The notes beneath the pieces are model-generated. The model did no database searches and had not been told where the DNA came from. It worked only from the letters and a program-made list of their open reading frames with translations. 64,000 nt of DNA from Sulfurimonas crateris (GTDB lineage Bacteria; Campylobacterota; Campylobacteria; Campylobacterales; Sulfurimonadaceae): contig NZ_SZPX01000001.1 of NCBI RefSeq assembly GCF_005217605.1, forward strand, positions 1 to 64,000, read 5' to 3'. This document shows positions 1-64,000 of the stretch, piece after piece (within the stretch, counting starts at the first letter, position 1; every line of letters starts with the position of its first letter). The position numbers and the translations under genes were made by a program.

Positions 1-90
1 ATCTTTGCCCAAGATTTAAAAATCATTGGCTTTGTTGCCACAAACCGCGTGAACAGTCTGTGGACTTTTGTAAAGTATCTATTGCTATAA
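1..90 (+). CDS. C-terminal fragment of an unidentified protein
   Basis: An open frame runs from the first base to a TAA at 88-90 and encodes 29 residues with a hydrophobic end (…TFVKYLLL). The composition looks protein-like, but the piece is too short to assign to a family. A weak hairpin (ATACC…GGTAT, about 89-108) follows the stop. It could be the end of a membrane protein. It could also be a chance frame inside the leader of the leftward promoter at 269-297. Confidence 0.35.
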   Translation: MFAQDLKIIGFVATNRVNSLWTFVKYLLL

Positions 91-485
91 ATACCTTTTG
101 GGTATAAATAGAATAGACGGTTATGTTGTTTAGTTATTTCTAAGTAAACTTATTAACGACTATCTAACTATTTCTAGTTATTAAAGTCTATTTACTTGCT
201 TAGTTTTCAATGATCTCAAACTTAGATTGTTTGTCCTAAACTTTAGGTCTCTTTGTTTGTGGAGGGGAATTATAGACAAATCAATCTTAGAAGTCAATAC
301 TTTTGCTTGAGAATTTTAAAACTTTTTTCTATCTGTTAAGTTTTCTATCTGTTTTAATAATTTTTACTAATATATAGTTTCATTATGAAATAGCAGGATG
401 TTGCTATTTATTAACTCTTTATCTATAAAATTCCTAAACATACAAATATGTAAATCATTTTGTATTACATATATAAAGGAATAAT
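91..485. other. AT-rich intergenic region without a gene
   Basis: I see no convincing coding frame here. The stretch holds a strong minus-strand promoter (269-297) and, downstream of it on the minus strand, a segment containing TTGAAAACTAAGCAAGTAAA (about 193-212). That segment resembles the boxA-type leader of an rRNA operon. The rightmost 80 bases precede the BAX inhibitor-1 gene and end in the ribosome binding site AAAGGA. Confidence 0.5.
269..297 (-). promoter_or_regulatory. Near-consensus sigma-70 promoter firing leftward
   Basis: Read on the minus strand there is TTGACT (292-297), a 17-bp spacer and TATAAT (269-274). Transcription would begin near 262 and run toward position 1. A perfect -10 at ideal spacing is stronger than most promoters in this window. 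The transcript would carry the rRNA-leader-like segment described for 91-485. Confidence 0.65.
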
Positions 486-1184
486 ATGGGACTTTACAAT
501 CGTGATTATGCGAGAGGAAATGCATCTGCATACAGCACTCAATCTAGAAGCGATACACAAATTGTATCTTTTGTAAAAGAGACTTACAAGCTTTTTGCAG
601 CTTCAATGATGGCAGGTGCAGCTGGTGCTTACGTTGGTGTACCTATGGCTGGGACTATCGCAGCTAACTTTTTCCCTCTACTAATTTTGGAGATTGGGCT
701 TTTAATAGGGTTGCACTTTGTAAAACATAAGCCGGGAATTAACTTGGCTGTAATGTTTGGCTTTGTATTTATGACGGGTTTAATGTTATCACCTCTGCTC
801 TCACACACACTTGGAATGAATGGTGGTGGAGCTATTGTCGGAAATGCTTTTGCAATGACGGCACTTGTTTTTGGGGCTATGAGTTTTTATGCCATTAAAA
901 CAACTAAGGATTTTTCTGGTTATGGAAAACCGCTAATGATAGCTCTTGTGGTTATTATTGCATTTTCTATTATTAACATATTTTTGGGAAATCCACTGAT
1001 GGCTATAGCTATCTCAGGAGCTGTTGTTTTACTATTTAGTATATTAGTAGTTTACGACACTCAAAACATCATCAAAGGTGCATATGAAACACCAATTGAT
1101 GGTGCTATTGCGCTCTACTTAGACTTTCTAAACATATTCACTTCTCTTCTACACCTCTTTGGTATATTTGGAAGTGATGAATAA
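486..1184 (+). CDS. BAX inhibitor-1 (BI-1)/YccA-family integral membrane protein
   Basis: A 232-residue protein with a short polar N-terminus and about seven hydrophobic segments (from about residue 35 to the end), as in the BI-1/YccA/YbhL family. The region around VVYDTQNIIKG (about 187-197) and the closing LYLDFLNIF…LLHLFG segment are the family's usual C-terminal pattern, where acidic residues sit inside the last helices. Bacterial members are inner-membrane proteins proposed to act as calcium leak channels or to interact with FtsH. The start has AAAGGA 5 bases upstream. The stop overlaps the next gene by 8 bases, so the two are probably co-transcribed. Confidence 0.9.
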   Translation: MGLYNRDYARGNASAYSTQSRSDTQIVSFVKETYKLFAASMMAGAAGAYVGVPMAGTIAANFFPLLILEIGLLIGLHFVKHKPGINLAVMFGFVFMTGLMLSPLLSHTLGMNGGGAIVGNAFAMTALVFGAMSFYAIKTTKDFSGYGKPLMIALVVIIAFSIINIFLGNPLMAIAISGAVVLLFSILVVYDTQNIIKGAYETPIDGAIALYLDFLNIFTSLLHLFGIFGSDE

Positions 1185-1584
1185 CCAACTCTCACCCGAT
1201 CTTTATCGGGTGATTGATGCTAACTTAAACCGCCTCAAAGAAGGTATTAGAGTTGTTGAAGACATAGTAAGATACAGAGACAACAACAAAGACCTCTCCT
1301 CCAAATTAAAACAGCTAAGACACAAAGCAAAAATCAAAGAGACACTAGAACTGCTTAAAGAGCGCGATAGCGTAAATGATGTACTTCGCACTACAATAAA
1401 AAGCGAACTTAACCGCACAGATATATCAGCGATCATCCTTGCTAACTTTAAAAGAGCACAAGAGTCCGCAAGAGTACTAGAGGAGCTTTATAAACTTCAC
1501 AACGCAGAATATAGCGAGAACTTTAAACAGATCAGATATGAGCTTTATACTTTAGAGAAAACTATATTGGTCGGTAATAAATAA
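1177..1584 (+). CDS. ThiD2-like domain protein (thiamine biosynthesis-associated)
   Basis: A helical protein of about 135 residues that opens with LYRVIDANLNRLKEGIRVVE and has RAQESARVLEE near residue 100. This is the pattern of the ThiD2 domain (Pfam PF17792), which occurs alone or fused to the N-terminus of thiamine-phosphate synthase ThiE. The domain has been linked to phosphorylation of hydroxymethylpyrimidine phosphate. I prefer the ATG at 1177, which overlaps the previous stop, over an in-frame upstream start at 1159: family members begin close to this point. No thiE lies alongside. The family call is fairly sure, the biochemical role is inferred. Confidence 0.7.
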   Translation: MNNQLSPDLYRVIDANLNRLKEGIRVVEDIVRYRDNNKDLSSKLKQLRHKAKIKETLELLKERDSVNDVLRTTIKSELNRTDISAIILANFKRAQESARVLEELYKLHNAEYSENFKQIRYELYTLEKTILVGNK

Positions 1585-1634
1585 AAATATTTTGTTGAAG
1601 CTTGTTTTTTAAGAAGTTAAAATTAGAGAGAAGA

Positions 1635-1664
1635 AGATCTGGCATAAAGCCAAATCTTTATTTT
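1635..1664 (+). terminator. Rho-independent terminator after the ThiD2-like gene
   Basis: A nine-base stem AGATCTGGC/GCCAAATCT (one mismatch) with loop ATAAA is followed by TTATTTT. It sits between convergent genes. The stem could also work for soxH from the other side, although the minus-strand T tail is poorer. Confidence 0.65.
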
Positions 1665-1676
1665 AGTAGTAGTATC

Positions 1677-2642
1677 TTAGTCGAGGCCCATATCAAATTC
1701 TAGATATGCTCTAGTAACGTTGCTTGCATGAAGTAGATCATAAAGAGCTTTGTCTTTAAACTCTTCTAGAGGAACTGCCTCAACGATTCCAGTGCTATCT
1801 ACACCATCATCCATTGCGGTTTCAACTCTCTCTTGTAAAAGAGTAAAATATTGTACATACTCATCAGTAGCAGTTTTATCTATAGTAAAACCGTGACCAG
1901 GTATAAGAGTTGTCCACTCTTTAGAGTTGATTGCTTCTAAAGCAGCTAAAGAGCCTACAACAGAACCATCTCTATTTGATGTAACTCTTCCGTTCATAAC
2001 CAAGTCGCCAGCCAAAATAACTTTATTATCCGGCATATATAAGAAATAATCTTCAACCGAGTGTCCCATTCCAACAGGAACATACTCAAGATTTACGCCT
2101 GCAACCTTAAACTTTATAGTCTCTTTGTACCATTTGTCAACATGAATGATTTTCGTGCCTCTAATAGCATTTTTTGAGAGAGTTAAAAACATTCTAGAAT
2201 CTTCATGACCGATAGGGTAGTTCTTGTTAATAGATTCAGGCCCTATAATCTCTGCTCCGTGAACATCTTTATAGTAGTTGTTACCTAACCAGTGATCGTC
2301 ATGCTCATGGCTTAAGATAACATGTTTTACAGGAAGTTTTCCAGCTATTTTGCTTACCGCTTCATAAGCTTGCTTTGCGTATATATAAGATGGTCCGGTG
2401 TCCCATAGAACATAACTGTTGTCACCTTTAATATAACATGTATTTACCATGTTTCCGCCATTCTCTTTTGTAGGAATCTCAAGTGCTCCAAAAAAACACC
2501 AGACATTTTCACTTACCTGTTTTGGCTTTAGATTATACTGAAAATCTGCCTCAGCATCATGACCGTCTGCAAAAGAAGCTGTTGCAAGCGGTAACATTGC
2601 TACTGCAGTTACAAGCAATGGCTTAATCATCTTGTTTAACAT
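1677..2642 (-). CDS. soxH: SoxH-like periplasmic metallo-beta-lactamase-fold hydrolase
   Basis: A 321-residue protein with a Sec signal peptide (LLVTAVAMLPLATASFA, cleavage near residue 25). It has the metal-binding motif H112-x-H114-x-D116-H117 and later conserved His/Asp positions (GMGHS near 193, LAGDL near 212, PGHG near 250), so it is a metallo-beta-lactamase-fold enzyme. It ends the soxCDYZ set, and such proteins are called SoxH in sulfur oxidisers. The substrate is unknown; a role in thiol or polysulfide chemistry in the periplasm is inference. About 130 bases separate it from soxZ, with a stem-loop in between, so its expression may be partly uncoupled. Confidence 0.75.
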   Translation of the reverse strand: MLNKMIKPLLVTAVAMLPLATASFADGHDAEADFQYNLKPKQVSENVWCFFGALEIPTKENGGNMVNTCYIKGDNSYVLWDTGPSYIYAKQAYEAVSKIAGKLPVKHVILSHEHDDHWLGNNYYKDVHGAEIIGPESINKNYPIGHEDSRMFLTLSKNAIRGTKIIHVDKWYKETIKFKVAGVNLEYVPVGMGHSVEDYFLYMPDNKVILAGDLVMNGRVTSNRDGSVVGSLAALEAINSKEWTTLIPGHGFTIDKTATDEYVQYFTLLQERVETAMDDGVDSTGIVEAVPLEEFKDKALYDLLHASNVTRAYLEFDMGLD

Positions 2643-2692
2643 ATCTGTTTACCTTTTTGTTTAATTTACTCTTTGTAGTAAGAATATAGTTG

Positions 2693-2757
2693 AAGTGTTG
2701 CTTAACAACACATCAAATTTACTCTTTTATGAATGATAGGGACTTCCCTCAAAAAGA
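2693..2757 (-). promoter_or_regulatory. Stem-loops in the soxZ-soxH gap
   Basis: Two small inverted repeats lie in the gap: GTGTTG/CAACAC (about 2696-2712) and AGGGA/TCCCT (about 2738-2749). Neither is followed by a clear T run on the minus strand. They may stabilise or attenuate the sox mRNA ahead of soxH. Confidence 0.3.
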
Positions 2758-2772
2758 GAGAAGTGCGAAAAA

Positions 2773-3063
2773 TTACTTTACTTTATCTTTATCGCTGTCA
2801 GTGTTGCCTTTGTTATCGATAGTTTCGATAACAAGCTCATCACCTTTTTTACCCTGCACGTTAAACATGAAGTAAGGGTTTTTAGATAGGAATGGCCCTG
2901 TTGACGCTTCCCATACAACTTTACCGTTTATTTTAGCAGTAACATGAGTAAGAAAATCAACCTCTGCTTTTCTTGTCTCAGCTTCTTCTTTACCGATCAT
3001 CGGGCTGTCAAGTAAGATCTTAACTTCAACTAAACCTTTTTTTTCTTTTGCTTTTATTTTCAT
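2773..3063 (-). CDS. soxZ: Thiosulfate oxidation carrier subunit SoxZ
   Basis: A 96-residue immunoglobulin-like protein with no signal peptide, the usual length for SoxZ. It contains the family stretch LTHVTAKINGKVVWEAS…LSKNPYFMF. SoxZ pairs with SoxY to form the periplasmic carrier on which sulfur intermediates are bound, and it is exported together with SoxY by the Tat pathway. The gene lies 54 bases downstream of soxY on the same strand, as expected for the co-folded pair. Confidence 0.95.
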   Translation of the reverse strand: MKIKAKEKKGLVEVKILLDSPMIGKEEAETRKAEVDFLTHVTAKINGKVVWEASTGPFLSKNPYFMFNVQGKKGDELVIETIDNKGNTDSDKDKVK

Positions 3064-3117
3064 AATTTAATCCTTTTTTTTATTTTTGTTTATATCTGCA
3101 ATCTGTTTGGGTTTAAA

Positions 3118-3573
3118 TCAACCTCCACAACCACCGATTGAAACTTCTACTTTTTGTACAGCTGAGTACAGTTTACCGTCTCTGCCCTTTGCAACTACTG
3201 TTACGTTAGCAGTTTTTCTCATTTTGATCTTAGTCATAAGATCAGCAACGCTACCTTCAGGAAGCTCCATAACTACAACAGCACTTCTTGGGTTTGCATC
3301 TTGGAATAGTGCAACTACAGCTAAATCTAACTTAGACTTGATACCGATTGGCACTGCGCCACCATTTTCAGCTAATTTTGGAGCTTTGATCTCAATTTGT
3401 CCGTCTATCATCTCTGATGAACCGAATAGTGCCTCAATAGCCTCTTTAGAACTAGGAGCATCCCAAGCTTTTGGAGCAGTTGCTCTAAAATCAGTAGCAC
3501 TTAAACTTACTGGTAATACTGATGCTGCAGCTACCGCTGTCGCACCTAAACTTAAAAATTTTCTTCTTTGCAT
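3118..3573 (-). CDS. soxY: Thiosulfate oxidation carrier protein SoxY
   Basis: A 151-residue precursor. The N-terminus MQRRKFLSLGA is a Tat signal, and the protein ends in GGCGG, whose Cys149 is the swinging-arm residue that covalently carries sulfur during Sox thiosulfate oxidation. Length and both termini match SoxY. The gene lies between soxD and soxZ. No soxXAB genes are in this window, so this is the soxCDYZ half of the split Sox arrangement seen in Sulfurimonas. Confidence 0.95.
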   Translation of the reverse strand: MQRRKFLSLGATAVAAASVLPVSLSATDFRATAPKAWDAPSSKEAIEALFGSSEMIDGQIEIKAPKLAENGGAVPIGIKSKLDLAVVALFQDANPRSAVVVMELPEGSVADLMTKIKMRKTANVTVVAKGRDGKLYSAVQKVEVSIGGCGG

Positions 3574-3612
3574 TTTCTTTCCTTTATATAGTGTTAGTAG
3601 ATCTAATAAGTC

Positions 3613-4764
3613 TTACTTACTAGATTCTACCATAAATTTAACAATGTCTTTAATCTGATCGTCACTAAGGTCCATAGCACCGCCCTTTGGAGGCATGCCA
3701 CCAATACCGTTTATAGAGTTATGGTTAACTCTATCTATGCCTTGCTCCATTACTGTAGCCCAAGCATTTTTGTCTCCCACTGCAGGTGCACCCATTGCAT
3801 CAGTTTTATGACAAACTGCACAAGATTTCTCATACAATTTCTCAGCCTCTGATACCGGTCCAGCATCTTCACTTACAGGAGGAAGATCTCTTTCTGTAGA
3901 GTACGGAGGAACTACAGCGGTAATCTCATTTGCAATTCTTGCTACAGACTCTTTACCACAGTTAGTCATACAGCGAGTTCCAACTGCACCGAAGTTTTTA
4001 GGCTCAGCAAAAAACGCTCTAACATTTTCAACACCCTCTGGTCCGTCAATATTCGGATAGAAGCCGTCACGGTTTGGCATTACGATCTTTTTGAAGTTAT
4101 CTTGATTTAACTCTTCAATATCTTCACCATCAATTTGTACACCATTCTCATAAAGAAGGTAAGCCGTCATAGCATACATCTCATCAGGTGTATAGCTTTT
4201 TGGGTTTGCGTATGGCATAGCATCACGGATATACCAGATAAGTGTACTAGCTTGCGGCCAGTAAGAACCGATAGTTCTGTTTGGAGCATCTTTGCCTGGA
4301 CAAGTTCTCTGATTTGCTAGTGAGTCCATTGAACCACCCGTAAGTGTTGGGTACCCTTTTCCGCCTGCACCAAACTCACCGTGACATACTGCACAGTCTC
4401 TATCATAAAGAACTTCACCCTCTTCAACAGTACCGCTACCTTCCGGTAAACCTGTACCGTCCGGCATAATATCCGCATCCCAAGCCTTTAGCTCATTTGG
4501 AGTCGGAGCTCTACCGAAGTTAACGCCTGTTGTCGGCTGCTCATTAACGGCATATGCAGTATACATGCCATTTTCTCTCTTATATGTAACACCGCCGTCC
4601 AAAGCATCTTTAGTCGGGTTGTACATACCGTTTGCAGCAGACTCTACTTTTGCAGATGATGCACCAGCAGAGCTGCTTGAAGCGAAACAGCCTGTGAAGA
4701 ACAGCGCACTACTAGCAACTACGGAAACACCAAGAATAATTAGTTTACTATTTAATTTTATCAT
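3613..4764 (-). CDS. soxD: SoxD, dihaem c-type cytochrome subunit of sulfur dehydrogenase
   Basis: Two haem-binding CAVCH motifs sit in the mature protein, one in the middle (DRDCAVCHGEFG) and one near the C-terminus (EKSCAVCHKTDA), separated by a SoxD-like region with GTRCMTNCG. SoxD takes electrons from the SoxC molybdenum centre. I prefer the ATG at 4764 because AGGGAG lies 9 bases upstream; an open frame from 4827 would overlap soxC. With that start the signal sequence ends in LFFTGC, a lipobox, so this SoxD is predicted to be a membrane-anchored lipoprotein rather than the soluble protein known from Paracoccus. Confidence 0.88.
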   Translation of the reverse strand: MIKLNSKLIILGVSVVASSALFFTGCFASSSSAGASSAKVESAANGMYNPTKDALDGGVTYKRENGMYTAYAVNEQPTTGVNFGRAPTPNELKAWDADIMPDGTGLPEGSGTVEEGEVLYDRDCAVCHGEFGAGGKGYPTLTGGSMDSLANQRTCPGKDAPNRTIGSYWPQASTLIWYIRDAMPYANPKSYTPDEMYAMTAYLLYENGVQIDGEDIEELNQDNFKKIVMPNRDGFYPNIDGPEGVENVRAFFAEPKNFGAVGTRCMTNCGKESVARIANEITAVVPPYSTERDLPPVSEDAGPVSEAEKLYEKSCAVCHKTDAMGAPAVGDKNAWATVMEQGIDRVNHNSINGIGGMPPKGGAMDLSDDQIKDIVKFMVESSK

Positions 4765-4777
4765 TTTCTTCATCTCC

Positions 4778-6115
4778 CTAACTTGGACAGTTGTCTGTTC
4801 TAACTTGAACATTATGAACTGAACCATCTTGTCTTACTTCCCAAGTACAAATTGAGTTTCTATGATAAACACCCTCTACACCAATGATCTCTTTCTCTTG
4901 AGTAACAGACGGCTGAACGAATCCTGCATCATCTATAGCACGAGATTGAATCAGTAGAGGTTTACCCTCATATCTGTACATATATGAGAATCTTGTCCAT
5001 GACTTAGGAAGAACGAGTCCTTTAAGACTTGCTTCAACATAGTTGTCTCCGCCATCAAATGATATATCTACAGCCGTAATAGTTCCGTGACCACTCCACG
5101 CAATACCTTCAACCTCTACCAAGTCGCCTTTTTTAAGGTCAGACCATGGTTTTTCAGGACAAGGGTTTGTGATAATTGAGTTAACTTCTAACGGGTAGAA
5201 GTGTTGGATAGCTTTACCGCTAGCAGTAAGAACCGTATATTTAGAAGTCTCTTCTTTACAGTACCATGGCTCTGCACCGAACTCTAAACGCTTAAGCCAC
5301 TTAACACATAGGTTTGCTTCCCAGCCCGGTAACATCAAACGAACGGGATACCCTTGCTCAGGTCTGATTGCCTCACCATTTTGAGCCCAAACAATCATTG
5401 CATCATCTAAAACTTTTTCAACAGGAACCGTTCTGCTCATCTCTGAACCGTCAGACCCTTCAGCCAACATCCATTTTGCAGTCGGTTTTAGACCGATTTC
5501 ATCAAGGATAGTTTTTAGACGAACACCTGTCCACTCTGCATTACTCATCATACCTTTTACGAATTGTAAAGAGTTGAATTGAGGACCTTTCCACTCAGCA
5601 GCACCATTTGCAGGACACTCCATGAAAAGAATTCTGCTCTCAGACGGATATTTTTTTAACTCATCTAAAGTCAAAACAATCGGTCTCTCAACAAGACCGT
5701 GAATCATCAGTCTGAACTTATTTGGATCAACATGTGCAACACCGTTGTGCGTTCTAGTGAAGTGCAATCCGTTTGGCGTAATAATACCTTCTAGCTCATG
5801 TAGCGGCGTCATTGAAACAGCAGCATGCATGTCTCCAGCAGATGAAAGAAGACTTGATGTTCTTCTTACAACATTGTGCTCATACTTTGACGGTATACCA
5901 TATGGATACTTATTAAGCTCATCACCTAAACTTGTTCCCCACTCCACATGGTGAATAATATTTTCATCGTCAGCTGACAGCTTAGCAGGTGCTAAGATAC
6001 TTGTAGCAGCGATAGCACTTACAGAATAAGCAGCAGTTCTTTTGAAGAAATCTCTTCTACTCGATTGCTCTACATTTGTAGTAGTTTCTAAGTTATTTTC
6101 AGAAATTTTACTCAT
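4778..6115 (-). CDS. soxC: SoxC, molybdopterin subunit of sulfur dehydrogenase
   Basis: A 445-residue protein of the sulfite oxidase family. A Tat signal SRRDFFKR (residues 19-26) exports it folded. The Moco-ligand cysteine is Cys167 in FMECPANG. It is followed by the dimerisation domain from about residue 320 (GIAWSGHGTITAVDISFDGG). SoxCD removes six electrons from SoxY-bound sulfane sulfur. The start has a strong AGGAGG 9 bases upstream. The gene heads the soxCDYZ run, and a tandem repeat lies in its promoter region. Confidence 0.95.
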   Translation of the reverse strand: MSKISENNLETTTNVEQSSRRDFFKRTAAYSVSAIAATSILAPAKLSADDENIIHHVEWGTSLGDELNKYPYGIPSKYEHNVVRRTSSLLSSAGDMHAAVSMTPLHELEGIITPNGLHFTRTHNGVAHVDPNKFRLMIHGLVERPIVLTLDELKKYPSESRILFMECPANGAAEWKGPQFNSLQFVKGMMSNAEWTGVRLKTILDEIGLKPTAKWMLAEGSDGSEMSRTVPVEKVLDDAMIVWAQNGEAIRPEQGYPVRLMLPGWEANLCVKWLKRLEFGAEPWYCKEETSKYTVLTASGKAIQHFYPLEVNSIITNPCPEKPWSDLKKGDLVEVEGIAWSGHGTITAVDISFDGGDNYVEASLKGLVLPKSWTRFSYMYRYEGKPLLIQSRAIDDAGFVQPSVTQEKEIIGVEGVYHRNSICTWEVRQDGSVHNVQVRTDNCPS

Positions 6116-6142
6116 TTATCATCTACCTCCTTCTCTTTATCT

Positions 6143-6192
6143 TGTAGATTTTATAGTATGCACAGTACAAACTTCTTTATGCATAGTACAAA
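6143..6192 (-). promoter_or_regulatory. soxC promoter with tandem direct-repeat operator candidate
   Basis: On the minus strand a 15-mer TTTGTACT(A/G)TGCATA occurs twice, at 6178-6192 and 6157-6171. The start-to-start distance is exactly 21 bp, two helical turns. The downstream copy runs directly into CTATAAAA, a plausible -10 (about 6149-6156), so the repeats cover the -35 region. Each copy also holds a partial palindrome (GTACTATGCAT). This is the arrangement expected for cooperative binding of a regulator controlling the sox genes. Confidence 0.55.
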
Positions 6193-6385
6193 ATGCAAGA
6201 CGGAGATTATATATGAAATTAAATTAAATTGTCAAGCAATATTATCAATAATGTAATAATTTTCTCACATTTTTATATTTCTTCACACTTTATGAAAAAA
6301 TCAACCTGACTTATAGTTTTTATAATTGATACTAAAAATATGTTAAAATTACGAAATTATAAAGTTGCTTAAAACGGTGAAAAAA

Positions 6386-6832
6386 ATGTCAAAAAAATGC
6401 GTCGGAAAAATTATAGAACTTTTTATCTCTATAAAAGAGAGTTCCACAAGAATCAATAAGCCTACTATAGAACTGGATCTGGCTGGAGTTGTAGGAGACA
6501 AGTTTTACGACAAAGACAACATCCGCTCAATCTTAATCACATCTACGGATAGTTACAATTTAATCAAAGAGTATGAGATAGAGATGCCATACGGATATTT
6601 GGGTGAAAATATTCTAATGGACTATAATCCCTACGCATTAAGTATGGGAAGCAGATTCCAAATCGGCACTGTCGTGCTTGAGATAAGTCAAAATTGTACT
6701 ATATGCAATCACCTCTCAGTGCTTGACAAGCGCATACCGAAACTTTTAAAAAATGACAGAGGTATCTTCGCAAAGGTTATTAAACCGGGTAGAATATCAA
6801 AAAATGATGATCTCTATATGTTAGAAGAGTAG
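6386..6832 (+). CDS. MOSC-domain protein
   Basis: About 148 residues with the MOSC fold. Typical elements are LDLAGVVGDKFYD near the N-terminus, GYLGENILMD in the middle and the cysteine-bearing SQNCTICNHL (about residue 110), the position where MOSC proteins carry a conserved Cys for sulfur handling. MOSC proteins bind or transfer sulfur in connection with the molybdenum cofactor. The divergent soxC neighbour encodes a molybdoenzyme, which fits, though the partner is inferred. I prefer ATG 6386 to a TTG seven codons upstream. The 3' end overlaps the convergent methyltransferase gene by 19 bases. Confidence 0.75.
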   Translation: MSKKCVGKIIELFISIKESSTRINKPTIELDLAGVVGDKFYDKDNIRSILITSTDSYNLIKEYEIEMPYGYLGENILMDYNPYALSMGSRFQIGTVVLEISQNCTICNHLSVLDKRIPKLLKNDRGIFAKVIKPGRISKNDDLYMLEE

Positions 6833-7506
6833 ATAAAAGTTACCTCGAACTCCAGATAGCTCAAAGGGTACTCACGCAGAAGCTTTTTACTCTCTTTATA
6901 ATTTAATATTTTTCTCGATCCGCTGACACCGCTTTTTTTTATATACTTAAACATATCTCTTGTCGATTCAAACTCAAGTCTGTAGTTTACGACCTCAGTT
7001 TTTGCATCAAAATATTTTTCTCCAAGCTCACGCACCTCATCAGAGCTTCTAAGTATAGAGCTGATGGATGCCGTTTTGTTTATGGTCTTAAATGTATTTG
7101 AGGTAAATATTGCCAGAGCGACAGGAGCGTTTAGTTTCTTGATATTGCTAAATATTCTCTGTAGATCATCTGCCCACTGAAGAGCAGAAGCTGAAAAGAT
7201 GAAATCATATATATATGTAAGCATATTTTCAAAAAGAGCATCATCATTGAAGTCTGCATAGATAAGCTCTATATTTGGTGATCTTGGATGCAACTTTAAC
7301 ATACCATCTGCAAAATCTACTCCGGTAAAGTGTTCATACTCCCAATCTATTGCACTGCAAAGATTTCCGCTACCGCACCCTAGATCCAAAATATTTTTCG
7401 GTTTTTGCTTTACATGAGATAGCAGCTTCTCTATCACTTTTTTTTGTATAACATTGTAACTGTTATAATCAAGCGCATACTTTGAAAATTCTGAGCTTAT
7501 CTTCAT
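6814..7506 (-). CDS. bioC: BioC-like SAM-dependent methyltransferase
   Basis: A 230-residue class I methyltransferase. The opening FSKYALDYNSYNVIQKKV is the BioC-type helix ahead of motif I ILDLGCGSGN (about 40-49), followed by the acidic GVDFAD (about 62-67) and the BioC-like SASALQWADDL (about 105-115). BioC methylates malonyl-ACP to start pimelate synthesis for biotin. The gene overlaps znuB by four bases, so it is translated from the zinc-transport operon. The specific BioC role is likely but rests on sequence pattern only. Confidence 0.7.
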   Translation of the reverse strand: MKISSEFSKYALDYNSYNVIQKKVIEKLLSHVKQKPKNILDLGCGSGNLCSAIDWEYEHFTGVDFADGMLKLHPRSPNIELIYADFNDDALFENMLTYIYDFIFSASALQWADDLQRIFSNIKKLNAPVALAIFTSNTFKTINKTASISSILRSSDEVRELGEKYFDAKTEVVNYRLEFESTRDMFKYIKKSGVSGSRKILNYKESKKLLREYPLSYLEFEVTFIYSSNI

Positions 7507-8291
7507 CTTCTGTTAGCGACCAAAGAGAGAATAAAAACCCCGATTATACATAGCACTATAGTCGCTCCTGAAGGGAGTGAAAAATGAAATGATAGGAACA
7601 TTCCCAGCAGTACGCTAAATAGCGAGAACGCAAGAGAGATGAGTACCGTTTTTAAAAAACCGACTCTAAACTGCAGTGCGGCAATAGTTGGAATGATCAT
7701 AAGAGCGCCGATTAGAAGACTTCCGACCACTCTGATGGAGAGAGCAATAATGATCGCAACAACGCTTACAAGCACAAAATTTAAAACATTTACCCTTATA
7801 CCGCTTGTCTTTGCCACCTCTTCATCATAGGCGATAAAATAGAACTCTTTTGAAAAGAGCAGCAGCACCGATAAAGAGATGACCCCAAAGATCGCGATTA
7901 CAACAATATCCTCACTGCTCACAGAGAGAATTGAGCCAAATAGGTATGAAAAAAGTGAGTTGTTAAATGCTCCCCCAAGAGATACGATTATAATCGCTAC
8001 TGCCAAAGAGCCTGAGAGCAAAATAGCAAGAACCGCATCACTATATAGTGCGAAGGCGCTTCTTAGATACTCGATCAGCCAAGCCGACAAAACAGCAAAA
8101 AGCACCGCCGACCAGAGAGGATTGTACTCTGCAACAAGACCGACAGCTACACCTAAAAGAGCCGAGTGTGCAAGGGTCTCCCCGATCAAAGAGTATCTTC
8201 TTAGAACAACAAATGTACCGCTGATGGAAGCCAGGACGGCAATTATAACTCCCGCTAAAAGCGCTCTTTGCATAAAATCATATTCAAACAT
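7503..8291 (-). CDS. znuB: Zinc ABC transporter permease ZnuB
   Basis: An integral membrane protein of the ABC-3 family with about eight hydrophobic segments. Family landmarks are GTFVVLRRYSLIGETLAHSA near the N-terminus and SIRVVGSLLIGALMIIPT in the middle. It forms the channel of a zinc/manganese-type importer with the adjacent ATPase and binding protein. An ATG at 8324 is also in frame and overlaps znuC by 23 bases. I prefer 8291 because family members start next to the first helix, but neither start has a strong ribosome binding site. Confidence 0.88.
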   Translation of the reverse strand: MFEYDFMQRALLAGVIIAVLASISGTFVVLRRYSLIGETLAHSALLGVAVGLVAEYNPLWSAVLFAVLSAWLIEYLRSAFALYSDAVLAILLSGSLAVAIIIVSLGGAFNNSLFSYLFGSILSVSSEDIVVIAIFGVISLSVLLLFSKEFYFIAYDEEVAKTSGIRVNVLNFVLVSVVAIIIALSIRVVGSLLIGALMIIPTIAALQFRVGFLKTVLISLAFSLFSVLLGMFLSFHFSLPSGATIVLCIIGVFILSLVANRR

Positions 8292-8301
8292 CTCTAACAC
8301 A

Positions 8302-9066
8302 TCAATGCTCGTGCTTATGTACATGAAGAAGATGCGCGTCGATTCCGTATAGTTCGCTCATCTCTTCACAGCTTAATGCTTGTTTTGGGTTGTTGCAGAT
8401 GATGGCTTTTTGGTTTATTGTAAAGAGTCTTGCTATATCATCCGCGATCACCCCTATGTCATGTGTTATAAAAACAATAGTGATACCCTCTTTTTGATTT
8501 AACTCTCTAAGCAGTGCATAAAACCTTTTTTGAGAGGCGACATCTACGCCCGTATTTGGCTCATCCAGTATCAAGATCTCAGGCTTTGAAGCAAGTGCAC
8601 GGGCTATCATAACACGCTGTCTCTGCCCGCCAGAGAGCGTTCCTACCATCTTATCTTTTAGATCACTTATATCCATCTTTGCCATTGCATCATCTACAAG
8701 CTGTTTATCTACTTTGCTAAAAGCTCCAAACAGACTTCTTTGTGATGTTCTTCCCATCTTTACAATATCTGAAACAGTCGCGGGAAAAGAGCTGTCTATT
8801 TGTGCGGCACGCTGTGGAACATAACCGATCTTGTGCCACTCTTTAAAGTGTGAGAGTTTTTTGCCATATATTCTAACCTCTCCGCTTGTCGGTTTTTCAA
8901 GCCCCAAAAGCATTCTGATCAGCGTCGTCTTGCCCCCGCCGTTTGGTCCTATAATAGCGATATATTCAGAGGAGAATATCTCCAAAGAGATGTTTGATAA
9001 AATGGTCTGCTCTTTTAGAATGAAACTCAAATTTTTGACATCAAATATCGGAACTGTGAATTTCAT
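8302..9066 (-). CDS. znuC: Zinc ABC transporter ATPase ZnuC
   Basis: An ABC ATPase of about 254 residues with Walker A GPNGGGKTT (near residue 41), signature LSGGQRQR, Walker B ILILDEPNTG and the switch histidine in FITHD. The C-terminus is His-rich (LLHVHKHEH), common in zinc-handling transporters. It overlaps znuA by four bases and is followed closely by znuB. MKFTVP at 9066 is the more usual start; two further N-terminal residues are possible. Confidence 0.92.
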   Translation of the reverse strand: MKFTVPIFDVKNLSFILKEQTILSNISLEIFSSEYIAIIGPNGGGKTTLIRMLLGLEKPTSGEVRIYGKKLSHFKEWHKIGYVPQRAAQIDSSFPATVSDIVKMGRTSQRSLFGAFSKVDKQLVDDAMAKMDISDLKDKMVGTLSGGQRQRVMIARALASKPEILILDEPNTGVDVASQKRFYALLRELNQKEGITIVFITHDIGVIADDIARLFTINQKAIICNNPKQALSCEEMSELYGIDAHLLHVHKHEH

Positions 9067-9974
9067 CGGCACTTCATGGCTTTTGATATTTTTTGCAGAT
9101 TTCTTCTCATAATATCCTCATAGCCGAGCTTCTCTTTTGCCTCATCTGCAGTGATATTGCCAAGCGGCTGAAGAACATCGTAAGACACTCCCGCCTCTTC
9201 TGCTATGCTTTTTATAGTTTTTTCATTTGCGAATTTCTCAAAAAAGATAGTCTCCACTCTGTGCTCTTTTATAAACTTGATGAGCTTTATCATAGTTTTT
9301 GCGCTCGGCTCGGCTTCCGGAGAGAGCCCGCTTAGAGCCTCAGTATGAAAGCCGTATCTATTTGCAAGATATGAAAATGCGTTGTGATTTACGATGATAG
9401 TATCGAGCTGGCATTGCGATAGTTTCTCTTTATAATCTTCATCAAGATTTTTCAGCATTGCTACGTAGCTCTCTCTGTTTTTCAAATATAATTCTCTGTT
9501 TTTTGGAAAGAGCGCAATAAGCTCCTCTGTTATGCGCTCTGCTGCGAGCATCATATTGTGTGGATCTTGCCAGTAGTGAGGATCCACCCTGTCATGGTGG
9601 TGGTCATCATGATGCTCATGTTTATCCTTGCCAAGCTCCATCAGTTTTACATGCTGACTTACATCTACTGCTCTGTTTTTAAACTCAAAACCCTCTATCC
9701 AAGGCTCAAGACCTGCACCGCTGTAGAGAACGAGATCGCTTCTTGATATTTTTATCATATCTTTTGGAGTTGGCTCGTAACTGTGCGCATCCACTCCAAA
9801 TGGAAGGATCATAAAAGTCTCTGCCGTATCGGAAGCTATATTTTTTGCTATATCATAGAGAGAGAAGGTACTCGCCGCAACCGTCGCTTTTTCACTACTC
9901 TTTTGCTCAGCTGCTAGAGATATTGACGTAACTAGCAGGATTACTGCTAAAAAAAATCTGTTTTTTAAATTCAT
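9063..9974 (-). CDS. znuA: Periplasmic zinc-binding protein ZnuA
   Basis: A cluster A-I/TroA-type solute-binding protein of about 303 residues. The signal peptide is FFLAVILLVTSISLAA. It has a His/Asp-rich loop KHEHHDDHHHD (about residues 115-125), typical of ZnuA rather than manganese-binding relatives. Metal-ligand histidines are plausible in VDAHSYEP, DPHYWQDPHN and VNHNAFSY. The gene leads the znuA-znuC-znuB-bioC run. The start is taken at MNLKN rather than four codons upstream. Confidence 0.92.
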   Translation of the reverse strand: MNLKNRFFLAVILLVTSISLAAEQKSSEKATVAASTFSLYDIAKNIASDTAETFMILPFGVDAHSYEPTPKDMIKISRSDLVLYSGAGLEPWIEGFEFKNRAVDVSQHVKLMELGKDKHEHHDDHHHDRVDPHYWQDPHNMMLAAERITEELIALFPKNRELYLKNRESYVAMLKNLDEDYKEKLSQCQLDTIIVNHNAFSYLANRYGFHTEALSGLSPEAEPSAKTMIKLIKFIKEHRVETIFFEKFANEKTIKSIAEEAGVSYDVLQPLGNITADEAKEKLGYEDIMRRNLQKISKAMKCR

Positions 9975-10012
9975 TAATGTTTCCAATATTTTTTTTGAAA
10001 TTATATCTTATT

Positions 10013-10041
10013 TTGCAACAATTGGTTTTTTTGGGTATAAT
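10013..10041 (+). promoter_or_regulatory. Sigma-70 promoter of secG
   Basis: TTGCAA (10013-10018), a 17-bp spacer and a perfect TATAAT (10036-10041) stand about 30 bases ahead of the secG start codon. Confidence 0.7.
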
Positions 10042-10071
10042 TCGCAACTTTTAAAACTCAGGATATATATA

Positions 10072-10404
10072 ATGACAGCTAGTTTTCTACTTATTGTTCA
10101 AATAATTTTAGTCGTAATGATTATCATAGCAGTGCTTCTGCAAAAAAGCTCAAGTATCGGTCTAGGAGCATACAGCGGCTCAAACGACTCTGTTTTTGGA
10201 GCAAAAGGTCCTAGTAGTTTCTTGGCAAAAACAACTTTTACCATAGGCTTTTTATTTGTTGTAAACACAATTGCTCTGGGCTATATGTACGCATCAGCTG
10301 CAACTGAATCTGTCGTTGACAATATGATCGAATCAACAGACGTTCAAGCTCCATCTGCTATAACTCCTGCACCGCAGCAGAGCGAAACTACACCTCCAAA
10401 ATAG
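10072..10404 (+). CDS. secG: Preprotein translocase subunit SecG
   Basis: A 110-residue protein with two hydrophobic helices (about 4-22 and 57-77) flanking the conserved cytoplasmic loop LLQKSSSIGLGAYSGSNDSVFGAKGPSSFL. The tail is polar and rich in Thr and Pro. SecG assists SecYE during protein export. It has its own promoter. A hairpin AGTTGCA/TGCAACT with a T6 loop (10403-10422) lies directly after the stop. Confidence 0.93.
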   Translation: MTASFLLIVQIILVVMIIIAVLLQKSSSIGLGAYSGSNDSVFGAKGPSSFLAKTTFTIGFLFVVNTIALGYMYASAATESVVDNMIESTDVQAPSAITPAPQQSETTPPK

Positions 10405-10499
10405 TTGCATTTTTTTGCAACTACACACCTCGTAAAATCTTATTTTTAGAGATTTCTCGCTACAATAACGCCACTATTTTTGATATATAAGGAAACTAA

Positions 10500-11057
10500 A
10501 TGTTAGATGAAATATTCGACAAATGCGAATCAGAGATGAGATCGAGCGTAAATCATATGCTAAAAGATTTTAAAACCCTAAGAACAGGTAAAGTAACCAC
10601 ATCTGTTTTGGACAATGTTAAAATCGACTACTACGGTACTATGACTTCACTAGATCAAGTAGGCTCTATTTTAGTAGCAGATGCGACGACTATTGTTGTT
10701 AATCCTTGGGAGAAAAATCTTCTCTCAGCTATTGAGGGCGCTATATCAAAAGCAAACGTAGGTGCAAACCCGAATAACGACGGCGATCAGATCAAGCTAT
10801 TTTTTCCGGCAATGACGGTTGAGCAGAGACAAGAGTCTGTAAAGCAGATGAAGGGGATGGGCGAGACTGCAAAAATTGCCATCAGAAACGACAGAAAACA
10901 TGCAAACGACAAGATCAAAAAGCTTGAAAAAGATAAAGAGATAACGGTAGATGAGTCCAAATCTGCTCAAGACAATATACAAAAACTTACAGATAAATTT
11001 ATTGCAGAAGTCGATGGCATACTTAAGACAAAAGAAGCAGAGATACTAAAGGTATAA
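10500..11057 (+). CDS. frr: Ribosome recycling factor
   Basis: A 185-residue protein of standard RRF length. The opening helix and RTGKVTTSVLDNVKIDYYG, then NPWEKNLLSAIEGAISKANVGANP, are diagnostic. RRF separates the post-termination ribosome together with EF-G. AAGGAAA lies upstream of the start. Only 6 bases separate the stop from pyrE, an order also seen elsewhere in Campylobacterota. Confidence 0.97.
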   Translation: MLDEIFDKCESEMRSSVNHMLKDFKTLRTGKVTTSVLDNVKIDYYGTMTSLDQVGSILVADATTIVVNPWEKNLLSAIEGAISKANVGANPNNDGDQIKLFFPAMTVEQRQESVKQMKGMGETAKIAIRNDRKHANDKIKKLEKDKEITVDESKSAQDNIQKLTDKFIAEVDGILKTKEAEILKV

Positions 11058-11063
11058 CTTACT

Positions 11064-11672
11064 ATGGATATTAAAAAAAAATATATGGATTCAGATGCTC
11101 TTTTAGAGGGACATTTTAAACTAAGCAGCGGCAACCACTCACAATTTTACCTCCAGTCCGCAAAGGTCTTAGAGAATCCAAAAACGGCAAAACTTCTCGC
11201 AGATGCACTCGCACTTGAGATCAAAAAAAGCGGCTTGCAAGTAGATACCGTCTGTGCTCCGGCTCTTGGCGGTCTTATTGCAGGTTTTGCTCTAGCTACT
11301 GCACTTAATGTACGCTCTATCTTTGCGGAGAGAGTAGATGGCAAGATGGCTATTCGCCGCGGCTTTGAGATAAAAAAGGGCGAGAGAGTCTTGATGTGTG
11401 AAGATATCATTACAACAGGTGGATCTGCCATGGAAGCCGCAGAGGTCGTAAAGAGCCTTGGCGGAGAGATTGTAGGCGTTGCCGCACTTGCCAACCGCGG
11501 CTTTTGTAAGCGCCAAAACAGCGATATAACAACAAAGCCAAACTGCAAACTTCCGCAGGATATCCCGTTTTTTGCGCTGGAGGATTTTACTTTTGAGATG
11601 TACTCGCCCGATGAGTGCCCTATGTGCAAAGCAGGAAGCGAAGCTATAAAACCCGGCTCAAGAGGAAATTAA
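11064..11672 (+). CDS. pyrE: Orotate phosphoribosyltransferase
   Basis: A 202-residue phosphoribosyltransferase with the PRPP-binding motif VLMCEDIITTGGSAMEA (about residues 111-127), the substrate-side GHFKLSSGNHSQFYLQ near residue 16 and APALGGLIAG. It makes OMP in pyrimidine synthesis. The C-terminal CPMCKAGSEAIKPGSR extension is common in this branch of the family. Immediately downstream of frr. Confidence 0.95.
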   Translation: MDIKKKYMDSDALLEGHFKLSSGNHSQFYLQSAKVLENPKTAKLLADALALEIKKSGLQVDTVCAPALGGLIAGFALATALNVRSIFAERVDGKMAIRRGFEIKKGERVLMCEDIITTGGSAMEAAEVVKSLGGEIVGVAALANRGFCKRQNSDITTKPNCKLPQDIPFFALEDFTFEMYSPDECPMCKAGSEAIKPGSRGN

Positions 11673-11706
11673 AATCCAAAAAGAGCTTACTTAAAAGGTG
11701 TTGTTT

Positions 11707-12810
11707 TTGAAACTAGCCACTCTTTTTTTTACATTGACGCTCTTTTTTCAAAATGCATATGCTTCTGAGATGCCTCAAGATGAGCTGCTTAAAAAGATGA
11801 TAGGCAGAATGCTTATCGTCGGTTTTGAGAGCCAGAGCATTACTAAAGACTCCAAAATTGTAAAAGATATGCAAAAATATCACCTCGGCGGTGTCATTCT
11901 ATTTGACCGCCACTTCAACGACAGAACAAAAACAAAAAACATCAGCTCGCCTAAACAGCTAAAAACTCTTACCTCATCACTCAACTCATTTGCCAAAAAA
12001 CCGCTTCTTATCTCGGTAGATCAAGAGGGAGGAAAGGTCGCAAGACTAAAGCCTGCTTATGGTTTTGAAGCCACACCCTCGGCTAAAGTAGTCTCGGAGA
12101 TGGATGCCTACATGACAAAACGTGTCTATGACAATCTTGCAAAAACACTCCAAAACGCAGGCATAAACTGTAACTTTGCACCCGTTGTCGATCTGGCCGT
12201 AAATCCTCAAAACAGAGTTATATCAGGGCTTAAGCGCTCCTACTCAAGCGAGCCAAAAGAGGTCGCAAAGTACGCAAAGATATTTATGGATTCACTTCAA
12301 GAGAGAAATATTATCTCTGTTTTAAAACATTTTCCGGGTCACGGTTCCTCACTTGAAGATTCCCACAACGGATTTGTAGATATAAGCGAAACATGGGGCG
12401 AGACCGAGCTGGAGCCATACATAGAGCTTATCCACTCAGGCGGCGTCTCTATGATAATGACGGCTCACGTCTTTAACAGATATCTTGATGAGCTCTATCC
12501 AGCAACTCTATCATACAGAGTAAACACGGAGCTGCTTAGAGAGAAACTGGGCTATGATGGAGTGATTGTGAGTGATGATTTACAGATGGGAGCTATCGCT
12601 AAACACTACACTCTTGAAGAAATAGTGACACTCTCTATAAACTCTGGAGTGGATATGCTGCTCTTTGGCAATCAGCTCGCCAAGCAGGATACCCGTGAAC
12701 TTGTAGAGACGATTATGGCACAAGTAAAAAACGGTTCTATATCTATGGATAGAATTGTAGAATCAAACTCAAGAGTAGAACAGTTGTTCACCAAGATACA
12801 AATAAAATAA
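11707..12810 (+). CDS. nagZ: Secreted NagZ-type beta-N-acetylglucosaminidase (GH3)
   Basis: A glycoside hydrolase family 3 enzyme of about 367 residues. KHFPGHGSSLEDSHNGF holds the NagZ His-Asp dyad loop, and VIVSDDLQMGAI contains the catalytic Asp. The enzyme removes GlcNAc from GlcNAc-anhydroMurNAc units. Unlike cytoplasmic E. coli NagZ it starts with a clear Sec signal (ATLFFTLTLFFQNAYA), so it should act in the periplasm. AAAGG sits 8 bases before a TTG at 11707, which gives the cleanest signal peptide; a GTG at 11698 is in frame. The stop overlaps the symporter start (TAATG). Confidence 0.88.
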   Translation: MKLATLFFTLTLFFQNAYASEMPQDELLKKMIGRMLIVGFESQSITKDSKIVKDMQKYHLGGVILFDRHFNDRTKTKNISSPKQLKTLTSSLNSFAKKPLLISVDQEGGKVARLKPAYGFEATPSAKVVSEMDAYMTKRVYDNLAKTLQNAGINCNFAPVVDLAVNPQNRVISGLKRSYSSEPKEVAKYAKIFMDSLQERNIISVLKHFPGHGSSLEDSHNGFVDISETWGETELEPYIELIHSGGVSMIMTAHVFNRYLDELYPATLSYRVNTELLREKLGYDGVIVSDDLQMGAIAKHYTLEEIVTLSINSGVDMLLFGNQLAKQDTRELVETIMAQVKNGSISMDRIVESNSRVEQLFTKIQIK

Positions 12811-14282
12811 TGCAAGGTGCTTTTTCAACTCTAGACTGGATCGTATTTGCCTCCTACTTTATACTGCTTGCTATTACCTCTATTGTTTTAAGCCGCACCA
12901 AGATAAACTCTTCACGAGACTATTTTTTATCTCCGCATGCGATGCCTATGTTTGCCGTTGCTATATCTGTTTTGGCAACATCACAATCAGCCGCTACTTT
13001 TTTGGGTGCTCCAGAATACTCTTATACAAAGGACTTTACCTTTATAGGGTTCTACTTCTCCGCACTTTTAGCCGTTATCTTCGTAGCGTATGTTCTCATT
13101 CCAAAATATTACGAGATGAAGGCAGTTACCGTTTATGAGCTCCTGGAGTCCAGATACGGAGAGAGCGCAAAAAAGCAGGCGGGGGTTATGTTTCTTATAG
13201 GAAGAGTCCTTGCCAGCGGAGCAAGACTCTACATTGGAGCACTGGCAATATCGATGATAATATTTAGCGATATTATCTTCTTGCATGTTGCGCTCTCTAT
13301 ATTGATCCTAATGCTTGGAGCCCTTGCATACACTTATTTCGGCGGTGTGCGCTCCGTCATACTGAGCGATGTTATTCAGGCGGTTACATACATAGGAGCG
13401 GGGGTCGCTGTTCTTATATATCTCTACTACTCGCTTGAGCATATCGAGATCATAAAAACTCTTAGCGAAAATAACAAACTAAACTTCATCGACAGTTCAT
13501 TTGATGGCAACTTTAGCATTATAGGGCTTCTTAGCGGCTGGCTTCTGTTAAACATTGCGGCATTCGGGCTTGATCAGGATATGACTCAAAGGGTACTTGC
13601 CTGCAAAGATAAAAATGAGGCTGCAAAATCGCTTATTATCTCCATTTTACTGACCATTCCCGTTGTACTCCTCTTTTTGGCAATAGGAGCGCTTCTGTAC
13701 CTTTTTTATATGCAAGGCGGCGTAGATCAGAGTTTTGAGGGTGAGAAGATCACTATTTTTATGTACTACATACTAAATGAGATGCCTGATGGACTTAGAG
13801 GCTTGGTCACGGTGGGAGCTATTGCGGCGGCACTCTCAAGTACCAACTCCGTTCTTGGCGCTATGGCTTCTATTGCGGTTGAGGACATCTACAAGCCTTG
13901 GAGATTAAAACAGAGCCAAATAGAGGAGCAGCACTTTGTAAAAGCCTCACGATTTGCGGTGCTCATCTTCGCAGTAGTTCTCTCCCTTATGGCAATGGTA
14001 AGCTACTTCTGGCAGCGCTACAGCGACCTATCGCTTATCAGTTTTGCGCTTGGTGTTATGGCATTTGCATATACGGGGCTTTTGGGTGTATACTTCTCGG
14101 CAATATTTACGTCGCGCGGAAACAAGAGTAGTGTTTTATGGGGGCTTATTGGCGGATTTGCAACCGTTTTAGCACTTCAGCCATATAGCTTTGGCATAGA
14201 GCTTGCCTTCTCGTGGCAGATAGTAATCGGTACCGCTGTAGCATTTTTTATTGTTCAGCTAGGAGGAGCAAAAAATGAGTGA
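12810..14282 (+). CDS. Sodium:solute symporter (SSS) family transporter in a cell-wall salvage operon
   Basis: A 490-residue membrane protein with about 13 hydrophobic segments and SSS hallmarks: SVLATSQSAATFLGAPEYSY near residue 54, AYTYFGGVRSVILSDVIQA near 170 and GAIAAALSSTNSVLGAMASI near 342. The start overlaps the nagZ stop by one base and the end overlaps anmK by 8 bases. That places it in an operon otherwise devoted to peptidoglycan salvage. Import of MurNAc or anhydroMurNAc is inferred from context; the substrate cannot be read from the sequence. Confidence 0.85.
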   Translation: MQGAFSTLDWIVFASYFILLAITSIVLSRTKINSSRDYFLSPHAMPMFAVAISVLATSQSAATFLGAPEYSYTKDFTFIGFYFSALLAVIFVAYVLIPKYYEMKAVTVYELLESRYGESAKKQAGVMFLIGRVLASGARLYIGALAISMIIFSDIIFLHVALSILILMLGALAYTYFGGVRSVILSDVIQAVTYIGAGVAVLIYLYYSLEHIEIIKTLSENNKLNFIDSSFDGNFSIIGLLSGWLLLNIAAFGLDQDMTQRVLACKDKNEAAKSLIISILLTIPVVLLFLAIGALLYLFYMQGGVDQSFEGEKITIFMYYILNEMPDGLRGLVTVGAIAAALSSTNSVLGAMASIAVEDIYKPWRLKQSQIEEQHFVKASRFAVLIFAVVLSLMAMVSYFWQRYSDLSLISFALGVMAFAYTGLLGVYFSAIFTSRGNKSSVLWGLIGGFATVLALQPYSFGIELAFSWQIVIGTAVAFFIVQLGGAKNE

Positions 14283-15381
14283 GTATTATATAGGCGTAAT
14301 GTCGGGAACCAGCCTTGACGGGATCGATATAGCATACTGCCAGATCAAAGAGCACAGCTTTGAGCTGCTGCACTCAGATGCCTACCCCTTTGACAAAGAG
14401 ATAAAAGAGGAGATATTAAAAGCTATAAACACTCCAATGACACTAAAGAGGATTGGCGAGCTTGACACCCGCTTGGGGGAGATGTACGCAAATACGATAG
14501 AGCGTTTTATATCTCAAAAGAGGATAGATAAAAAGCAGATAACCGCTATAGGTCTTCACGGTCAGACGTTGTGGCATGAGCCGAACAGCGCAAACCCTTT
14601 CTCCATGCAGCTTGGCAATCCAAATGTTATAACGGCACTAACAGGCGTTAGCGTTGTTAGCGATTTCAGAAGAAAAGATATTGCTCTTGGCGGTCAGGGC
14701 GCTCCCTTTGCTCCAGCTTTTCACCAATACCTCTTCTCAAGGCTAAAAGCCAAGATAGCCGTTGTAAACATAGGCGGAATGGCGAATCTATCTATCTTGG
14801 GAGAGAGGCTTAGAGGGTATGATACTGGGTGCGGAAATGTTCTCATGGACTACTGGATCTCACTCAACAGGGGAGAGACCTACGATAAAGACGGAGAGTG
14901 GGCAAGATCTGGAACTTTTGACAGAGACCTCTTGGAGCAGATGCTAAAAGAGCCATATTTTTCAAAAGCTATTCCAAAGAGTACCGGACGTGAACTCTTT
15001 AACGCAGATTGGCTTGAGAGAGAGCTGAGAAAATTCTCCCCAAAAAAGAGCGGTGCACTGAGCATAAAAAAAGAGGATGTGCAGGCAACGCTTTTAGAGC
15101 TCAGCGTTGTAACCATTGCAAATGAGGTCAAAAAGAGCGGTGCAGATATGCTGATAGTTTGCGGTGGCGGCGTTAAGAACAGCTACCTTATGCAGAGATT
15201 AGGAGATAAGCTAAAAGGGACTGAGGTAGTTCCAAGCGATGAATGCGGCGTAAGCAGTGAGTTCATGGAATCTATGGCGTTTGCGTGGCTTGCCCATGAG
15301 AGAGTGCACAGAAAATGTGTCAAACTATCCTCCATAACAGGAGCGTCAAAAGATTCTATATTAGGTGCTATTTATGAGTAA
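14275..15381 (+). CDS. anmK: Anhydro-N-acetylmuramic acid kinase
   Basis: A 368-residue ASKHA-fold kinase with the AnmK signature MSGTSLDGIDIAY at residues 9-21, GLHGQTLWHEP near 96, the phosphate loop NIGGMANLS near 165 and CGGGVKNSYLM near 298. It opens the 1,6-anhydro ring and phosphorylates the product to MurNAc-6-P. A strong AGGAGG precedes the start. Overlaps on both sides show translational coupling within the salvage operon. Confidence 0.95.
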   Translation: MSEYYIGVMSGTSLDGIDIAYCQIKEHSFELLHSDAYPFDKEIKEEILKAINTPMTLKRIGELDTRLGEMYANTIERFISQKRIDKKQITAIGLHGQTLWHEPNSANPFSMQLGNPNVITALTGVSVVSDFRRKDIALGGQGAPFAPAFHQYLFSRLKAKIAVVNIGGMANLSILGERLRGYDTGCGNVLMDYWISLNRGETYDKDGEWARSGTFDRDLLEQMLKEPYFSKAIPKSTGRELFNADWLERELRKFSPKKSGALSIKKEDVQATLLELSVVTIANEVKKSGADMLIVCGGGVKNSYLMQRLGDKLKGTEVVPSDECGVSSEFMESMAFAWLAHERVHRKCVKLSSITGASKDSILGAIYE

Positions 15382-16312
15382 AACCCAAACTTGGTTAAAA
15401 ACAACCTCTTTTAAAAACTATATCATTGAGTCTGCTCTTGCAGATGCAAGTTTTAGAAAATATTACAGGCTGCGTGACGGCAGTAAAACAGCACTTTTAA
15501 TGGACTCATCTCTTGAAAAAGCCTCACTAAATGCTTTTATGGATATAACATCAAGACTTCAAAGCGTGGATGTAGGTGTGCCTAAAATATTTGAACACAA
15601 CCCAGATGAGGGCTTTTTGATACTAGAGGACTTCGGAACTTCTCACTATCTGGATATTTTAAATCAGAACAACTTTAAAGCATACTATACAAAGGCGATG
15701 AACACTATCTTAAAGATGCAAAAAGCCGATGCTGCAGGACTTCCGCTATACGACAAAGAGTTTTTGCATGCGGAGATGGATCTGATGCAGGAGTGGTACA
15801 TAGAAAAACATCTTAATCTAAAGCCGAGCGATGCACAGGCAAAGCTTATAGCAGATACTCTTGAGGCGATCTCGTGCGTTGTCTTGGAACAGCCGCAAGA
15901 TACATTTGTACATCGTGATTTTCACTCAAGAAACATAATGTTAAAAGAGAACAACAAACTCGGAATTATCGACTATCAGGATGCAATGTGCGGAGCTGTC
16001 ACCTATGATCTGGTCTCACTGCTAAAAGATTGCTACGTCGCCTACGACAGAAGAAATATAAAAGAGCTGGCTCTTGAATTTCGCGACAAAAAGGGGCTCA
16101 AAGTAGACAATGAGACCTTTATAAAATGGTTTGACTTTATGGGACTTCAAAGACACATAAAAGTGCTTGGGATCTTCTCCCGACTTCATATCAGAGATAA
16201 AAAGAGTGGCTATCTAAAGGATATACCTCTGACTCTTAAGTATATTATAGATACGGCCGGCAGATACAACGAGACAAAAGAGTTCGCCGCTTTTTTAGGA
16301 AATATAAAATGA
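15374..16312 (+). CDS. amgK: Anomeric MurNAc/GlcNAc kinase AmgK
   Basis: A 312-residue aminoglycoside phosphotransferase-like kinase. The catalytic loop is FVHRDFHSRNIML, followed by the metal-binding LGIIDYQDAMCG. AmgK phosphorylates MurNAc at C1 in the Pseudomonas-type recycling route that bypasses de novo UDP-MurNAc synthesis. The ATG at 15374 overlaps the anmK stop. The neighbour is murU, the next enzyme of the same route, which makes AmgK far more likely than another phosphotransferase. Confidence 0.88.
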   Translation: MSKTQTWLKTTSFKNYIIESALADASFRKYYRLRDGSKTALLMDSSLEKASLNAFMDITSRLQSVDVGVPKIFEHNPDEGFLILEDFGTSHYLDILNQNNFKAYYTKAMNTILKMQKADAAGLPLYDKEFLHAEMDLMQEWYIEKHLNLKPSDAQAKLIADTLEAISCVVLEQPQDTFVHRDFHSRNIMLKENNKLGIIDYQDAMCGAVTYDLVSLLKDCYVAYDRRNIKELALEFRDKKGLKVDNETFIKWFDFMGLQRHIKVLGIFSRLHIRDKKSGYLKDIPLTLKYIIDTAGRYNETKEFAAFLGNIK

Positions 16313-16971
16313 ATGCAATGATCCTGGCTGCAGGCCGCGGAGAGAGGATGCGCCCGCTTAGCGACAAGACCCCAAAACCGCTCTTAAAAGTTCACGGTAA
16401 AAGCCTTATTGTCTGGCATATAGAGCGGCTTGCTTCACTAGGATTTAGCCAAATAGTCATAAATATAGATCACCTTGGAGATATGATAATAAAAAGCTTG
16501 GGGGATGGCTCAAAATGGGGAGTCAATCTGCTCTACTCGGACGAGAGACAAAGCGGAGCGTTAGAGAGCGGGGGCGGGATCATAAACGCGCTCCCTCTTT
16601 TGGATAGCGAGAAATTTTTGGTAGTAAACGGCGATATCTGGTGCGACTATGAGTTTGAAACCGGCTATGACTTAGGGGATGATCTGGCTCATCTTATCTT
16701 GGTTAAGAATCCAGGGCATAATCCGAGCGGAGACTTTGCTCTGCACAAGAACAGAGTCAGCAACGACACAAAAGGAAGATATACATTCTCAGGCATTGGA
16801 TACTACTCTGCTAAACTTTTTGAGGGACTGGAGAACAAAAAAATGCCTCTTGCTCCAATTCTTAGAGAAACAGCAGAGAATGGCAGAGTAAGCGGCTCGC
16901 TCTACGACGGAAAATGGTACGATATAGGCACGCCTGAAAGATTAAAAGAGATAAACGCTGCTTCTTTATAG
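16309..16971 (+). CDS. murU: MurNAc-1-phosphate uridylyltransferase MurU
   Basis: A 220-residue sugar nucleotidyltransferase with the signature MILAAGRGERMRPLSDKTPK at residues 4-23, VNGDIWCD in the middle and the metal-binding KWYDIGTPERL near the C-terminus. It converts MurNAc-1-P to UDP-MurNAc. Overlap with amgK by four bases supports the specific MurU assignment over other short nucleotidyltransferases. Confidence 0.88.
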   Translation: MNAMILAAGRGERMRPLSDKTPKPLLKVHGKSLIVWHIERLASLGFSQIVINIDHLGDMIIKSLGDGSKWGVNLLYSDERQSGALESGGGIINALPLLDSEKFLVVNGDIWCDYEFETGYDLGDDLAHLILVKNPGHNPSGDFALHKNRVSNDTKGRYTFSGIGYYSAKLFEGLENKKMPLAPILRETAENGRVSGSLYDGKWYDIGTPERLKEINAASL

Positions 16972-17029
16972 TTAGCCCTATTTGGTATAAGATGTTATAC
17001 TTGGGGCAAAAATTATAGAAGAGTTAATT

Positions 17030-18004
17030 ATGAAAAATCTACTGCTTGCCCTTTTACTGAGCGTGCCCCTTTTTGCAAAGTATGACAACTGCGAATTTAA
17101 AAACAAAGATTATATAGATATATGCAATAAAGTAGTAAAGAATGGCGTCTCACATGAATATGCAAACAAGTTTTTGCTCTCCTATTTTAAAACAAAAAAG
17201 TTTGATGAAGTCAGCTATAAATATCTGCAGCCCAAATATATTAAAACCCATAAAAAAAATGAGAAAAAAGCAAATAACGTACTTGTAAAATATGTACCGG
17301 ACATGGTTGCACATCTTAAAAAGTATGCCGAAGTTTATGATTTTGCAGAGAAAAAATATGGCGTAAACCGTGAGATAATCGCCGCTATTTTGATAAAAGA
17401 GACAAAGCTCGGAAAGATAAAACCGACCCATGACGCATTTATAGTCTTTAACACTCTGGTGGTTAGAACAGAGCCAAACAGCCCCAGAGAAAAGTGGCTT
17501 TTAAATATGGGAAAAACAAATATGGCTTCTATAATCACCCACTGCTACAAAAAAGGGGTGACCCCCGAAGAGTGCAATCTACCAAGCTCCTACGCGGGGG
17601 CGGTCGGCATACCTCAATTTATGCCAAACAGTTTTGTCTATGCCGAGGGGTATAAAACAGAGATTGCAGATTTAACAAAAATGGAGGATGCTATTGTTTC
17701 TGCCAGCAAATTTTTACATAAAAAGGCTGATTTTTCTGAGCTTCTTGATTGGAGTAAAATACCCGATATCGTAAGCATTGAGTCCAAGTGGTACGACTAT
17801 GAGTTTAAAAATGATAACGCTTCACTTGTCTATGAGAAAAACTCAAAATCTGACAAAACTTACGACTGTTTCGCATGTGACAAACAAGAGCTTCAATATC
17901 TAAGAGAGTATGCCAAAAAGATAATGCGCTACAACAACTCTTCAAATTACGCCATCGGCGTAATGCGTCTGGCGTATGATGCACACATAATGCTTGAGAA
18001 GTAA
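17030..18004 (+). CDS. MltB-type membrane-bound/periplasmic lytic transglycosylase
   Basis: A 324-residue protein with a signal peptide (LLLALLLSVPLFA). It has a lysozyme-like domain in which KETKLG (about residue 124) carries the catalytic Glu and SYAGAVGIPQFMPNSF (about 187-202) is the MltB-family GxxQFMPxS motif. It cuts glycan strands and releases anhydro-muropeptides, the substrates of the upstream salvage enzymes. The leader peptide shows no lipobox, so a soluble periplasmic form is likely. An inverted repeat GTATAA/TTATAC (about 16985-17000) lies upstream of the start. Confidence 0.88.
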   Translation: MKNLLLALLLSVPLFAKYDNCEFKNKDYIDICNKVVKNGVSHEYANKFLLSYFKTKKFDEVSYKYLQPKYIKTHKKNEKKANNVLVKYVPDMVAHLKKYAEVYDFAEKKYGVNREIIAAILIKETKLGKIKPTHDAFIVFNTLVVRTEPNSPREKWLLNMGKTNMASIITHCYKKGVTPEECNLPSSYAGAVGIPQFMPNSFVYAEGYKTEIADLTKMEDAIVSASKFLHKKADFSELLDWSKIPDIVSIESKWYDYEFKNDNASLVYEKNSKSDKTYDCFACDKQELQYLREYAKKIMRYNNSSNYAIGVMRLAYDAHIMLEK

Positions 18005-18011
18005 AGCTTAG

Positions 18012-18341
18012 CTACTTTTTTCTCGCGTCTTTAAAGTAGAGCACACACCAGCCATCTGGACTTATGGAACCCTCGACTATTTTACACTCGTTTGTTTCTG
18101 GCAAAAAATGGAGGCAGTCTATACATTTTTTTCCATCTTTTGGACTATCCTGATACATAGTCTTCTCTTTTGTACCTTTTGCCAAAAGCGGTGTAACACC
18201 CCATGTAGGTAGGAATTTATGAGAAATTACATTTAGTTCATAAATGTTACTCTCACAGCTATACTCTATTCTTTTTCTCTTAATTTGCCCTAAACAATAA
18301 AATCTACTTCTCTCTCAAACTTTACTTTATTAAAAAATTAC
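18012..18341 (-). pseudogene. High-potential iron-sulfur protein (HiPIP)-like remnant
   Basis: The minus strand encodes MYQDSPKDGKKCIDCLHF (ATG at 18158) and then about 30 residues with NECKIVEG and PDGWC, ending at TAG 18012-18014. Four cysteines in CxxC-x9-C-x12-C order, with the YQDxPKDGKxC and WC motifs, match small HiPIP-type electron carriers. Upstream, in frame, FLPTWGVTPLLAKGTKEK looks like the end of an export signal. Before that there is no ATG, GTG or TTG start and no twin-arginine motif until a stop near 18342. The N-terminus therefore seems decayed. Use of a non-standard start or a sequencing error cannot be excluded. Confidence 0.6.
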
Positions 18342-19166
18342 AGTTTTAAGAGTATGTGACTTTTGTGGTTTTACAACTCTCGCATCATCAAAAGCGTTTG
18401 CTGATTCGATGCAGAGCATATGCTCGTAGGCATCTTTATTCATAGCGCTCATTCTAGAAGTTTTCTCTATCCACGGGTTCCATACAACGACAGAAGATGA
18501 GTTCTCGTTTCTAACATGTAGCGTTCTATTTTTATCATACAGAGTTATCTCCCTATCTACCTCTTGGTAAACTCTGTCAACCTCTTGATTAAAGGTTATA
18601 TCGCCCTCTTGCACCTCATCTTTCCATGTCAGCGCATCAAGATATGGCTTTTTATCGAGCCCTTTTATAACGGCATCTGAAATATGAGAGAGTGAGAAAT
18701 ATGTGTGAAGAGCCTGCGTTATACTAAAAGGATTGCAATCAAGATTTGTGGTTTTAAGCTCCATCGTTAACTTATCTGAAATAGTTACATGTAAATCCAG
18801 TTCAAACAAATAGGGCCACATCTTTAAGCTCTCTTGGCTGTGTGTAAGCCTTAAAATAACAGATGAACTCTTCTCATCTGCCTCACTGCAGCTCACACAG
18901 TCCCACATGGCCGTTCTTGCAAAACCGTGCTGAGGCAGAGCTTTGTCTTCACTGAAACCAAACCACGGCCAGCAGATTGGAACTCCACCACGGATAGCTT
19001 TGCCCGTCTCAAAATCACTTACTTCGCTAAGCCATAAAATCGGCTCCTCGCCGACTCTTGCATAGTGAAAAAGATGTGCGCCCTGAAGCGCTATTTTTGC
19101 CTCTGCGGCAGAGTTTTTTATCTCAATATATACAAAGCCGTTTGGCAGTTTTTTGTGAGTTATCAC
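18330..19166 (-). CDS. D-hexose-6-phosphate mutarotase (YeaD family)
   Basis: A 278-residue aldose 1-epimerase-like protein. The recognisable pieces are GAHLFHYARVGEEPILWLS near residue 30, RGGVPICWPWFG, the histidine in LPQHGFART and the glutamate-bearing CIESANA near 250. The family interconverts anomers of glucose-6-phosphate and similar sugars. It overlaps the transporter gene by four bases, so the two are translated together. Confidence 0.85.
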   Translation of the reverse strand: MITHKKLPNGFVYIEIKNSAAEAKIALQGAHLFHYARVGEEPILWLSEVSDFETGKAIRGGVPICWPWFGFSEDKALPQHGFARTAMWDCVSCSEADEKSSSVILRLTHSQESLKMWPYLFELDLHVTISDKLTMELKTTNLDCNPFSITQALHTYFSLSHISDAVIKGLDKKPYLDALTWKDEVQEGDITFNQEVDRVYQEVDREITLYDKNRTLHVRNENSSSVVVWNPWIEKTSRMSAMNKDAYEHMLCIESANAFDDARVVKPQKSHTLKTVIF

Positions 19167-20446
19167 AACTCATCCCAAGACTTTATCTTATGCCATCTAA
19201 GAGCGTAAAGGAGTATAAAGAGATAACAGATTATCCCCATAAGGTATGTTGACTGCATATCTCCGCTGACGTAAGATATCTTGCCAAATATAAGCGGAAG
19301 GATCGCACCGCCCGCTATTGCCATTATCAAAAGCGCGCTTCCTTGCGCCGTATATTTTCCCAACCCTTCAAGTGCCAACGGCCAGATCGTCGGCCATACA
19401 AGAGCATTTGCAAACCCTAAGAATGCTACAAAAGTCACGGTATTTGGAAGAGTTCTAATGCCGCTCCATCCCCATAAAATTTCTGAAATTCCATGACTTT
19501 GAGATGAAGAGACTACTCCGAACAAAAACAGTATTCCCAAAAGTGCGGAGCCTATGAGCGCTCTCTCTTGCGAGATATATTTCGGTATAAGTGCGACACC
19601 GAGTGCGTATCCAAGTACCATAAAAAACATTACATAAGAGGTTAGGGAGGTAACATTTACTAAGCCTAAATGCTGTCCATAAAGACCGATAGTATCGCCT
19701 GCTATTACCTCTATGCCGACATAGAAAAAGAGCGCGGCTGCACCTAAGACCACGCGCGGAAATGCGAAGATACTCTTCTCCTCTGCCTCCGCATTTTTCT
19801 CGAACTCAAGCTCGGGAAGTTTAGAGAACTTTACAAGAGCAATCAGAGAGCTAAGCAACAGAGCCATAATAATGTAGGGAGCTATAAGTTTTGAAGCAAG
19901 TTCCTCTTTTGACTCTGCGGAGAGATCCTCCAACGAACCTATGCCTGAGAGTATAAATGCAGTAAAGAGAAGTGGTGCGATGACCCCTGCCCCCTTATTT
20001 ATAAGCCCCATAATGCTTATGCGTGTCGCCGCGCTCTCTATGGGTCCTATGCAGACTATGTAGGGGTTTGATGCGGTCTGCAAGATGGTAAGACCCGATC
20101 CAAGTGCAAAAAGAGCTATCAAGAAAAGTGTAAAACTCTCCCTCTGCGCTGCCGGTATAAAGAGAAGGCTTCCCAGTGCCATTATCGCCAGACCGAGTGC
20201 CATTGAATTTTTGTACCCTATCTTTTCAATCACGTAAGACATAGGCAGAGCCATTACCGTATAAGCGATATAAAAAACAAAGGTTACAAAGAGAGCTTCA
20301 AACTCGTTAAGATCGCATATTGCCTTCAAAAAGGGAATAAGCGACCCATTTAGCCATGTTACAAAACCGAAAATAAAAAAAAGCACCCCTATTATTGTCA
20401 TAGGAACTATGGTAGGAGTGTTTAATATTTTAAAGCGCTTAAACAT
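19163..20446 (-). CDS. FucP/GluP-type major facilitator sugar transporter
   Basis: About 427 residues and 12 hydrophobic segments. IIGVLFFIFGFVTWLNGSLI near the N-terminus and LQTASNPYIV are hallmarks of the sugar:proton symporters FucP and GluP. Likely substrates are glucose, galactose or fucose; context favours a hexose. I take the ATG at 20446 (MFKRFKIL), overlapping the HAD gene's stop by 8 bases, rather than 14 codons upstream. Sugar uptake is unexpected for an otherwise lithotrophic gene set. Confidence 0.8.
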   Translation of the reverse strand: MFKRFKILNTPTIVPMTIIGVLFFIFGFVTWLNGSLIPFLKAICDLNEFEALFVTFVFYIAYTVMALPMSYVIEKIGYKNSMALGLAIMALGSLLFIPAAQRESFTLFLIALFALGSGLTILQTASNPYIVCIGPIESAATRISIMGLINKGAGVIAPLLFTAFILSGIGSLEDLSAESKEELASKLIAPYIIMALLLSSLIALVKFSKLPELEFEKNAEAEEKSIFAFPRVVLGAAALFFYVGIEVIAGDTIGLYGQHLGLVNVTSLTSYVMFFMVLGYALGVALIPKYISQERALIGSALLGILFLFGVVSSSQSHGISEILWGWSGIRTLPNTVTFVAFLGFANALVWPTIWPLALEGLGKYTAQGSALLIMAIAGGAILPLIFGKISYVSGDMQSTYLMGIICYLFILLYALRWHKIKSWDEL

Positions 20447-21266
20447 TTTTGAGGCTCTTAAGATAGTTTGCAACGCCGTCTTCATCATTTGTGTGCGGCA
20501 GAACTATTTTCGCCGCTTTTTTTACGCCCTCTTGTGCGTTTGCAACGGCAATTGATGTTCCTGCCAACTCGAACATTCCAATATCATTGAAGTTGTCTCC
20601 AAAAACACTAAGCTTTTTAAGGTCAAAACCGATCGCTTCGCTCACACTTCTTATGCCGTGAGATTTGTCCGCATCTTTATGAAGCAGCGTCAAAAAGTAG
20701 CAGCCTGCATAGGCTTCTGGAGCCAAAATATACTTTATAGTATCCCCAAAAACAGCTCTTAGATGAGATGCCACTCTTCTTAAAAGCTCCTCTTCGCCAA
20801 AATAGACTATCTTAAAATTATCACTCATTGCGCGAAGGTTTTTCTCTTGATGATGGTAATCGTCTTTTTTGTAGTTTTTAAGTATCTTTGTTTGATACGC
20901 ATTTAAAACGGTAGAGAAAGAGAAGGCTTCACTAAGATTTTTATCCGCCAAAGAGAGAACAAAAGGGTAGATACCGAACTTTGCACCCTCATCTATGATG
21001 GCATCCCCTATCTCTTTGTTTATAAACTTCGTATCGATTATCTTTTTATCCATAGTAGCTATCAGTGCACCGTCAAGCAGTATCATCGGAGCGTTAACAT
21101 CTACATCTTTTAAGAACTGTGCCGTCTTTTTATATGTTCTGGCAGTTGCGATACTAAGGACAGAGTCGCTTGAAAAACTGTTCCATACCTCTTTTGTAAA
21201 GGGGCTTACAGATAGATCCGTCCGCAAAAAAGTGTGGTCCAAATCTGTAATATAAGCATTTTTCAT
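20439..21266 (-). CDS. HAD-superfamily (Cof-type) sugar phosphatase
   Basis: A 275-residue HAD hydrolase. Motif I is DLDHTFLRTD (residues 8-17), with the nucleophile Asp and acid/base Asp spelled D-x-D; motif IV is VFGDNFNDIGMF near residue 221. The C2-type cap is characteristic of Cof/YbiV phosphatases that act on sugar phosphates. It lies 5 bases downstream of the antiporter gene and overlaps the transporter gene, forming a small sugar-related operon. Confidence 0.8.
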   Translation of the reverse strand: MKNAYITDLDHTFLRTDLSVSPFTKEVWNSFSSDSVLSIATARTYKKTAQFLKDVDVNAPMILLDGALIATMDKKIIDTKFINKEIGDAIIDEGAKFGIYPFVLSLADKNLSEAFSFSTVLNAYQTKILKNYKKDDYHHQEKNLRAMSDNFKIVYFGEEELLRRVASHLRAVFGDTIKYILAPEAYAGCYFLTLLHKDADKSHGIRSVSEAIGFDLKKLSVFGDNFNDIGMFELAGTSIAVANAQEGVKKAAKIVLPHTNDEDGVANYLKSLKNV

Positions 21267-21271
21267 TTTAC

Positions 21272-22891
21272 TTAGTACCGCATTTTACATGTAATCATTT
21301 TCTCAACAAGCAGGCGCCCAACTTCTACTTTAGTATCTACGATAGAGGTAATATCGAGATCTTGAAGATTCTCTTTATCTTCAAGCGTAGCTACTTTTAC
21401 TATGAGGTTAATATCTTTGGTGTGTTTTAATATAGCCTCACAAATAGCTCTTTTCTTCTCTATATTATCAAGCGTTACTATTACCGCGGCTGAACTCTCC
21501 GCATGAAGCGCCTCTAATAGCGAAAGCTTTGACATATCTCCCAAATATGCCTCTTTCCCCGCAGATAAAGCTTCATTGACATGTTTTGGATTGTTGTCGA
21601 TTATAACGTAGTGAGCACCAAGTTCATCAAGATTTTTAGCAACAAATTTACCTATTGCACTATAACCGCACACGATAACATGGTTCTCTCTAGAGACAAA
21701 TGCGGATGTATCAAGTCCAAGATATTGATGATGGCTTACATAGCTTACAAACCTGTTGATCTTTGAGATAAAAAATGGAGTCACTATCATAGAGAAGATG
21801 ACCACAAGAACAAAAAGAGACTCAAGCTCTTTTTCCAAAAGGCCGCCCATGCTTGCAACCGCAAAAATAACAAAAGAGAACTCCCCAACCTGAGAGATCG
21901 CAAGTGCGGTTTTTAAGGAGAGCACATGGGAAGATGTTATACGCACCACAAGATAGGTGATTATCGTCTTTAAGACCAAAACAAGCAAGAAGATGCCGAC
22001 AATAAGCCAGAAGTTGTCAATAAAAAAGAGAACATCTATCTTCATGCCCACAACAATAAAGAATGTTCCAAGAAGTATATCTTTAAACGGTGCGATGTCC
22101 GATTCTACCTTATGGTGATACTTTGTCTCGGCAATGATCATCCCCGCAACAAATGCCCCAAGAGAGTATGTAAAGCCTGCATATGATGCTAAAAGCGCGG
22201 CAGAGACCACTATAAAAAGAACCGAGCCCATAAAAAGCTCATCAACCTCGCTCGACGCCGAGAAGTGAAGAAGCCATGTCATAACTCTTTTGCCGACTAT
22301 AAACATAAAACCTATAACAAAAACGGCGCTTATAAAAGTGTTCCTAAGTATCTCAGGAACCGACTGATCGCCGTTGCTTGTTAAAAATCCCAAAAGAATA
22401 AGTATAGGGATTACGGCAATATCTTGAAATATCAATATCCCTGTTGCACGCTGACCGTAAGGGTTGTGTATCTCTTTTGAACTCTTTAGATAGCTAAGAA
22501 CCACGGCTGTTGAAGAGAGCGCAAAGGCAAGTGAGAGGATAAGAGCCGAAGTCGATTCAAGCGAAAAGAGATAGTGGCTTATAGTGTAAACGACCAAAGC
22601 CGTAAATCCTACCTGCAAAAAACCGTTGAAAAATATCTCCTTTCTCATGCTGTTCATCTTAGTCAAAGATATCTCAAGACCTATCGTGAACATCAAAAAG
22701 ACTATACCGAACTCACCTATATGCTCCAGAGTCGCCGAATCGTTCATATATCTCAGATCAAGCGCATAAACCATTATAGTACCGGTAAATATGTAGCCTA
22801 TTATCTGCGAGATGCCAAAACGTTTTAAAAATAGGTTTAAAACGGTAGAGACACCTAAAGCCATGACAATATATAAAAGTGCTGAATCCAT
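21272..22891 (-). CDS. Kef-type monovalent cation:proton antiporter (CPA2)
   Basis: A 539-residue protein. The N-terminal two-thirds is a Na+/H+ exchanger domain of about 12 helices with LALSSTAVVLSYLK near 125 and SQVGEFSFVIFAVAS near 335. From about residue 400 comes a TrkA-N/RCK nucleotide-binding domain (VIVCGYSAIGKFVAKNLDELG). Such proteins export potassium or sodium in exchange for protons and are gated by the cytoplasmic domain. It heads the minus-strand run with the HAD, MFS and mutarotase genes. Confidence 0.88.
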   Translation of the reverse strand: MDSALLYIVMALGVSTVLNLFLKRFGISQIIGYIFTGTIMVYALDLRYMNDSATLEHIGEFGIVFLMFTIGLEISLTKMNSMRKEIFFNGFLQVGFTALVVYTISHYLFSLESTSALILSLAFALSSTAVVLSYLKSSKEIHNPYGQRATGILIFQDIAVIPILILLGFLTSNGDQSVPEILRNTFISAVFVIGFMFIVGKRVMTWLLHFSASSEVDELFMGSVLFIVVSAALLASYAGFTYSLGAFVAGMIIAETKYHHKVESDIAPFKDILLGTFFIVVGMKIDVLFFIDNFWLIVGIFLLVLVLKTIITYLVVRITSSHVLSLKTALAISQVGEFSFVIFAVASMGGLLEKELESLFVLVVIFSMIVTPFFISKINRFVSYVSHHQYLGLDTSAFVSRENHVIVCGYSAIGKFVAKNLDELGAHYVIIDNNPKHVNEALSAGKEAYLGDMSKLSLLEALHAESSAAVIVTLDNIEKKRAICEAILKHTKDINLIVKVATLEDKENLQDLDITSIVDTKVEVGRLLVEKMITCKMRY

Positions 22892-23056
22892 AAAACTCTT
22901 TCAGATATTATTTTAAGGGTTTTAAGAGAGCCCTTGAAGTTTTGTTATTATAGCAAAAGAAACTTTTAGCTTATGTGTTTTAAAAAAGTCATATACTTAA
23001 TTTTAAGAGATTCTATAATATAATCGCGACTATGTTTGACATTTTGGAGCTATTTT

Positions 23057-24685
23057 ATGACTAAATATATTTTTGTGACCGGTGGAGTTTTAAGTTCTCT
23101 TGGAAAAGGGATAACAGCAGCCAGCATAGGCACGCTGCTAAAACATGCCGGCAAAAAAGTCGGTATGCTAAAAATAGATCCATACATCAATGTTGACCCT
23201 GGAACTATGAGTCCGCTTGAACACGGCGAGGTGTTCGTGACAAGAGATGGCGCAGAGACGGACCTTGACATCGGAAACTATGAGAGATTTTTAGATACTT
23301 CTTACCTCAAATCAAGTAACTTCACTACGGGTCAGGTCTACTCCAGCGTAATCGAGAGAGAGCGCGCAGGCGGTTATCTTGGACAGACCATCCAAGTTAT
23401 CCCTCATATTGTGGGCGAGATCGTAAAGCGTATAAAAGAGGCTGGTGAGGGTCACGAGATACTTATCGTGGAGCTTGGCGGAACGGTAGGAGACATCGAG
23501 GGCCTTCCGTTTATGGAGGCGATCCGTCAGATGAAGCATGATGAAGAGGTAGAGGGGACGTTTTTTGTTCACGTAACACTTATCCCTTACATCAAAGCTG
23601 CAGGTGAGCTTAAATCAAAACCGACACAGCACTCTGTTCAGGAGCTTCGCCGTATCGGTATCACTCCGCAGATGGTAATAGCCAGAAGCGAGAACGCACT
23701 GCCTAAGACATTCAAGAAAAAACTGGCGATGAGCTGTGACGTCTCGGCTGACAGCGTTATAGAAGCGCTTGATGCGGCTTCAATTTATGATGTTCCGATC
23801 TCGTTTCTAAGACAAAATATCTTAAAACCTATATCGAAAGAGCTCTCGCTGGGCGAGCTAAATCCAGACATGGAGAGATGGGACTCTCTGGTCAAAAAGA
23901 TAGTTCAACCGAAGAACCGCATAGTGTTAGGCTTTGTCGGCAAATATCTTGAGCTTAAAGAGTCTTACAAATCATTAACAGAGTCTCTTATTCATGCAGG
24001 TGCGCATCTTGATACCCGTGTAGATATTCACTGGGTGGATAGTGAAGAGATCGAGACAAGAGGCACGGAAGCGCTTCTAAGTGATTGTGACTCCATCTTG
24101 GTTGCAGGCGGATTTGGAAATCGTGGTGTTGAGGGCAAGATCAAAGCCATAGAGTACGCACGTGTGAACAAGATCCCATACCTTGGTATCTGTCTAGGTA
24201 TGCAGCTGACACTTGTAGAGTATGCGAGAAACGTGCTCGGCTTAGAGGATGCAAACTCGGTTGAGTTTGATGAGAACACTCCTCATCCTATGATCTATCT
24301 TATTGACAACTTTATGGATCAAAGCGGCAATACGCAGCTTAGAACACACAAATCTCCAATGGGCGGAACAATGCGTCTTGGAGAGTATCCGTGCGATACT
24401 AAAGAGGGTTCTATCATACGCAAAGCTTACGGCGGAGCAAAGACCATCTATGAGAGACACCGCCACAGATATGAGGCAAACCCTACTTACAGAGCGCAGC
24501 TTGAAGATGCCGGCATGATCGTAACAGGTGAGTCAAACGGACTTATAGAAGCAGTAGAGATAAAAGATCATCCATGGTTTTTAGGAGTTCAGTTTCACCC
24601 TGAGTTTACATCAAGACTTCAAACTCCAAACCCTTCTATTTTGGCATTTGTTGAGGCAACTCTAAATCTTTCTCAACAGAAGTAA
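23057..24685 (+). CDS. pyrG: CTP synthase
   Basis: A 542-residue enzyme. The N-terminal synthetase domain begins [20 protein letters not shown] and contains [20 protein letters not shown]. The C-terminal glutaminase domain has the nucleophile Cys in LGICLGMQL and the His-Glu pair in QFHPEF. It aminates UTP to CTP. GGAG about 7 bases upstream supports the ATG at 23057; an in-frame start at 23036 is less likely. TATAAT at about 23016-23021 is a plausible -10. Confidence 0.97.
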
Positions 24686-24696
24686 CCCGCCAAAAT

Positions 24697-26298
24697 ATGC
24701 ATCTTCTTGATGATCTGCCTACGCTAGACAAGTCGGCTCTTTTTGAGCTGCTCTCACAGAGATTTAATAACGAAGAGAAAAAACTCTCGCAGATCCCAAA
24801 CCCACAAATGCTTCACGATGCGCCAAAAGCTGCCAAAAAGATAGCAGATGCCATAAGAGAGGGCAAAAAGATAGCCCTTGTGGGTGACTATGACGTTGAC
24901 GGCGTAAGTGCAACGGCTATAATGATCGACTTTTTCAGGCAGATCCCCTACCCGCTCCATGCAATTATCCCAAACCGTTTTAGTGACGGGTACGGAGTAA
25001 GTCCGAACGTCTTAAAAAGAGTAGATGCAGATATCGTCATAACAGTCGACAACGGCATAACAGCCATAGAAGCTGCCCAGATCTGCAAAGAGCGCGGCAT
25101 GGAACTTATCATCACCGACCACCATACTCCGCTTGAGACACTTCCCGATGCTTATGCAATAGTAAACCCGAAGCTCTCAAGCTGCAGCTACCCATTTGAA
25201 GAGATCTGCGGAGCACAAGTCGCCTGGCTTCTGCTAGGTCTGCTGAAAAAAGAGCTCTCTGTATCCATAGATATGAAAGCGTTTCTGGATATTTTATGCA
25301 TTGCCGTAATTGCAGACATTATGCCTCTTACGGATATAAACAGAGCCATAGTAAAAGAGGGGCTCAAAATTTTAATGAGCTCGCAGAGACCCTCTTCCAT
25401 TATAATAAGAGATTTTCTAAATAAGAGCTCCATCACTTCCGAAGATATAGGTTTTGCCATAGCACCTCGCATAAACTCCGCGGGAAGACTAGAAGATGCA
25501 AGTATTGCCTTAGAGTTTTTGACTGCGCAGACAACGAATGAAGCCTACACTCAATTTGAAAAGCTAAACACATTAAATGAAACAAGAAGAGAGACAGAAG
25601 CAAGAACTACGGATGAAGCAATCGCTCTTGTAAATAAAGATGATGACATTATAGTGGTTGCAAAAGAGGGGTGGCACGAAGGTGTTGTAGGGATCGTAGC
25701 ATCCAGACTTGTAGATCACTTCTCTAAACCAGCAATTGTTCTGAGCATAAAAAACGGTGTTGCAAAAGGAAGTGCCAGAAGTATAGGAAACATAAATATA
25801 TATGAACTTATCAAAGAGAACAGCGGATTTTTAACAAAGTTTGGCGGGCATAAGATGGCAGCAGGGCTTGGACTTGAAGAGAAAAATATTGATCTCTTCA
25901 AAGCTGCCATCAACCAAAGTGCTTTAACACTCAATCCATCAGACTTCTTATCATTAGATGAGGTTGTCGGCATTCTTCCAAGCAGTGAGATAGACTTTGA
26001 ACTCTTGGATCTTCTGGATAGTTTTGAACCGTACGGAGAAGCAAACTCTCGTCCGCTCTTTTTAATAAAAGATGCACAAATAGTAGAGATAAAGTATTTC
26101 GGTAAAGATAAATCACACACCAAAGTAGTGCTAAAGCAGTTTGCCCATGAAAGAAAATCTATTGAGCTAATACTATTTAAGAAAACTCTTGAGATGCCTA
26201 GTGAAAAAAAGTTAACGTGCAGTTACAGAATTACAAAGAATGAGTTTAACTCACGAGTATCAGCTCAACTTATTATAAATAAAATATATAATTATTAA
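24697..26298 (+). CDS. recJ: Single-stranded-DNA-specific exonuclease RecJ
   Basis: A 533-residue DHH-family nuclease. VGDYDVDGVSATAI holds the first metal-binding motif, followed by TVDNGITAIEAA and the DHH triad in IITDHHTPLE. The DHHA1 domain includes KGSARSIGNINIYE and FGGHKMAAGL. RecJ degrades 5' single strands during recombination and mismatch repair. It follows pyrG by 11 bases and probably shares its transcript. Confidence 0.95.
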   Translation: MHLLDDLPTLDKSALFELLSQRFNNEEKKLSQIPNPQMLHDAPKAAKKIADAIREGKKIALVGDYDVDGVSATAIMIDFFRQIPYPLHAIIPNRFSDGYGVSPNVLKRVDADIVITVDNGITAIEAAQICKERGMELIITDHHTPLETLPDAYAIVNPKLSSCSYPFEEICGAQVAWLLLGLLKKELSVSIDMKAFLDILCIAVIADIMPLTDINRAIVKEGLKILMSSQRPSSIIIRDFLNKSSITSEDIGFAIAPRINSAGRLEDASIALEFLTAQTTNEAYTQFEKLNTLNETRRETEARTTDEAIALVNKDDDIIVVAKEGWHEGVVGIVASRLVDHFSKPAIVLSIKNGVAKGSARSIGNINIYELIKENSGFLTKFGGHKMAAGLGLEEKNIDLFKAAINQSALTLNPSDFLSLDEVVGILPSSEIDFELLDLLDSFEPYGEANSRPLFLIKDAQIVEIKYFGKDKSHTKVVLKQFAHERKSIELILFKKTLEMPSEKKLTCSYRITKNEFNSRVSAQLIINKIYNY

Positions 26299-26431
26299 GT
26301 AAAATTCACCCCCTAAAATAACACATAAACGCCTTAAATAGCACTAAAGTATTAAAAAGTAGTATATTTTAAAACTCCCTTAAGGCGCAAAGATGTAAAA
26401 TTGATAACTTTATCACAAAAAAAGGAAAATC

Positions 26432-27910
26432 ATGAGAAAGAATGAGATCTTAGAAGAGATTTTAAATGAAGTAGATAAGCATCCGGAGATTATGTCTCGT
26501 CGTGAAGCTTTAAAATACCTAACAATGTCTCCATTGGCGGCATCTGTTATTGCAAGTGCTACTGTCGGCACTACTGCTGCATCTGCATCTGCGGACGTAA
26601 AGGGTAAAATAGTTATTATTGGTGGCGGTTTGGCAGGTATGAGTACAGCTGCACGTCTTAATAATACTATCTCGGATGCAGATATAACTGTTATTGAGCC
26701 GGATCCAATATCTGTTTCTTATCAGCCTGGTCAGACACTAGTAGCTAGTGGTGTTTGGGAAATTGATGATATTATCTACAAAAGAGACGACTTTGTTCCA
26801 AGCGGCGTTAAGCTAATCAAAGGCAGCGTAACTTCTATAGATCCTGAAAACAACAAAGTTGTAGTTGACGGAAGCCAAGATGTAACTTACGATCAACTTA
26901 TAGTTGCAGCGGGAGCAAACCTTAACTATGCAGCTATCAAAGGCTTAGAGGGTGAGATCACATCTTCTGGGAAAGACAATGCGGCTACAAAAAAAGTAGT
27001 TACTCAAAACGGTGTACACTCTCTATACTTCCAAGATGGTGCAGTTGCAACATGGGCAGGTATTCAAGAGCTTATAAACAAAGCAAAAGCGCATAAAGGA
27101 CCTGAAAAACTACAGGCACTTTTCTCTAACCCAAGAGGGCCGTTTAAGTGTGGTGGTGCTCCGCTTAAAATCATGTATTTAACACATGCGCGTCTTGTAG
27201 AAGCGGGTGTACGTGATAAAGTTGAACTGACATTCAATACAAACAACGGGGCTCTATTTGGTATTCCTGATTACAACGCTCCAATTGTTAAGCAGTTTGA
27301 AGAGAGAGGTTTCAAAGCAAACTACAAGCATAACCTTGCCGAGATAGATCCTGTTGCTAAAACAGCTACATTCAACAAATGGTGGATGGAGAAAAAAGAG
27401 TTTGAAGATGAAATGGGTGATCCAATCTTCAAAGAGGTTGAAGTTAGCGAGCCTGTTACATTTAAGTATGACTTTATCCATGTTGCTCCACCACAAAAGA
27501 CACCTGATGTTGTAGGTAAGTCAAAAATTGGTTCAGCTGGCAGCTGGGTTACTGTAAATAAAGAGACTCTTCAATCATCTTTCTTCCCTAACGTATGGGC
27601 TGTAGGTGACTGTGCAGGCGTTCCAATGGGTAAAACCGGTGGTTCTGCTCGTAAGCAGTATAAAGTTGTTGTTGATAACGTAGTATCTGTAATGGGCGGT
27701 AAAGAGCCGACTGCTAAATATGACGGTTATACAGTTTGTCCACTTATTACAGGACTTGGAACTGTTATGATGGCAGAATTTAACTGGACTAAAAAACCTA
27801 CACCTTCATTCCCTCTTGATCCTACTAAAGAGAGATGGATTATGTGGTTGTTAAAAGTTTATATGCTTAAGCCAATGACGATCCACGGTATGCTTTCAGG
27901 TAGAGCGTAA
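26432..27910 (+). CDS. Tat-exported sulfide:quinone oxidoreductase-type flavoprotein
   Basis: A 492-residue FAD enzyme of the SQR/flavocytochrome c sulfide dehydrogenase group. A Tat motif SRREALKYL sits at about residues 22-30, after an unusually long leader. The FAD-binding Rossmann motif is VIIGGGLAGMS. Redox-active cysteines are plausible in FKCGGAPLK and YTVCPLITG, the SQR pattern. NVWAVGDCAG is the second FAD motif. The C-terminal helix (WIMWLLKVYML) suggests membrane attachment. It would oxidise sulfide on the periplasmic side and pass electrons to quinone or a cytochrome. The exact SQR type is not resolvable by eye. AAAGGA precedes the start. Confidence 0.82.
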   Translation: MRKNEILEEILNEVDKHPEIMSRREALKYLTMSPLAASVIASATVGTTAASASADVKGKIVIIGGGLAGMSTAARLNNTISDADITVIEPDPISVSYQPGQTLVASGVWEIDDIIYKRDDFVPSGVKLIKGSVTSIDPENNKVVVDGSQDVTYDQLIVAAGANLNYAAIKGLEGEITSSGKDNAATKKVVTQNGVHSLYFQDGAVATWAGIQELINKAKAHKGPEKLQALFSNPRGPFKCGGAPLKIMYLTHARLVEAGVRDKVELTFNTNNGALFGIPDYNAPIVKQFEERGFKANYKHNLAEIDPVAKTATFNKWWMEKKEFEDEMGDPIFKEVEVSEPVTFKYDFIHVAPPQKTPDVVGKSKIGSAGSWVTVNKETLQSSFFPNVWAVGDCAGVPMGKTGGSARKQYKVVVDNVVSVMGGKEPTAKYDGYTVCPLITGLGTVMMAEFNWTKKPTPSFPLDPTKERWIMWLLKVYMLKPMTIHGMLSGRA

Positions 27911-27923
27911 AAGAAAACTACTT

Positions 27924-27944
27924 AATCCTCCTTATGGAGGATTT
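27924..27944 (+). terminator. Hairpin after the SQR-like gene
   Basis: A perfect 8-base stem AATCCTCC/GGAGGATT with loop TTAT lies 14 bases after the stop. The following T tract is short, so termination may be partial and some message may continue into the next gene. Confidence 0.5.
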
Positions 27945-28001
27945 ACACCGCACATAGTATAATAATCCCCACTATTAATTTTACACAACATAGGAGAGAA
28001 G

Positions 28002-28976
28002 ATGAAAAAAGCTACTATTATAGCCTCCATTGCCATGCTCTTTTCAATATCACTAAATGCCTTTACATTGGGAAATTTGGGTGAGTTTAAATTTGAGAAG
28101 ATGAACCAGAACGTTTACGTTATGCATGGACCGGAGACAGAACCAAGCAAAGAGAATGAAGGGTTTATGAACAACCCTGCCGTTATTGAGAGCGCGAACG
28201 GACTGATCGTAATTGATCCGGGCGGAAACTACAACGTAGGTAAAAAAATTCTTGCAGAGATAGAAAAACTTAGCTCTAAACCGATAATCGCTATTTTCAA
28301 TACGCATAAGCACGGTGACCACTGGTTTGCGAATAAAAACATTAAAGAGAAGTACCCTGAAGTTCCTATCTATGCACTTACATATATGATCGAGCAAGTT
28401 AAAGACAATGCGGCTGAGACTTGGTACGGCATCTTAGATAGATTGACAGGAAATCTTGAAGGTACAAAACCATTTACATTTCCAAGTGACGGCATTGAGA
28501 ACAAGCAGACCGTTGTTGTGGATGGAGAGACTTTTGTAATGCGTCACTACTCAAAAGGGCATACAGATACTGATATACTTATAGAGCATACGAACTCAAA
28601 CACGCTTTTTATAGGTGACAACCTTATTACGAACCGTTTTGGAGCATTTGACGAGTCATCAAGCATCATTGAAAACATAAAAGTTCTTGAGAAGATCAAA
28701 AATCAAGAGGATGGATTTAAACAATACGCACTTTATGTTCCAGGTCACGGACAATCAAGCAGTGAAATAAGCGAAACTGTAGATCCATTTTTAAAATATC
28801 TAAAAATTGTTCTCGAAGGCGCTCAAAAAGCATATGATGAAGGTATGGCAAGTTATGAAATAAAGCCTGAAGTAGATGAGAATCTAAAAGATTACCACTC
28901 TTGGGATGCTTATGAGGGTCAAATGGGTAAACACCTAATAAAAGCCTACTCCGAAGTAGAGATGCTAGATTTCTAA
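28002..28976 (+). CDS. Periplasmic metallo-beta-lactamase-fold hydrolase
   Basis: A 324-residue protein with a Sec signal peptide (SIAMLFSISLNA). The metal site is H102-x-H104-x-D106-H107 in NTHKHGDHW, with HYSKGHTDTD, LFIGDNL and YVPGHGQ following. It resembles the SoxH-like protein at 1677-2642 but is clearly a different gene. It stands just downstream of the SQR-like gene, so a function in periplasmic sulfane or polysulfide chemistry is a reasonable guess. The substrate is unknown. TAGGAGAG precedes the start. Confidence 0.78.
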   Translation: MKKATIIASIAMLFSISLNAFTLGNLGEFKFEKMNQNVYVMHGPETEPSKENEGFMNNPAVIESANGLIVIDPGGNYNVGKKILAEIEKLSSKPIIAIFNTHKHGDHWFANKNIKEKYPEVPIYALTYMIEQVKDNAAETWYGILDRLTGNLEGTKPFTFPSDGIENKQTVVVDGETFVMRHYSKGHTDTDILIEHTNSNTLFIGDNLITNRFGAFDESSSIIENIKVLEKIKNQEDGFKQYALYVPGHGQSSSEISETVDPFLKYLKIVLEGAQKAYDEGMASYEIKPEVDENLKDYHSWDAYEGQMGKHLIKAYSEVEMLDF

Positions 28977-28981
28977 AAAAT

Positions 28982-29017
28982 AGAGCCGCTCTTTGGCGGT
29001 TCTTACTCTTTTTTTAC
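28982..29017 (+). terminator. Rho-independent terminator
   Basis: An 8-base stem AGAGCCGC/GCGGTTCT (one G-U pair) with loop TCTTTG is followed by TACTCTTTTTTT. It ends the SQR-like/metallo-beta-lactamase transcript. Confidence 0.8.
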
Positions 29018-29062
29018 AAAAAATTTCAGTTCAAAAACTACCTTTTTTATCTATAATATTTT

Positions 29063-31195
29063 ATGCCTAAAATATACAAATGCCAAAGAGCAAAATCAGA
29101 TATTACCATCTTAAAAACACTTGATGATTCACTTATTGCCTATAGCACTAAGTTTCACGGAATTAAAATATTTGACTTTTATGAGTGTGAAATAAAAAAA
29201 AGTATTGCTAACGCTTATCTTAATTCAACCGTGAGTGCCTGCGCTTTTAGTCCAAACAACGAGTTTTTTGCTTTTGTGAACAATCGAACTATCTATATTT
29301 TAGAGATACAATCTAAAGAGATAATACACACTATTGAGACTCATGACGAAGATGTAGAGATTATAAGTTTTGACCCATCTTCAAGCTATATTATTGCCGG
29401 AAGCAAGAACGGCAGAGTTCTACAGTACAAAACAAACCAGACCTCACTTCTCTCTAGGCTTTGCTCTTTTCCGCACAACAGAAAGAACATAACAATAGAT
29501 AGAAAAAACTACGTAAGCTCGTTTGCATTTCACAACAACTCTTTTGCATGCAGCGGTTATGGAGGTGCCATCTATATAATCGACCTCTATACACAGACGA
29601 ACAGAAGCGTTATCACATACAATAAAACCCGCATCAACGCTCTTTGCTTCTTGGATGAAGATACGCTTGTATGCGCAAAAGATAACGGAAAAGTAGACAT
29701 TGTCTCACTCTTAGATGAAGAGAGCCACAAAAGCATAGATACGCCCATCTCATCAATTGAGACAATAATCATAATGCCAAATCCAAACTATATTTTAGTA
29801 AGCGGCAACTCAAATATAATTACGATAATTGATATAAAAAACTCCAAGATCGCGCATAGCAAATATATTGAAGTGGAATCTAAAATAAAGTTTGTAGATA
29901 TTGTAAACAGTGATTCGCTTGTTGTTGCACTTCAAAACAACGAGATATTGCATATTGAACTTCCGGGTATCACAAGATTAAAATCTCTAATTGCGCATAA
30001 TTCACTAAAAGAGGCTTTTGAACTAATAGCAAAAGAGCCAATGCTTCAAGGATCAAATGAGCACAGAGTGCTTGAAGAGAAGTTTGAAAAGAGTTATGAG
30101 ATCGCTCTAAAGGCACTTATCAACCAAAACAGAGCTCACGCTATGCAGATCCTAAAACCATACAAAGATATAAGATCAAAAGAGACTCTTATAAAAGAGC
30201 TCTTTAGCGCTTTTGAAAACTACCTTAGATTTCAAGCGCTATTTTTAGAAAAAAAGTATGCTCTGGCATATAGTATGTGCTCAAAATATGAACCTCTTAA
30301 GAGAACTGTACAGTATAAAAAGATGGAGCAGATCTTCAGACTCGCCTTCTCAAACGCACAAAGACATATAGTACAAAACAATATAGCCGGTGCCAGAGCA
30401 CTTCTTACAGAGTACAACACCGTGATCTCAAAAAAGCCTCTTATAAAGCTTCTTATCACTCAAAACAAAGAGTTTGTAGACCTGCTAAGAGCCATACAAA
30501 AGAGAGATTTTCAAACCATCAACAAGCTTGTAGACAAAAATGAGCTATTTAAGCAGATACCTAACTACATAGCCATGAATAACCAGATAGAAGAGACCCT
30601 CTTAGAGATAGAAGAGAATATAAAAGCAGCTCAGACTGGAAAAGCAGAGACTCTTTTGCTTACGCTTGAGAAGATTCCTCATGTAAGAAAAAGACGAGAA
30701 GAGCTGCAGCTAAAGTGCAAATATGCCGTCTTGCTTCAAAATGCGTATGAAGAGAACGACTTTAAGAGCTGCTACGAACTTTTAGATATCTATAAATTTC
30801 TGCGAAGCACAGAGCTTGGAATGCTTCTTGAGAAACACTGGTCAAAACTTATGCAAAAATGCGAAGAGTACGCACTAGATGGAAATATAAAAGATATTAA
30901 AAAAGAGTTAGGTCAGCTTCTTGGTTTACCTAGTAGAAGCAACAAGATCGGGGATCTGCTAAGAGTAAGTTTTCACACAAGGATAGGCATACTGATGCAG
31001 AAAAACAATTTTAAAGGTGCAGAAGCTATCATCTATACCTATATAGATATATTCGGTGTAGACAGCGAGATCAGCCATCTTATGAAAAAGTTTGAAAAAA
31101 TATCGTCTTGTAAACTTGCCATAACGCAGACTAATGAAGAGAGACCCACAAGAGACAGTTGGAGATACAACGATATTATAATGAAGGGGCTGTAA
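29063..31195 (+). CDS. Beta-propeller plus alpha-helical-repeat protein of unknown function
   Basis: A 710-residue protein without signal peptide or membrane segments. Residues about 1-300 form WD40-like repeats, each with the pattern of hydrophobic strands around short phrases such as VSACAFSPNNEFFAF, VEIISFDPSSSYIIAGSKNG and INALCFLDEDTLVCAKDNG. From about 310 to 680 the sequence turns strongly helical, with repeated units that resemble an alpha-solenoid (LKEAFELIAKEPML, YALAYSMCSKYEPLK, GAEAIIYTYIDIFG). I recognise no enzyme motif. A cytoplasmic scaffold role fits the architecture but is inference. Its 3' end overlaps the convergent fliI gene by 20 bases. Confidence 0.7.
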   Translation: MPKIYKCQRAKSDITILKTLDDSLIAYSTKFHGIKIFDFYECEIKKSIANAYLNSTVSACAFSPNNEFFAFVNNRTIYILEIQSKEIIHTIETHDEDVEIISFDPSSSYIIAGSKNGRVLQYKTNQTSLLSRLCSFPHNRKNITIDRKNYVSSFAFHNNSFACSGYGGAIYIIDLYTQTNRSVITYNKTRINALCFLDEDTLVCAKDNGKVDIVSLLDEESHKSIDTPISSIETIIIMPNPNYILVSGNSNIITIIDIKNSKIAHSKYIEVESKIKFVDIVNSDSLVVALQNNEILHIELPGITRLKSLIAHNSLKEAFELIAKEPMLQGSNEHRVLEEKFEKSYEIALKALINQNRAHAMQILKPYKDIRSKETLIKELFSAFENYLRFQALFLEKKYALAYSMCSKYEPLKRTVQYKKMEQIFRLAFSNAQRHIVQNNIAGARALLTEYNTVISKKPLIKLLITQNKEFVDLLRAIQKRDFQTINKLVDKNELFKQIPNYIAMNNQIEETLLEIEENIKAAQTGKAETLLLTLEKIPHVRKRREELQLKCKYAVLLQNAYEENDFKSCYELLDIYKFLRSTELGMLLEKHWSKLMQKCEEYALDGNIKDIKKELGQLLGLPSRSNKIGDLLRVSFHTRIGILMQKNNFKGAEAIIYTYIDIFGVDSEISHLMKKFEKISSCKLAITQTNEERPTRDSWRYNDIIMKGL

Positions 31196-32489
31196 GTTTT
31201 AAAAGCGTCTCTAGGGTATCGTTAAAATCACTCTTTTGCATCGAATTTTGGATCAGGAACTTCTCCATCTCACTTTTTTTGGCTATCGCTTCATCCAAGT
31301 CCGGATCTCCGCCTTTTGTATATGCACCTATGCGGATCAGCATCTCGTTCTCTTTTAGGATGGTGTAGAGTCTTCTAAATTTCAAAACAGCCTTTAAATG
31401 CTCATCCGAGATGATGTCATTCATAACCCTTGAAGCAGAGTTTAGTATGTGAACAGGCGGATAGATGCCAAAATCGGTAAGTTCGCGTGAGAGCACTATA
31501 TGCCCGTCCAAAATAGAACGGGACTGGTCTGCGATCGGGTCGCTCATATCATCACCTTCGATCAAGACCGTAAAAAATGCCGTAATTGATCCTTTGCCCT
31601 CCTCTTTTCCCGCGCGTTCCATAAGCTGCGGGAGAAGTGTGAGTGATGAGGGCGGGTAGCCTTTGGAGGTAGGAGGCTCTCCAAGAGCCAAACCTATCTC
31701 CCTTTGAGCCATTGCAAATCTGGTTACGGAGTCCATAATGAAAAGGACGTCAAGTCCCTGATCTTTAAAAAATTCAGCCACGCTCATAGCCGCAAAAGCG
31801 CCATACTTTCTCATAAGCGGAGAGTCATCCGACGTAGCTACCACTATGACCGTGTTTTCGAGGTTTCCGCCAAGGTTTTTCTCTATAAACTCAGGAACCT
31901 CCCTGCCCCTCTCGCCTATAAGTGCGACAACTTTTATGGGTGCATCCGAGCCTCTTACAATCATTCCCATAAGTGTTGATTTTCCGACACCGCTTCCCGC
32001 AAAGATACCCAGCTTCTGACCTTTCCCGCAGGTTAAAAGAGCGTCTATGCTCTTTACCCCGACACTAAAGACCTCATCTATCATGCCGCGCTTCATAGCG
32101 GCTATCGGCGGCTTGATTATCGGCATAAGTTTTGAGCCGTTAACATTGCCTTTGCCGTCAATAGGCCTCATAAAAGGATCGACAACACGTCCCAGCAGAG
32201 ATTGTCCCACCGGAATGCTTAAACCAGTTTGGTCCAAAAAGACTCTATCTCCCGAACAAAACCCCTCCACAAAACTAAAAGGCGTAATAAAAAATGTGGC
32301 ACCGTCTATCTCCGTGACCATCCCGATAGTCTCTTGATTGGTCTCGTTTGAGATGATCTTTACTATATCGCTTATGCTTACTTTTAGCCCGCGAGCGGTA
32401 ATAACGGTTGCGTTTATTTTGACTACTTCACCGAATGAGACCGAGTACTTTTTATTTGAGATTTTATCTTTTAGTGAAGAAAAAGGCAC
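31176..32489 (-). CDS. fliI: Flagellar export apparatus ATPase FliI
   Basis: A 437-residue ATPase related to the F1 beta subunit. Walker A is GSGVGKST (about 162-169). IGERGREVPEF and the Walker B DVLFIMDSVTRFAMAQREIGLA are typical of FliI and type III secretion ATPases. MPIIKPPIAAMKRGMI before the P-loop favours the flagellar branch. It is isolated from other flagellar genes, as is usual in Campylobacterota. The start is GTG at 32489 with AAGGAG 7 bases upstream. Confidence 0.92.
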   Translation of the reverse strand: MPFSSLKDKISNKKYSVSFGEVVKINATVITARGLKVSISDIVKIISNETNQETIGMVTEIDGATFFITPFSFVEGFCSGDRVFLDQTGLSIPVGQSLLGRVVDPFMRPIDGKGNVNGSKLMPIIKPPIAAMKRGMIDEVFSVGVKSIDALLTCGKGQKLGIFAGSGVGKSTLMGMIVRGSDAPIKVVALIGERGREVPEFIEKNLGGNLENTVIVVATSDDSPLMRKYGAFAAMSVAEFFKDQGLDVLFIMDSVTRFAMAQREIGLALGEPPTSKGYPPSSLTLLPQLMERAGKEEGKGSITAFFTVLIEGDDMSDPIADQSRSILDGHIVLSRELTDFGIYPPVHILNSASRVMNDIISDEHLKAVLKFRRLYTILKENEMLIRIGAYTKGGDPDLDEAIAKKSEMEKFLIQNSMQKSDFNDTLETLLKLTAPSL

Positions 32490-32516
32490 TGAAAATCTCC
32501 TTGCATTTGAGCTCGT

Positions 32517-33101
32517 CTAATAACGTGAACCTGTAGGAGAGTTTATCAAAGAGAAAAACTCGCTTCTTGTTTTCTCATCTTTTTTAAACAGTCCGCGCAG
32601 AGCCGATGATGTCGTCGTCGAGTTTATCTTCTCTACACCTCTCATCTCCATACACATATGTCTTGCCTGAATAACAACGGCTACGCCTTTTGGCTGGATA
32701 GTATCCATAATAGCATCGGCTATCTGCTCGGTGAGCTGCTCTTGTATCTGCATACGACGGGCAAAAACATTCACTACACGCGGGATCTTTGAGAGCCCGA
32801 CCACCTTTCCATCTGGAATATATGCCACATGCACACGCCCGATTATTGGCAGTAGATGATGTTCGCAAGTGGAGTAGAACTCTATATCTTTTAAAAGTAC
32901 CATCTCATCGTTTGAACTTGTAAACAGCGCAGATTTGAGTATCTCTCTTGGGTCCTCTTTATAACCGCCAAATATAAACTCGTATGCCTTTTTGACTCGT
33001 TGAGGAGTCTTTAAAAGCCCCTCTCTGCTCGGGTCTTCCCCGACATGAAACATCATGGTCTTTACGGCATCTTCAAATTTTGTATCTTGTTTATCGGACA
33101 A
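32517..33101 (-). CDS. folE: GTP cyclohydrolase I
   Basis: About 194 residues of FolE type I. Zinc ligands are in [14 protein letters not shown], and [13 protein letters not shown] holds the other conserved Cys. The enzyme starts tetrahydrofolate and queuosine precursor synthesis. A TTG at 33101 (MSDKQDTKF) has AAGG 8 bases upstream and fits the family length. An open frame continues to 33143. The gene lies 27 bases upstream of fliI and probably shares its transcript. Confidence 0.93.
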
Positions 33102-33229
33102 TTTCACTGCCTTTGTAAGGTTTTTATAACGATAGAGTATCAAGAAATAGCTGAGAAAATGATGTGGTTATTTTTTAAATATTTTTAAATTTAGCTAAAA
33201 TACATTATTAACGAAAAAGGTTGTAAAAA

Positions 33230-36200
33230 ATGAAAATTTTATCTTTAGACCTAGGTGTGACTTCTTGTGGGTATTCCGTAATGCAAGAACTTGAAAGCAA
33301 CAGTTATTCTCTTTTAGATTACGGCGTAGTTATGCGTGACAATCCTTATGATGGTGGCACACAACAAGAAAGGCGAGAGAAAAAACAGTCTCGAAATCTG
33401 CTTGATAAGAAAAAAAAGAGAATTAAAGATATAAAACAACTTTTTACTTATTACAATCTTATTTATCAAGAAAAAAACAAATATGACATTTGGAAGTTAA
33501 GAGCGATAGATACGTTTGAGAGAAAACTTGACAATGATGAACTCTTTGCAATATTTAGATTTATGGCAAAACACAGAGGTTATAAATCACTAAAAATAGA
33601 AGATTTAATAGCAGAAATTGAAGCAAAAGAGAAAATAGGTGATTGCCAAAGCGATGAAATCCAAGAGCCTAAAGATTTGGAGAAATTTTCTGAAACATTG
33701 GCGTATTTAGATGCTCTAAAATGTAAAAACAAAGAGAAAACAGCCGTACAGATTATCTGGGAGTTGGAATCTCAAAAAGAGAGTCCAACTTTTAGAAACC
33801 ACGGTAACTACCGTTATATGATAAGAAGAGAAGACATAGAAAAAGAGATAAAAATAATTATAGAGGCACAACAAAAATTCAATTTTTTTGACGAAAAACA
33901 AAAAGCTGACGAGTTTACGAAAAAACTTCAAAATATCATTCTTCCTCAAGAAGCAGTTACTTTAAATCCAGATAACATAAATAACTGTCTTATTTATAAA
34001 GATAAAAAATGTGCACCAACTTTTTCATACTCGTTTGATATTTTTAATCTTTATAAACTCATAGCTGATTTAAAAATTGATGGCATTAATGCTTATGACG
34101 AACAAAAAGAGGAGTTGTTATCGACAATTTTGAATGATATAAAAAAATTTACATCTAAAACTTCTTATAGCGTTAAAGATTTTAAAAAGATACTAGGGAT
34201 CGACAATGAGCATGTCAAAATAAATAATTTTCAAGATTATAAAACCATAAAAGGGAAAAAAGAACAAAACAGCCTTATAAAATTCAATTTTTTACCAAGC
34301 TTTAAAAAACTCAATCATGAGATTTTAAACACTATTTTAAAAGAAGAAAATTTTGTTGAAATTTTGGATGAGATTGCTACGGAGTTGCATTTAAACATAA
34401 ACCCTCAAATGTTAATTGAAGAGATTGAGAAAGTTTTAAAAAAGCATAATCTTGATTTTACCAAAGATGAAATTCGTGATTTTACTCTTGAACTTCATAA
34501 GCATAAATCAAAAGGAACCTCAAATTATTCACTAAAAGCATTGAAAGATTTAACTGCATTAATGAAAGACGGAAAAAATGAAAGCAGTGCAAAAGAGATT
34601 TTGGGAGTTAGTAAAAGTGAAAGTTATTCCCATTTTCTTAAAGGTATAAAGTACTTAAAACCTCAAAACAAAGAGGGGCAACTTCAATATGAGATAGATG
34701 AGAACCGCATCTCAAACCATATAGTAAAATCTTTAGTATCATGGGCACTTCGAGTTATAACCGACTTGCACGACAAGTATGGACCTTTTGATATTATCAA
34801 ATTAGAATCGACAAGAGAACTCTCTCAGCCAGATGATGTAAAAAGAGATATAAAATCAGCAAATGACAAAAATGAAAAAGAGTGGCAAAACCTAATAACT
34901 AAATACACAAAACACTTTGAAGCAAAAGGACTAAATCCGAAAAACAACAAAGAATATCTAATAAAACTCAAACTTTGGGAACAGCAAAATGAACTTGGAA
35001 TCTACTCCCATAAAGTACTTGGTATTGATGAAATTTTAAGTGATAAAACAGAGATAGAACACATTGTTCCGCGAGCATGTGGCGGAAGCAATGCCGAGTA
35101 CAACAAAGCAATCGACTTAAAAGATGAAAACGCCAAAAAAGGGAATAAACTTCCGCTAGATTACCTCAGCGGAGAAAAAAGAGAGATCTACATCAACTTT
35201 GTTGAAGAGTTGAAAAAAAGCTACAAGATAAATATGAAGAAAAAAATAAATCTCTTGGCAGAGAGTTTAGACAAAACTTTTAAAGAGGTAAAAGATGATG
35301 TTTCACTCCATGCAACAAGCTACACAGAAAAGCTTTTAGGCGAGATTTTAAAACGCTACTACCCTTTTACAGACAAACTAAAAGAAAATCAAAGAGTGAT
35401 GTCTATCTCAGGGCGTGCAACAAGTTATCTACGACGTATACTAAGCATAGATAACAAGTCTCGCGATACAAACTTCCACCACGCAGAAGATGCCATACTT
35501 TTAGGAGTTATGAGCAAAACTTACTTACAAAATATTTCCACAAATTTTGAAAAAAACTATGAACTTACTGAACAAAATGCAAAAGAGAACTTTAAAAAGA
35601 TTATCCCTCTAATCGAAGGTGCATCACCAAACCAAATATTTGCTCACATACGAGAGAGCTATATGGAAAACATAGAAGAGAGTCCGTTTTATAAAGCACT
35701 TGACGGAACTCTCAAAACCCCTACCTTTTGGGTCTCTAAAAAACCGATAGGAACGAAAGCACATAATGAGACGATTCAGTCTAAAAAAAATCTAGCCTAC
35801 TATGTACCTGTCACTTCTCTACTAGATAAAGTTAAACCGAGTCATAAAATGAGTTCTGACGAGTTTTATCAAAAATTCAACAAAGAAATTTATGAAAAGA
35901 TACAAGTCGTACAAGACAATCCCAATGACTATACGGCAATAGCATTTGCTAAAAAAAGAGACACTGTAGTAAATATTTTAAACCTATCGGCTTTTTCAAG
36001 CACAAAAGATGAAAAAACCGAGCTTGATAAAAAACTGCGAGATGTTATGAGTGAGCCTCTATATGACGTAAACAGCAATGAGATACGAAGAGTAAAAAGG
36101 GTGGGAGAAGATGCATCAATAGAAGTGAGGGGAGGTTTGGCGTACACTGCGCCATCTCTTGTCTCTCTGAGATGCGGTTTTACAGGAGAGAAAAAGTTAA

Positions 36201-36577
36201 AACTTCAAAGAGTCGATATACGAACTTACGTCAAAAATAAAATTACACAACATCATCAAATGGATATATTTAATAATGATTTAGTTGAAATATTTGTTGA
36301 AAAGTCAAAAATATTAGAATCAAAAGCTATCGGCTTACTAAAGGGCTTTACTGAAAGTAAAGGAGGTAGATCAAATTTAAGGCATCCTAAATATCCACTT
36401 TTAAAAGAAAAACAGCCTTTTGTATTTCAAAATGAATTTTCCATAGGCTCTACGTGTGGAATCAAAAAATACAAAACAGATGCCACAGGAAAAGTTTTGG
36501 GATTTTACTATTTAGGCAAAGTTTTAAATAACGAAAAAGAACTTTTTGCCAAAGTACTGAGCTATAAGGCTTTGTGA
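33230..36577 (+). CDS. cas9: CRISPR-associated endonuclease Cas9, type II-C
   Basis: A 1115-residue Cas9 in the II-C size range. RuvC-I is ILSLDLGVTSCGYS with catalytic Asp7. An Arg/Lys-rich bridge helix follows (about 48-70). RuvC-II is KLESTREL with Glu526. HNH is EIEHIVPRACGG with His611 and Asn634 in DENAKKGN. RuvC-III is FHHAEDAILLG with His750 and Asp754. The remainder is the PAM-interacting domain. At the HNH position normally held by Asp the residue is Glu610. AAAGG precedes the start and the stop overlaps cas1. No csn2 or cas4 is present, so the locus is type II-C. Guided by a crRNA/tracrRNA duplex, it cuts invading DNA. Confidence 0.96.
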   Translation: MKILSLDLGVTSCGYSVMQELESNSYSLLDYGVVMRDNPYDGGTQQERREKKQSRNLLDKKKKRIKDIKQLFTYYNLIYQEKNKYDIWKLRAIDTFERKLDNDELFAIFRFMAKHRGYKSLKIEDLIAEIEAKEKIGDCQSDEIQEPKDLEKFSETLAYLDALKCKNKEKTAVQIIWELESQKESPTFRNHGNYRYMIRREDIEKEIKIIIEAQQKFNFFDEKQKADEFTKKLQNIILPQEAVTLNPDNINNCLIYKDKKCAPTFSYSFDIFNLYKLIADLKIDGINAYDEQKEELLSTILNDIKKFTSKTSYSVKDFKKILGIDNEHVKINNFQDYKTIKGKKEQNSLIKFNFLPSFKKLNHEILNTILKEENFVEILDEIATELHLNINPQMLIEEIEKVLKKHNLDFTKDEIRDFTLELHKHKSKGTSNYSLKALKDLTALMKDGKNESSAKEILGVSKSESYSHFLKGIKYLKPQNKEGQLQYEIDENRISNHIVKSLVSWALRVITDLHDKYGPFDIIKLESTRELSQPDDVKRDIKSANDKNEKEWQNLITKYTKHFEAKGLNPKNNKEYLIKLKLWEQQNELGIYSHKVLGIDEILSDKTEIEHIVPRACGGSNAEYNKAIDLKDENAKKGNKLPLDYLSGEKREIYINFVEELKKSYKINMKKKINLLAESLDKTFKEVKDDVSLHATSYTEKLLGEILKRYYPFTDKLKENQRVMSISGRATSYLRRILSIDNKSRDTNFHHAEDAILLGVMSKTYLQNISTNFEKNYELTEQNAKENFKKIIPLIEGASPNQIFAHIRESYMENIEESPFYKALDGTLKTPTFWVSKKPIGTKAHNETIQSKKNLAYYVPVTSLLDKVKPSHKMSSDEFYQKFNKEIYEKIQVVQDNPNDYTAIAFAKKRDTVVNILNLSAFSSTKDEKTELDKKLRDVMSEPLYDVNSNEIRRVKRVGEDASIEVRGGLAYTAPSLVSLRCGFTGEKKLKLQRVDIRTYVKNKITQHHQMDIFNNDLVEIFVEKSKILESKAIGLLKGFTESKGGRSNLRHPKYPLLKEKQPFVFQNEFSIGSTCGIKKYKTDATGKVLGFYYLGKVLNNEKELFAKVLSYKAL

Positions 36578-37500
36578 TGAGCTGGCGTTCTATCTTCATC
36601 ACAAAACCTTGTAAGATACATATAGAACACGACAACCTCATTATTAGTAATGATGATGGAGAAAACTTAGTAACTCTTGACAGCATCGCTTCTATCGTAA
36701 TAGAGACAACAAGAGCGACTATCACCACCTATGCCATCTCCAAACTCGCCGAAGCAGGTGTGGCTGTTTTGTATGTCGATAAAAAGTACAACCTAAACGC
36801 CATCACCCTCCCCTTTCATACACACTCTACTTTTTCAAAAATCGTACACTCGCAAATAGATATATCTAAACCACTCAAAAAGCAACTTTGGCAAGAAATT
36901 GTTAAGTCAAAAGTAAAAAACCAAGCAGCAGTTTTGAACTATTTTAATAGAGAAAGATCTTCTAAAATTCTTTACGAATATGCAAAAAGTGTCAAATCTA
37001 ACGATGAGGAAAATGTAGAAGCAAAAGCAGCAAGAATCTACTGGAGTGAGCTTTTTGAAAACTTTGCAAGAGTTCAAAAAGGAGCAGATGATGTACGAAA
37101 CGCTTCACTTAACTACTGCTATGCGATTGTAAGGAGTGCGGTTGCCCGCTCACTTACAAATGCAGGGCTTATGCCATCTTTTGGAATCCATCATCAAAAC
37201 TACTTCAACGCTTTTAATCTTGCAGATGATATGATAGAGCCGTATCGACCTTTTGTCGATCTGCATGTGAAACTAATACTTTTAAAATATGACGATGAGG
37301 TACTTACAAGCCAAATCAAACAAGAGTTCGTCAATATTTTAAACTTAGAGTATGCAGAAATAGACAGTGGACTAAGTAATCTAAGAACCGCAGTAGATAC
37401 CACAATCCAATCATTGCAAAAATGTGTACTTCAAAAAGAGATCTCTCATTTAATGCTCCCGAGCATTAACTTTGAAAAGTATGAAGATGAGTGCTTATAG
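36577..37500 (+). CDS. cas1: CRISPR integrase Cas1
   Basis: A 307-residue type II Cas1. The opening SWRSIFITKPCKIHI is typical of the subtype. Predicted catalytic residues are the Glu in NVEAKAARIYW, the His in FGIHHQN and the acidic pair in NLADDMIEPYRP. Cas1 and Cas2 integrate new spacers. The ATG at 36577 overlaps the cas9 stop; a GTG one codon upstream is less likely. Confidence 0.95.
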   Translation: MSWRSIFITKPCKIHIEHDNLIISNDDGENLVTLDSIASIVIETTRATITTYAISKLAEAGVAVLYVDKKYNLNAITLPFHTHSTFSKIVHSQIDISKPLKKQLWQEIVKSKVKNQAAVLNYFNRERSSKILYEYAKSVKSNDEENVEAKAARIYWSELFENFARVQKGADDVRNASLNYCYAIVRSAVARSLTNAGLMPSFGIHHQNYFNAFNLADDMIEPYRPFVDLHVKLILLKYDDEVLTSQIKQEFVNILNLEYAEIDSGLSNLRTAVDTTIQSLQKCVLQKEISHLMLPSINFEKYEDECL

Positions 37501-37819
37501 ATTTATGTGGCTTATGATAATGTTTGATATGCCGACCGATACAAAAAAAGCAAGAAAAAAGTATAGATACCTGCGAGGAAAGCTTTTAAAAGAGGGCTAT
37601 ATAATGATGCAGTTTTCTATCTATATCCGCTCATTTCATTCTCAAGAATCAGCTTTAAGCGGGAAAAAAAGAATAAAAGATTTTATAGCTTCAAACATAG
37701 CAAAAGGAAGTATACGGATGATAATGTTTACAGATAAACAGTTTGGAAGCATGGATATAATAGTAGGTATACAAGAAGAAAATGAAAAAAATGCACCAAA
37801 ACAACTATTGTTGTTTTGA
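37487..37819 (+). CDS. cas2: CRISPR adaptation protein Cas2
   Basis: About 110 residues with the ferredoxin-like Cas2 fold. MWLMIMFDMPTDTKKARK holds the conserved first-strand Asp, and GSIRMIMFTDKQFGSM is the typical second half. It overlaps cas1. Starts at 37472, 37481 and 37487 are all in frame; MSAYRFMWL is closest to the family N-terminus. Its 3' end lies over the predicted terminator of the tracrRNA on the other strand. Confidence 0.93.
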   Translation: MSAYRFMWLMIMFDMPTDTKKARKKYRYLRGKLLKEGYIMMQFSIYIRSFHSQESALSGKKRIKDFIASNIAKGSIRMIMFTDKQFGSMDIIVGIQEENEKNAPKQLLLF

Positions 37820-37897
37820 AACATTCAAAATCTATCATCGATTTAAATCGAATCAATTATTTTAAGTCCCGCTACACAAACCCCTTTGTGCTAAAAC
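37785..37897 (-). ncRNA. tracrRNA
   Basis: On the minus strand the RNA starts at about 37897 with GTTTTAGCACAAAGGGGTTTG, 20 of 21 bases identical to the start of the plus-strand repeat, and continues to ACTTAAAAT at 37859. This 39-base anti-repeat can pair along most of a minus-strand crRNA repeat, with a bulge in the middle as in other type II systems. Behind it come a self-complementary TCGATTTAAATCGA (37838-37851), the stem TTTTGAA/TTCAAAA (37814-37830), and a hairpin (37797-37818) followed five bases later by seven Ts (37785-37791). Length about 113 nt. The exact 3' end is inferred. Confidence 0.78.
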
Positions 37898-37903
37898 GTA
37901 GAT

Positions 37904-37933
37904 ATTGTACTTAAAAACAAGACAAAAAGTCAA
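37904..37933 (-). promoter_or_regulatory. tracrRNA promoter
   Basis: TTGACT (37928-37933), an 18-bp spacer and TACAAT (37904-37909) on the minus strand place the transcription start at about 37897, which is the first base of the anti-repeat. Confidence 0.75.
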
Positions 37934-37990
37934 ATTTTCATATACAAAACCTTCTCTTTTGCCATGCTATACAGGGCTGCATAAAACCCT

Positions 37991-39083
37991 ATTTTAGCAC
38001 AAAGGGGTTTGCAGGGGTCTTAAAACTACGGGTGGATATTGGAAACAAAACTCCGCATTTTAGCACAAAGGGGTTTGCAGGGGTCTTAAAACGGGTCCTC
38101 GCACGCGTAACTTGAACAATTCATTTTAGCACAAAGGGGTTTGCAGGGGTCTTAAAACTCGCCATAAGCAGACGAAGAAACACCCTCAATTTTAGCACAA
38201 AGGGGTTTGCAGGGGTCTTAAAACAAGCTCGACGAATTTGGCGATGATAAGACCATTTTAGCACAAAGGGGTTTGCAGGGGTCTTAAAACTTGTGGATGT
38301 ATCTCATTTCTTTTGGTACTATTTTAGCACAAAGGGGTTTGCAGGGGTCTTAAAACCATTTATCTTAGCATTGCGTTCTTTGTTCGATTTTAGCACAAAG
38401 GGGTTTGCAGGGGTCTTAAAACTAATTCCATTTAGCACCGCATCAAATAAGAATTTTAGCACAAAGGGGTTTGCAGGGGTCTTAAAACGACATGGGGTGG
38501 ATGGTCTGCACCGATCCCATTTTAGCACAAAGGGGTTTGCAGGGGTCTTAAAACTTCTCTTATCGCATTCTGCTGTTCTCTTAAATTTTAGCACAAAGGG
38601 GTTTGCAGGGGTCTTAAAACCCGATTGGAGCAGCATCAAGCTTTAAGCTCATTTTAGCACAAAGGGGTTTGCAGGGGTCTTAAAACAGTAATCTATATGT
38701 CAATGCCATTTTTACAATTTTAGCACAAAGGGGTTTGCAGGGGTCTTAAAACTAACAAGACGCTTGCTCTTTAATCTTATCAATTTTAGCACAAAGGGGT
38801 TTGCAGGGGTCTTAAAACTGGTGGGCAGAGTACAATAACACTCCATCGATTTTAGCACAAAGGGGTTTGCAGGGGTCTTAAAACATATTTCAAAACAACA
38901 CAAAACTAAGCGAAATTTTAGCACAAAGGGGTTTGCAGGGGTCTTAAAACTAGCAACAGCAGTTTTTAATGCCTGCTTGGTATTTTAGCACAAAGGGGTT
39001 TGCAGGGGTCTTAAAACAGGACATTGGCGACTTATCCAAAAAAGTTGATTTTAGCACAAAGGGGTTTGCAGGGGTCTTAAAAC
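37991..39083 (-). CRISPR. Type II-C CRISPR array, 17 repeats of 36 bp
   Basis: Seventeen identical 36-bp repeats (plus strand ATTTTAGCACAAAGG…GGTCTTAAAAC) begin at 37991 and recur every 66 bases; spacers are 30 bp except one of 31 bp (38951-38981). I found no mismatch in any full repeat. A possible degenerate 18th repeat (GTTTTAGTAAAAT) starts at 39114 after another 30 bases. In the minus-strand sense the repeat begins GTTTTAAGACC and ends TGCTAAAAT, an extended -10, as in the repeat-borne promoters of Neisseria and Campylobacter II-C arrays. The anti-repeat orientation agrees, so crRNAs are read leftward. Confidence 0.98.
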
Positions 39084-39136
39084 AGTTTCTCTATGACTCT
39101 GTAACTGACAGATGTTTTAGTAAAATAAAAACTCTC

Positions 39137-39859
39137 CTAAAGAACTTTTTGAACTTGTTCCAAAAACAGCGGTACCGATCTAATATCTTTGTATATGCCT
39201 AAAAAGTAGCTAAGCTGCTCTTTTTGTTTATCAAAAATAGGGCTGATCGTAAGATCTTCATAAACCATATTTCCCTCTTTGGTATAGTTACATATATTTA
39301 CCTCTACGGGCTTTTGCGCACTCAGGGCTTCTCTTATCTGCTTAAGAGCTTCTTGTTTCGTGTCGTTGCCGTGTAAAAAGCGGCAGTTTTGACCTACCGC
39401 TTCTTCATACTCATACCCAAACAGCTCACAAAACGCCTCGTTTACATAAATTATTGGGTTGTCATACTCGTTTGGGTTAGTGACAACTATAGGATTTTTT
39501 GATTGCTCTATTATCTCAAAAAACTGCTCTTTAATTTTTAAAGATCTACTTATTTGCTCACTCTTTAGCATATAGTATCCGCCGTATATATTTACAATGT
39601 TGACGCACGGTAGTGATTTTCTAAGCCCCGTTATAAAATTACGTACGCTTTTTTCATTGAACTCTCTCTCCTGTGAGTCATTGAGCTCATACAATATATC
39701 TAGATTTAGAACAGGTCTATTTATATTCTTAACTAAAAATTTAAACAACTTTTTCTGAGAAATAGATAACTTGGCATACTCCCCATCTACAAAAAGTGAC
39801 TCTGTTTGCACGCTCCAATAGCAGCTGTTTGTTAGACGTATTAAATCATTACTCTTCAT
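39137..39859 (-). CDS. Winged-helix transcriptional regulator with C-terminal LOV-like PAS domain
   Basis: A 240-residue two-domain protein. Residues about 30-98 match an OmpR/PhoB-type winged helix (KKLFKFLVKNINRPVLNLDI…VRNFITGLRKSL…IYGGYYML). Residues about 120-228 form a PAS domain with the LOV hallmark GQNCRFLHG, where Cys159 aligns with the flavin-adduct cysteine. NYTKEG and LTISPIFD follow as in LOV domains. Three usual flavin-contact positions differ: RFLQ is RFLH (163), the Asn after NYxKxG is Glu201, and the signalling Gln is Tyr223. It may be a modified blue-light or redox sensor that binds DNA. Co-directional with the gene at 39900, 40 bases away. Confidence 0.75.
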   Translation of the reverse strand: MKSNDLIRLTNSCYWSVQTESLFVDGEYAKLSISQKKLFKFLVKNINRPVLNLDILYELNDSQEREFNEKSVRNFITGLRKSLPCVNIVNIYGGYYMLKSEQISRSLKIKEQFFEIIEQSKNPIVVTNPNEYDNPIIYVNEAFCELFGYEYEEAVGQNCRFLHGNDTKQEALKQIREALSAQKPVEVNICNYTKEGNMVYEDLTISPIFDKQKEQLSYFLGIYKDIRSVPLFLEQVQKVL

Positions 39860-39899
39860 TTTTCAATCTTATTTAAATTTTTTACTTTTTTTGGTAGTA

Positions 39900-41531
39900 T
39901 CAAGCTCTGTTAAAATAGTCTATAAAATCATCCATACTTAAGGCGCTTGAGTGATAGAAACCTTGCGAAAAGTCACATCCGATTTTTTTTAACTCCATAT
40001 ACTGCTTCTGAGTCTCTATTCCCTCTGCCTGCACTTTGAGATTAAACAGTTTTGCAGTATTTACTATAGATTTTACAATATTCAGATCATTTTCATCTTG
40101 AGCTATGTTTTTTATAAACGATCTGTCTATCTTTAACTTGTCAACTTTGAAATTTTTTAGATTATTCAAACTTGAGTGCTCTACTCCAAAATCATCCAAA
40201 GCTATCTTAAATCCCATCAAATGGAGAGTTTCTATATTCTCTTTTGCCACAGAACTATTTTTCATTATCTGATTTTCTACGATTTTAAACTCTATCTGCG
40301 ATTTATCTATGGAGTAGCTTTTGGATGCCTCCGATACATTTGAAGAAAAAGTGGGATTAAAAAACTGATTTTTTGATATATTTACAGATACGACCAGCTT
40401 TTTATTTAAAAAAGTTTTATTCATTATCACCAAATCATTTAAAACTTTTGAGACAACCATGCAGTTGAACTCTTTGTCCATATCTCCAGATAAGACAAGT
40501 TCCAAAAACTCACTAGGTTCCAGTATGCCTCTTTTACTATGATGCCATCTTACAAACGCCTCTGCACCGACAATAGAGTTGGTTTTAAAATCTATAACCG
40601 GCTGATAATGCATAACAAATTCGTTTTTCTCAAGAGCCCTTCTTATATCTGCCTTCATTGAGAGTTTTGTAGCCGCCTCGCTTGACATAGATTTGTCATA
40701 AATTCTAAAATCATCTCTTTTTGTTTTTTTGACTTCATACATGGCGATGTCGGCATTTTTCAAAAGTTCCTGCCTTGTTGTTCCATGTTGAGGGTATATC
40801 GCTATGCCTATGGAGAGAGTGACATTGAAGATGTGCGTATCTATCTCCAAAGGCTCCCTGATTTTTCTTTGCAGCTTACGCGCTAACTGCTCTACTATCT
40901 CTATACTTTTTATATCTTTAGCTATTAATACGAACTCATCGCCGCCTATCCTAGCCACTGTATCATCTTCTCTGACACTGTTTAAAAGCCTCTTGGCTAT
41001 GGTGACGAGCATCTTGTCACCCACATCATGTCCGTATGTATCATTTACCTCTTTAAACTTATCTATATCTATAAAAAGAAGAGCTATTTTAGAGCCGTTT
41101 TGTGAAGATTCTTGGAGTATGCTTTTGAGTTGTTTTTTAAAATAAGCCCTATTTGGGATAGTGGTCAGCGAATCATAGTTTGCATGATAGTAGATTTTTT
41201 TGTCTGTGTCTTTGAGTGTTGTGATATTTGAAGAGATGTGGATGAGATATTTTGAAGTTGTGTAAAAAAAAAGAGATTCAAACAAGACGGAATCTTCTAG
41301 TTTTTGCATACTAAAACTCTTTGATATAGCTAACTGGGATTTTATATACTCAAATGTAATATCATAAGGCTTTATCTTGTCAAAATTTAAATTCTCTTTC
41401 TCTGAGAGATCAATTCCGTAAGCTTTTGTGTAGTTGCCATTTGCATAGAAAAAATTCCCATTTTCATCATAAACGGCTATTCTTGAGGGATGTAAATCTA
41501 CAATATCTACAAAAACATTATTTATACTCAA
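39900..41531 (-). CDS. PAS-GGDEF-EAL cyclic-di-GMP signalling protein
   Basis: A 543-residue cytoplasmic protein. An N-terminal PAS-like sensor (about 10-110) precedes a GGDEF domain with intact R-I-GGDEF (196-200) and an inhibitory-site RxxD at 187-190. The EAL domain follows: EAL itself reads EAF (324-326). Asn384, Glu419, Asp446/Asp447, Lys467 and Glu503 occupy the catalytic positions, but the loop DDFGTGYSSL is DDFGVEHSSL. Diguanylate cyclase activity is likely, phosphodiesterase activity uncertain. It lies just upstream of the winged-helix/LOV-like gene, probably in one transcript. Confidence 0.9.
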   Translation of the reverse strand: MSINNVFVDIVDLHPSRIAVYDENGNFFYANGNYTKAYGIDLSEKENLNFDKIKPYDITFEYIKSQLAISKSFSMQKLEDSVLFESLFFYTTSKYLIHISSNITTLKDTDKKIYYHANYDSLTTIPNRAYFKKQLKSILQESSQNGSKIALLFIDIDKFKEVNDTYGHDVGDKMLVTIAKRLLNSVREDDTVARIGGDEFVLIAKDIKSIEIVEQLARKLQRKIREPLEIDTHIFNVTLSIGIAIYPQHGTTRQELLKNADIAMYEVKKTKRDDFRIYDKSMSSEAATKLSMKADIRRALEKNEFVMHYQPVIDFKTNSIVGAEAFVRWHHSKRGILEPSEFLELVLSGDMDKEFNCMVVSKVLNDLVIMNKTFLNKKLVVSVNISKNQFFNPTFSSNVSEASKSYSIDKSQIEFKIVENQIMKNSSVAKENIETLHLMGFKIALDDFGVEHSSLNNLKNFKVDKLKIDRSFIKNIAQDENDLNIVKSIVNTAKLFNLKVQAEGIETQKQYMELKKIGCDFSQGFYHSSALSMDDFIDYFNRA

Positions 41532-41673
41532 AACTACCCCGTTATCTTAAAAATTTAAAGAGATTAAACTATTTTGCTAAATTTGGGTAATGTTATCGAA
41601 AAAGTGTCTAGTAAATTACTACTATTGTATAAAAATGATATGCGGGATCTCTTCCGCATATCAAAAATATGAT

Positions 41674-43620
41674 CTACATAATAAAAATATGCGGAACAAT
41701 AAGCGGGTATTTTTTCATTTTTCTGTAGATATGTTTTCTAACCGCTTGGCGAAGATCGTTTTCAAGTGCTCTTGGATTCTCAAGAAGCCCCTCTTTTATA
41801 TTTGCCAAGAAGTGTTCTAGGACATCTTCCATCTCTTTTGCGAAAAACTTATCCTGTTTATCCGCAACGATTCCAAATGATGTAACTATCGGTTTTGAAA
41901 GCATTGTAGAGTGCTGTCCGTCGATCTGAGCGACTATCATTACAATACCGTCCGTTGCAAGTTTTTGACGATCGATTACGATGTCATCGTCTATCTTGTG
42001 GTTATTTTGATTGTCAATATATGTCTTACCGGTTCTTACCGTTTTTACTTTTCTCATATATTTAGGAGCGATCTCGACAGTGTCTCCATCGTTCATAATA
42101 TATATATTTCTCTCAGGAACACCACACAACATTGCAGTATCTCTATGTCTCATAACATGGTTATACTCACCGTGGATAGGCAAGAAGAACTTAGGATTCA
42201 CAAGACGAAGCATAAGCTTCTGCTCTTCAATGGAAGCGTGACCCGATACGTGAAGCTCTCTGTCCTGAGCCACTTTTGCTCCTGCACGCTGAAGGTAGTT
42301 CAACATTCCTGAGATAGAACCCTCATTGCCCGGAATAGGGCGAGATGAGAGAACAATTAGATCGGTCGGCTTGATCTTGACATGTCTATGCTCGCCAATC
42401 GACATTCTAAATAGTGCAGAACTTGGCTCACCTTGTGAACCTGTCGTTACTATAAGAACATCTTTATCGTTAAGATGTGCTATCTGCTCAGGCTCTACAA
42501 AAATATTTTTTGGCAGTTTTATATAGTCATACTGCATTGCCACTTCAATATTTCTCTCCATTGAGCGACCGATGACACATACTTTACGTCCATATTTTAC
42601 ACCATACTGAATTGCTTGATAAACACGGTGAATATTTGAGCTAAATGTCGAGAGTATTACTCTTCCCTCAGCCTTTGCAAAGACTCTGTCGAGTGCCGGT
42701 GCAACGCTTAGTTCCGAAGGTGTCGGAGCTGTGTTGTAAGAGTTTGTAGAGTCACTTAAAAGACATAGCACACCTTTGTCCCCATAATGAGCGAGTCTGT
42801 GCAAGTCTGCCGTGTATCCATCTACCGGAGTGTGATCTATCTTAAAGTCACCCGTGTGAATAATAGTTCCTGCACTAGTCGTAACAGCCAGTGAAGATGA
42901 GTCAATGATAGAGTGTGTCATATGCATCCACTCTACCTCGAAATCCTCACCTATTTTATATACTTTTCTTTTCTCGATAGGATTAAAGTACTGTTTAAAG
43001 TCTTTTATGTGATGTTCATCAAACTTGTTGCCTATCATCGCAAGAGGAAGCGGAGAGCCGTATATAGGAAACTGCATCTCTTTATATAGGTATGGCATAG
43101 CCCCGATGTGGTCTTCGTGAGCGTGGGTAATGATTACCGCTTTAATTTTATTTCTTATTTCGCGAATATATGTAAAGTCAGGTACCAAAATATCGACACC
43201 GTGCATATCCTCATCCGGAAAACTCATACCGACATCTATCAGTATCGCCTCTTTCTCAGTTTCAAATACCGTGATATTTCCGCCGATCTCACCGAGACCT
43301 CCAAGCGGAGTTATACGGATCTTCTCTTTTGAGTTAAGATCAAGCTTATAGTGAGGGTTAAGTCTCTGCTTATGAGCTTCTTGATTTATCTCTACAAATG
43401 CTTTTAAGCTGTCGTTTACAGGTGTGCTTTGGCGTCTACGCCCTCTTGATGCACTCTTGCTTTTAGAGCCATTTGAAGGGTTTGCACCTGTAGTACCTGC
43501 CTGCTTGTTGCTGTTTTGACCACTTGGTCTGCTGGGGTTGTTGTGTCTTTTGTTGTTGTTATATTGTTTACGATTTTCTTGAGAAGTGCTTTTAACGCTT
43601 TCCTGATTCTCTTGTTCCAT
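41674..43620 (-). CDS. rnj: Ribonuclease J
   Basis: A 648-residue metallo-beta-lactamase/beta-CASP RNase. Residues 1 to about 95 are a disordered, Asn-, Ser- and Lys-rich extension, characteristic of Campylobacterota RNase J. The catalytic core has ITHAHEDHIGAMPYL, STNSYNTAPTPSE, then beta-CASP motifs around VTTGSQGEPSSAL and HVSGHAS. RNase J is the main 5'-3' and endonucleolytic mRNA-decay enzyme in this group, which lacks RNase E. It overlaps rsmA by 29 bases. Confidence 0.95.
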   Translation of the reverse strand: MEQENQESVKSTSQENRKQYNNNKRHNNPSRPSGQNSNKQAGTTGANPSNGSKSKSASRGRRRQSTPVNDSLKAFVEINQEAHKQRLNPHYKLDLNSKEKIRITPLGGLGEIGGNITVFETEKEAILIDVGMSFPDEDMHGVDILVPDFTYIREIRNKIKAVIITHAHEDHIGAMPYLYKEMQFPIYGSPLPLAMIGNKFDEHHIKDFKQYFNPIEKRKVYKIGEDFEVEWMHMTHSIIDSSSLAVTTSAGTIIHTGDFKIDHTPVDGYTADLHRLAHYGDKGVLCLLSDSTNSYNTAPTPSELSVAPALDRVFAKAEGRVILSTFSSNIHRVYQAIQYGVKYGRKVCVIGRSMERNIEVAMQYDYIKLPKNIFVEPEQIAHLNDKDVLIVTTGSQGEPSSALFRMSIGEHRHVKIKPTDLIVLSSRPIPGNEGSISGMLNYLQRAGAKVAQDRELHVSGHASIEEQKLMLRLVNPKFFLPIHGEYNHVMRHRDTAMLCGVPERNIYIMNDGDTVEIAPKYMRKVKTVRTGKTYIDNQNNHKIDDDIVIDRQKLATDGIVMIVAQIDGQHSTMLSKPIVTSFGIVADKQDKFFAKEMEDVLEHFLANIKEGLLENPRALENDLRQAVRKHIYRKMKKYPLIVPHIFIM

Positions 43621-44395
43621 CCAAACTCCTTGTTAGTTTATAGAGTTGGTGATAGTCATCCGTGCAGACCTGATGAGGACGAATCGTTTGTGCTAGGCTA
43701 AGTTTCTCAAAAACTTCTTGAAGTATATTTTTTTCATAAACGGCAGAGAGATTTTTCATAAGGGTTTTGCGAGGCTGCGTAAATGCAACTCTAAGCATAC
43801 TCTCAAAATCTTTATCAAATCTATCACTCTGTTTTTGTATCAAAAAAACTGCAGAGTCAATTTTTGGCTGTGGTTCAAAAGCAGTTGGCGGAACTTTCAC
43901 GACTAATCGTGCCTCTCCTGCGCTTTGAGTTATAATACTCAATGCTCCAAATACCTTATCGCCTTCATGAGCGCAAAATTTCTCTGCTACTTCAAGCTGT
44001 ACCATTACAAGTATGTTTTTACATTTTGGATCTGCGAGGGCTTTTAAGATTATGTTAGTCGCGATATAGTATGGCAAATTTGCCACCAGATCATACGACT
44101 CATCTATAAGCTCACTCTTCCAAGCAGTCAATACGTCCCCGCAATGTATGCGGAGTTGCTTGGTTGCGATCTCTTTTTCAAACTTTTTTTGTAACAGTTT
44201 ACACAAATCGGTATCGACCTCAAAAGCATCTACGCTTTTGACATCTACTAAAAATTTAGTTAAATCACCTAAGCCAGGCCCAATCTCGACAATCTTATTG
44301 TCATTGTTGGGCATCGCTTCGACGATTTTTCGTAAAACTGTCTCGTCTTTTAAGAAATTCTGTCCGAACTTCTTCTTTGCTGTAATATTTTCCAT
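43592..44395 (-). CDS. rsmA: 16S rRNA dimethyladenosine transferase RsmA (KsgA)
   Basis: A 267-residue methyltransferase with the RsmA opening KKFGQNFLKDETVLRKIV, SAM motif VEIGPGLGDLT and catalytic VANLPYYIAT. It dimethylates two adjacent adenosines near the 3' end of 16S rRNA. It overlaps rnj, as in other Campylobacterota. Confidence 0.95.
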   Translation of the reverse strand: MENITAKKKFGQNFLKDETVLRKIVEAMPNNDNKIVEIGPGLGDLTKFLVDVKSVDAFEVDTDLCKLLQKKFEKEIATKQLRIHCGDVLTAWKSELIDESYDLVANLPYYIATNIILKALADPKCKNILVMVQLEVAEKFCAHEGDKVFGALSIITQSAGEARLVVKVPPTAFEPQPKIDSAVFLIQKQSDRFDKDFESMLRVAFTQPRKTLMKNLSAVYEKNILQEVFEKLSLAQTIRPHQVCTDDYHQLYKLTRSLDGTRESGKR

Positions 44396-44648
44396 TAACC
44401 GACATAATATAATAATTTTGCTTACAGTTGATTAATATCAATAAAAAATAACTTTGGTGTATAGTACTTTTTTAAAACTGAATATATAGTTAAAAACTAT
44501 TATTATCTATTTATATAATAATTATAACTACAGACGAATAGTTATGTTTCATGTGAAACATTAAAAGTACCAAAACTAACTATAAGCCATTATGTGTATA
44601 ATTTCACTATATTATATAAGGGTACTTTTTAACCCACAAGGTAGAATT
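44396..44648. other. Divergent promoter region with a parS-like site
   Basis: About 250 AT-rich bases between rsmA and hisF. They contain the parS-like palindrome at 44545-44560 and, for hisF, TGTGTATAAT (TATAAT at 44597-44602), an extended -10. The -10 lies downstream of the 44592 start of the open frame, which supports a later hisF start. Confidence 0.6.
44545..44560. other. parS-like ParB-binding site 1
   Basis: TGTTTCATGTGAAACA differs from the bacterial parS consensus TGTTTCACGTGAAACA at a single central base. It is intergenic, about 13.7 kb from the dnaA start. An identical site in inverted orientation lies at 48058. Confidence 0.75.
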
Positions 44649-45407
44649 TTGAACTATTTTGCAAAAAGAATTATTCCGTGTCTAGACGTAAAAGATGGAC
44701 GCGTTGTTAAAGGCGTTAATTTTGTCGGTCTTAAAGATGCAGGAGATCCTGTTGAAGTTGCAAAGAGATATAACGAAGAGGGTGCAGATGAGATCACATT
44801 TTTAGATATAACTGCATCTAGCGACAACCGCGACACAATTGTAGATATTGTCGCAGAAGTTGCTCGTGAAATCTTTATACCTCTGACAGTAGGCGGCGGG
44901 ATAAGAAAACTCGAAGACATATATAAACTGCTAAATGTCGGGTGTGACAAAGTAAGCGTAAACTCCGCTGCGATCAAAAGACCTGAGCTTATAAACAAGG
45001 GTGCAAAAAGATTTGGCTCTCAATGTATAGTCACTGCTATAGATGTTAAAAAAACTGGTAACAGATATAATGTATACCTAAACGGCGGTCGAGTAGATAC
45101 AGGTATAGATGCAGTGGAGTGGGCTAAAGAGGTAGTTGATCGCGGAAGCGGTGAGATCCTTTTGACCTCAATGGATGCAGACGGAACAAAGGCTGGATTT
45201 GAGCTAAACATAACCGAACAAATTAGCCGTGCCGTTAATGTCCCAGTTATTGCAAGCGGTGGAGCAGGGAGTATGGAGCATATAAAAGAGGCATTTTTGC
45301 ACGGTGCAGATGCGGCACTGGCAGCAAGCATCTTTCACTATAAAGAGATCGACATAATGGATCTAAAACGCTATCTACACGATAACAATATACCGGTAAG
45401 ACTCTAA
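44649..45407 (+). CDS. hisF: Imidazole glycerol phosphate synthase cyclase subunit HisF
   Basis: A 252-residue TIM barrel beginning [21 protein letters not shown], with catalytic Asp in CLDV and in AIDVKKTG, and phosphate loops [10 protein letters not shown] and [11 protein letters not shown]. It forms histidine precursor and AICAR with HisH. The start is TTG 44649 with AAGG about 8 bases upstream; an open frame from 44592 would begin ahead of the promoter. The stop overlaps the next start by one base. Confidence 0.95.
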
Positions 45408-45952
45408 TGATAATATGCGCAGGAAACAACGAGACCTTTGATTTTGCAACTCCGATGGGAGTAGGGCTGATAGAGTCAGCCATAAATCTTACAAGGCTCT
45501 GCCTCTTCGACAAACCTGAGTTTTTACTCTTTATAGGAAGTGCAGGGAGTTATGGAGAGCATAAAATATTTGACATTGTAGAGTCAAAAACGGCTTCAAA
45601 TATAGAGCTTGCTTTTTTAAATAATGATGCATACACCCCTTTGGACAATGTGGTCTCTACTAACACAGACCAAACAAAAAGAGATGTTATAGTCAACTCG
45701 TCAAACTATATTTCAACAAATGAAGAGCTAAGTAAAAAGTTTCTAAAACTAGACGTAGGCATAGAAAATATGGAGTTTTTCGCTGTTTTAAAAGTTGCTC
45801 AAGAGTTTGATATTCCTGCAGGCGGAGTGTTTTGCATTACTAACTACACTAACAAAAATGCTCATGAAGATTTTTTAAAAAACCATGAAGAAGCAAAAAA
45901 AATTCTAGAGATTCACGTAAAAAAAAGAATCAAGGAGCTGACTAGCAGATGA
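45407..45952 (+). CDS. Nucleoside phosphorylase superfamily protein
   Basis: A 181-residue protein, shorter than typical purine nucleoside phosphorylases or MTA/SAH nucleosidases (about 230). FLLFIGSAGSYGE resembles the phosphate/base loop, and VGIENMEFFAVLKVAQEF matches the ribose-binding VDMESAA region with its conserved Glu. NYTNKNAHEDFLKNHEEA resembles the C-terminal end of the nucleosidase fold. The substrate is not clear. Translation is coupled to hisF and rlmN on either side. Confidence 0.65.
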   Translation: MIICAGNNETFDFATPMGVGLIESAINLTRLCLFDKPEFLLFIGSAGSYGEHKIFDIVESKTASNIELAFLNNDAYTPLDNVVSTNTDQTKRDVIVNSSNYISTNEELSKKFLKLDVGIENMEFFAVLKVAQEFDIPAGGVFCITNYTNKNAHEDFLKNHEEAKKILEIHVKKRIKELTSR

Positions 45953-47037
45953 AACAATCACTTCTTGATTTTAGACTAAAAGAGCTTCAAGAGATCGTAA
46001 AACCATCTTTTAGAGCAAAACAGATCTACGGTTGGCTTTATCACAACTACGCTCAAAGTTATGATGAGATGAGCAATATACCAAAAGCGCTCAAATATGA
46101 GCTCTCAGAAAAGTATGTTGTAAATCCTCTCAAAATTGTAAAAAAAGAGATCTCAAGCGATGGCACTATAAAGTACCTTTTTGAACTTCAAGACGGCAAA
46201 ACAGTAGAAGCAGTATGGCTAAAGATGAAAGAAACGCTTACAGATGAAGCCGGAGAAGTGATACAAGAAGCAAAATATACCATCTGTGTATCTACGCAAG
46301 TGGGTTGTAAAGTAGGTTGTGCGTTCTGTCTAACAGCAAAAGGCGGTTTTACAAGAGATCTGACCGCAGGGGAGATAGTAGCGCAGGTTGTAGCCCTTAA
46401 GAGAGATAATGACCATAAACACAACAGAATGATAAATATCGTCTATATGGGAATGGGTGAACCGCTTGACAATCTTGAGAATCTAGCGCGTGCCATAGAG
46501 ATTTTCAAAGAGAGTGACGGGCTCTCAATATCAGGCAAAAGACAAACAGTATCAACAAGCGGTCTTAGCAGCAAGATAGACAAGCTTGGAGAGATGGATC
46601 TTGGCGTTCATATAGCCATTTCACTTCATGCAGTCGATGACGAACTAAGAACCGAGCTAATTCCCATGAACAAAGCGCATAATATCTCTTCTATTATAGA
46701 AGCGGTTAAACGCTTTCCGATTGACACCAGAAAAAGAGTTATGTTTGAGTATCTGGTCATTAAAAATAAAAATGATGATATAGCATCGGCAAAAAAACTA
46801 ATTAAACTTCTCTCTGGCATAAAAGCGAAGGTAAACCTTATCTATTTTAACCCATATCCGGGAACAGAGTATGAAAGACCCGATAAAAGCGATATGATAG
46901 CTTTTCAGGAGTATCTGGTTAACCATGGACTTTTATGCACTATTCGTGATTCTAAGGGCATAGATATAAGCGCTGCTTGCGGTCAACTAAAAGAACAAGA
47001 TGAATTTAGCAAGGCTAAAACAAAAGGTAGAGAATAA
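45949..47037 (+). CDS. rlmN: Dual-specificity 23S rRNA/tRNA adenosine C2-methyltransferase RlmN
   Basis: A 362-residue radical-SAM enzyme. The cluster-binding motif is CKVGCAFC (near residue 123), and the methyl-carrying Cys lies in ISAACGQL near the C-terminus. QIYGWLYHNYAQSYDEMSN at the N-terminus is typical. It methylates C2 of A2503 in 23S rRNA and A37 in some tRNAs. It overlaps the previous gene by four bases and the next tiny gene by one. Confidence 0.95.
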   Translation: MKQSLLDFRLKELQEIVKPSFRAKQIYGWLYHNYAQSYDEMSNIPKALKYELSEKYVVNPLKIVKKEISSDGTIKYLFELQDGKTVEAVWLKMKETLTDEAGEVIQEAKYTICVSTQVGCKVGCAFCLTAKGGFTRDLTAGEIVAQVVALKRDNDHKHNRMINIVYMGMGEPLDNLENLARAIEIFKESDGLSISGKRQTVSTSGLSSKIDKLGEMDLGVHIAISLHAVDDELRTELIPMNKAHNISSIIEAVKRFPIDTRKRVMFEYLVIKNKNDDIASAKKLIKLLSGIKAKVNLIYFNPYPGTEYERPDKSDMIAFQEYLVNHGLLCTIRDSKGIDISAACGQLKEQDEFSKAKTKGRE

Positions 47038-47132
47038 TGGGTTATGTAGAGATATTTCAAATTGTGTTTTTGGTAGCTGTTTTTGCAGTAGGAGTTATTG
47101 GCTTTATTAAAGCCGCGACAAAAGATGACTAA
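47037..47132 (+). CDS. 31-residue single-helix membrane protein
   Basis: The ATG overlaps the rlmN stop (TAATG). The frame encodes 31 residues: a short polar start (MGYVEIFQ), one continuous hydrophobic segment (about 9-24) and the charged tail KAATKDD. The size and layout fit a small inner-membrane protein read by translational re-initiation after rlmN. I do not recognise a family. Confidence 0.5.
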   Translation: MGYVEIFQIVFLVAVFAVGVIGFIKAATKDD

Positions 47133-47174
47133 AAATGTTATCATTTCAACTGTAATCTACTAAAGGAGAGAGTA

Positions 47175-47414
47175 ATGGCTTATAAAAAAACAAATTCAGA
47201 CAGAATAAAGAGAATTTATCAACTTTGTGAGGATCACTTCGGCGGCATAGTTTTTGTCGGTGTAAAATTTCATAAGAAAATAGGCTGGATAGCAAAAGCA
47301 CAATTTGACGGAAGTTTTGAAAATCTGACTGCAGATGGTGAGACAAGTACGGAAGCTCTAAAAAACCTAAAGAACCGCGTTAAAAAGATCATCAAAAGAT
47401 ACAACTCTGTATGA
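47175..47414 (+). CDS. Conserved-looking small protein of unknown function
   Basis: A 79-residue basic protein with AAAGGAGAG 6 bases ahead of the ATG. The sequence alternates polar and hydrophobic residues (IVFVGVKFHKKIGWIAKAQF) and ends in an amphipathic basic helix (TEALKNLKNRVKKIIKRY), an alpha/beta arrangement reminiscent of small HicB- or dsRBD-like folds. I cannot assign it. A terminator hairpin follows. Confidence 0.6.
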   Translation: MAYKKTNSDRIKRIYQLCEDHFGGIVFVGVKFHKKIGWIAKAQFDGSFENLTADGETSTEALKNLKNRVKKIIKRYNSV

Positions 47415-47440
47415 TCAAAGATGCTAAAATCTAAATAACA

Positions 47441-47469
47441 AAACGACCAACACACCAGGGAGGTCGTTT
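47441..47469 (+). terminator. Bidirectional terminator-like hairpin
   Basis: AAACGACC and GGTCGTTT form a perfect 8-base stem around a 13-base loop, 26 bases after the 79-residue gene. The T runs are short in both directions. Confidence 0.55.
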
Positions 47470-47579
47470 ATAAGCATAATGATACCCTACATATATAAAT
47501 AACTCATAAAAAAATTAATTACATTCTTAAAAAAAATTTTATCATAAAAAATTATTATAAATTTACTGCAAATGTGTAC

Positions 47580-47608
47580 TATTCACACATTGTTCTAATG
47601 TGTGAATA
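47580..47608. repeat. Perfect 11-bp inverted repeat containing two DnaA-box-like words
   Basis: TATTCACACAT (47580-47590) and ATGTGTGAATA (47598-47608) are separated by TGTTCTA. Each arm contains ATTCACA, the core of the boxes seen upstream of dnaA. Confidence 0.6.
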
Positions 47609-47837
47609 TAGCGAGTTATAACATAGAACAAATTTTAAAATTTTCTTCTTCTTTAAGAATTAATTTATATAAAAAATCGCTGAATTCTTAATTTTTACAT
47701 ATTGCTCAAACTCCCTATTTTAGGGGCATTTGATAATAAAAGCAAAAGCTGTTATATAATTATTAAAAATGTCTTTGAAAGATACAAATAGTTATTCACA
47801 TAGTAAAATTTATAGCTATATATATTGCTATAAAATC

Positions 47838-48755
47838 CTAAGTAAGCCTCATGTTCTCTAAACAGACTTTTTCAAAATCAATACTGCTTTTTATATTATA
47901 TGTTTTGCCATTAAACTCAAACTCTAACTCATTGGCATGAAGAAGCAATCTTTTAGCACCGCTCATTTTAACTCTTATCTCTCTATCAAGCTCTCTATCC
48001 AGATACTTAACTATATACTCTTCGCTTTGTCCATAAACAGGATCACCGACTATAGGATGTTTCACATGAAACAAATGCACTCTGATCTGATGTTGTCTTC
48101 CCGTGTGCGGAGAACACTCTACGAGAGTAGTATTAAGCTCGGGAAAGTATTTCAGAGGCTTTACGTATGTCAGTGACTCTTTACCGCTCTCATCTACTTT
48201 TACTACCATTCTTATAAGTGCACTCTTTTCATCATCATATCTAAGCAGAGGAGCATCTATTTTAAGCTCATCCTTTAGCTCTCCATGAACCATTGCCAGA
48301 TATCTCTTTTTCATCTCTCTCTCTTGAAACATCATCTTTAGATCTATCTCGCTCTTTTTGTCTCTGGCACACAGAACCAATCCGCTCGTCTCCTGATCTA
48401 TTCTATGGGCGATGTTTGCATCTCTGCCGTATTGAGCTTTTAGCTCATCTATAAGAGAGTAGGGTGTATATCTATTTTGAGGATGGATAAGCATTCCGCT
48501 TGGTTTATCGAATACTACAAAGTTCTCATACTCTGCATATGCTTTTAAACCTTTTGTGAGAGGTTCAAAAGTTATAAACTCTATTTCACCTTCGATCTCT
48601 CTGGATGAGACGTCCATTATTTCGCCGTTAATAAGCAAACGTCCTTTGGCTATAAAACGCTGTGCCTCTTTTTGTGTATAGCCCAGTTCTCTTATAAGAA
48701 AAACAAAAGCCCTCTGCTTTTGCTTAACAAACATTTTTTTCAAAACAAATGGCAA
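47838..48755 (-). CDS. RluA/RluD-family rRNA pseudouridine synthase
   Basis: A 305-residue protein. An S4 RNA-binding domain comes first (about 20-70: AQRFIAKGRLLINGEIM), then the pseudouridine synthase domain with the catalytic Asp in AHRIDQETSGLVL, KRYLAMVHGE, and HTGRQHQIRVHL. The start is TTG 48755, which has AAAGGA 7 bases upstream; an ATG seven codons later lacks one. Its position next to purB and nrdA matches the Campylobacter order. The coding sequence contains the second parS-like palindrome. Confidence 0.88.
   Translation of the reverse strand: MPFVLKKMFVKQKQRAFVFLIRELGYTQKEAQRFIAKGRLLINGEIMDVSSREIEGEIEFITFEPLTKGLKAYAEYENFVVFDKPSGMLIHPQNRYTPYSLIDELKAQYGRDANIAHRIDQETSGLVLCARDKKSEIDLKMMFQEREMKKRYLAMVHGELKDELKIDAPLLRYDDEKSALIRMVVKVDESGKESLTYVKPLKYFPELNTTLVECSPHTGRQHQIRVHLFHVKHPIVGDPVYGQSEEYIVKYLDRELDREIRVKMSGAKRLLLHANELEFEFNGKTYNIKSSIDFEKVCLENMRLT
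48058..48073. other. parS-like ParB-binding site 2 (intragenic)
   Basis: TGTTTCACATGAAACA is the exact reverse complement of the site at 44545-44560 and one base off the parS consensus. It lies inside the pseudouridine synthase gene, where it codes for FHVK, about 10.2 kb from the dnaA start. Confidence 0.7.
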
Positions 48756-48859
48756 ATTTTAATCCTTTGTAAGTCTAGATTATGTAAAATAAAGCACTTT
48801 TAATTGTGCGAATTTTAACACAAACAACATAAGACAATAACCACACAAAGGCAATATAT

Positions 48860-50191
48860 ATGATCGAAAGATACGCAAGAGAAGAGATGAGTTCCAAATG
48901 GACAATGCAGGCAAAATATCAGGCTTGGCTCGATGTAGAAAAAGCTGTTGTCAAGGCATGGAACAGATTGGGACTTATTCCCGATGAAGATGCCAAGAAA
49001 ATTATTGACAACGCCGGATTCGATATTAAAAGAATAGATGAGATAGAGGCTGTAACACGTCATGACCTTATAGCTTTTACGACAAGCGTATCTGAAACAC
49101 TGGGTGAAGAGAGTAGATGGTTCCACTACGGCATGACAAGTTCTGATACTGTTGATACAGCAGTTGCACTTCAGATGAAAAGCTCTCTGGAGTTGATCAT
49201 AGAAGATGTAAAGATGCTGATGGAGTCTATCAAAAAAAGGGCGATGGAACATAAGATGACTCTTATGGTTGGAAGAAGCCATGGCATACATGGAGAGCCT
49301 ATAACATTCGGTCTTGTGTTAGCTGTTTGGTACGATGAGATGACAAGACATTTGGAGAATCTTGAACAAACACTTGATGTTATAAGTGTTGGACAAGTTA
49401 GCGGAGCAATGGGCAACTTTGCTCACGCTCCCTTAGAGCTTGAAGAGTATACATGTGAAGAGCTAGGACTAAAACCTGCACCTGCATCTAATCAAGTAAT
49501 ACAGAGAGACAGATACGCAAGACTTGCTACCGCGTTAGCTCTTATGGCAAGCTCTATTGAGAAGTTTGCGGTTCAAGTCCGCCACTGGCAAAGAACTGAA
49601 GTTTACGAGTGTGAAGAGTATTTTGCAAAGGGTCAAAAAGGCTCATCGGCAATGCCGCATAAGCGCAACCCGATACTAACAGAAAACATAACAGGTCTTG
49701 CCAGAATGATCAGAGCTTATGCAATGCCTGCTATGGAGAATGTAGCACTATGGCACGAGAGAGATATCTCGCACTCTTCGACTGAGAGATTCTGGCTGCC
49801 TGACTCGTTTATAACAAGTGATTTTATGCTTCACCGTATGAATAACGTTATAGCAAACCTGACGGTCTATCCTGAAAATATGATGAAAAACCTAAATCTT
49901 ACAGGCGGGCTTGTATTCTCTCAAAGAGTTCTTTTGGAACTTCCTTTAAAAGGTATCAGCCGTGAAGATGCATACAGGATCGTACAGAGAAATGCGATGA
50001 AGGTATGGGAGGAGATACAGCAGGGCAAACCTACCACGAACGAAAAAGGTGAGTCGCTCTATCTTAACCACCTTTTGGCAGATGAGGAGCTAAGAGAGAG
50101 TCTAAGCGAAGAGGCAATTCGTGAATGTTTCAACTATGATTACTACACTAAAAATGTAGATAAAATATTTGCTAGAGTTTTTATTAAATAA
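48860..50191 (+). CDS. purB: Adenylosuccinate lyase
   Basis: A 443-residue fumarase/aspartase-superfamily enzyme with MTSSDTVDTAVA near residue 92, the histidine-bearing VGRSHGIHGEP near 137 and the signature GSSAMPHKRNPI near 262. It acts twice in purine synthesis. It precedes nrdA in the same direction, the order known from Campylobacter jejuni. Confidence 0.96.
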   Translation: MIERYAREEMSSKWTMQAKYQAWLDVEKAVVKAWNRLGLIPDEDAKKIIDNAGFDIKRIDEIEAVTRHDLIAFTTSVSETLGEESRWFHYGMTSSDTVDTAVALQMKSSLELIIEDVKMLMESIKKRAMEHKMTLMVGRSHGIHGEPITFGLVLAVWYDEMTRHLENLEQTLDVISVGQVSGAMGNFAHAPLELEEYTCEELGLKPAPASNQVIQRDRYARLATALALMASSIEKFAVQVRHWQRTEVYECEEYFAKGQKGSSAMPHKRNPILTENITGLARMIRAYAMPAMENVALWHERDISHSSTERFWLPDSFITSDFMLHRMNNVIANLTVYPENMMKNLNLTGGLVFSQRVLLELPLKGISREDAYRIVQRNAMKVWEEIQQGKPTTNEKGESLYLNHLLADEELRESLSEEAIRECFNYDYYTKNVDKIFARVFIK

Positions 50192-50286
50192 ATGACAAAA
50201 TTCTGCTAATATTCATTTAGCATAACAAAGTATGAAAAGATCAAAATTACAAATGCAACACCGTTTGTATGACTTAGGAAGTTAAT

Positions 50287-52653
50287 ATGATAACAATTAT
50301 AAAAAGAAACGGCAGAACAGAACCGCTGGATATTACAAAGATACAAAAGTATACATCCGCGGCGGTAAAAGATCTGGATAATGTTTCTCAAAGTGAACTT
50401 GAAGTTGATGCGCAGATACAGTTCCGCGACGGCATAACATCAAAAGAGATACAGCAGACACTCATCAAAACTGCAGTCGATAAGATAGACATAGACGCTC
50501 CAAACTGGACCTTTGTCGCTTCAAGACTCTTTCTCTTCAACCTCTACCATCAGGTAAACGGATATACAGGGTACTCATCTCTAAAAGAGTATTTCCAGAG
50601 ATGTGAAAAAGAGGGAAAAGTTCTTCTTGGGCTAAAAGAGATGTACAACCTTGATGAACTGGAAAAACATATAAAGCCTGAGCGCGATATGCAGTTTAAC
50701 TATCTTGGTGTTAAAACACTCTATGACAGATACCTCATAAAAGATAGAAACTCTAACCCGATCGAACTTCCTCAACATATGTTTATGGCGATATCTATGT
50801 TCTTGGCTCAAAGAGAAGAGAAAAAAGAAGAGTGGGCTATAAAGTTTTATGACATGATCTCCAAATTTGAGGTTATGCTTGCAACACCTACTCTAAGTAA
50901 TGCAAGAACACCTAGACATCAGCTTAGCTCATGCTACATCGGTTCAACTCCCGACAACATTGAAGGGATCTTTGACTCATATAAAGAGATGGCGCTTCTT
51001 TCGAAATTCGGCGGAGGTATCGGCTGGGATTGGACGAACGTTCGTTCAATGGGCTCTTACATAGACGGACATAAAAATGCCGCAGGCGGAACAATACCGT
51101 TTCTAAAGATCACGAACGACATCGCAGTAGCGGTTGACCAACTTGGTACGAGAAAAGGTGCTATCGCTGTCTATATGGAACCTTGGCACATAGATGTGAA
51201 CGACTTTTTGGATCTTAAAAAGAACTCAGGCGAGGAGCGCCGCCGTGCCCATGACCTTTTCCCTGCGCTCTGGATAAACGACCTCTTTATGCAGAGAGTT
51301 CAAGAGGATGGCATCTGGACGCTTTTTGACCCTTACGATTGTAAAGAGCTGACACTTCTCTACGGCGAAGAGTTTAACAAAAAGTATGAAGAGTTTGAAA
51401 AAGATGAGAGCATAATAAAAGAGAAAGTAAAAGCTAAACAGCTTTGGAAAAAAATACTAACATCATACTTTGAGAGCGGCAGCCCTTTCTTATGTTTTAA
51501 AGACAACGCAAACCGTGCAAACCCTAACAGCCATACAGGAGTTATAAGAAGTTCTAACCTCTGTACGGAGATCTTTCAAAACACAAACCCTAACCACTAC
51601 AAGATAAAGTTCATTTTTGAAAATGGTGATAGCGTTAGTTATGAAGAGGAAGAGATCATCAAAGTTGACAGCGGCTTAGAGAAGCCTGCTAAAAAAGTAA
51701 CAGCACTTGACGCTATTGGCGGACGTGAAATATATATGGTAGAAAAAGAGAAGATAGACGGCGACACCGCAGTTTGTAATCTGGCTTCGGTCAACCTCTC
51801 TAGAATCAATACAAAAGAGGACATTGACAGAATCGTCCCTATCGCAATTCGTGCGCTTGATAATGTTATAGACCTTAACTTCTATCCTCTTGAAAAAGTA
51901 AAACGCACTAACATGAAGACTCGCGCGATCGGTCTTGGTGTTATGGGTGAAGCACAGATGCTTGCACAAAAAGGTATCTCTTGGGGAAGCCAAGATCATT
52001 TTGACAAGATAGATGAGCTTTTAGAGTCTGTCAGCTTTAACGCTATCTCTGCATCTAGCGACATAGCACTCGAAAAAGGCTCATATCCAGAGTACGATGG
52101 TTCTAAATGGAGCAAAGGCATTATGCCTATGGATCATGCCAATACAGAGGTCAAAAAACTTGTTGACCGCGGCGGACTTTTTGCATCTGCTTATGAGTGG
52201 GAAGAGCTTCGTGCTAAAGTTAAAAAGCAGGGAATGAGAAACGGCTATCTAATGGCAGTCGCACCTACAAGTTCTATCTCTATCCTAACAGGTACTACGC
52301 AAGCTATAGAACCGGTGTTTAAAAGAAAGTGGTATGAAGAGAATCTCTCTGGACTTATTCCGGTTGTCGTTCCTGAACTCTCTCCTGATACTTGGGCGTA
52401 CTACACTCCTGCGTACGATCTAAACCAGACGGTTCTTATTAAAGCAGCTGCTATTCGTCAAAAGTGGCTGGACCAAGGTCAAAGTCTTAACATCTTTATA
52501 ACGCTCGATAAGGCAAGCGGAAAGTATCTAAACGAGATATATATGCTTGCTTGGAAGCTGGGACTTAAATCTACATACTATCTCCGTTCACAATCTCCTG
52601 AGATGGCAAGCGATGTTGAAGACAGAAGTATGGAGTGCGTAGGTTGTCAATAG
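50287..52653 (+). CDS. nrdA: Class Ia ribonucleoside-diphosphate reductase alpha chain
   Basis: A 788-residue enzyme. An ATP-cone (about 1-90: TIIKRNGRTEPLDITKIQ) controls activity. The catalytic barrel contains LSSCYIGS (active-site Cys), GGGIGWDWTNVRS, SNLCTEIFQ and VCNLASVNLS. C-terminal CVGC carries the redox cysteine pair that re-reduces the active site. It makes deoxyribonucleotides with the NrdB radical subunit, not encoded here. TTAGGAAG precedes the start. Confidence 0.95.
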   Translation: MITIIKRNGRTEPLDITKIQKYTSAAVKDLDNVSQSELEVDAQIQFRDGITSKEIQQTLIKTAVDKIDIDAPNWTFVASRLFLFNLYHQVNGYTGYSSLKEYFQRCEKEGKVLLGLKEMYNLDELEKHIKPERDMQFNYLGVKTLYDRYLIKDRNSNPIELPQHMFMAISMFLAQREEKKEEWAIKFYDMISKFEVMLATPTLSNARTPRHQLSSCYIGSTPDNIEGIFDSYKEMALLSKFGGGIGWDWTNVRSMGSYIDGHKNAAGGTIPFLKITNDIAVAVDQLGTRKGAIAVYMEPWHIDVNDFLDLKKNSGEERRRAHDLFPALWINDLFMQRVQEDGIWTLFDPYDCKELTLLYGEEFNKKYEEFEKDESIIKEKVKAKQLWKKILTSYFESGSPFLCFKDNANRANPNSHTGVIRSSNLCTEIFQNTNPNHYKIKFIFENGDSVSYEEEEIIKVDSGLEKPAKKVTALDAIGGREIYMVEKEKIDGDTAVCNLASVNLSRINTKEDIDRIVPIAIRALDNVIDLNFYPLEKVKRTNMKTRAIGLGVMGEAQMLAQKGISWGSQDHFDKIDELLESVSFNAISASSDIALEKGSYPEYDGSKWSKGIMPMDHANTEVKKLVDRGGLFASAYEWEELRAKVKKQGMRNGYLMAVAPTSSISILTGTTQAIEPVFKRKWYEENLSGLIPVVVPELSPDTWAYYTPAYDLNQTVLIKAAAIRQKWLDQGQSLNIFITLDKASGKYLNEIYMLAWKLGLKSTYYLRSQSPEMASDVEDRSMECVGCQ

Positions 52654-52654
52654 G

Positions 52655-53020
52655 ATGAGACCGCTGCTAAAAAAAGAGATAGATACCTTTTTAGACAGAT
52701 TTGGACGTTTTGTAGACTCCGAGTTCAGATCTATAGATATCTTGTCTCCAAACAGCGTTAAAATTACTCTAGCAGCTCAAGACAGCGCTAGAGGATTTGA
52801 CTGGATAACAGTTGATCTTGAATTTGATGGTGTTAGCGATGCCCTGCTGCCGCAGAGTTCAAAACTTCCTCATATAGATATGGGTGAGGGAATAACCATA
52901 ACATCTCAAAACGACCTCTTTGCCTTTGGCATAGGCAGCTATAACACTCTCTCTAACATAACAGACTCCCTCTGCTACATAAAAGCTGATTCTATAAAAT
53001 ATTCGCAAGGCGCTTTTTAA
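52655..53020 (+). CDS. Protein of unknown function coupled to nrdA
   Basis: A 121-residue acidic, soluble protein that starts one base after the nrdA stop, so it is very likely translated with it. It has alternating strands (SVKITLAAQDSARGFDWITVDLEFDGV) and no signal peptide, metal motif or membrane segment. I do not recognise the family. The operon position suggests a link to nucleotide metabolism, nothing more. Confidence 0.65.
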   Translation: MRPLLKKEIDTFLDRFGRFVDSEFRSIDILSPNSVKITLAAQDSARGFDWITVDLEFDGVSDALLPQSSKLPHIDMGEGITITSQNDLFAFGIGSYNTLSNITDSLCYIKADSIKYSQGAF

Positions 53021-53110
53021 CATTTACTTTTCATTACTCCCCCGTTAGCAGTTCATAAACCATTTAGTTATAAAATTTTGTCAACTACAAAAAACTAAAA
53101 GGACCTCAAA

Positions 53111-54496
53111 ATGAAAAAACTATTTTTACTGTTTGCATTGACGCTAACATTTGTTTATGCAAAAGAAGGCGTAGAGTTTAAATATGCTCCAAAAAATATT
53201 GATAGAGAGTTTCCAACAACACAAAACCAGATACTCTCCTATAACAACATCCTCGAAAACGTTAGAACAAGCATTGTGAATATCTCTATAAAAAAGGAGA
53301 TAAAAGGAAATCTCTACAGCGCAAATCCATTCTTTAACGATCCGTTTTTTAGAGAGTTCTTCAAAGGCTACGGAGATATTCCGCAAGAGAGGATCCAAAA
53401 GTCACTTGGCTCAGGCGTAATTGTCTCAAAAGATGGATATATAGTTACCAACAACCATGTCATTGACGGCGCAGATGAGATCATAGTAAATCTGGCGGGA
53501 GATAAAAAAGAGTATGAGGCAAAACTCATAGGAAAAGATGAGAAGAGTGATTTGGCTGTTATTAAGATCGAGGCAAAAAACCTAAATGCAGTAACTTTTT
53601 ATGACTCGGACAAAGTAAAGGTAGGCGATATCGTCTTTGCTCTTGGAAATCCCTTTGGAGTAGGCGAGACAATAACACAAGGGATAGTTTCAGCTACAGG
53701 CAGAAGCGGTGTTGGAATAGTAGAGTATGAAGATTTTATCCAAACAGATGCCTCTATAAACCCCGGCAATTCTGGCGGAGCGCTTATTAACTCTGCAGGA
53801 CATCTCATAGGAATAAACTCGGCTATTATCTCAAAATCGGGCGGAAATGTCGGCATCGGTTTTGCGATACCCTCAAATATGGTAACCTCGATAGCGACAA
53901 GTCTGATAGATAGCGGCAAATTTACACGTGCATATCTTGGTGTTACCATAGCAGACGTCAGTGAAGATATGAGCAGCTTTTATGATGATAACTTCGGCGC
54001 ACTTATCACAGGAGTGGAGGAGAACTCTCCTGCCCAAAAAGCCGGACTTAAAAGAGGCGATCTTATCATCTCTGTAAACGGCAAAAAGATCGAGAGTGCA
54101 AGCGAGCTTAAAAACACTATAGGCTCTTTCGCTCCGCAAAGAGTTGTAAATATAAAATTTTTAAGAGACAAGAAGATAGATATTGTAAACGTGACTCTTA
54201 CCACGTTAGAGGGCAAAGTTATTGCGGGTGAGTTTGAGTATAAAGGGATGAAGCTCTCCGAGATAACTTCTGCATATAAACAGCAACAAAACCTTAAAAT
54301 TGAAGGTATACTTGTTGAAGATGTAGATCAAAGCAGCGAAGCATTTGGTTCTGGAATAAGAAAGGGTGACATTATAATTCAGATAGAAAATAGAGAGATA
54401 GCAAATTTAGAAGATTTCAAAAATGTTACTGCGACAGAAAGTAAAAAAAGATTTTTCATCTATAGAAGAGGCGGCATCTTTGCCACTGTTCTATAA
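53111..54496 (+). CDS. DegP/HtrA-type periplasmic serine protease
   Basis: A 461-residue protein with a signal peptide (LFLLFALTLTFVYA). The trypsin-like domain carries His in TNNHVIDGADE, Asp in KSDLAVIKI and Ser in INPGNSGGALI. Two PDZ domains follow (about 270-360 and 370-455), each with the carboxylate-binding region (AYLGVTI, SPAQKAGLKRGD; GSGIRKGDIII). Such proteases degrade or refold misfolded envelope proteins. GGACC lies upstream of the start. Confidence 0.93.
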   Translation: MKKLFLLFALTLTFVYAKEGVEFKYAPKNIDREFPTTQNQILSYNNILENVRTSIVNISIKKEIKGNLYSANPFFNDPFFREFFKGYGDIPQERIQKSLGSGVIVSKDGYIVTNNHVIDGADEIIVNLAGDKKEYEAKLIGKDEKSDLAVIKIEAKNLNAVTFYDSDKVKVGDIVFALGNPFGVGETITQGIVSATGRSGVGIVEYEDFIQTDASINPGNSGGALINSAGHLIGINSAIISKSGGNVGIGFAIPSNMVTSIATSLIDSGKFTRAYLGVTIADVSEDMSSFYDDNFGALITGVEENSPAQKAGLKRGDLIISVNGKKIESASELKNTIGSFAPQRVVNIKFLRDKKIDIVNVTLTTLEGKVIAGEFEYKGMKLSEITSAYKQQQNLKIEGILVEDVDQSSEAFGSGIRKGDIIIQIENREIANLEDFKNVTATESKKRFFIYRRGGIFATVL

Positions 54497-54510
54497 TTTA
54501 AGGAGTTAAA

Positions 54511-54933
54511 ATGAGAGTAGTTTGTCCCGTTTGTAAAAGTGTTAACAATGTTCCACAGAGAGACTCTTACAAAAAAGCCAATTGCGGAAAATGTAAGAGT
54601 TCGCTTCTGGATACAAAGCCGATCGAACTGACTAACAGTGATTTTGACGAAGTTGTTGTAAATAGCGATATTCCAGTTATAGTAGATTTTTGGGCACCTT
54701 GGTGCGGACCATGTAAGATGATGGCGCCAAGTTTTGAAAAAAGCGCGGCAAATTTTCCGCTCAAAGCGCTCTATGCAAAGGTAAATACCGAAAATGAACA
54801 AAGTCTCGGTGCAAGGTTCGGCATAAGAAGCATTCCGACGATCATCGTCTTTAAAGATGCAAAAGAGGTTCACAGAGTCTCTGGTGCTTTGGATGAGGCG
54901 GCACTAAACAAAACGGTTGCGCAATTTCTATAG
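54511..54933 (+). CDS. trxC: Thioredoxin 2 (TrxC type)
   Basis: A 140-residue protein. A zinc-finger-like N-terminus with two CxxC pairs (VCPVCKSV and NCGKCKSSL) precedes a thioredoxin domain with the active site WAPWCGPCKMM and cis-proline in RSIPTIIVF. The N-terminal Cys motif is diagnostic of TrxC. It follows the protease gene by 14 bases. Confidence 0.93.
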   Translation: MRVVCPVCKSVNNVPQRDSYKKANCGKCKSSLLDTKPIELTNSDFDEVVVNSDIPVIVDFWAPWCGPCKMMAPSFEKSAANFPLKALYAKVNTENEQSLGARFGIRSIPTIIVFKDAKEVHRVSGALDEAALNKTVAQFL

Positions 54934-54967
54934 TATAATTATCATCAAAACTAAAGGGGTATATAGT

Positions 54968-56245
54968 ATGAAAGACACGGTAACACTAACAAACAATCGT
55001 AACGGCAAGAGTTATGAGCTTCCCATACTCGACGCAACCGTTGGTCCATCGGTTATAGACATCTCAACACTCTACAAAGAGACTAACATGTTTACCTATG
55101 ATGAGGGTTATACCTCTACGGCATCATGCAAATCCGACATAACATATATAGACGGCGAAGCGGGAAAACTTATGTACAGAGGCTACGATATAGCTTATCT
55201 TGCAACTCAAAAAAGCTTTTTAGATACTGCTTATCTTCTTATAAACGGTGAGCTTCCTAGTAAGAGTGAACTTGATGATTTTGCGCTGGAGATGAAAAAA
55301 CGCTCATTCGTACATGAAGGAGTAAAAAAACTATTTGACTCTTTTCCGGATGCCGCACACCCTATGGCGATTCTTTCGGCGGGAGTTTCTGCGCTCTCTA
55401 CTTTTTACTTTGACCATTTAAATATAAAAGATGAGAAAGAGTACAGCGAAATGGCAAACAGAATTGTCGCAAAGATCCCTACACTTGCAGCTTTTTCATA
55501 TAGATACTCAAACGGGCTGCCTATCATATACCCGGATATAAACAAAGGTTTTACAGAGAATTTCCTCTATATGATGCGCTCCTATCCTCATAACTACATC
55601 GAGTTAAAACCTATAGAGATAAAAGCATTGGACACCATCTTTACTCTTCATGCGGACCATGAGCAGAATGCCTCGACTACCGCGGTTAGAAACTTAGCTT
55701 CTACAAATGCGCACCCTTATGCCGCTATCAGTGCTGGCATTGGCGCTCTATGGGGAAGAAGCCACGGCGGAGCAAATGAGAGCGTTATACGTCAGCTTGA
55801 GATGATCGGAAGTGTTGATAGAGTAGATGAGTTTATAGCAAAAGCCAAAGATAAAGATGACCCCTTTAGACTTATGGGCTTTGGACATCGTGTCTATAAA
55901 AACTTTGACCCGCGAGCTACCATTTTAAAAAATATACGTAACGAACTTATGAGTGAGCTCGGCATTAGCAGTGAGCTTGTTGATGTAGCAAATAAGATAG
56001 AGCAGATCGCTTTAAGCGATGAATATTTTGTCAGCCGCAATCTATACCCGAATATCGATTTTTACTCAGGGCTTATTCTTCAGGCACTTAAAATTCCAAA
56101 AGAGATGTTCGCGGTTATTTTTGTTATAGGAAGAACACCGGGATGGATCGCACAGTGGAGCGAACTAAATCAGCAAAAAAGCGTAAAAATTGCTAGACCT
56201 AGACAGTTATATAGAGGTCCAAAAGAGAGAACTCCGGAGTATTGA
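54968..56245 (+). CDS. gltA: Citrate synthase
   Basis: A 425-residue type I citrate synthase. MGFGHRVYKNFDPRA carries the catalytic His/Arg, LHADHEQNASTTAVR the second His, and NIDFYSGLIL the catalytic Asp. The start at 54968 has AAAGGGG about 9 bases upstream; the open frame extends 17 codons into trxC. In sulfur oxidisers that run a reductive TCA cycle it may be minor or reversible; that is inference. Confidence 0.95.
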   Translation: MKDTVTLTNNRNGKSYELPILDATVGPSVIDISTLYKETNMFTYDEGYTSTASCKSDITYIDGEAGKLMYRGYDIAYLATQKSFLDTAYLLINGELPSKSELDDFALEMKKRSFVHEGVKKLFDSFPDAAHPMAILSAGVSALSTFYFDHLNIKDEKEYSEMANRIVAKIPTLAAFSYRYSNGLPIIYPDINKGFTENFLYMMRSYPHNYIELKPIEIKALDTIFTLHADHEQNASTTAVRNLASTNAHPYAAISAGIGALWGRSHGGANESVIRQLEMIGSVDRVDEFIAKAKDKDDPFRLMGFGHRVYKNFDPRATILKNIRNELMSELGISSELVDVANKIEQIALSDEYFVSRNLYPNIDFYSGLILQALKIPKEMFAVIFVIGRTPGWIAQWSELNQQKSVKIARPRQLYRGPKERTPEY

Positions 56246-56259
56246 TCCGGAGTTTAAAA

Positions 56260-56571
56260 CTATTTAATATATGAACAGCAGTAATCTGTTACTGTCTTAA
56301 CTCTCAGATCGAACGATGAGTTTGCAGGAACATTGAAGCTCTCAGGAGTACTAAGTGTTTTCCAATCTTCACCTGGAAGTTTTACATCCAACTCTCCGCT
56401 CATCATCTCCATTATCTCAGCCTCTTTTGTTCCAAAAGTGTATTCGCCAGGCAACATAATTCCAAGTGATTTCACACTGCCGTCTGCAAACTCAACGGTT
56501 CTGCTTGTTACTTTTCCATCATGGTAGATGTTCGCTTTTTTTTTTATATTTGCATTATTTAAATATGACAT
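56260..56571 (-). CDS. ppnP: Pyrimidine/purine nucleoside phosphorylase PpnP
   Basis: A 103-residue single-domain cupin of the former DUF1255 family. Landmarks are ANIYHDGKVTSRTVEF, the family's LGIMLPGEYTFGT and the C-terminal DYCCSYIK. PpnP cleaves various nucleosides with phosphate. It is convergent with gltA and ends 15 bases away. Confidence 0.9.
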   Translation of the reverse strand: MSYLNNANIKKKANIYHDGKVTSRTVEFADGSVKSLGIMLPGEYTFGTKEAEIMEMMSGELDVKLPGEDWKTLSTPESFNVPANSSFDLRVKTVTDYCCSYIK

Positions 56572-56614
56572 TAATCAAATCTCCTTATTTTATAATATCG
56601 CCATTGTAACTAAA

Positions 56615-57580
56615 TTATTCCCAATCGAGTAATCTCTGCTGACCCTCAAGCTGTCTTATATGTGTCACATCTTGGGATACTTCTATAACGCCTTTGTAGT
56701 TGCCCTCATCATCTCTGATGGCAAAATATCTGATGTGAATAAATTTGCCTTTAAAGGTTATCCAAAACTCAGCTTCATCCCTGCGACCCGCCTTAAACTC
56801 ACGTAAGATCATTAAAACCTGATCTACGGACTTTGGAGGGTGACAAAATTTTACCTCACGGCCTATAATTCCGGCACTTCTGGGAAATACCCTCTCATCT
56901 CCGCGGTTATAGAAGATAACAATGTCATTCTCATCGACATAGGTGATATCGACAGGCATAAACTTTAGCAGCCAATTGATCTGCTCCGGCAGCATATATC
57001 CCTCTTCAAGACTAATTCTATTCTCAAGAGAGAAAGGGAGTTTTCTCTTCTGTTTATCCTGAGACGGATGTATATATTCACCCTCTACATGCGCAGGATA
57101 AGCAGCAGGCGGAGTGTCGAACATCCAACCTATCTCCTCATCACCTGAACGCATCTCTTTCCAATCCTCCTCATCAAGCATACTTAGTGCGTTTGGAAGA
57201 AGCCTTCCCTCTTCAACCTGCATAATATGCTCTAAAGAGCCAAAAACTCTCTGCAGCTGCTGCATAAGGGAAGGCATATTTTTCTCTTCAACCAAAGCTC
57301 TTGCAGCTTTTATCTCTGCTCTGATATCGTCATGAAAAGCCCACATATTTTGCGACGGGCTCGTCCAGCCATACTTCTCAAGATATGGAAAAAGCTGGTT
57401 CTCTTTTCTTGCAAAATGTTTCTCAACAAGACAGAGTTTTTTAAACTTCTCTTCAAACTCTTCAAAATTTTCTACTATATCAATACTGTTAATGCTTGAG
57501 ATAAGTCCCCTAATTAACATATTTTCTTCTAGATAAACTCTTACAGGGTGACCTTCTGGCAGATTTGCATATGGATTCAT
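56615..57580 (-). CDS. Hemerythrin-PAS sensor protein (DUF438-like)
   Basis: A 321-residue soluble protein. Residues about 1-165 form a hemerythrin-like four-helix bundle with possible iron ligands in LVEKHFARKENQLFPYL, MWAFHDDI and LEHIMQVEEGRLLP. A PAS domain (about 200-310) follows, with GREVKFCHPPKSVDQV and the closing YKGVIEVSQDVTHI. This is the DUF438 layout, proposed to sense oxygen, NO or redox state. No output domain is present, so it likely acts through a partner. Confidence 0.8.
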   Translation of the reverse strand: MNPYANLPEGHPVRVYLEENMLIRGLISSINSIDIVENFEEFEEKFKKLCLVEKHFARKENQLFPYLEKYGWTSPSQNMWAFHDDIRAEIKAARALVEEKNMPSLMQQLQRVFGSLEHIMQVEEGRLLPNALSMLDEEDWKEMRSGDEEIGWMFDTPPAAYPAHVEGEYIHPSQDKQKRKLPFSLENRISLEEGYMLPEQINWLLKFMPVDITYVDENDIVIFYNRGDERVFPRSAGIIGREVKFCHPPKSVDQVLMILREFKAGRRDEAEFWITFKGKFIHIRYFAIRDDEGNYKGVIEVSQDVTHIRQLEGQQRLLDWE

Positions 57581-57653
57581 AATTTTCCTTGATTTTTAGA
57601 AAAATTATACAGTTTTAAAATTTTTACTCTTTGATTTATAACAAGAGGGGAGA

Positions 57654-58133
57654 TTATTGCAGTTTTAGTCTGACTCTTTGGGAGTGTGTTATGGCAACTG
57701 CGATGGCGTCTGTTATATCAAGCGGCTTGATCTCTTTTTTTATATTTAAAAGTCTCTTAGCCATAAACGCCACCTGCTCCTTTGTCGCTTTTCCGTTTCC
57801 CGTAAGCGCTTTTTTGACTTGAAGTGCCGTATATTCGTTGAACTGACCGAACTGTTGGAGAAGCATAAGCATAATGGCTCCGCGAAATTGTGCCAGTTTG
57901 ATCGTTGTTTTTGGATTGTGTGCATAAAAGATATCTTCTAAAGCGACTTCATCTATCTTATGATTTTTAAATATGCTCTCGAACGCCTCTACCATCTGGG
58001 GTATCTGAAACTGCAGCTCTTCGGCTTTTATTTTTATAAGTCCCGCTTCCACAAGTGCAATTTTGCCTTTTTCCAAAGAGATAAGAGCGTAACCCATATT
58101 TCTTGTTCCGGGATCTATTCCTAAAATAATCAT
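57654..58133 (-). CDS. ruvC: Crossover junction endodeoxyribonuclease RuvC
   Basis: A 159-residue RNase H-fold resolvase. Catalytic acids lie in [13 protein letters not shown] (Asp7), [12 protein letters not shown] (Glu) and [12 protein letters not shown] (Asp pair). It cuts Holliday junctions with RuvAB. It is transcribed away from the origin, divergent from dnaA. Confidence 0.95.
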
Positions 58134-58183
58134 CTCTATCCTATTAGCGTCATATTTTCGTATTATATAGCAACTATTTTAAT

Positions 58184-58292
58184 CTATTCACATATTCACA
58201 AATTTGTTATTCACATAATTTTAACTCTATTTATGGGAACTATCGCTATTATTCACAAATATAATAGAGACTAGAGGATAAGTTGTGAATAT
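58184..58292. other. Replication origin, DnaA-box cluster upstream of dnaA (oriC1)
   Basis: Five ATTCACA-type DnaA boxes occur within about 110 bases: CTATTCACA 58184-58192, ATATTCACA 58192-58200, TTATTCACA 58207-58215 and 58249-58257, and one inverted (TGTGAATAT, 58284-58292) that covers the dnaA start codon. The DNA between them is very AT-rich. The neighbours are ruvC, dnaA, dnaN and gyrB. Confidence 0.75.
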
Positions 58293-59592
58293 AGGCCAAA
58301 AGATTTTGCTTCTGCTAAAAGATGAGATACCGGAAATTGAATATAACAGATATATAAAGCATCTTATCTACGACGTAAAAAAATCTACAAGCGATACAGC
58401 TATTTTTTACGCTCCAAACTCTCTGGTACTAAACTGGATAAAAAACAAGTACAGCGCAAAAATAAGACATCTGTTCGAAGTCCATGACTCATCTAATGTA
58501 AATGTCAAGATCTTACTTAAAAACCAGCTAGAATCTAAAAAGAGTGAACCAAAAAAAGAGCAGAAACATCAACACTCTCTTTTAAATCCTTCACACACTT
58601 TTGAAAATTTTATGGTCGGAGGCTCCAACCAGTTCGCCTACGCGGCGGTAAAGAGCGTAAGTGAGAAGGCTGGCGTTCTTTACAATCCTCTATTTATTCA
58701 CGGAGGGGTAGGTTTAGGAAAGACTCACCTGATGCAGGCGGCGGGAAATGTTTTTCAAAATCAGGGAAAAATAGTTATCTACACTACCGTTGAGCAGTTT
58801 TTAAATGATTTTATACGTCATGTCAGAAATAAGACTATGGAGAGATTTCAAGAGAAGTACCGCAAATGCGATGTTCTTCTAATTGACGATATACAATTCT
58901 TAAGCAATAAAGAGGGAATTCAAGAGGAGTTTTTTCACACATTTGAAGCACTAAAAGGGGTTGGAAAACAGATCATTCTAACAGCAGATAAGCACCCTAA
59001 AAAGATAGCGGGACTTGAGAAGAGACTTCAAAGCAGATTTGAACACGGTCTTGTTGCAGATATTCAACCGCCGGAACTTGAGACAAAAATAGCGATTATA
59101 GAGAACAAGTGTAAGATAAACAAAGTTGTTCTCTCTAAAGATATCATAAACTACATAGCAACCGTTATTGAGAGCAATGTTCGCGAAATAGAGGGTATCT
59201 TATCAAAACTGCATGCCTATTCACAGCTCATGCATGTAGATATAGATCTCCCTTTTACAAAAAACGTGCTAAAAGATCAGCTCCAAGAGAATCGTGCAAA
59301 TCTTACACTGGACATCATTACACAAAGCGTTGCTAAAGATCTTAATATAAAACCAAGTGAAATACGCTCAAAAGGAAGAAGCAAAAATCTGGTATATGCC
59401 AGAAGAATTGCAATATATCTCTGCCGTGATCTAACTCAAAACACCATGCCGCAGCTTGCTCAATACTTTGGAATGAAAGATCATACGGCGATCAGCCACA
59501 CACTGAAAAAAATAAACGAACTAATCCAAAATGATGAAGATTTCAAGGTTAAAATAGAAGAATTGACCAATAAAATAACTTCATCTTCTTAA
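58285..59592 (+). CDS. dnaA: Chromosomal replication initiator DnaA
   Basis: A 435-residue AAA+ initiator. Domain I (about 1-80) is followed by a short linker, Walker A GGVGLGKTHLMQA (about 138), Walker B VLLIDDIQFLS, and the C-terminal DNA-binding domain with KDHTAISHT (signature DHTTV/AxH). The start is GTG 58285 with AGAGGA upstream. The start codon lies inside an inverted DnaA box, which suggests autoregulation. Confidence 0.97.
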   Translation: MNIGQKILLLLKDEIPEIEYNRYIKHLIYDVKKSTSDTAIFYAPNSLVLNWIKNKYSAKIRHLFEVHDSSNVNVKILLKNQLESKKSEPKKEQKHQHSLLNPSHTFENFMVGGSNQFAYAAVKSVSEKAGVLYNPLFIHGGVGLGKTHLMQAAGNVFQNQGKIVIYTTVEQFLNDFIRHVRNKTMERFQEKYRKCDVLLIDDIQFLSNKEGIQEEFFHTFEALKGVGKQIILTADKHPKKIAGLEKRLQSRFEHGLVADIQPPELETKIAIIENKCKINKVVLSKDIINYIATVIESNVREIEGILSKLHAYSQLMHVDIDLPFTKNVLKDQLQENRANLTLDIITQSVAKDLNIKPSEIRSKGRSKNLVYARRIAIYLCRDLTQNTMPQLAQYFGMKDHTAISHTLKKINELIQNDEDFKVKIEELTNKITSSS

Positions 59593-59759
59593 AAAAGTTA
59601 AAAAAAAGATATAATTACTTAAGTGAATAGATGTGAAAGAAGCGTTGTAGGTTCGTCACATCTAAAAAGCTCTTGAAATAGGAGTTATTTGATAATATTC
59701 ACATTATCACTACCTCCTACTACTAATACTATAATTTTATATAATAAATAGGGATTCAG
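59593..59759. other. dnaA-dnaN intergenic region, possible second origin half (oriC2)
   Basis: It contains ATATTCACA at 59695-59703, the inverted pair GATGTGA/TCACATC (about 59629-59662), GTGAATAG near 59622 and the AT-rich TTTTATATAATAAATA just ahead of dnaN, a candidate unwinding element. A two-part origin flanking dnaA is known from other Campylobacterota. Confidence 0.5.
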
Positions 59760-60827
59760 ATGAAGATAACAGTACAAAAATCTATCATTGAAAATATCTT
59801 GGTTCATGTTCAACCATTTCTAGAAAAAAAAGATGCTTCACAGATTACATCTCACGTATTAATAGATGTTTCAAACTCAAAACTAAATGTTAAAGCTACA
59901 GATTACGAGATAGGTCTTTTTGTATCTACAGACAAAGTAAATATTATTGGAAACGGTACAGTTACCGCAAACGGTAAAAAACTTTTAGATATTGTAAGAA
60001 TCTTAAAAGATGGTGATATAAATTTAGAACTTAAAAGTGACACGCTCTATATTTCACAATCACACTCTAACTTTAAACTGCCTACTTTCTCGCATAGTGA
60101 ATTTCCGTCTTTTCCTGCTTATGAGGGAAAACCGCGTATCTTGATAAATTCTCATTCACTTATAGATTCTCTTAAAAAAATAACTCCATCAATCGATAGC
60201 AACAGTCCTAAATTTGAACTAAACGGTGCACTTATCGACATAAAAGAGAGTGGGATCAACTTTGCATCTACAGATACAAGAAGATTGGCAGTTGTAAACA
60301 TCGAGAACCAAAACAGCAATGAGTTATCTATAATAATTCCTAAAAAAGCGATAGTAGAGATCCAAAAACTATTTTTTGATAATTTAGAGCTCTATTATGA
60401 TGATACAAGTCTTATTATTCACTCTGAGCAGTACACTTTTTTTACCAAACTTATAAACGGAAAATTTCCTGAATACTCAAGAATTATTCCAAAAGAGATA
60501 TCAAAAACACTAACTCTTCCAAAAGCTATTATGATAGAGTCAATAAAACAGATAACTACGATCTCTTCAGATGTAAAAATAACCTTCTTAAACAATACAA
60601 TAACGTTTGAATCACTAAGTGATGACAACATAGAAGCAAAAACAGAAATTGATTATGAAACAGGCTTCTCATCACCTTTTGTCATTGCTATCAACAGCAA
60701 ACATCTTTTAGATTTTTTAAATAGCATAAACAGCTCAGAGTTTAACATAGGTTTAAATGAGAGCAATCTTCCTTTTGTTTTAAGTGAAGGCAATTTTAAA
60801 ACTGTCGTAATGCCTATAGTTATTTAA
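59760..60827 (+). CDS. dnaN: DNA polymerase III sliding clamp (beta subunit)
   Basis: A 355-residue clamp protein of three similar domains. KITVQKSIIENIL opens it, GALIDIKESGINFASTDTRRLAV marks the second domain, and the end FKTVVMPIVI is the family's usual C-terminal MPI/VRL-like strand. It tethers the polymerase to DNA. It is slightly shorter than the E. coli clamp, as in other Campylobacterota. Confidence 0.95.
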   Translation: MKITVQKSIIENILVHVQPFLEKKDASQITSHVLIDVSNSKLNVKATDYEIGLFVSTDKVNIIGNGTVTANGKKLLDIVRILKDGDINLELKSDTLYISQSHSNFKLPTFSHSEFPSFPAYEGKPRILINSHSLIDSLKKITPSIDSNSPKFELNGALIDIKESGINFASTDTRRLAVVNIENQNSNELSIIIPKKAIVEIQKLFFDNLELYYDDTSLIIHSEQYTFFTKLINGKFPEYSRIIPKEISKTLTLPKAIMIESIKQITTISSDVKITFLNNTITFESLSDDNIEAKTEIDYETGFSSPFVIAINSKHLLDFLNSINSSEFNIGLNESNLPFVLSEGNFKTVVMPIVI

Positions 60828-60877
60828 CTGATTTAATACACCTTTACAAAAAATGCATAAAAATACTTTATAGTTCT

Positions 60878-60897
60878 CAAAAAAACAAGTTTTTTTG
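60878..60897 (+). terminator. Terminator-like hairpin after dnaN
   Basis: CAAAAAAAC and GTTTTTTTG form a 9-base stem around AA, 50 bases after dnaN. A second small stem AGGGA/TCCCT (about 60917-60932) and the imperfect palindrome AACGGACGCGTTCGTT (about 60940-60955) lie in the rest of the gap before gyrB. Confidence 0.5.
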
Positions 60898-61048
60898 TAG
60901 CTTCAGGGGGTTGTAGGGAGATTTGTCCCTGCCACTATAACGGACGCGTTCGTTTTAGTGCGTAACATCAGATAGTATAAAACTTTCTTTTAGAATAAAT
61001 TAGATAAAATATCTCCAATTATGTAACAAAGTTATAATGGAGTTTTAA

Positions 61049-63358
<2,310 letters not shown>

Positions 63359-63370
63359 TATTTAATATAT

Positions 63371-64000
63371 ATGCTACTTCCAGAGATCAAAGAGAGAGAG
63401 TACCGCTTTAAGTTAGCTCTTAGAATGGTGCTTCCTATTTTTGCTCTCGTCTTCGCTTTAGTTATTCACACTTTTATTACAAGTAAAGATACGATCAGCA
63501 CCTCGTTTTACATTGAATCAATCCTTATTTTAGTATTTAGCATCTATTTTATCTTTTATCTTATATATAAAGGGTTTGACACCAAAATAACAGAGAGTGT
63601 CTCAAAAGCTTTTACAAGAGAGTATATGTACAAGTATCTAAAAAATGAGATCAGAGACTCTAAAGAGTATACGCTCGTGCTTTTAAGTGTTGATAATCTT
63701 TATGAGATAAACAGCCGTTACGGCATTAAGAACGGTGATAACATACTATTTAAAACACTTGAGTGGATAGCCGTGTATTTAAAATCAAAAGACATATACA
63801 ACTTCCCAATAGGGCGCATTAAAGGGGGCGATTTTGTTATCGGACTAAGCGGTGATAAGAGCAGATATAAAACCATTATAGAGTTGATGTGTCTAAAGAG
63901 TGAAGATTTTAAGATCGATGATATTGAAGTGCAGATATCTGGAGCTATAAATGATACAAAATTTTCAAGAGATATTGATTATTTGATAGAGAATCTTTTT
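63371..64000 (+). CDS. Membrane-bound GGDEF-type signalling protein, truncated by the window end
   Basis: The frame begins at ATG 63371, 12 bases after gyrB, and is still open at 64000 (210 residues seen). Two hydrophobic segments (about 18-35 and 45-68) precede a diguanylate cyclase-like domain with LVLLSVDNLYEINSRYGIKNGDN and IGRIKGGDFVIGL. GGDEF is degenerate (KGGDF), so the domain is probably not a cyclase but may bind nucleotide or support a downstream EAL domain outside the window. Confidence 0.75.
   Translation, partial: MLLPEIKEREYRFKLALRMVLPIFALVFALVIHTFITSKDTISTSFYIESILILVFSIYFIFYLIYKGFDTKITESVSKAFTREYMYKYLKNEIRDSKEYTLVLLSVDNLYEINSRYGIKNGDNILFKTLEWIAVYLKSKDIYNFPIGRIKGGDFVIGLSGDKSRYKTIIELMCLKSEDFKIDDIEVQISGAINDTKFSRDIDYLIENLF

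Follow-up and report, generated by a model that had tools for sequence, protein, structure and literature searches.

The window, a stretch of 64,000 nucleotides of DNA from the sulfur-oxidising bacterium Sulfurimonas crateris, was found to carry six genes on the + strand at positions 11707-18004, which were assigned as follows.

11707-12810, + strand: nagZ, predicted exported GH3 beta-N-acetylglucosaminidase (PF00933, 5e-66)
12810-14282, + strand: SSS-family symporter, proposed Na+/anhydroMurNAc symporter (PF00474, 8.6e-32)
14275-15381, + strand: anmK, anhydro-N-acetylmuramic acid kinase (PF03702, 1.4e-135; NF007139)
15365-16312, + strand: amgK-like gene, predicted anomeric MurNAc/GlcNAc kinase (APH fold; NF045759)
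16309-16971, + strand: murU, MurNAc-1-phosphate uridylyltransferase (NF045761)
17030-18004, + strand: mltB-like gene, lytic transglycosylase, proposed source of anhydro-muropeptides (PF13406, 1.1e-31)

With nagZ begun at TTG 11707, it overlapped the symporter gene by 1 nt; the overlaps between the symporter gene and anmK, anmK and amgK, and amgK and murU were 8, 17 and 4 nt, respectively, and a 58-nt gap separated murU from the mltB-like gene. The first start given by the ORF caller was GTG 11698; TTG 11707 is a plausible start because AAAAGG lies 8 nt upstream of it. The overlapping genes followed by an MltB-type gene, which had been described in the earlier note, were all found as stated, and the signal peptide that it had ascribed to NagZ agreed with the N-terminus of this protein, which was signal-like when judged by eye. 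Neither tRNAs nor RNA families at the gathering cut-off were detected in the window.

The AnmK protein scored 470 bits against NF007139 (cut-off 367), its nearest solved structure being 3cqy (9.6e-91), and MurU scored 291 bits against NF045761 (cut-off 250). For the amgK product, NF045759 was the best-scoring model and matched nearly the full length (residues 6-311 of 315), yet the score was under the curated cut-off (234.9 vs 550 bits), and the protein is therefore called AmgK-like. Its nearest solved structure was 3csv (7.2e-28). The mltB-like gene encodes an SLT_2/MltB protein with a hydrophobic N-terminus, which scored below the cut-off of the MltB model TIGR02282 (4.8e-20).

The gene order was repeated across the genus Sulfurimonas, some loci being interrupted by inserts or contig ends, and because of this repetition the order was considered to be above chance. 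A wider scan covered the best 80 of 370 loci, a sample in which divergent members are under-represented; AnmK was found in 68/80 of these loci, AmgK in 60/80, MurU in 51/80 and MltB in 38/80. Two full loci (L137 and L140) had neither AmgK nor MurU. Inserts between the symporter gene and anmK in some relatives were mostly DNA methyltransferases, a nuclease and regulators, which looked unrelated by eye. One recurrent insert at this place was a VanY-type carboxypeptidase (Pfam 1.7e-9 in L125), which occurred in four loci (L034, L125, L126 and L133), L034 and L133 seemingly belonging to one genome.

The window NagZ was the only GH3 protein found in the S. crateris genome. Its nearest solved structures were 6k5j (4.6e-46) and the lipoprotein YbbD/NagZ 3bmx (1.7e-45), and its matches to the Gram-negative cytoplasmic NagZ enzymes 4gvf, 1tr9 and 5g1m were weaker (approximately 1e-25 each). 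The KHxPGHG..DSH Asp-His motif and the nucleophile motif were each present in 58/58 relatives scored, and a narrower nucleophile pattern in 36/58, these counts omitting L144 (masked bases) and sequences shorter than 300 residues. By eye and by hydrophobicity, NagZ was signal-like in 24/26 genus loci; a lack of the signal peptide, as would mark a cytoplasmic enzyme, was found in 2/26 and not in the window NagZ. In G002 and G014, which are divergent genus members, NagZ had neither a signal peptide nor an upstream in-frame start, and the amidases of these genomes kept their signals.

The N-terminal hydrophobicity was at least 2.13 in 67/69 scored NagZ/amidase proteins, the two failures being L144 (masked bases) and L170 (contig edge); the signal scoring omitted three fusions truncated at contig ends. 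Values of at least 2.1 were reached by 1/69 AnmK, 0/59 AmgK, 1/51 MurU, 0/16 Frr, 0/17 PyrE and 2/15 HAD_IIB control proteins, for which the first 34 residues were scored, the NagZ value being computed over 40 residues on either side of where the domain begins, taken together. Signal-like NagZ was also encoded in genomes with no symporter or AnmK match, namely G036 of the genus, where an mltB-like gene directly follows nagZ, and G041, G042, G044, G055 and G057 of other families. Since all NagZ retrieved from symporter-less genomes were signal-like, NagZ export alone does not indicate salvage.

It had been noted earlier that ampD was missing. This was true of the operon but not of the genome, which encodes elsewhere an AmpD-family protein with a signal-like N-terminus, the sole Amidase_2 protein found. 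In 17/29 symporter-positive genus genomes, NagZ (GH3) was fused to Amidase_2 directly upstream of the symporter, two such fusions having been checked with Pfam, and the remaining 12 genomes, S. crateris included, had a stand-alone amidase whose N-terminus was signal-like by eye (12/12). The fusion stood upstream of the symporter in 33 of the best 80 of 370 loci. On the NagZ tree, which was given no weight as evidence, the fused label took 4 changes with 12 forks open; a single origin is possible. Amidase residues H60, H169, D194, E130 and K192, presumably the AmpD zinc ligands and catalytic pair, were invariant in 20 sequences, of which five were trimmed fusion domains; VIA-align was applied to the amidase only. 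The amidase fold (Z 14.3 to AmpD 2y2b and 16.1 to an endolysin amidase) resembles endolysins, PGRPs, AmpD and AmiD alike, and the protein scored below the cut-off of the anhydro-specific AmpD equivalog NF008758 (32.8 vs 143 bits).

In Sulfurovum-type loci, an exported amidase took the place of NagZ upstream of the symporter in 10/15 cases (9 adjacent and 1 one gene away), and NagZ was encoded elsewhere, with a signal-like N-terminus in 13/13 complete proteins. It could be supposed from the position of this amidase, and from the signal-less NagZ encoded beside exported amidases in G002 and G014, that NagZ export is variable, that an exported amidase strips the peptide and that the symporter imports the disaccharide GlcNAc-anhMurNAc, alone or together with the monosaccharide. 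However, NagZ was signal-like in nearly all genus loci and in every complete Sulfurovum-type protein, and the GH3-Amidase_2 fusion links the two enzymes on the outside of the membrane; import of the disaccharide is thus unlikely.

The amidase was present in 29/29 genus genomes with the symporter and in 0/8 without it. The corresponding counts were 28/29 vs 1/8 for NagZ, 26/29 vs 0/8 for AnmK and 28/29 vs 2/8 for a strong match to a Cof-type HAD protein (split in two pieces in G010), all of these being raw counts that ignore kinship, with 5/8 symporter-negative genomes less than 90% complete.

At the cut-offs used, AmpG (TIGR00901), MurQ and Mpl were each found in 0/60 related genomes; in the AmpG control, the model matched 5/14 genomes and was above the cut-off in 2. 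The absence of ampG and murQ, reported previously for the operon, extended to the related genomes at these thresholds. Matches below the cut-offs occurred in 58/60 genomes for MurQ and likewise in 58/60 for Mpl; the former were read as probable other SIS-domain proteins, GlmS- or GmhA-like by length and place of the match, and the latter as probable MurC and other Mur ligases.

An ABC carrier stands in for AmpG in Agrobacterium, as described in passages of PMC9790009, and S. crateris has at least one binding protein of the peptide type (SBP_bac_5, L098:3-1490). If fragments entered by a Yej/Opp-type carrier of this kind, NagZ and the amidase would be ordinary periplasmic wall hydrolases, as the export of NagZ in symporter-less genomes might suggest, and the SSS protein would carry another solute. 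This is very unlikely, considering that the genome yielded no further GH3 or Amidase_2 protein that could do the finishing in the cytoplasm, that no Mpl exceeded its cut-off and that the symporter and the amidase occur together.

The nearest solved structure to the symporter was SiaT (5nv9, 1.6e-45), and its score against TIGR00813 was below the cut-off (167.7 vs 184). Its structural model (pLDDT 74.8) had a LeuT-type fold and matched 5nva with TM values of 0.85/0.88 in Foldseek. The Na2-site and substrate residues of SiaT were as given in PMC5931594. Symporter residues A56, S343 and S344, invariant in 13 sequences, aligned to Na2-site residues A56, S342 and S343 of SiaT, and the carboxylate-binding S60 and T63 were conserved; SiaT Q82 and R135 were not conserved in position (F81 and A135 in the HMMER alignment). 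R132 and R139 of the symporter were invariant. Its proposed substrate is anhydroMurNAc, and it would be coupled to Na+. Three Sulfurovum-type loci (L185, L190 and L200) had a symporter without any partner gene in the locus. The symporter neighbour in L194 was a 485-aa OprD-like ORF, to which the neighbours in L185 and L190 were similar by eye, and that in L191 was a 484-aa ORF for a Na/alanine symporter.

In L177, the upstream neighbour of the symporter was a NamZ exo-muramidase (NamZ_N 8e-81), an enzyme that frees MurNAc, which points to MurNAc rather than anhMurNAc in that relative. The possibility that the symporter serves mainly for free MurNAc, its own or scavenged from other bacteria, would agree with this neighbour and with MurNAc being the substrate of AmgK. 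It also has a precedent in Tannerella MurT, presented in parts of PMC5790795 and PMC7670621 as a sodium-symporter-type MurNAc transporter of a salvage operon. However, NamZ was found in 1/107 loci only, and AnmK, whose substrate is the anhydro-sugar, was as frequent in the best 80 of 370 loci as given above and followed the symporter across genus genomes; for T. forsythia, no AnmK is predicted in the portion of PMC7670621 concerned. A transporter mainly for free MurNAc is accordingly judged quite unlikely.

Three further genes lie downstream on the - strand and form the neighbouring NagP/HAD operon:

18330-19166, - strand: aldose-1-epimerase-family protein (PF01263, 1.9e-45)
19163-20488, - strand: NagP-like MFS transporter, proposed to take up NagZ-released GlcNAc (TIGR01272 gluP, 235.5 bits over 202.55)
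20439-21266, - strand: Cof-type HAD-IIB phosphatase, candidate MurNAc-6-phosphate phosphatase standing in for MupP (PF08282, 7.4e-44)

The NagP-like transporter scored below the cut-off of the NagP model NF046060 (505 vs 625 bits). A MupP had been expected outside the operon. None of the five PF13419 (HAD_2) matches of the S. crateris genome passed the cut-off of the MupP model (NF009696, 359; best 91.8 bits); the nearby Cof-type HAD is a candidate stand-in. The nearest solved structure to this protein was YidA (1rkq). In 4 Sulfurovum-type loci, a Cof-type HAD gene lay at most 1.7 kb from murU; the HAD count of 15/28 loci is biased upward, as a locus entered this count when it offered 3.5 kb of room or when the HAD gene was already visible in it.

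The missing phosphatase could instead be a HAD-IA protein of the same genome, which would be compatible with any of the readings considered here. Pseudomonas MupP belongs to the HAD_2 group according to passages of PMC5371407, and the best of the five matches, HAD-IA protein L099, has close matches in 27/29 symporter-positive genomes. Its score was nevertheless far below the cut-off, phosphoglycolate phosphatase models outscored the MupP model, and close matches were lacking in symporter-positive G004 and G017 but present in 5/8 symporter-negative genomes; matches of the L098 type were found in 60/60 genomes. Because neither co-varied with the symporter, L098 and L099 were disfavoured as stand-ins for MupP, and a HAD-IA phosphatase is possible but doubtful.

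The operon probably serves for the recycling of muramic acid to UDP-MurNAc by an outside-first route with import of anhydroMurNAc by the SSS symporter. In this route, the lytic transglycosylase would free GlcNAc-anhMurNAc-peptides in the periplasm, where exported NagZ would remove GlcNAc and the exported AmpD-family amidase the stem peptide to give anhydroMurNAc. The symporter would then bring in anhydroMurNAc, and perhaps MurNAc too, with Na+. In the cytoplasm, MurNAc-6-P formed by AnmK would be converted to MurNAc by a phosphatase, for which the Cof-type HAD in the NagP/HAD operon is a candidate, and AmgK and MurU would yield MurNAc-1-P and UDP-MurNAc, respectively. The freed GlcNAc may enter via NagP, and, no Mpl having exceeded the cut-off, the stem peptide would not be religated by the known route.

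Most of the comparative evidence fits the scheme of periplasmic cleavage, sodium-driven uptake and AnmK/AmgK/MurU conversion that the earlier note had put forward, but the signal-less NagZ of G002 and G014 and the export of NagZ in symporter-less genomes do not. Two observations named there as contrary to the scheme, AmpG together with a cytoplasmic NagZ and a symporter substrate unrelated to amino sugars, were not encountered in the S. crateris genome. As for the complete route in Sulfurimonas and relatives, with a secreted NagZ-amidase (fused or separate), the symporter replacing AmpG and a Cof-type phosphatase replacing MupP, the balance is only slightly in its favour.

In the usual Gram-negative scheme, import precedes disassembly, as outlined in part of PMC9790009. 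If the proposed route is correct, this order would be reversed, and a further Gram-negative way to recover wall turnover products would exist beside AmpG and YejBEF-YepA. Anhydromuropeptides, the signal for beta-lactamase induction in other bacteria, would not be taken up, and the cell would lose the stem peptide or reuse it separately. An orphan SSS subfamily also gains a candidate substrate from this analysis, and the missing phosphatase a candidate protein; the fused NagZ-amidase is a natural two-domain enzyme. None of the papers searched combined "Sulfurimonas" with "peptidoglycan recycling".

The system described here shares AnmK, an AmgK-like kinase, MurU and the UDP-MurNAc endpoint with the anabolic recycling of the Pseudomonas type (AmpG, NagZ, AmpD, AnmK, MupP, AmgK and MurU), and the lack of MurQ over the cut-off was counted as a further likeness. 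In contrast to the Pseudomonas type, Sulfurimonas had no AmpG and no MupP or Mpl over the cut-offs, its NagZ and amidase carry predicted signal peptides, and uptake by an SSS protein is proposed. In Bacillus subtilis (murQRP-amiE-nagZ), AmiE and NagZ act in sequence extracellularly, as reported in sections of PMC5061867 and as proposed here. That bacterium, however, is Gram-positive, uses PTS-type MurP and MurQ, and encodes the amidase and NagZ in two separate genes; the AnmK model had no match in the B. subtilis control genome.

In the MurT/MurK/MurQ system of Tannerella forsythia, as in the one proposed here, a salvage operon encodes a muramic sugar carrier that belongs to the sodium symporter superfamily, as stated in part of PMC5790795, the discussion of which labels MurT as MFS instead; the likeness is drawn from published description. 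The Tannerella system differs in the use of free MurNAc, in the MurK/MurQ route, in the additional presence of AmpG and, in the passages of PMC7670621 concerned, in that no AnmK is predicted. Agrobacterium YejBEF-YepA is, as is proposed for the SSS symporter, a non-AmpG importer in an AmpG-less Gram-negative bacterium, but according to passages of PMC9790009, it is an ABC transporter that takes up whole muropeptides for cytoplasmic processing. Finally, the sialic acid symporter SiaT shares the SSS fold, the Na2 site and Ser60/Thr63 with the Sulfurimonas symporter, whereas the R135 and Q82 positions are lost in the latter, the gene context of which is that of peptidoglycan.

The organisation claimed in the earlier note, in which overlapping nagZ, symporter, anmK, amgK and murU genes are followed by an MltB-type gene, was confirmed by coordinates and family matches:

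11707-12810, + strand, nagZ (GH3, firm family assignment; TTG start at 11707)
12810-14282, + strand, SSS symporter gene (SSF, firm family assignment)
14275-15381, + strand, anmK (AnmK, firm family assignment)
15365-16312, + strand, amgK-like gene (AmgK model matched over residues 6-311 of 315, under the curated cut-off)
16309-16971, + strand, murU (MurU, firm family assignment)
17030-18004, + strand, MltB-like transglycosylase gene (SLT_2, firm family assignment)

The first five genes overlapped successively by 1, 8, 17 and 4 nt, and murU was separated from the MltB-like gene by 58 nt. Upstream of nagZ, pyrE was located at a distance of 34 nt, counted from the TTG at 11707. The genome of 2.2 Mb is in 11 contigs and 100% complete.

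Other features were also found in the window. At 3613-6115 on the - strand, a molybdopterin oxidoreductase (dimerisation domain) is encoded beside a cytochrome c protein, a pair resembling, by its domains, a sulfite dehydrogenase pair. A 710-aa WD40-repeat protein is encoded at 29063-31195. A type II CRISPR locus at 33230-39084 contains a Cas9-like protein (HNH and RuvC domains), a repeat array with a period of 66 nt and 16 registered copies, and the following genes:

36574-37500, Cas1
37472-37819, Cas2

The linkage of NagZ to an amidase was studied in 37 genomes of the genus, including the one holding the window. The symporter was matched in 29 of them, in two as contig-edge fragments only. 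An Amidase_2 protein was present in all 29 symporter-positive genomes, whereas it was found in none of the eight symporter-negative ones, five of which were under 90% complete; this co-occurrence is uncorrected for descent. In 17 of the 29 genomes, NagZ carried the amidase at its C-terminal end and the fused gene immediately preceded the symporter (16 open frames of 553-574 residues and one, in G013, split by contig ends); in the remaining 12 the amidase was encoded by a separate gene. For two fusions, one titled S. indica and the other S. crateris, Pfam confirmed the order GH3 then Amidase_2. The NagZ tree was compatible with a single origin of the fusion as well as with several.

Named genomes were also scanned more widely by symporter alignment. 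The best 80 of 370 loci, most titled Sulfurimonas, 11 Sulfurovum and the rest less closely named Campylobacterota, were classed as 65 Sulfurimonas-type and 15 Sulfurovum-type loci (11 titled so). The former comprised 33 fusions, 28 loci with NagZ alone, one in which the NagZ and amidase genes adjoin, and three with neither. For two of these three, the contig begins at the symporter or close to it. The third (L177:2-3129) carries, directly upstream of the symporter, a gene for a NamZ exo-muramidase (NamZ_N 8e-81, NamZ_C 5.6e-34), the only one across 107 loci searched, in the place held elsewhere by NagZ or the amidase. Ten Sulfurovum-type loci had an exported amidase upstream of the symporter (nine adjacent, one with an intervening gene) and five had neither; a separate NagZ search of the 15 genomes gave a GH3 match in 14. 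Partner genes were detected in the best 80 of 370 loci as follows, many loci being cut by contig ends: AnmK in 68, AmgK in 60, MurU in 51 and MltB in 38. All four were absent from loci L185, L190 and L200, and AmgK and MurU were absent from L137 and L140 though these loci were full-length.

Several local variants were observed. In L192 (5400-6086), the symporter is preceded by nagZ and the amidase gene as neighbouring but unfused genes, and a signal-like stretch is readable in frame upstream of the amidase ORF, where there is no standard start codon. A VanY-type carboxypeptidase gene lies between the symporter and anmK in L125 (9542-10285) and also in L034, L126 and L133. A short ORF directly upstream of fused nagZ (L176:5779-6318 and similar, in many Sulfurimonas loci) looked nucleosidase-like by eye and had no Pfam match at 1e-5. 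In G039, a genome of another family without a GH3 match, an Amidase_2 domain lies within a 604-residue open frame.

Export of NagZ and the amidase was judged by an N-terminal hydrophobicity score and by eye. The score was at least 2.13 in 67 of 69 NagZ or amidase proteins; the two low scorers were from L144 (masked stretch) and L170 (contig edge). Among control proteins, at least 2.1 was reached by 1/69 AnmK, 0/59 AmgK, 1/51 MurU, 0/16 Frr, 0/17 PyrE and 2/15 HAD_IIB, and at least 1.6 by 7/69 AnmK and 3/51 MurU. By eye, the N-terminus was signal-like for NagZ in 24 of 26 genus loci and for all 12 stand-alone amidases. All 13 complete N-termini of Sulfurovum-type NagZ were signal-like (scores 1.90-3.01); those in L206, L209, L213 and L214 looked lipobox-like, which suggests membrane-anchored forms.

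What speaks most against a uniform scheme is the signal-less NagZ of G014 and G002 (loci L055 and L056): its reading frame opens with the catalytic domain itself, and no start codon lies further upstream in frame. Both genomes keep the symporter, and their amidases retain the signal; they represent a natural variant bearing on disaccharide transport. Because a signal-like NagZ was also found in six genomes without a symporter or AnmK match (G036, G041, G042, G044, G055 and G057), NagZ export is older or broader than this system. One of these, G055, encodes a pair of GH3 proteins, of which one shares 60% identity with the NagZ of the window. In G036 (96% complete; locus L118), which gave no symporter, amidase or AnmK match, an mltB-like gene directly follows nagZ, a pattern that would fit joint gain and loss of the uptake and phosphorylation genes, as one unit set between two wall hydrolase genes.

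The closest solved relative of the symporter was the sialic acid symporter SiaT (1.6e-45), on which the predicted model superposed with TM 0.85/0.88. Residue roles in SiaT (Na2, Na3 and carboxylate binding) were taken from PMC5931594 and transferred by HMMER alignment. Of the Na2 residues, A56, S342 and S343 correspond to invariant A56, S343 and S344 in the symporter; at Na3, the counterparts of D182, S346 and S345 are D187, S347 (both invariant) and N346. Carboxylate-binding S60 and T63 are retained, and Q82 and R135 are replaced by F81 and A135; R132 and R139, in the same helix as A135, are invariant. From these matches, coupling to sodium and transport of an acidic sugar are plausible. A review of SSS transporters in prokaryotes from 2021 (PMC7918813) contains none of the terms "muram", "MurNAc", "peptidoglycan" and "Tannerella".

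The amidase model resembled endolysin amidases, AmpD, PGRPs and AmiD, with Z of 16.1 (6ssc), 14.3 (AmpD 2y2b) and about 12 (AmiD). H60, H169, D194, E130 and K192 were common to 20 sequences and correspond to the AmpD zinc ligands and catalytic pair. This predicted fold is common to amidases of several kinds and cannot indicate a preference for anhydro-muropeptides.

The lack of ampG and murQ, noticed earlier for the operon, extended to the 60 relatives. AmpG (TIGR00901) was matched in none of them, and controls responded in 5/14 genomes, in two over the cut-off; MurQ (TIGR00274) and Mpl (TIGR01081) exceeded the cut-off in 0/60 relatives, and did so in 5/14 and 1/14 control genomes, respectively. 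The operon likewise holds no ampD, but one Amidase_2 protein of the AmpD family was found elsewhere in the genome; it has a signal-like N-terminus and scored 32.8 of 143 bits with the AmpD equivalog model. The only GH3 protein found in the genome was the operon's NagZ. MupP is described as a HAD_2 phosphatase in PMC5371407; none of the five HAD_2 hits in the genome reached the MupP cut-off (best 91.8 bits versus 359).

A candidate for the missing phosphatase, rather than a finding, is encoded next to the nagZ operon:

18330-21266, operon of a Cof-type HAD-IIB protein (20439-21266), a NagP-like transporter and a protein of the aldose epimerase family

The HAD protein, whose closest solved relative was YidA, was strongly matched in 28/29 symporter-positive versus 2/8 symporter-negative genus genomes; the two negatives having it were 78-79% complete, and the sole positive lacking it was 68% complete. 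It was encoded at most 1.7 kb from murU in four Sulfurovum-type loci, and two HAD-IA proteins co-varied more weakly. Because a 40-45% identical relative occurred in 5/23 other-family genomes without the system, the HAD protein has other uses too.

The most likely scheme is stripping outside first, followed by Na+-coupled uptake and the AnmK, phosphatase, AmgK and MurU route. GlcNAc and peptide would be removed from lytic transglycosylase products outside the inner membrane, anhMurNAc (perhaps also MurNAc) would be imported together with Na+, and AnmK, the phosphatase, AmgK and MurU would yield UDP-MurNAc; GlcNAc might enter via the NagP-like protein. Enzyme steps are assigned from what each protein's family is known to do, the order of outside and inside events from the signal peptides and the NagZ-amidase fusion, and the transported substrate from gene context.

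Among the matches listed in the open part of PubMed Central, none combined a secreted NagZ-amidase, SSS uptake and AnmK/AmgK/MurU in a Gram-negative bacterium. The individual parts of the route are already known. In B. subtilis, AmiE and NagZ, both extracellular, act one after the other and are clustered with MurP and MurQ (PMC5061867). T. forsythia imports MurNAc via MurT, which PMC5790795 assigns in its introduction to the sodium symporter superfamily and in its discussion to the MFS; AnmK is not predicted for this organism (PMC7670621). In mycobacteria, NagZ takes the form of a lipoprotein, LpqI (PMC6572805), and in Agrobacterium, YejBEF-YepA takes the place of AmpG (PMC9790009).
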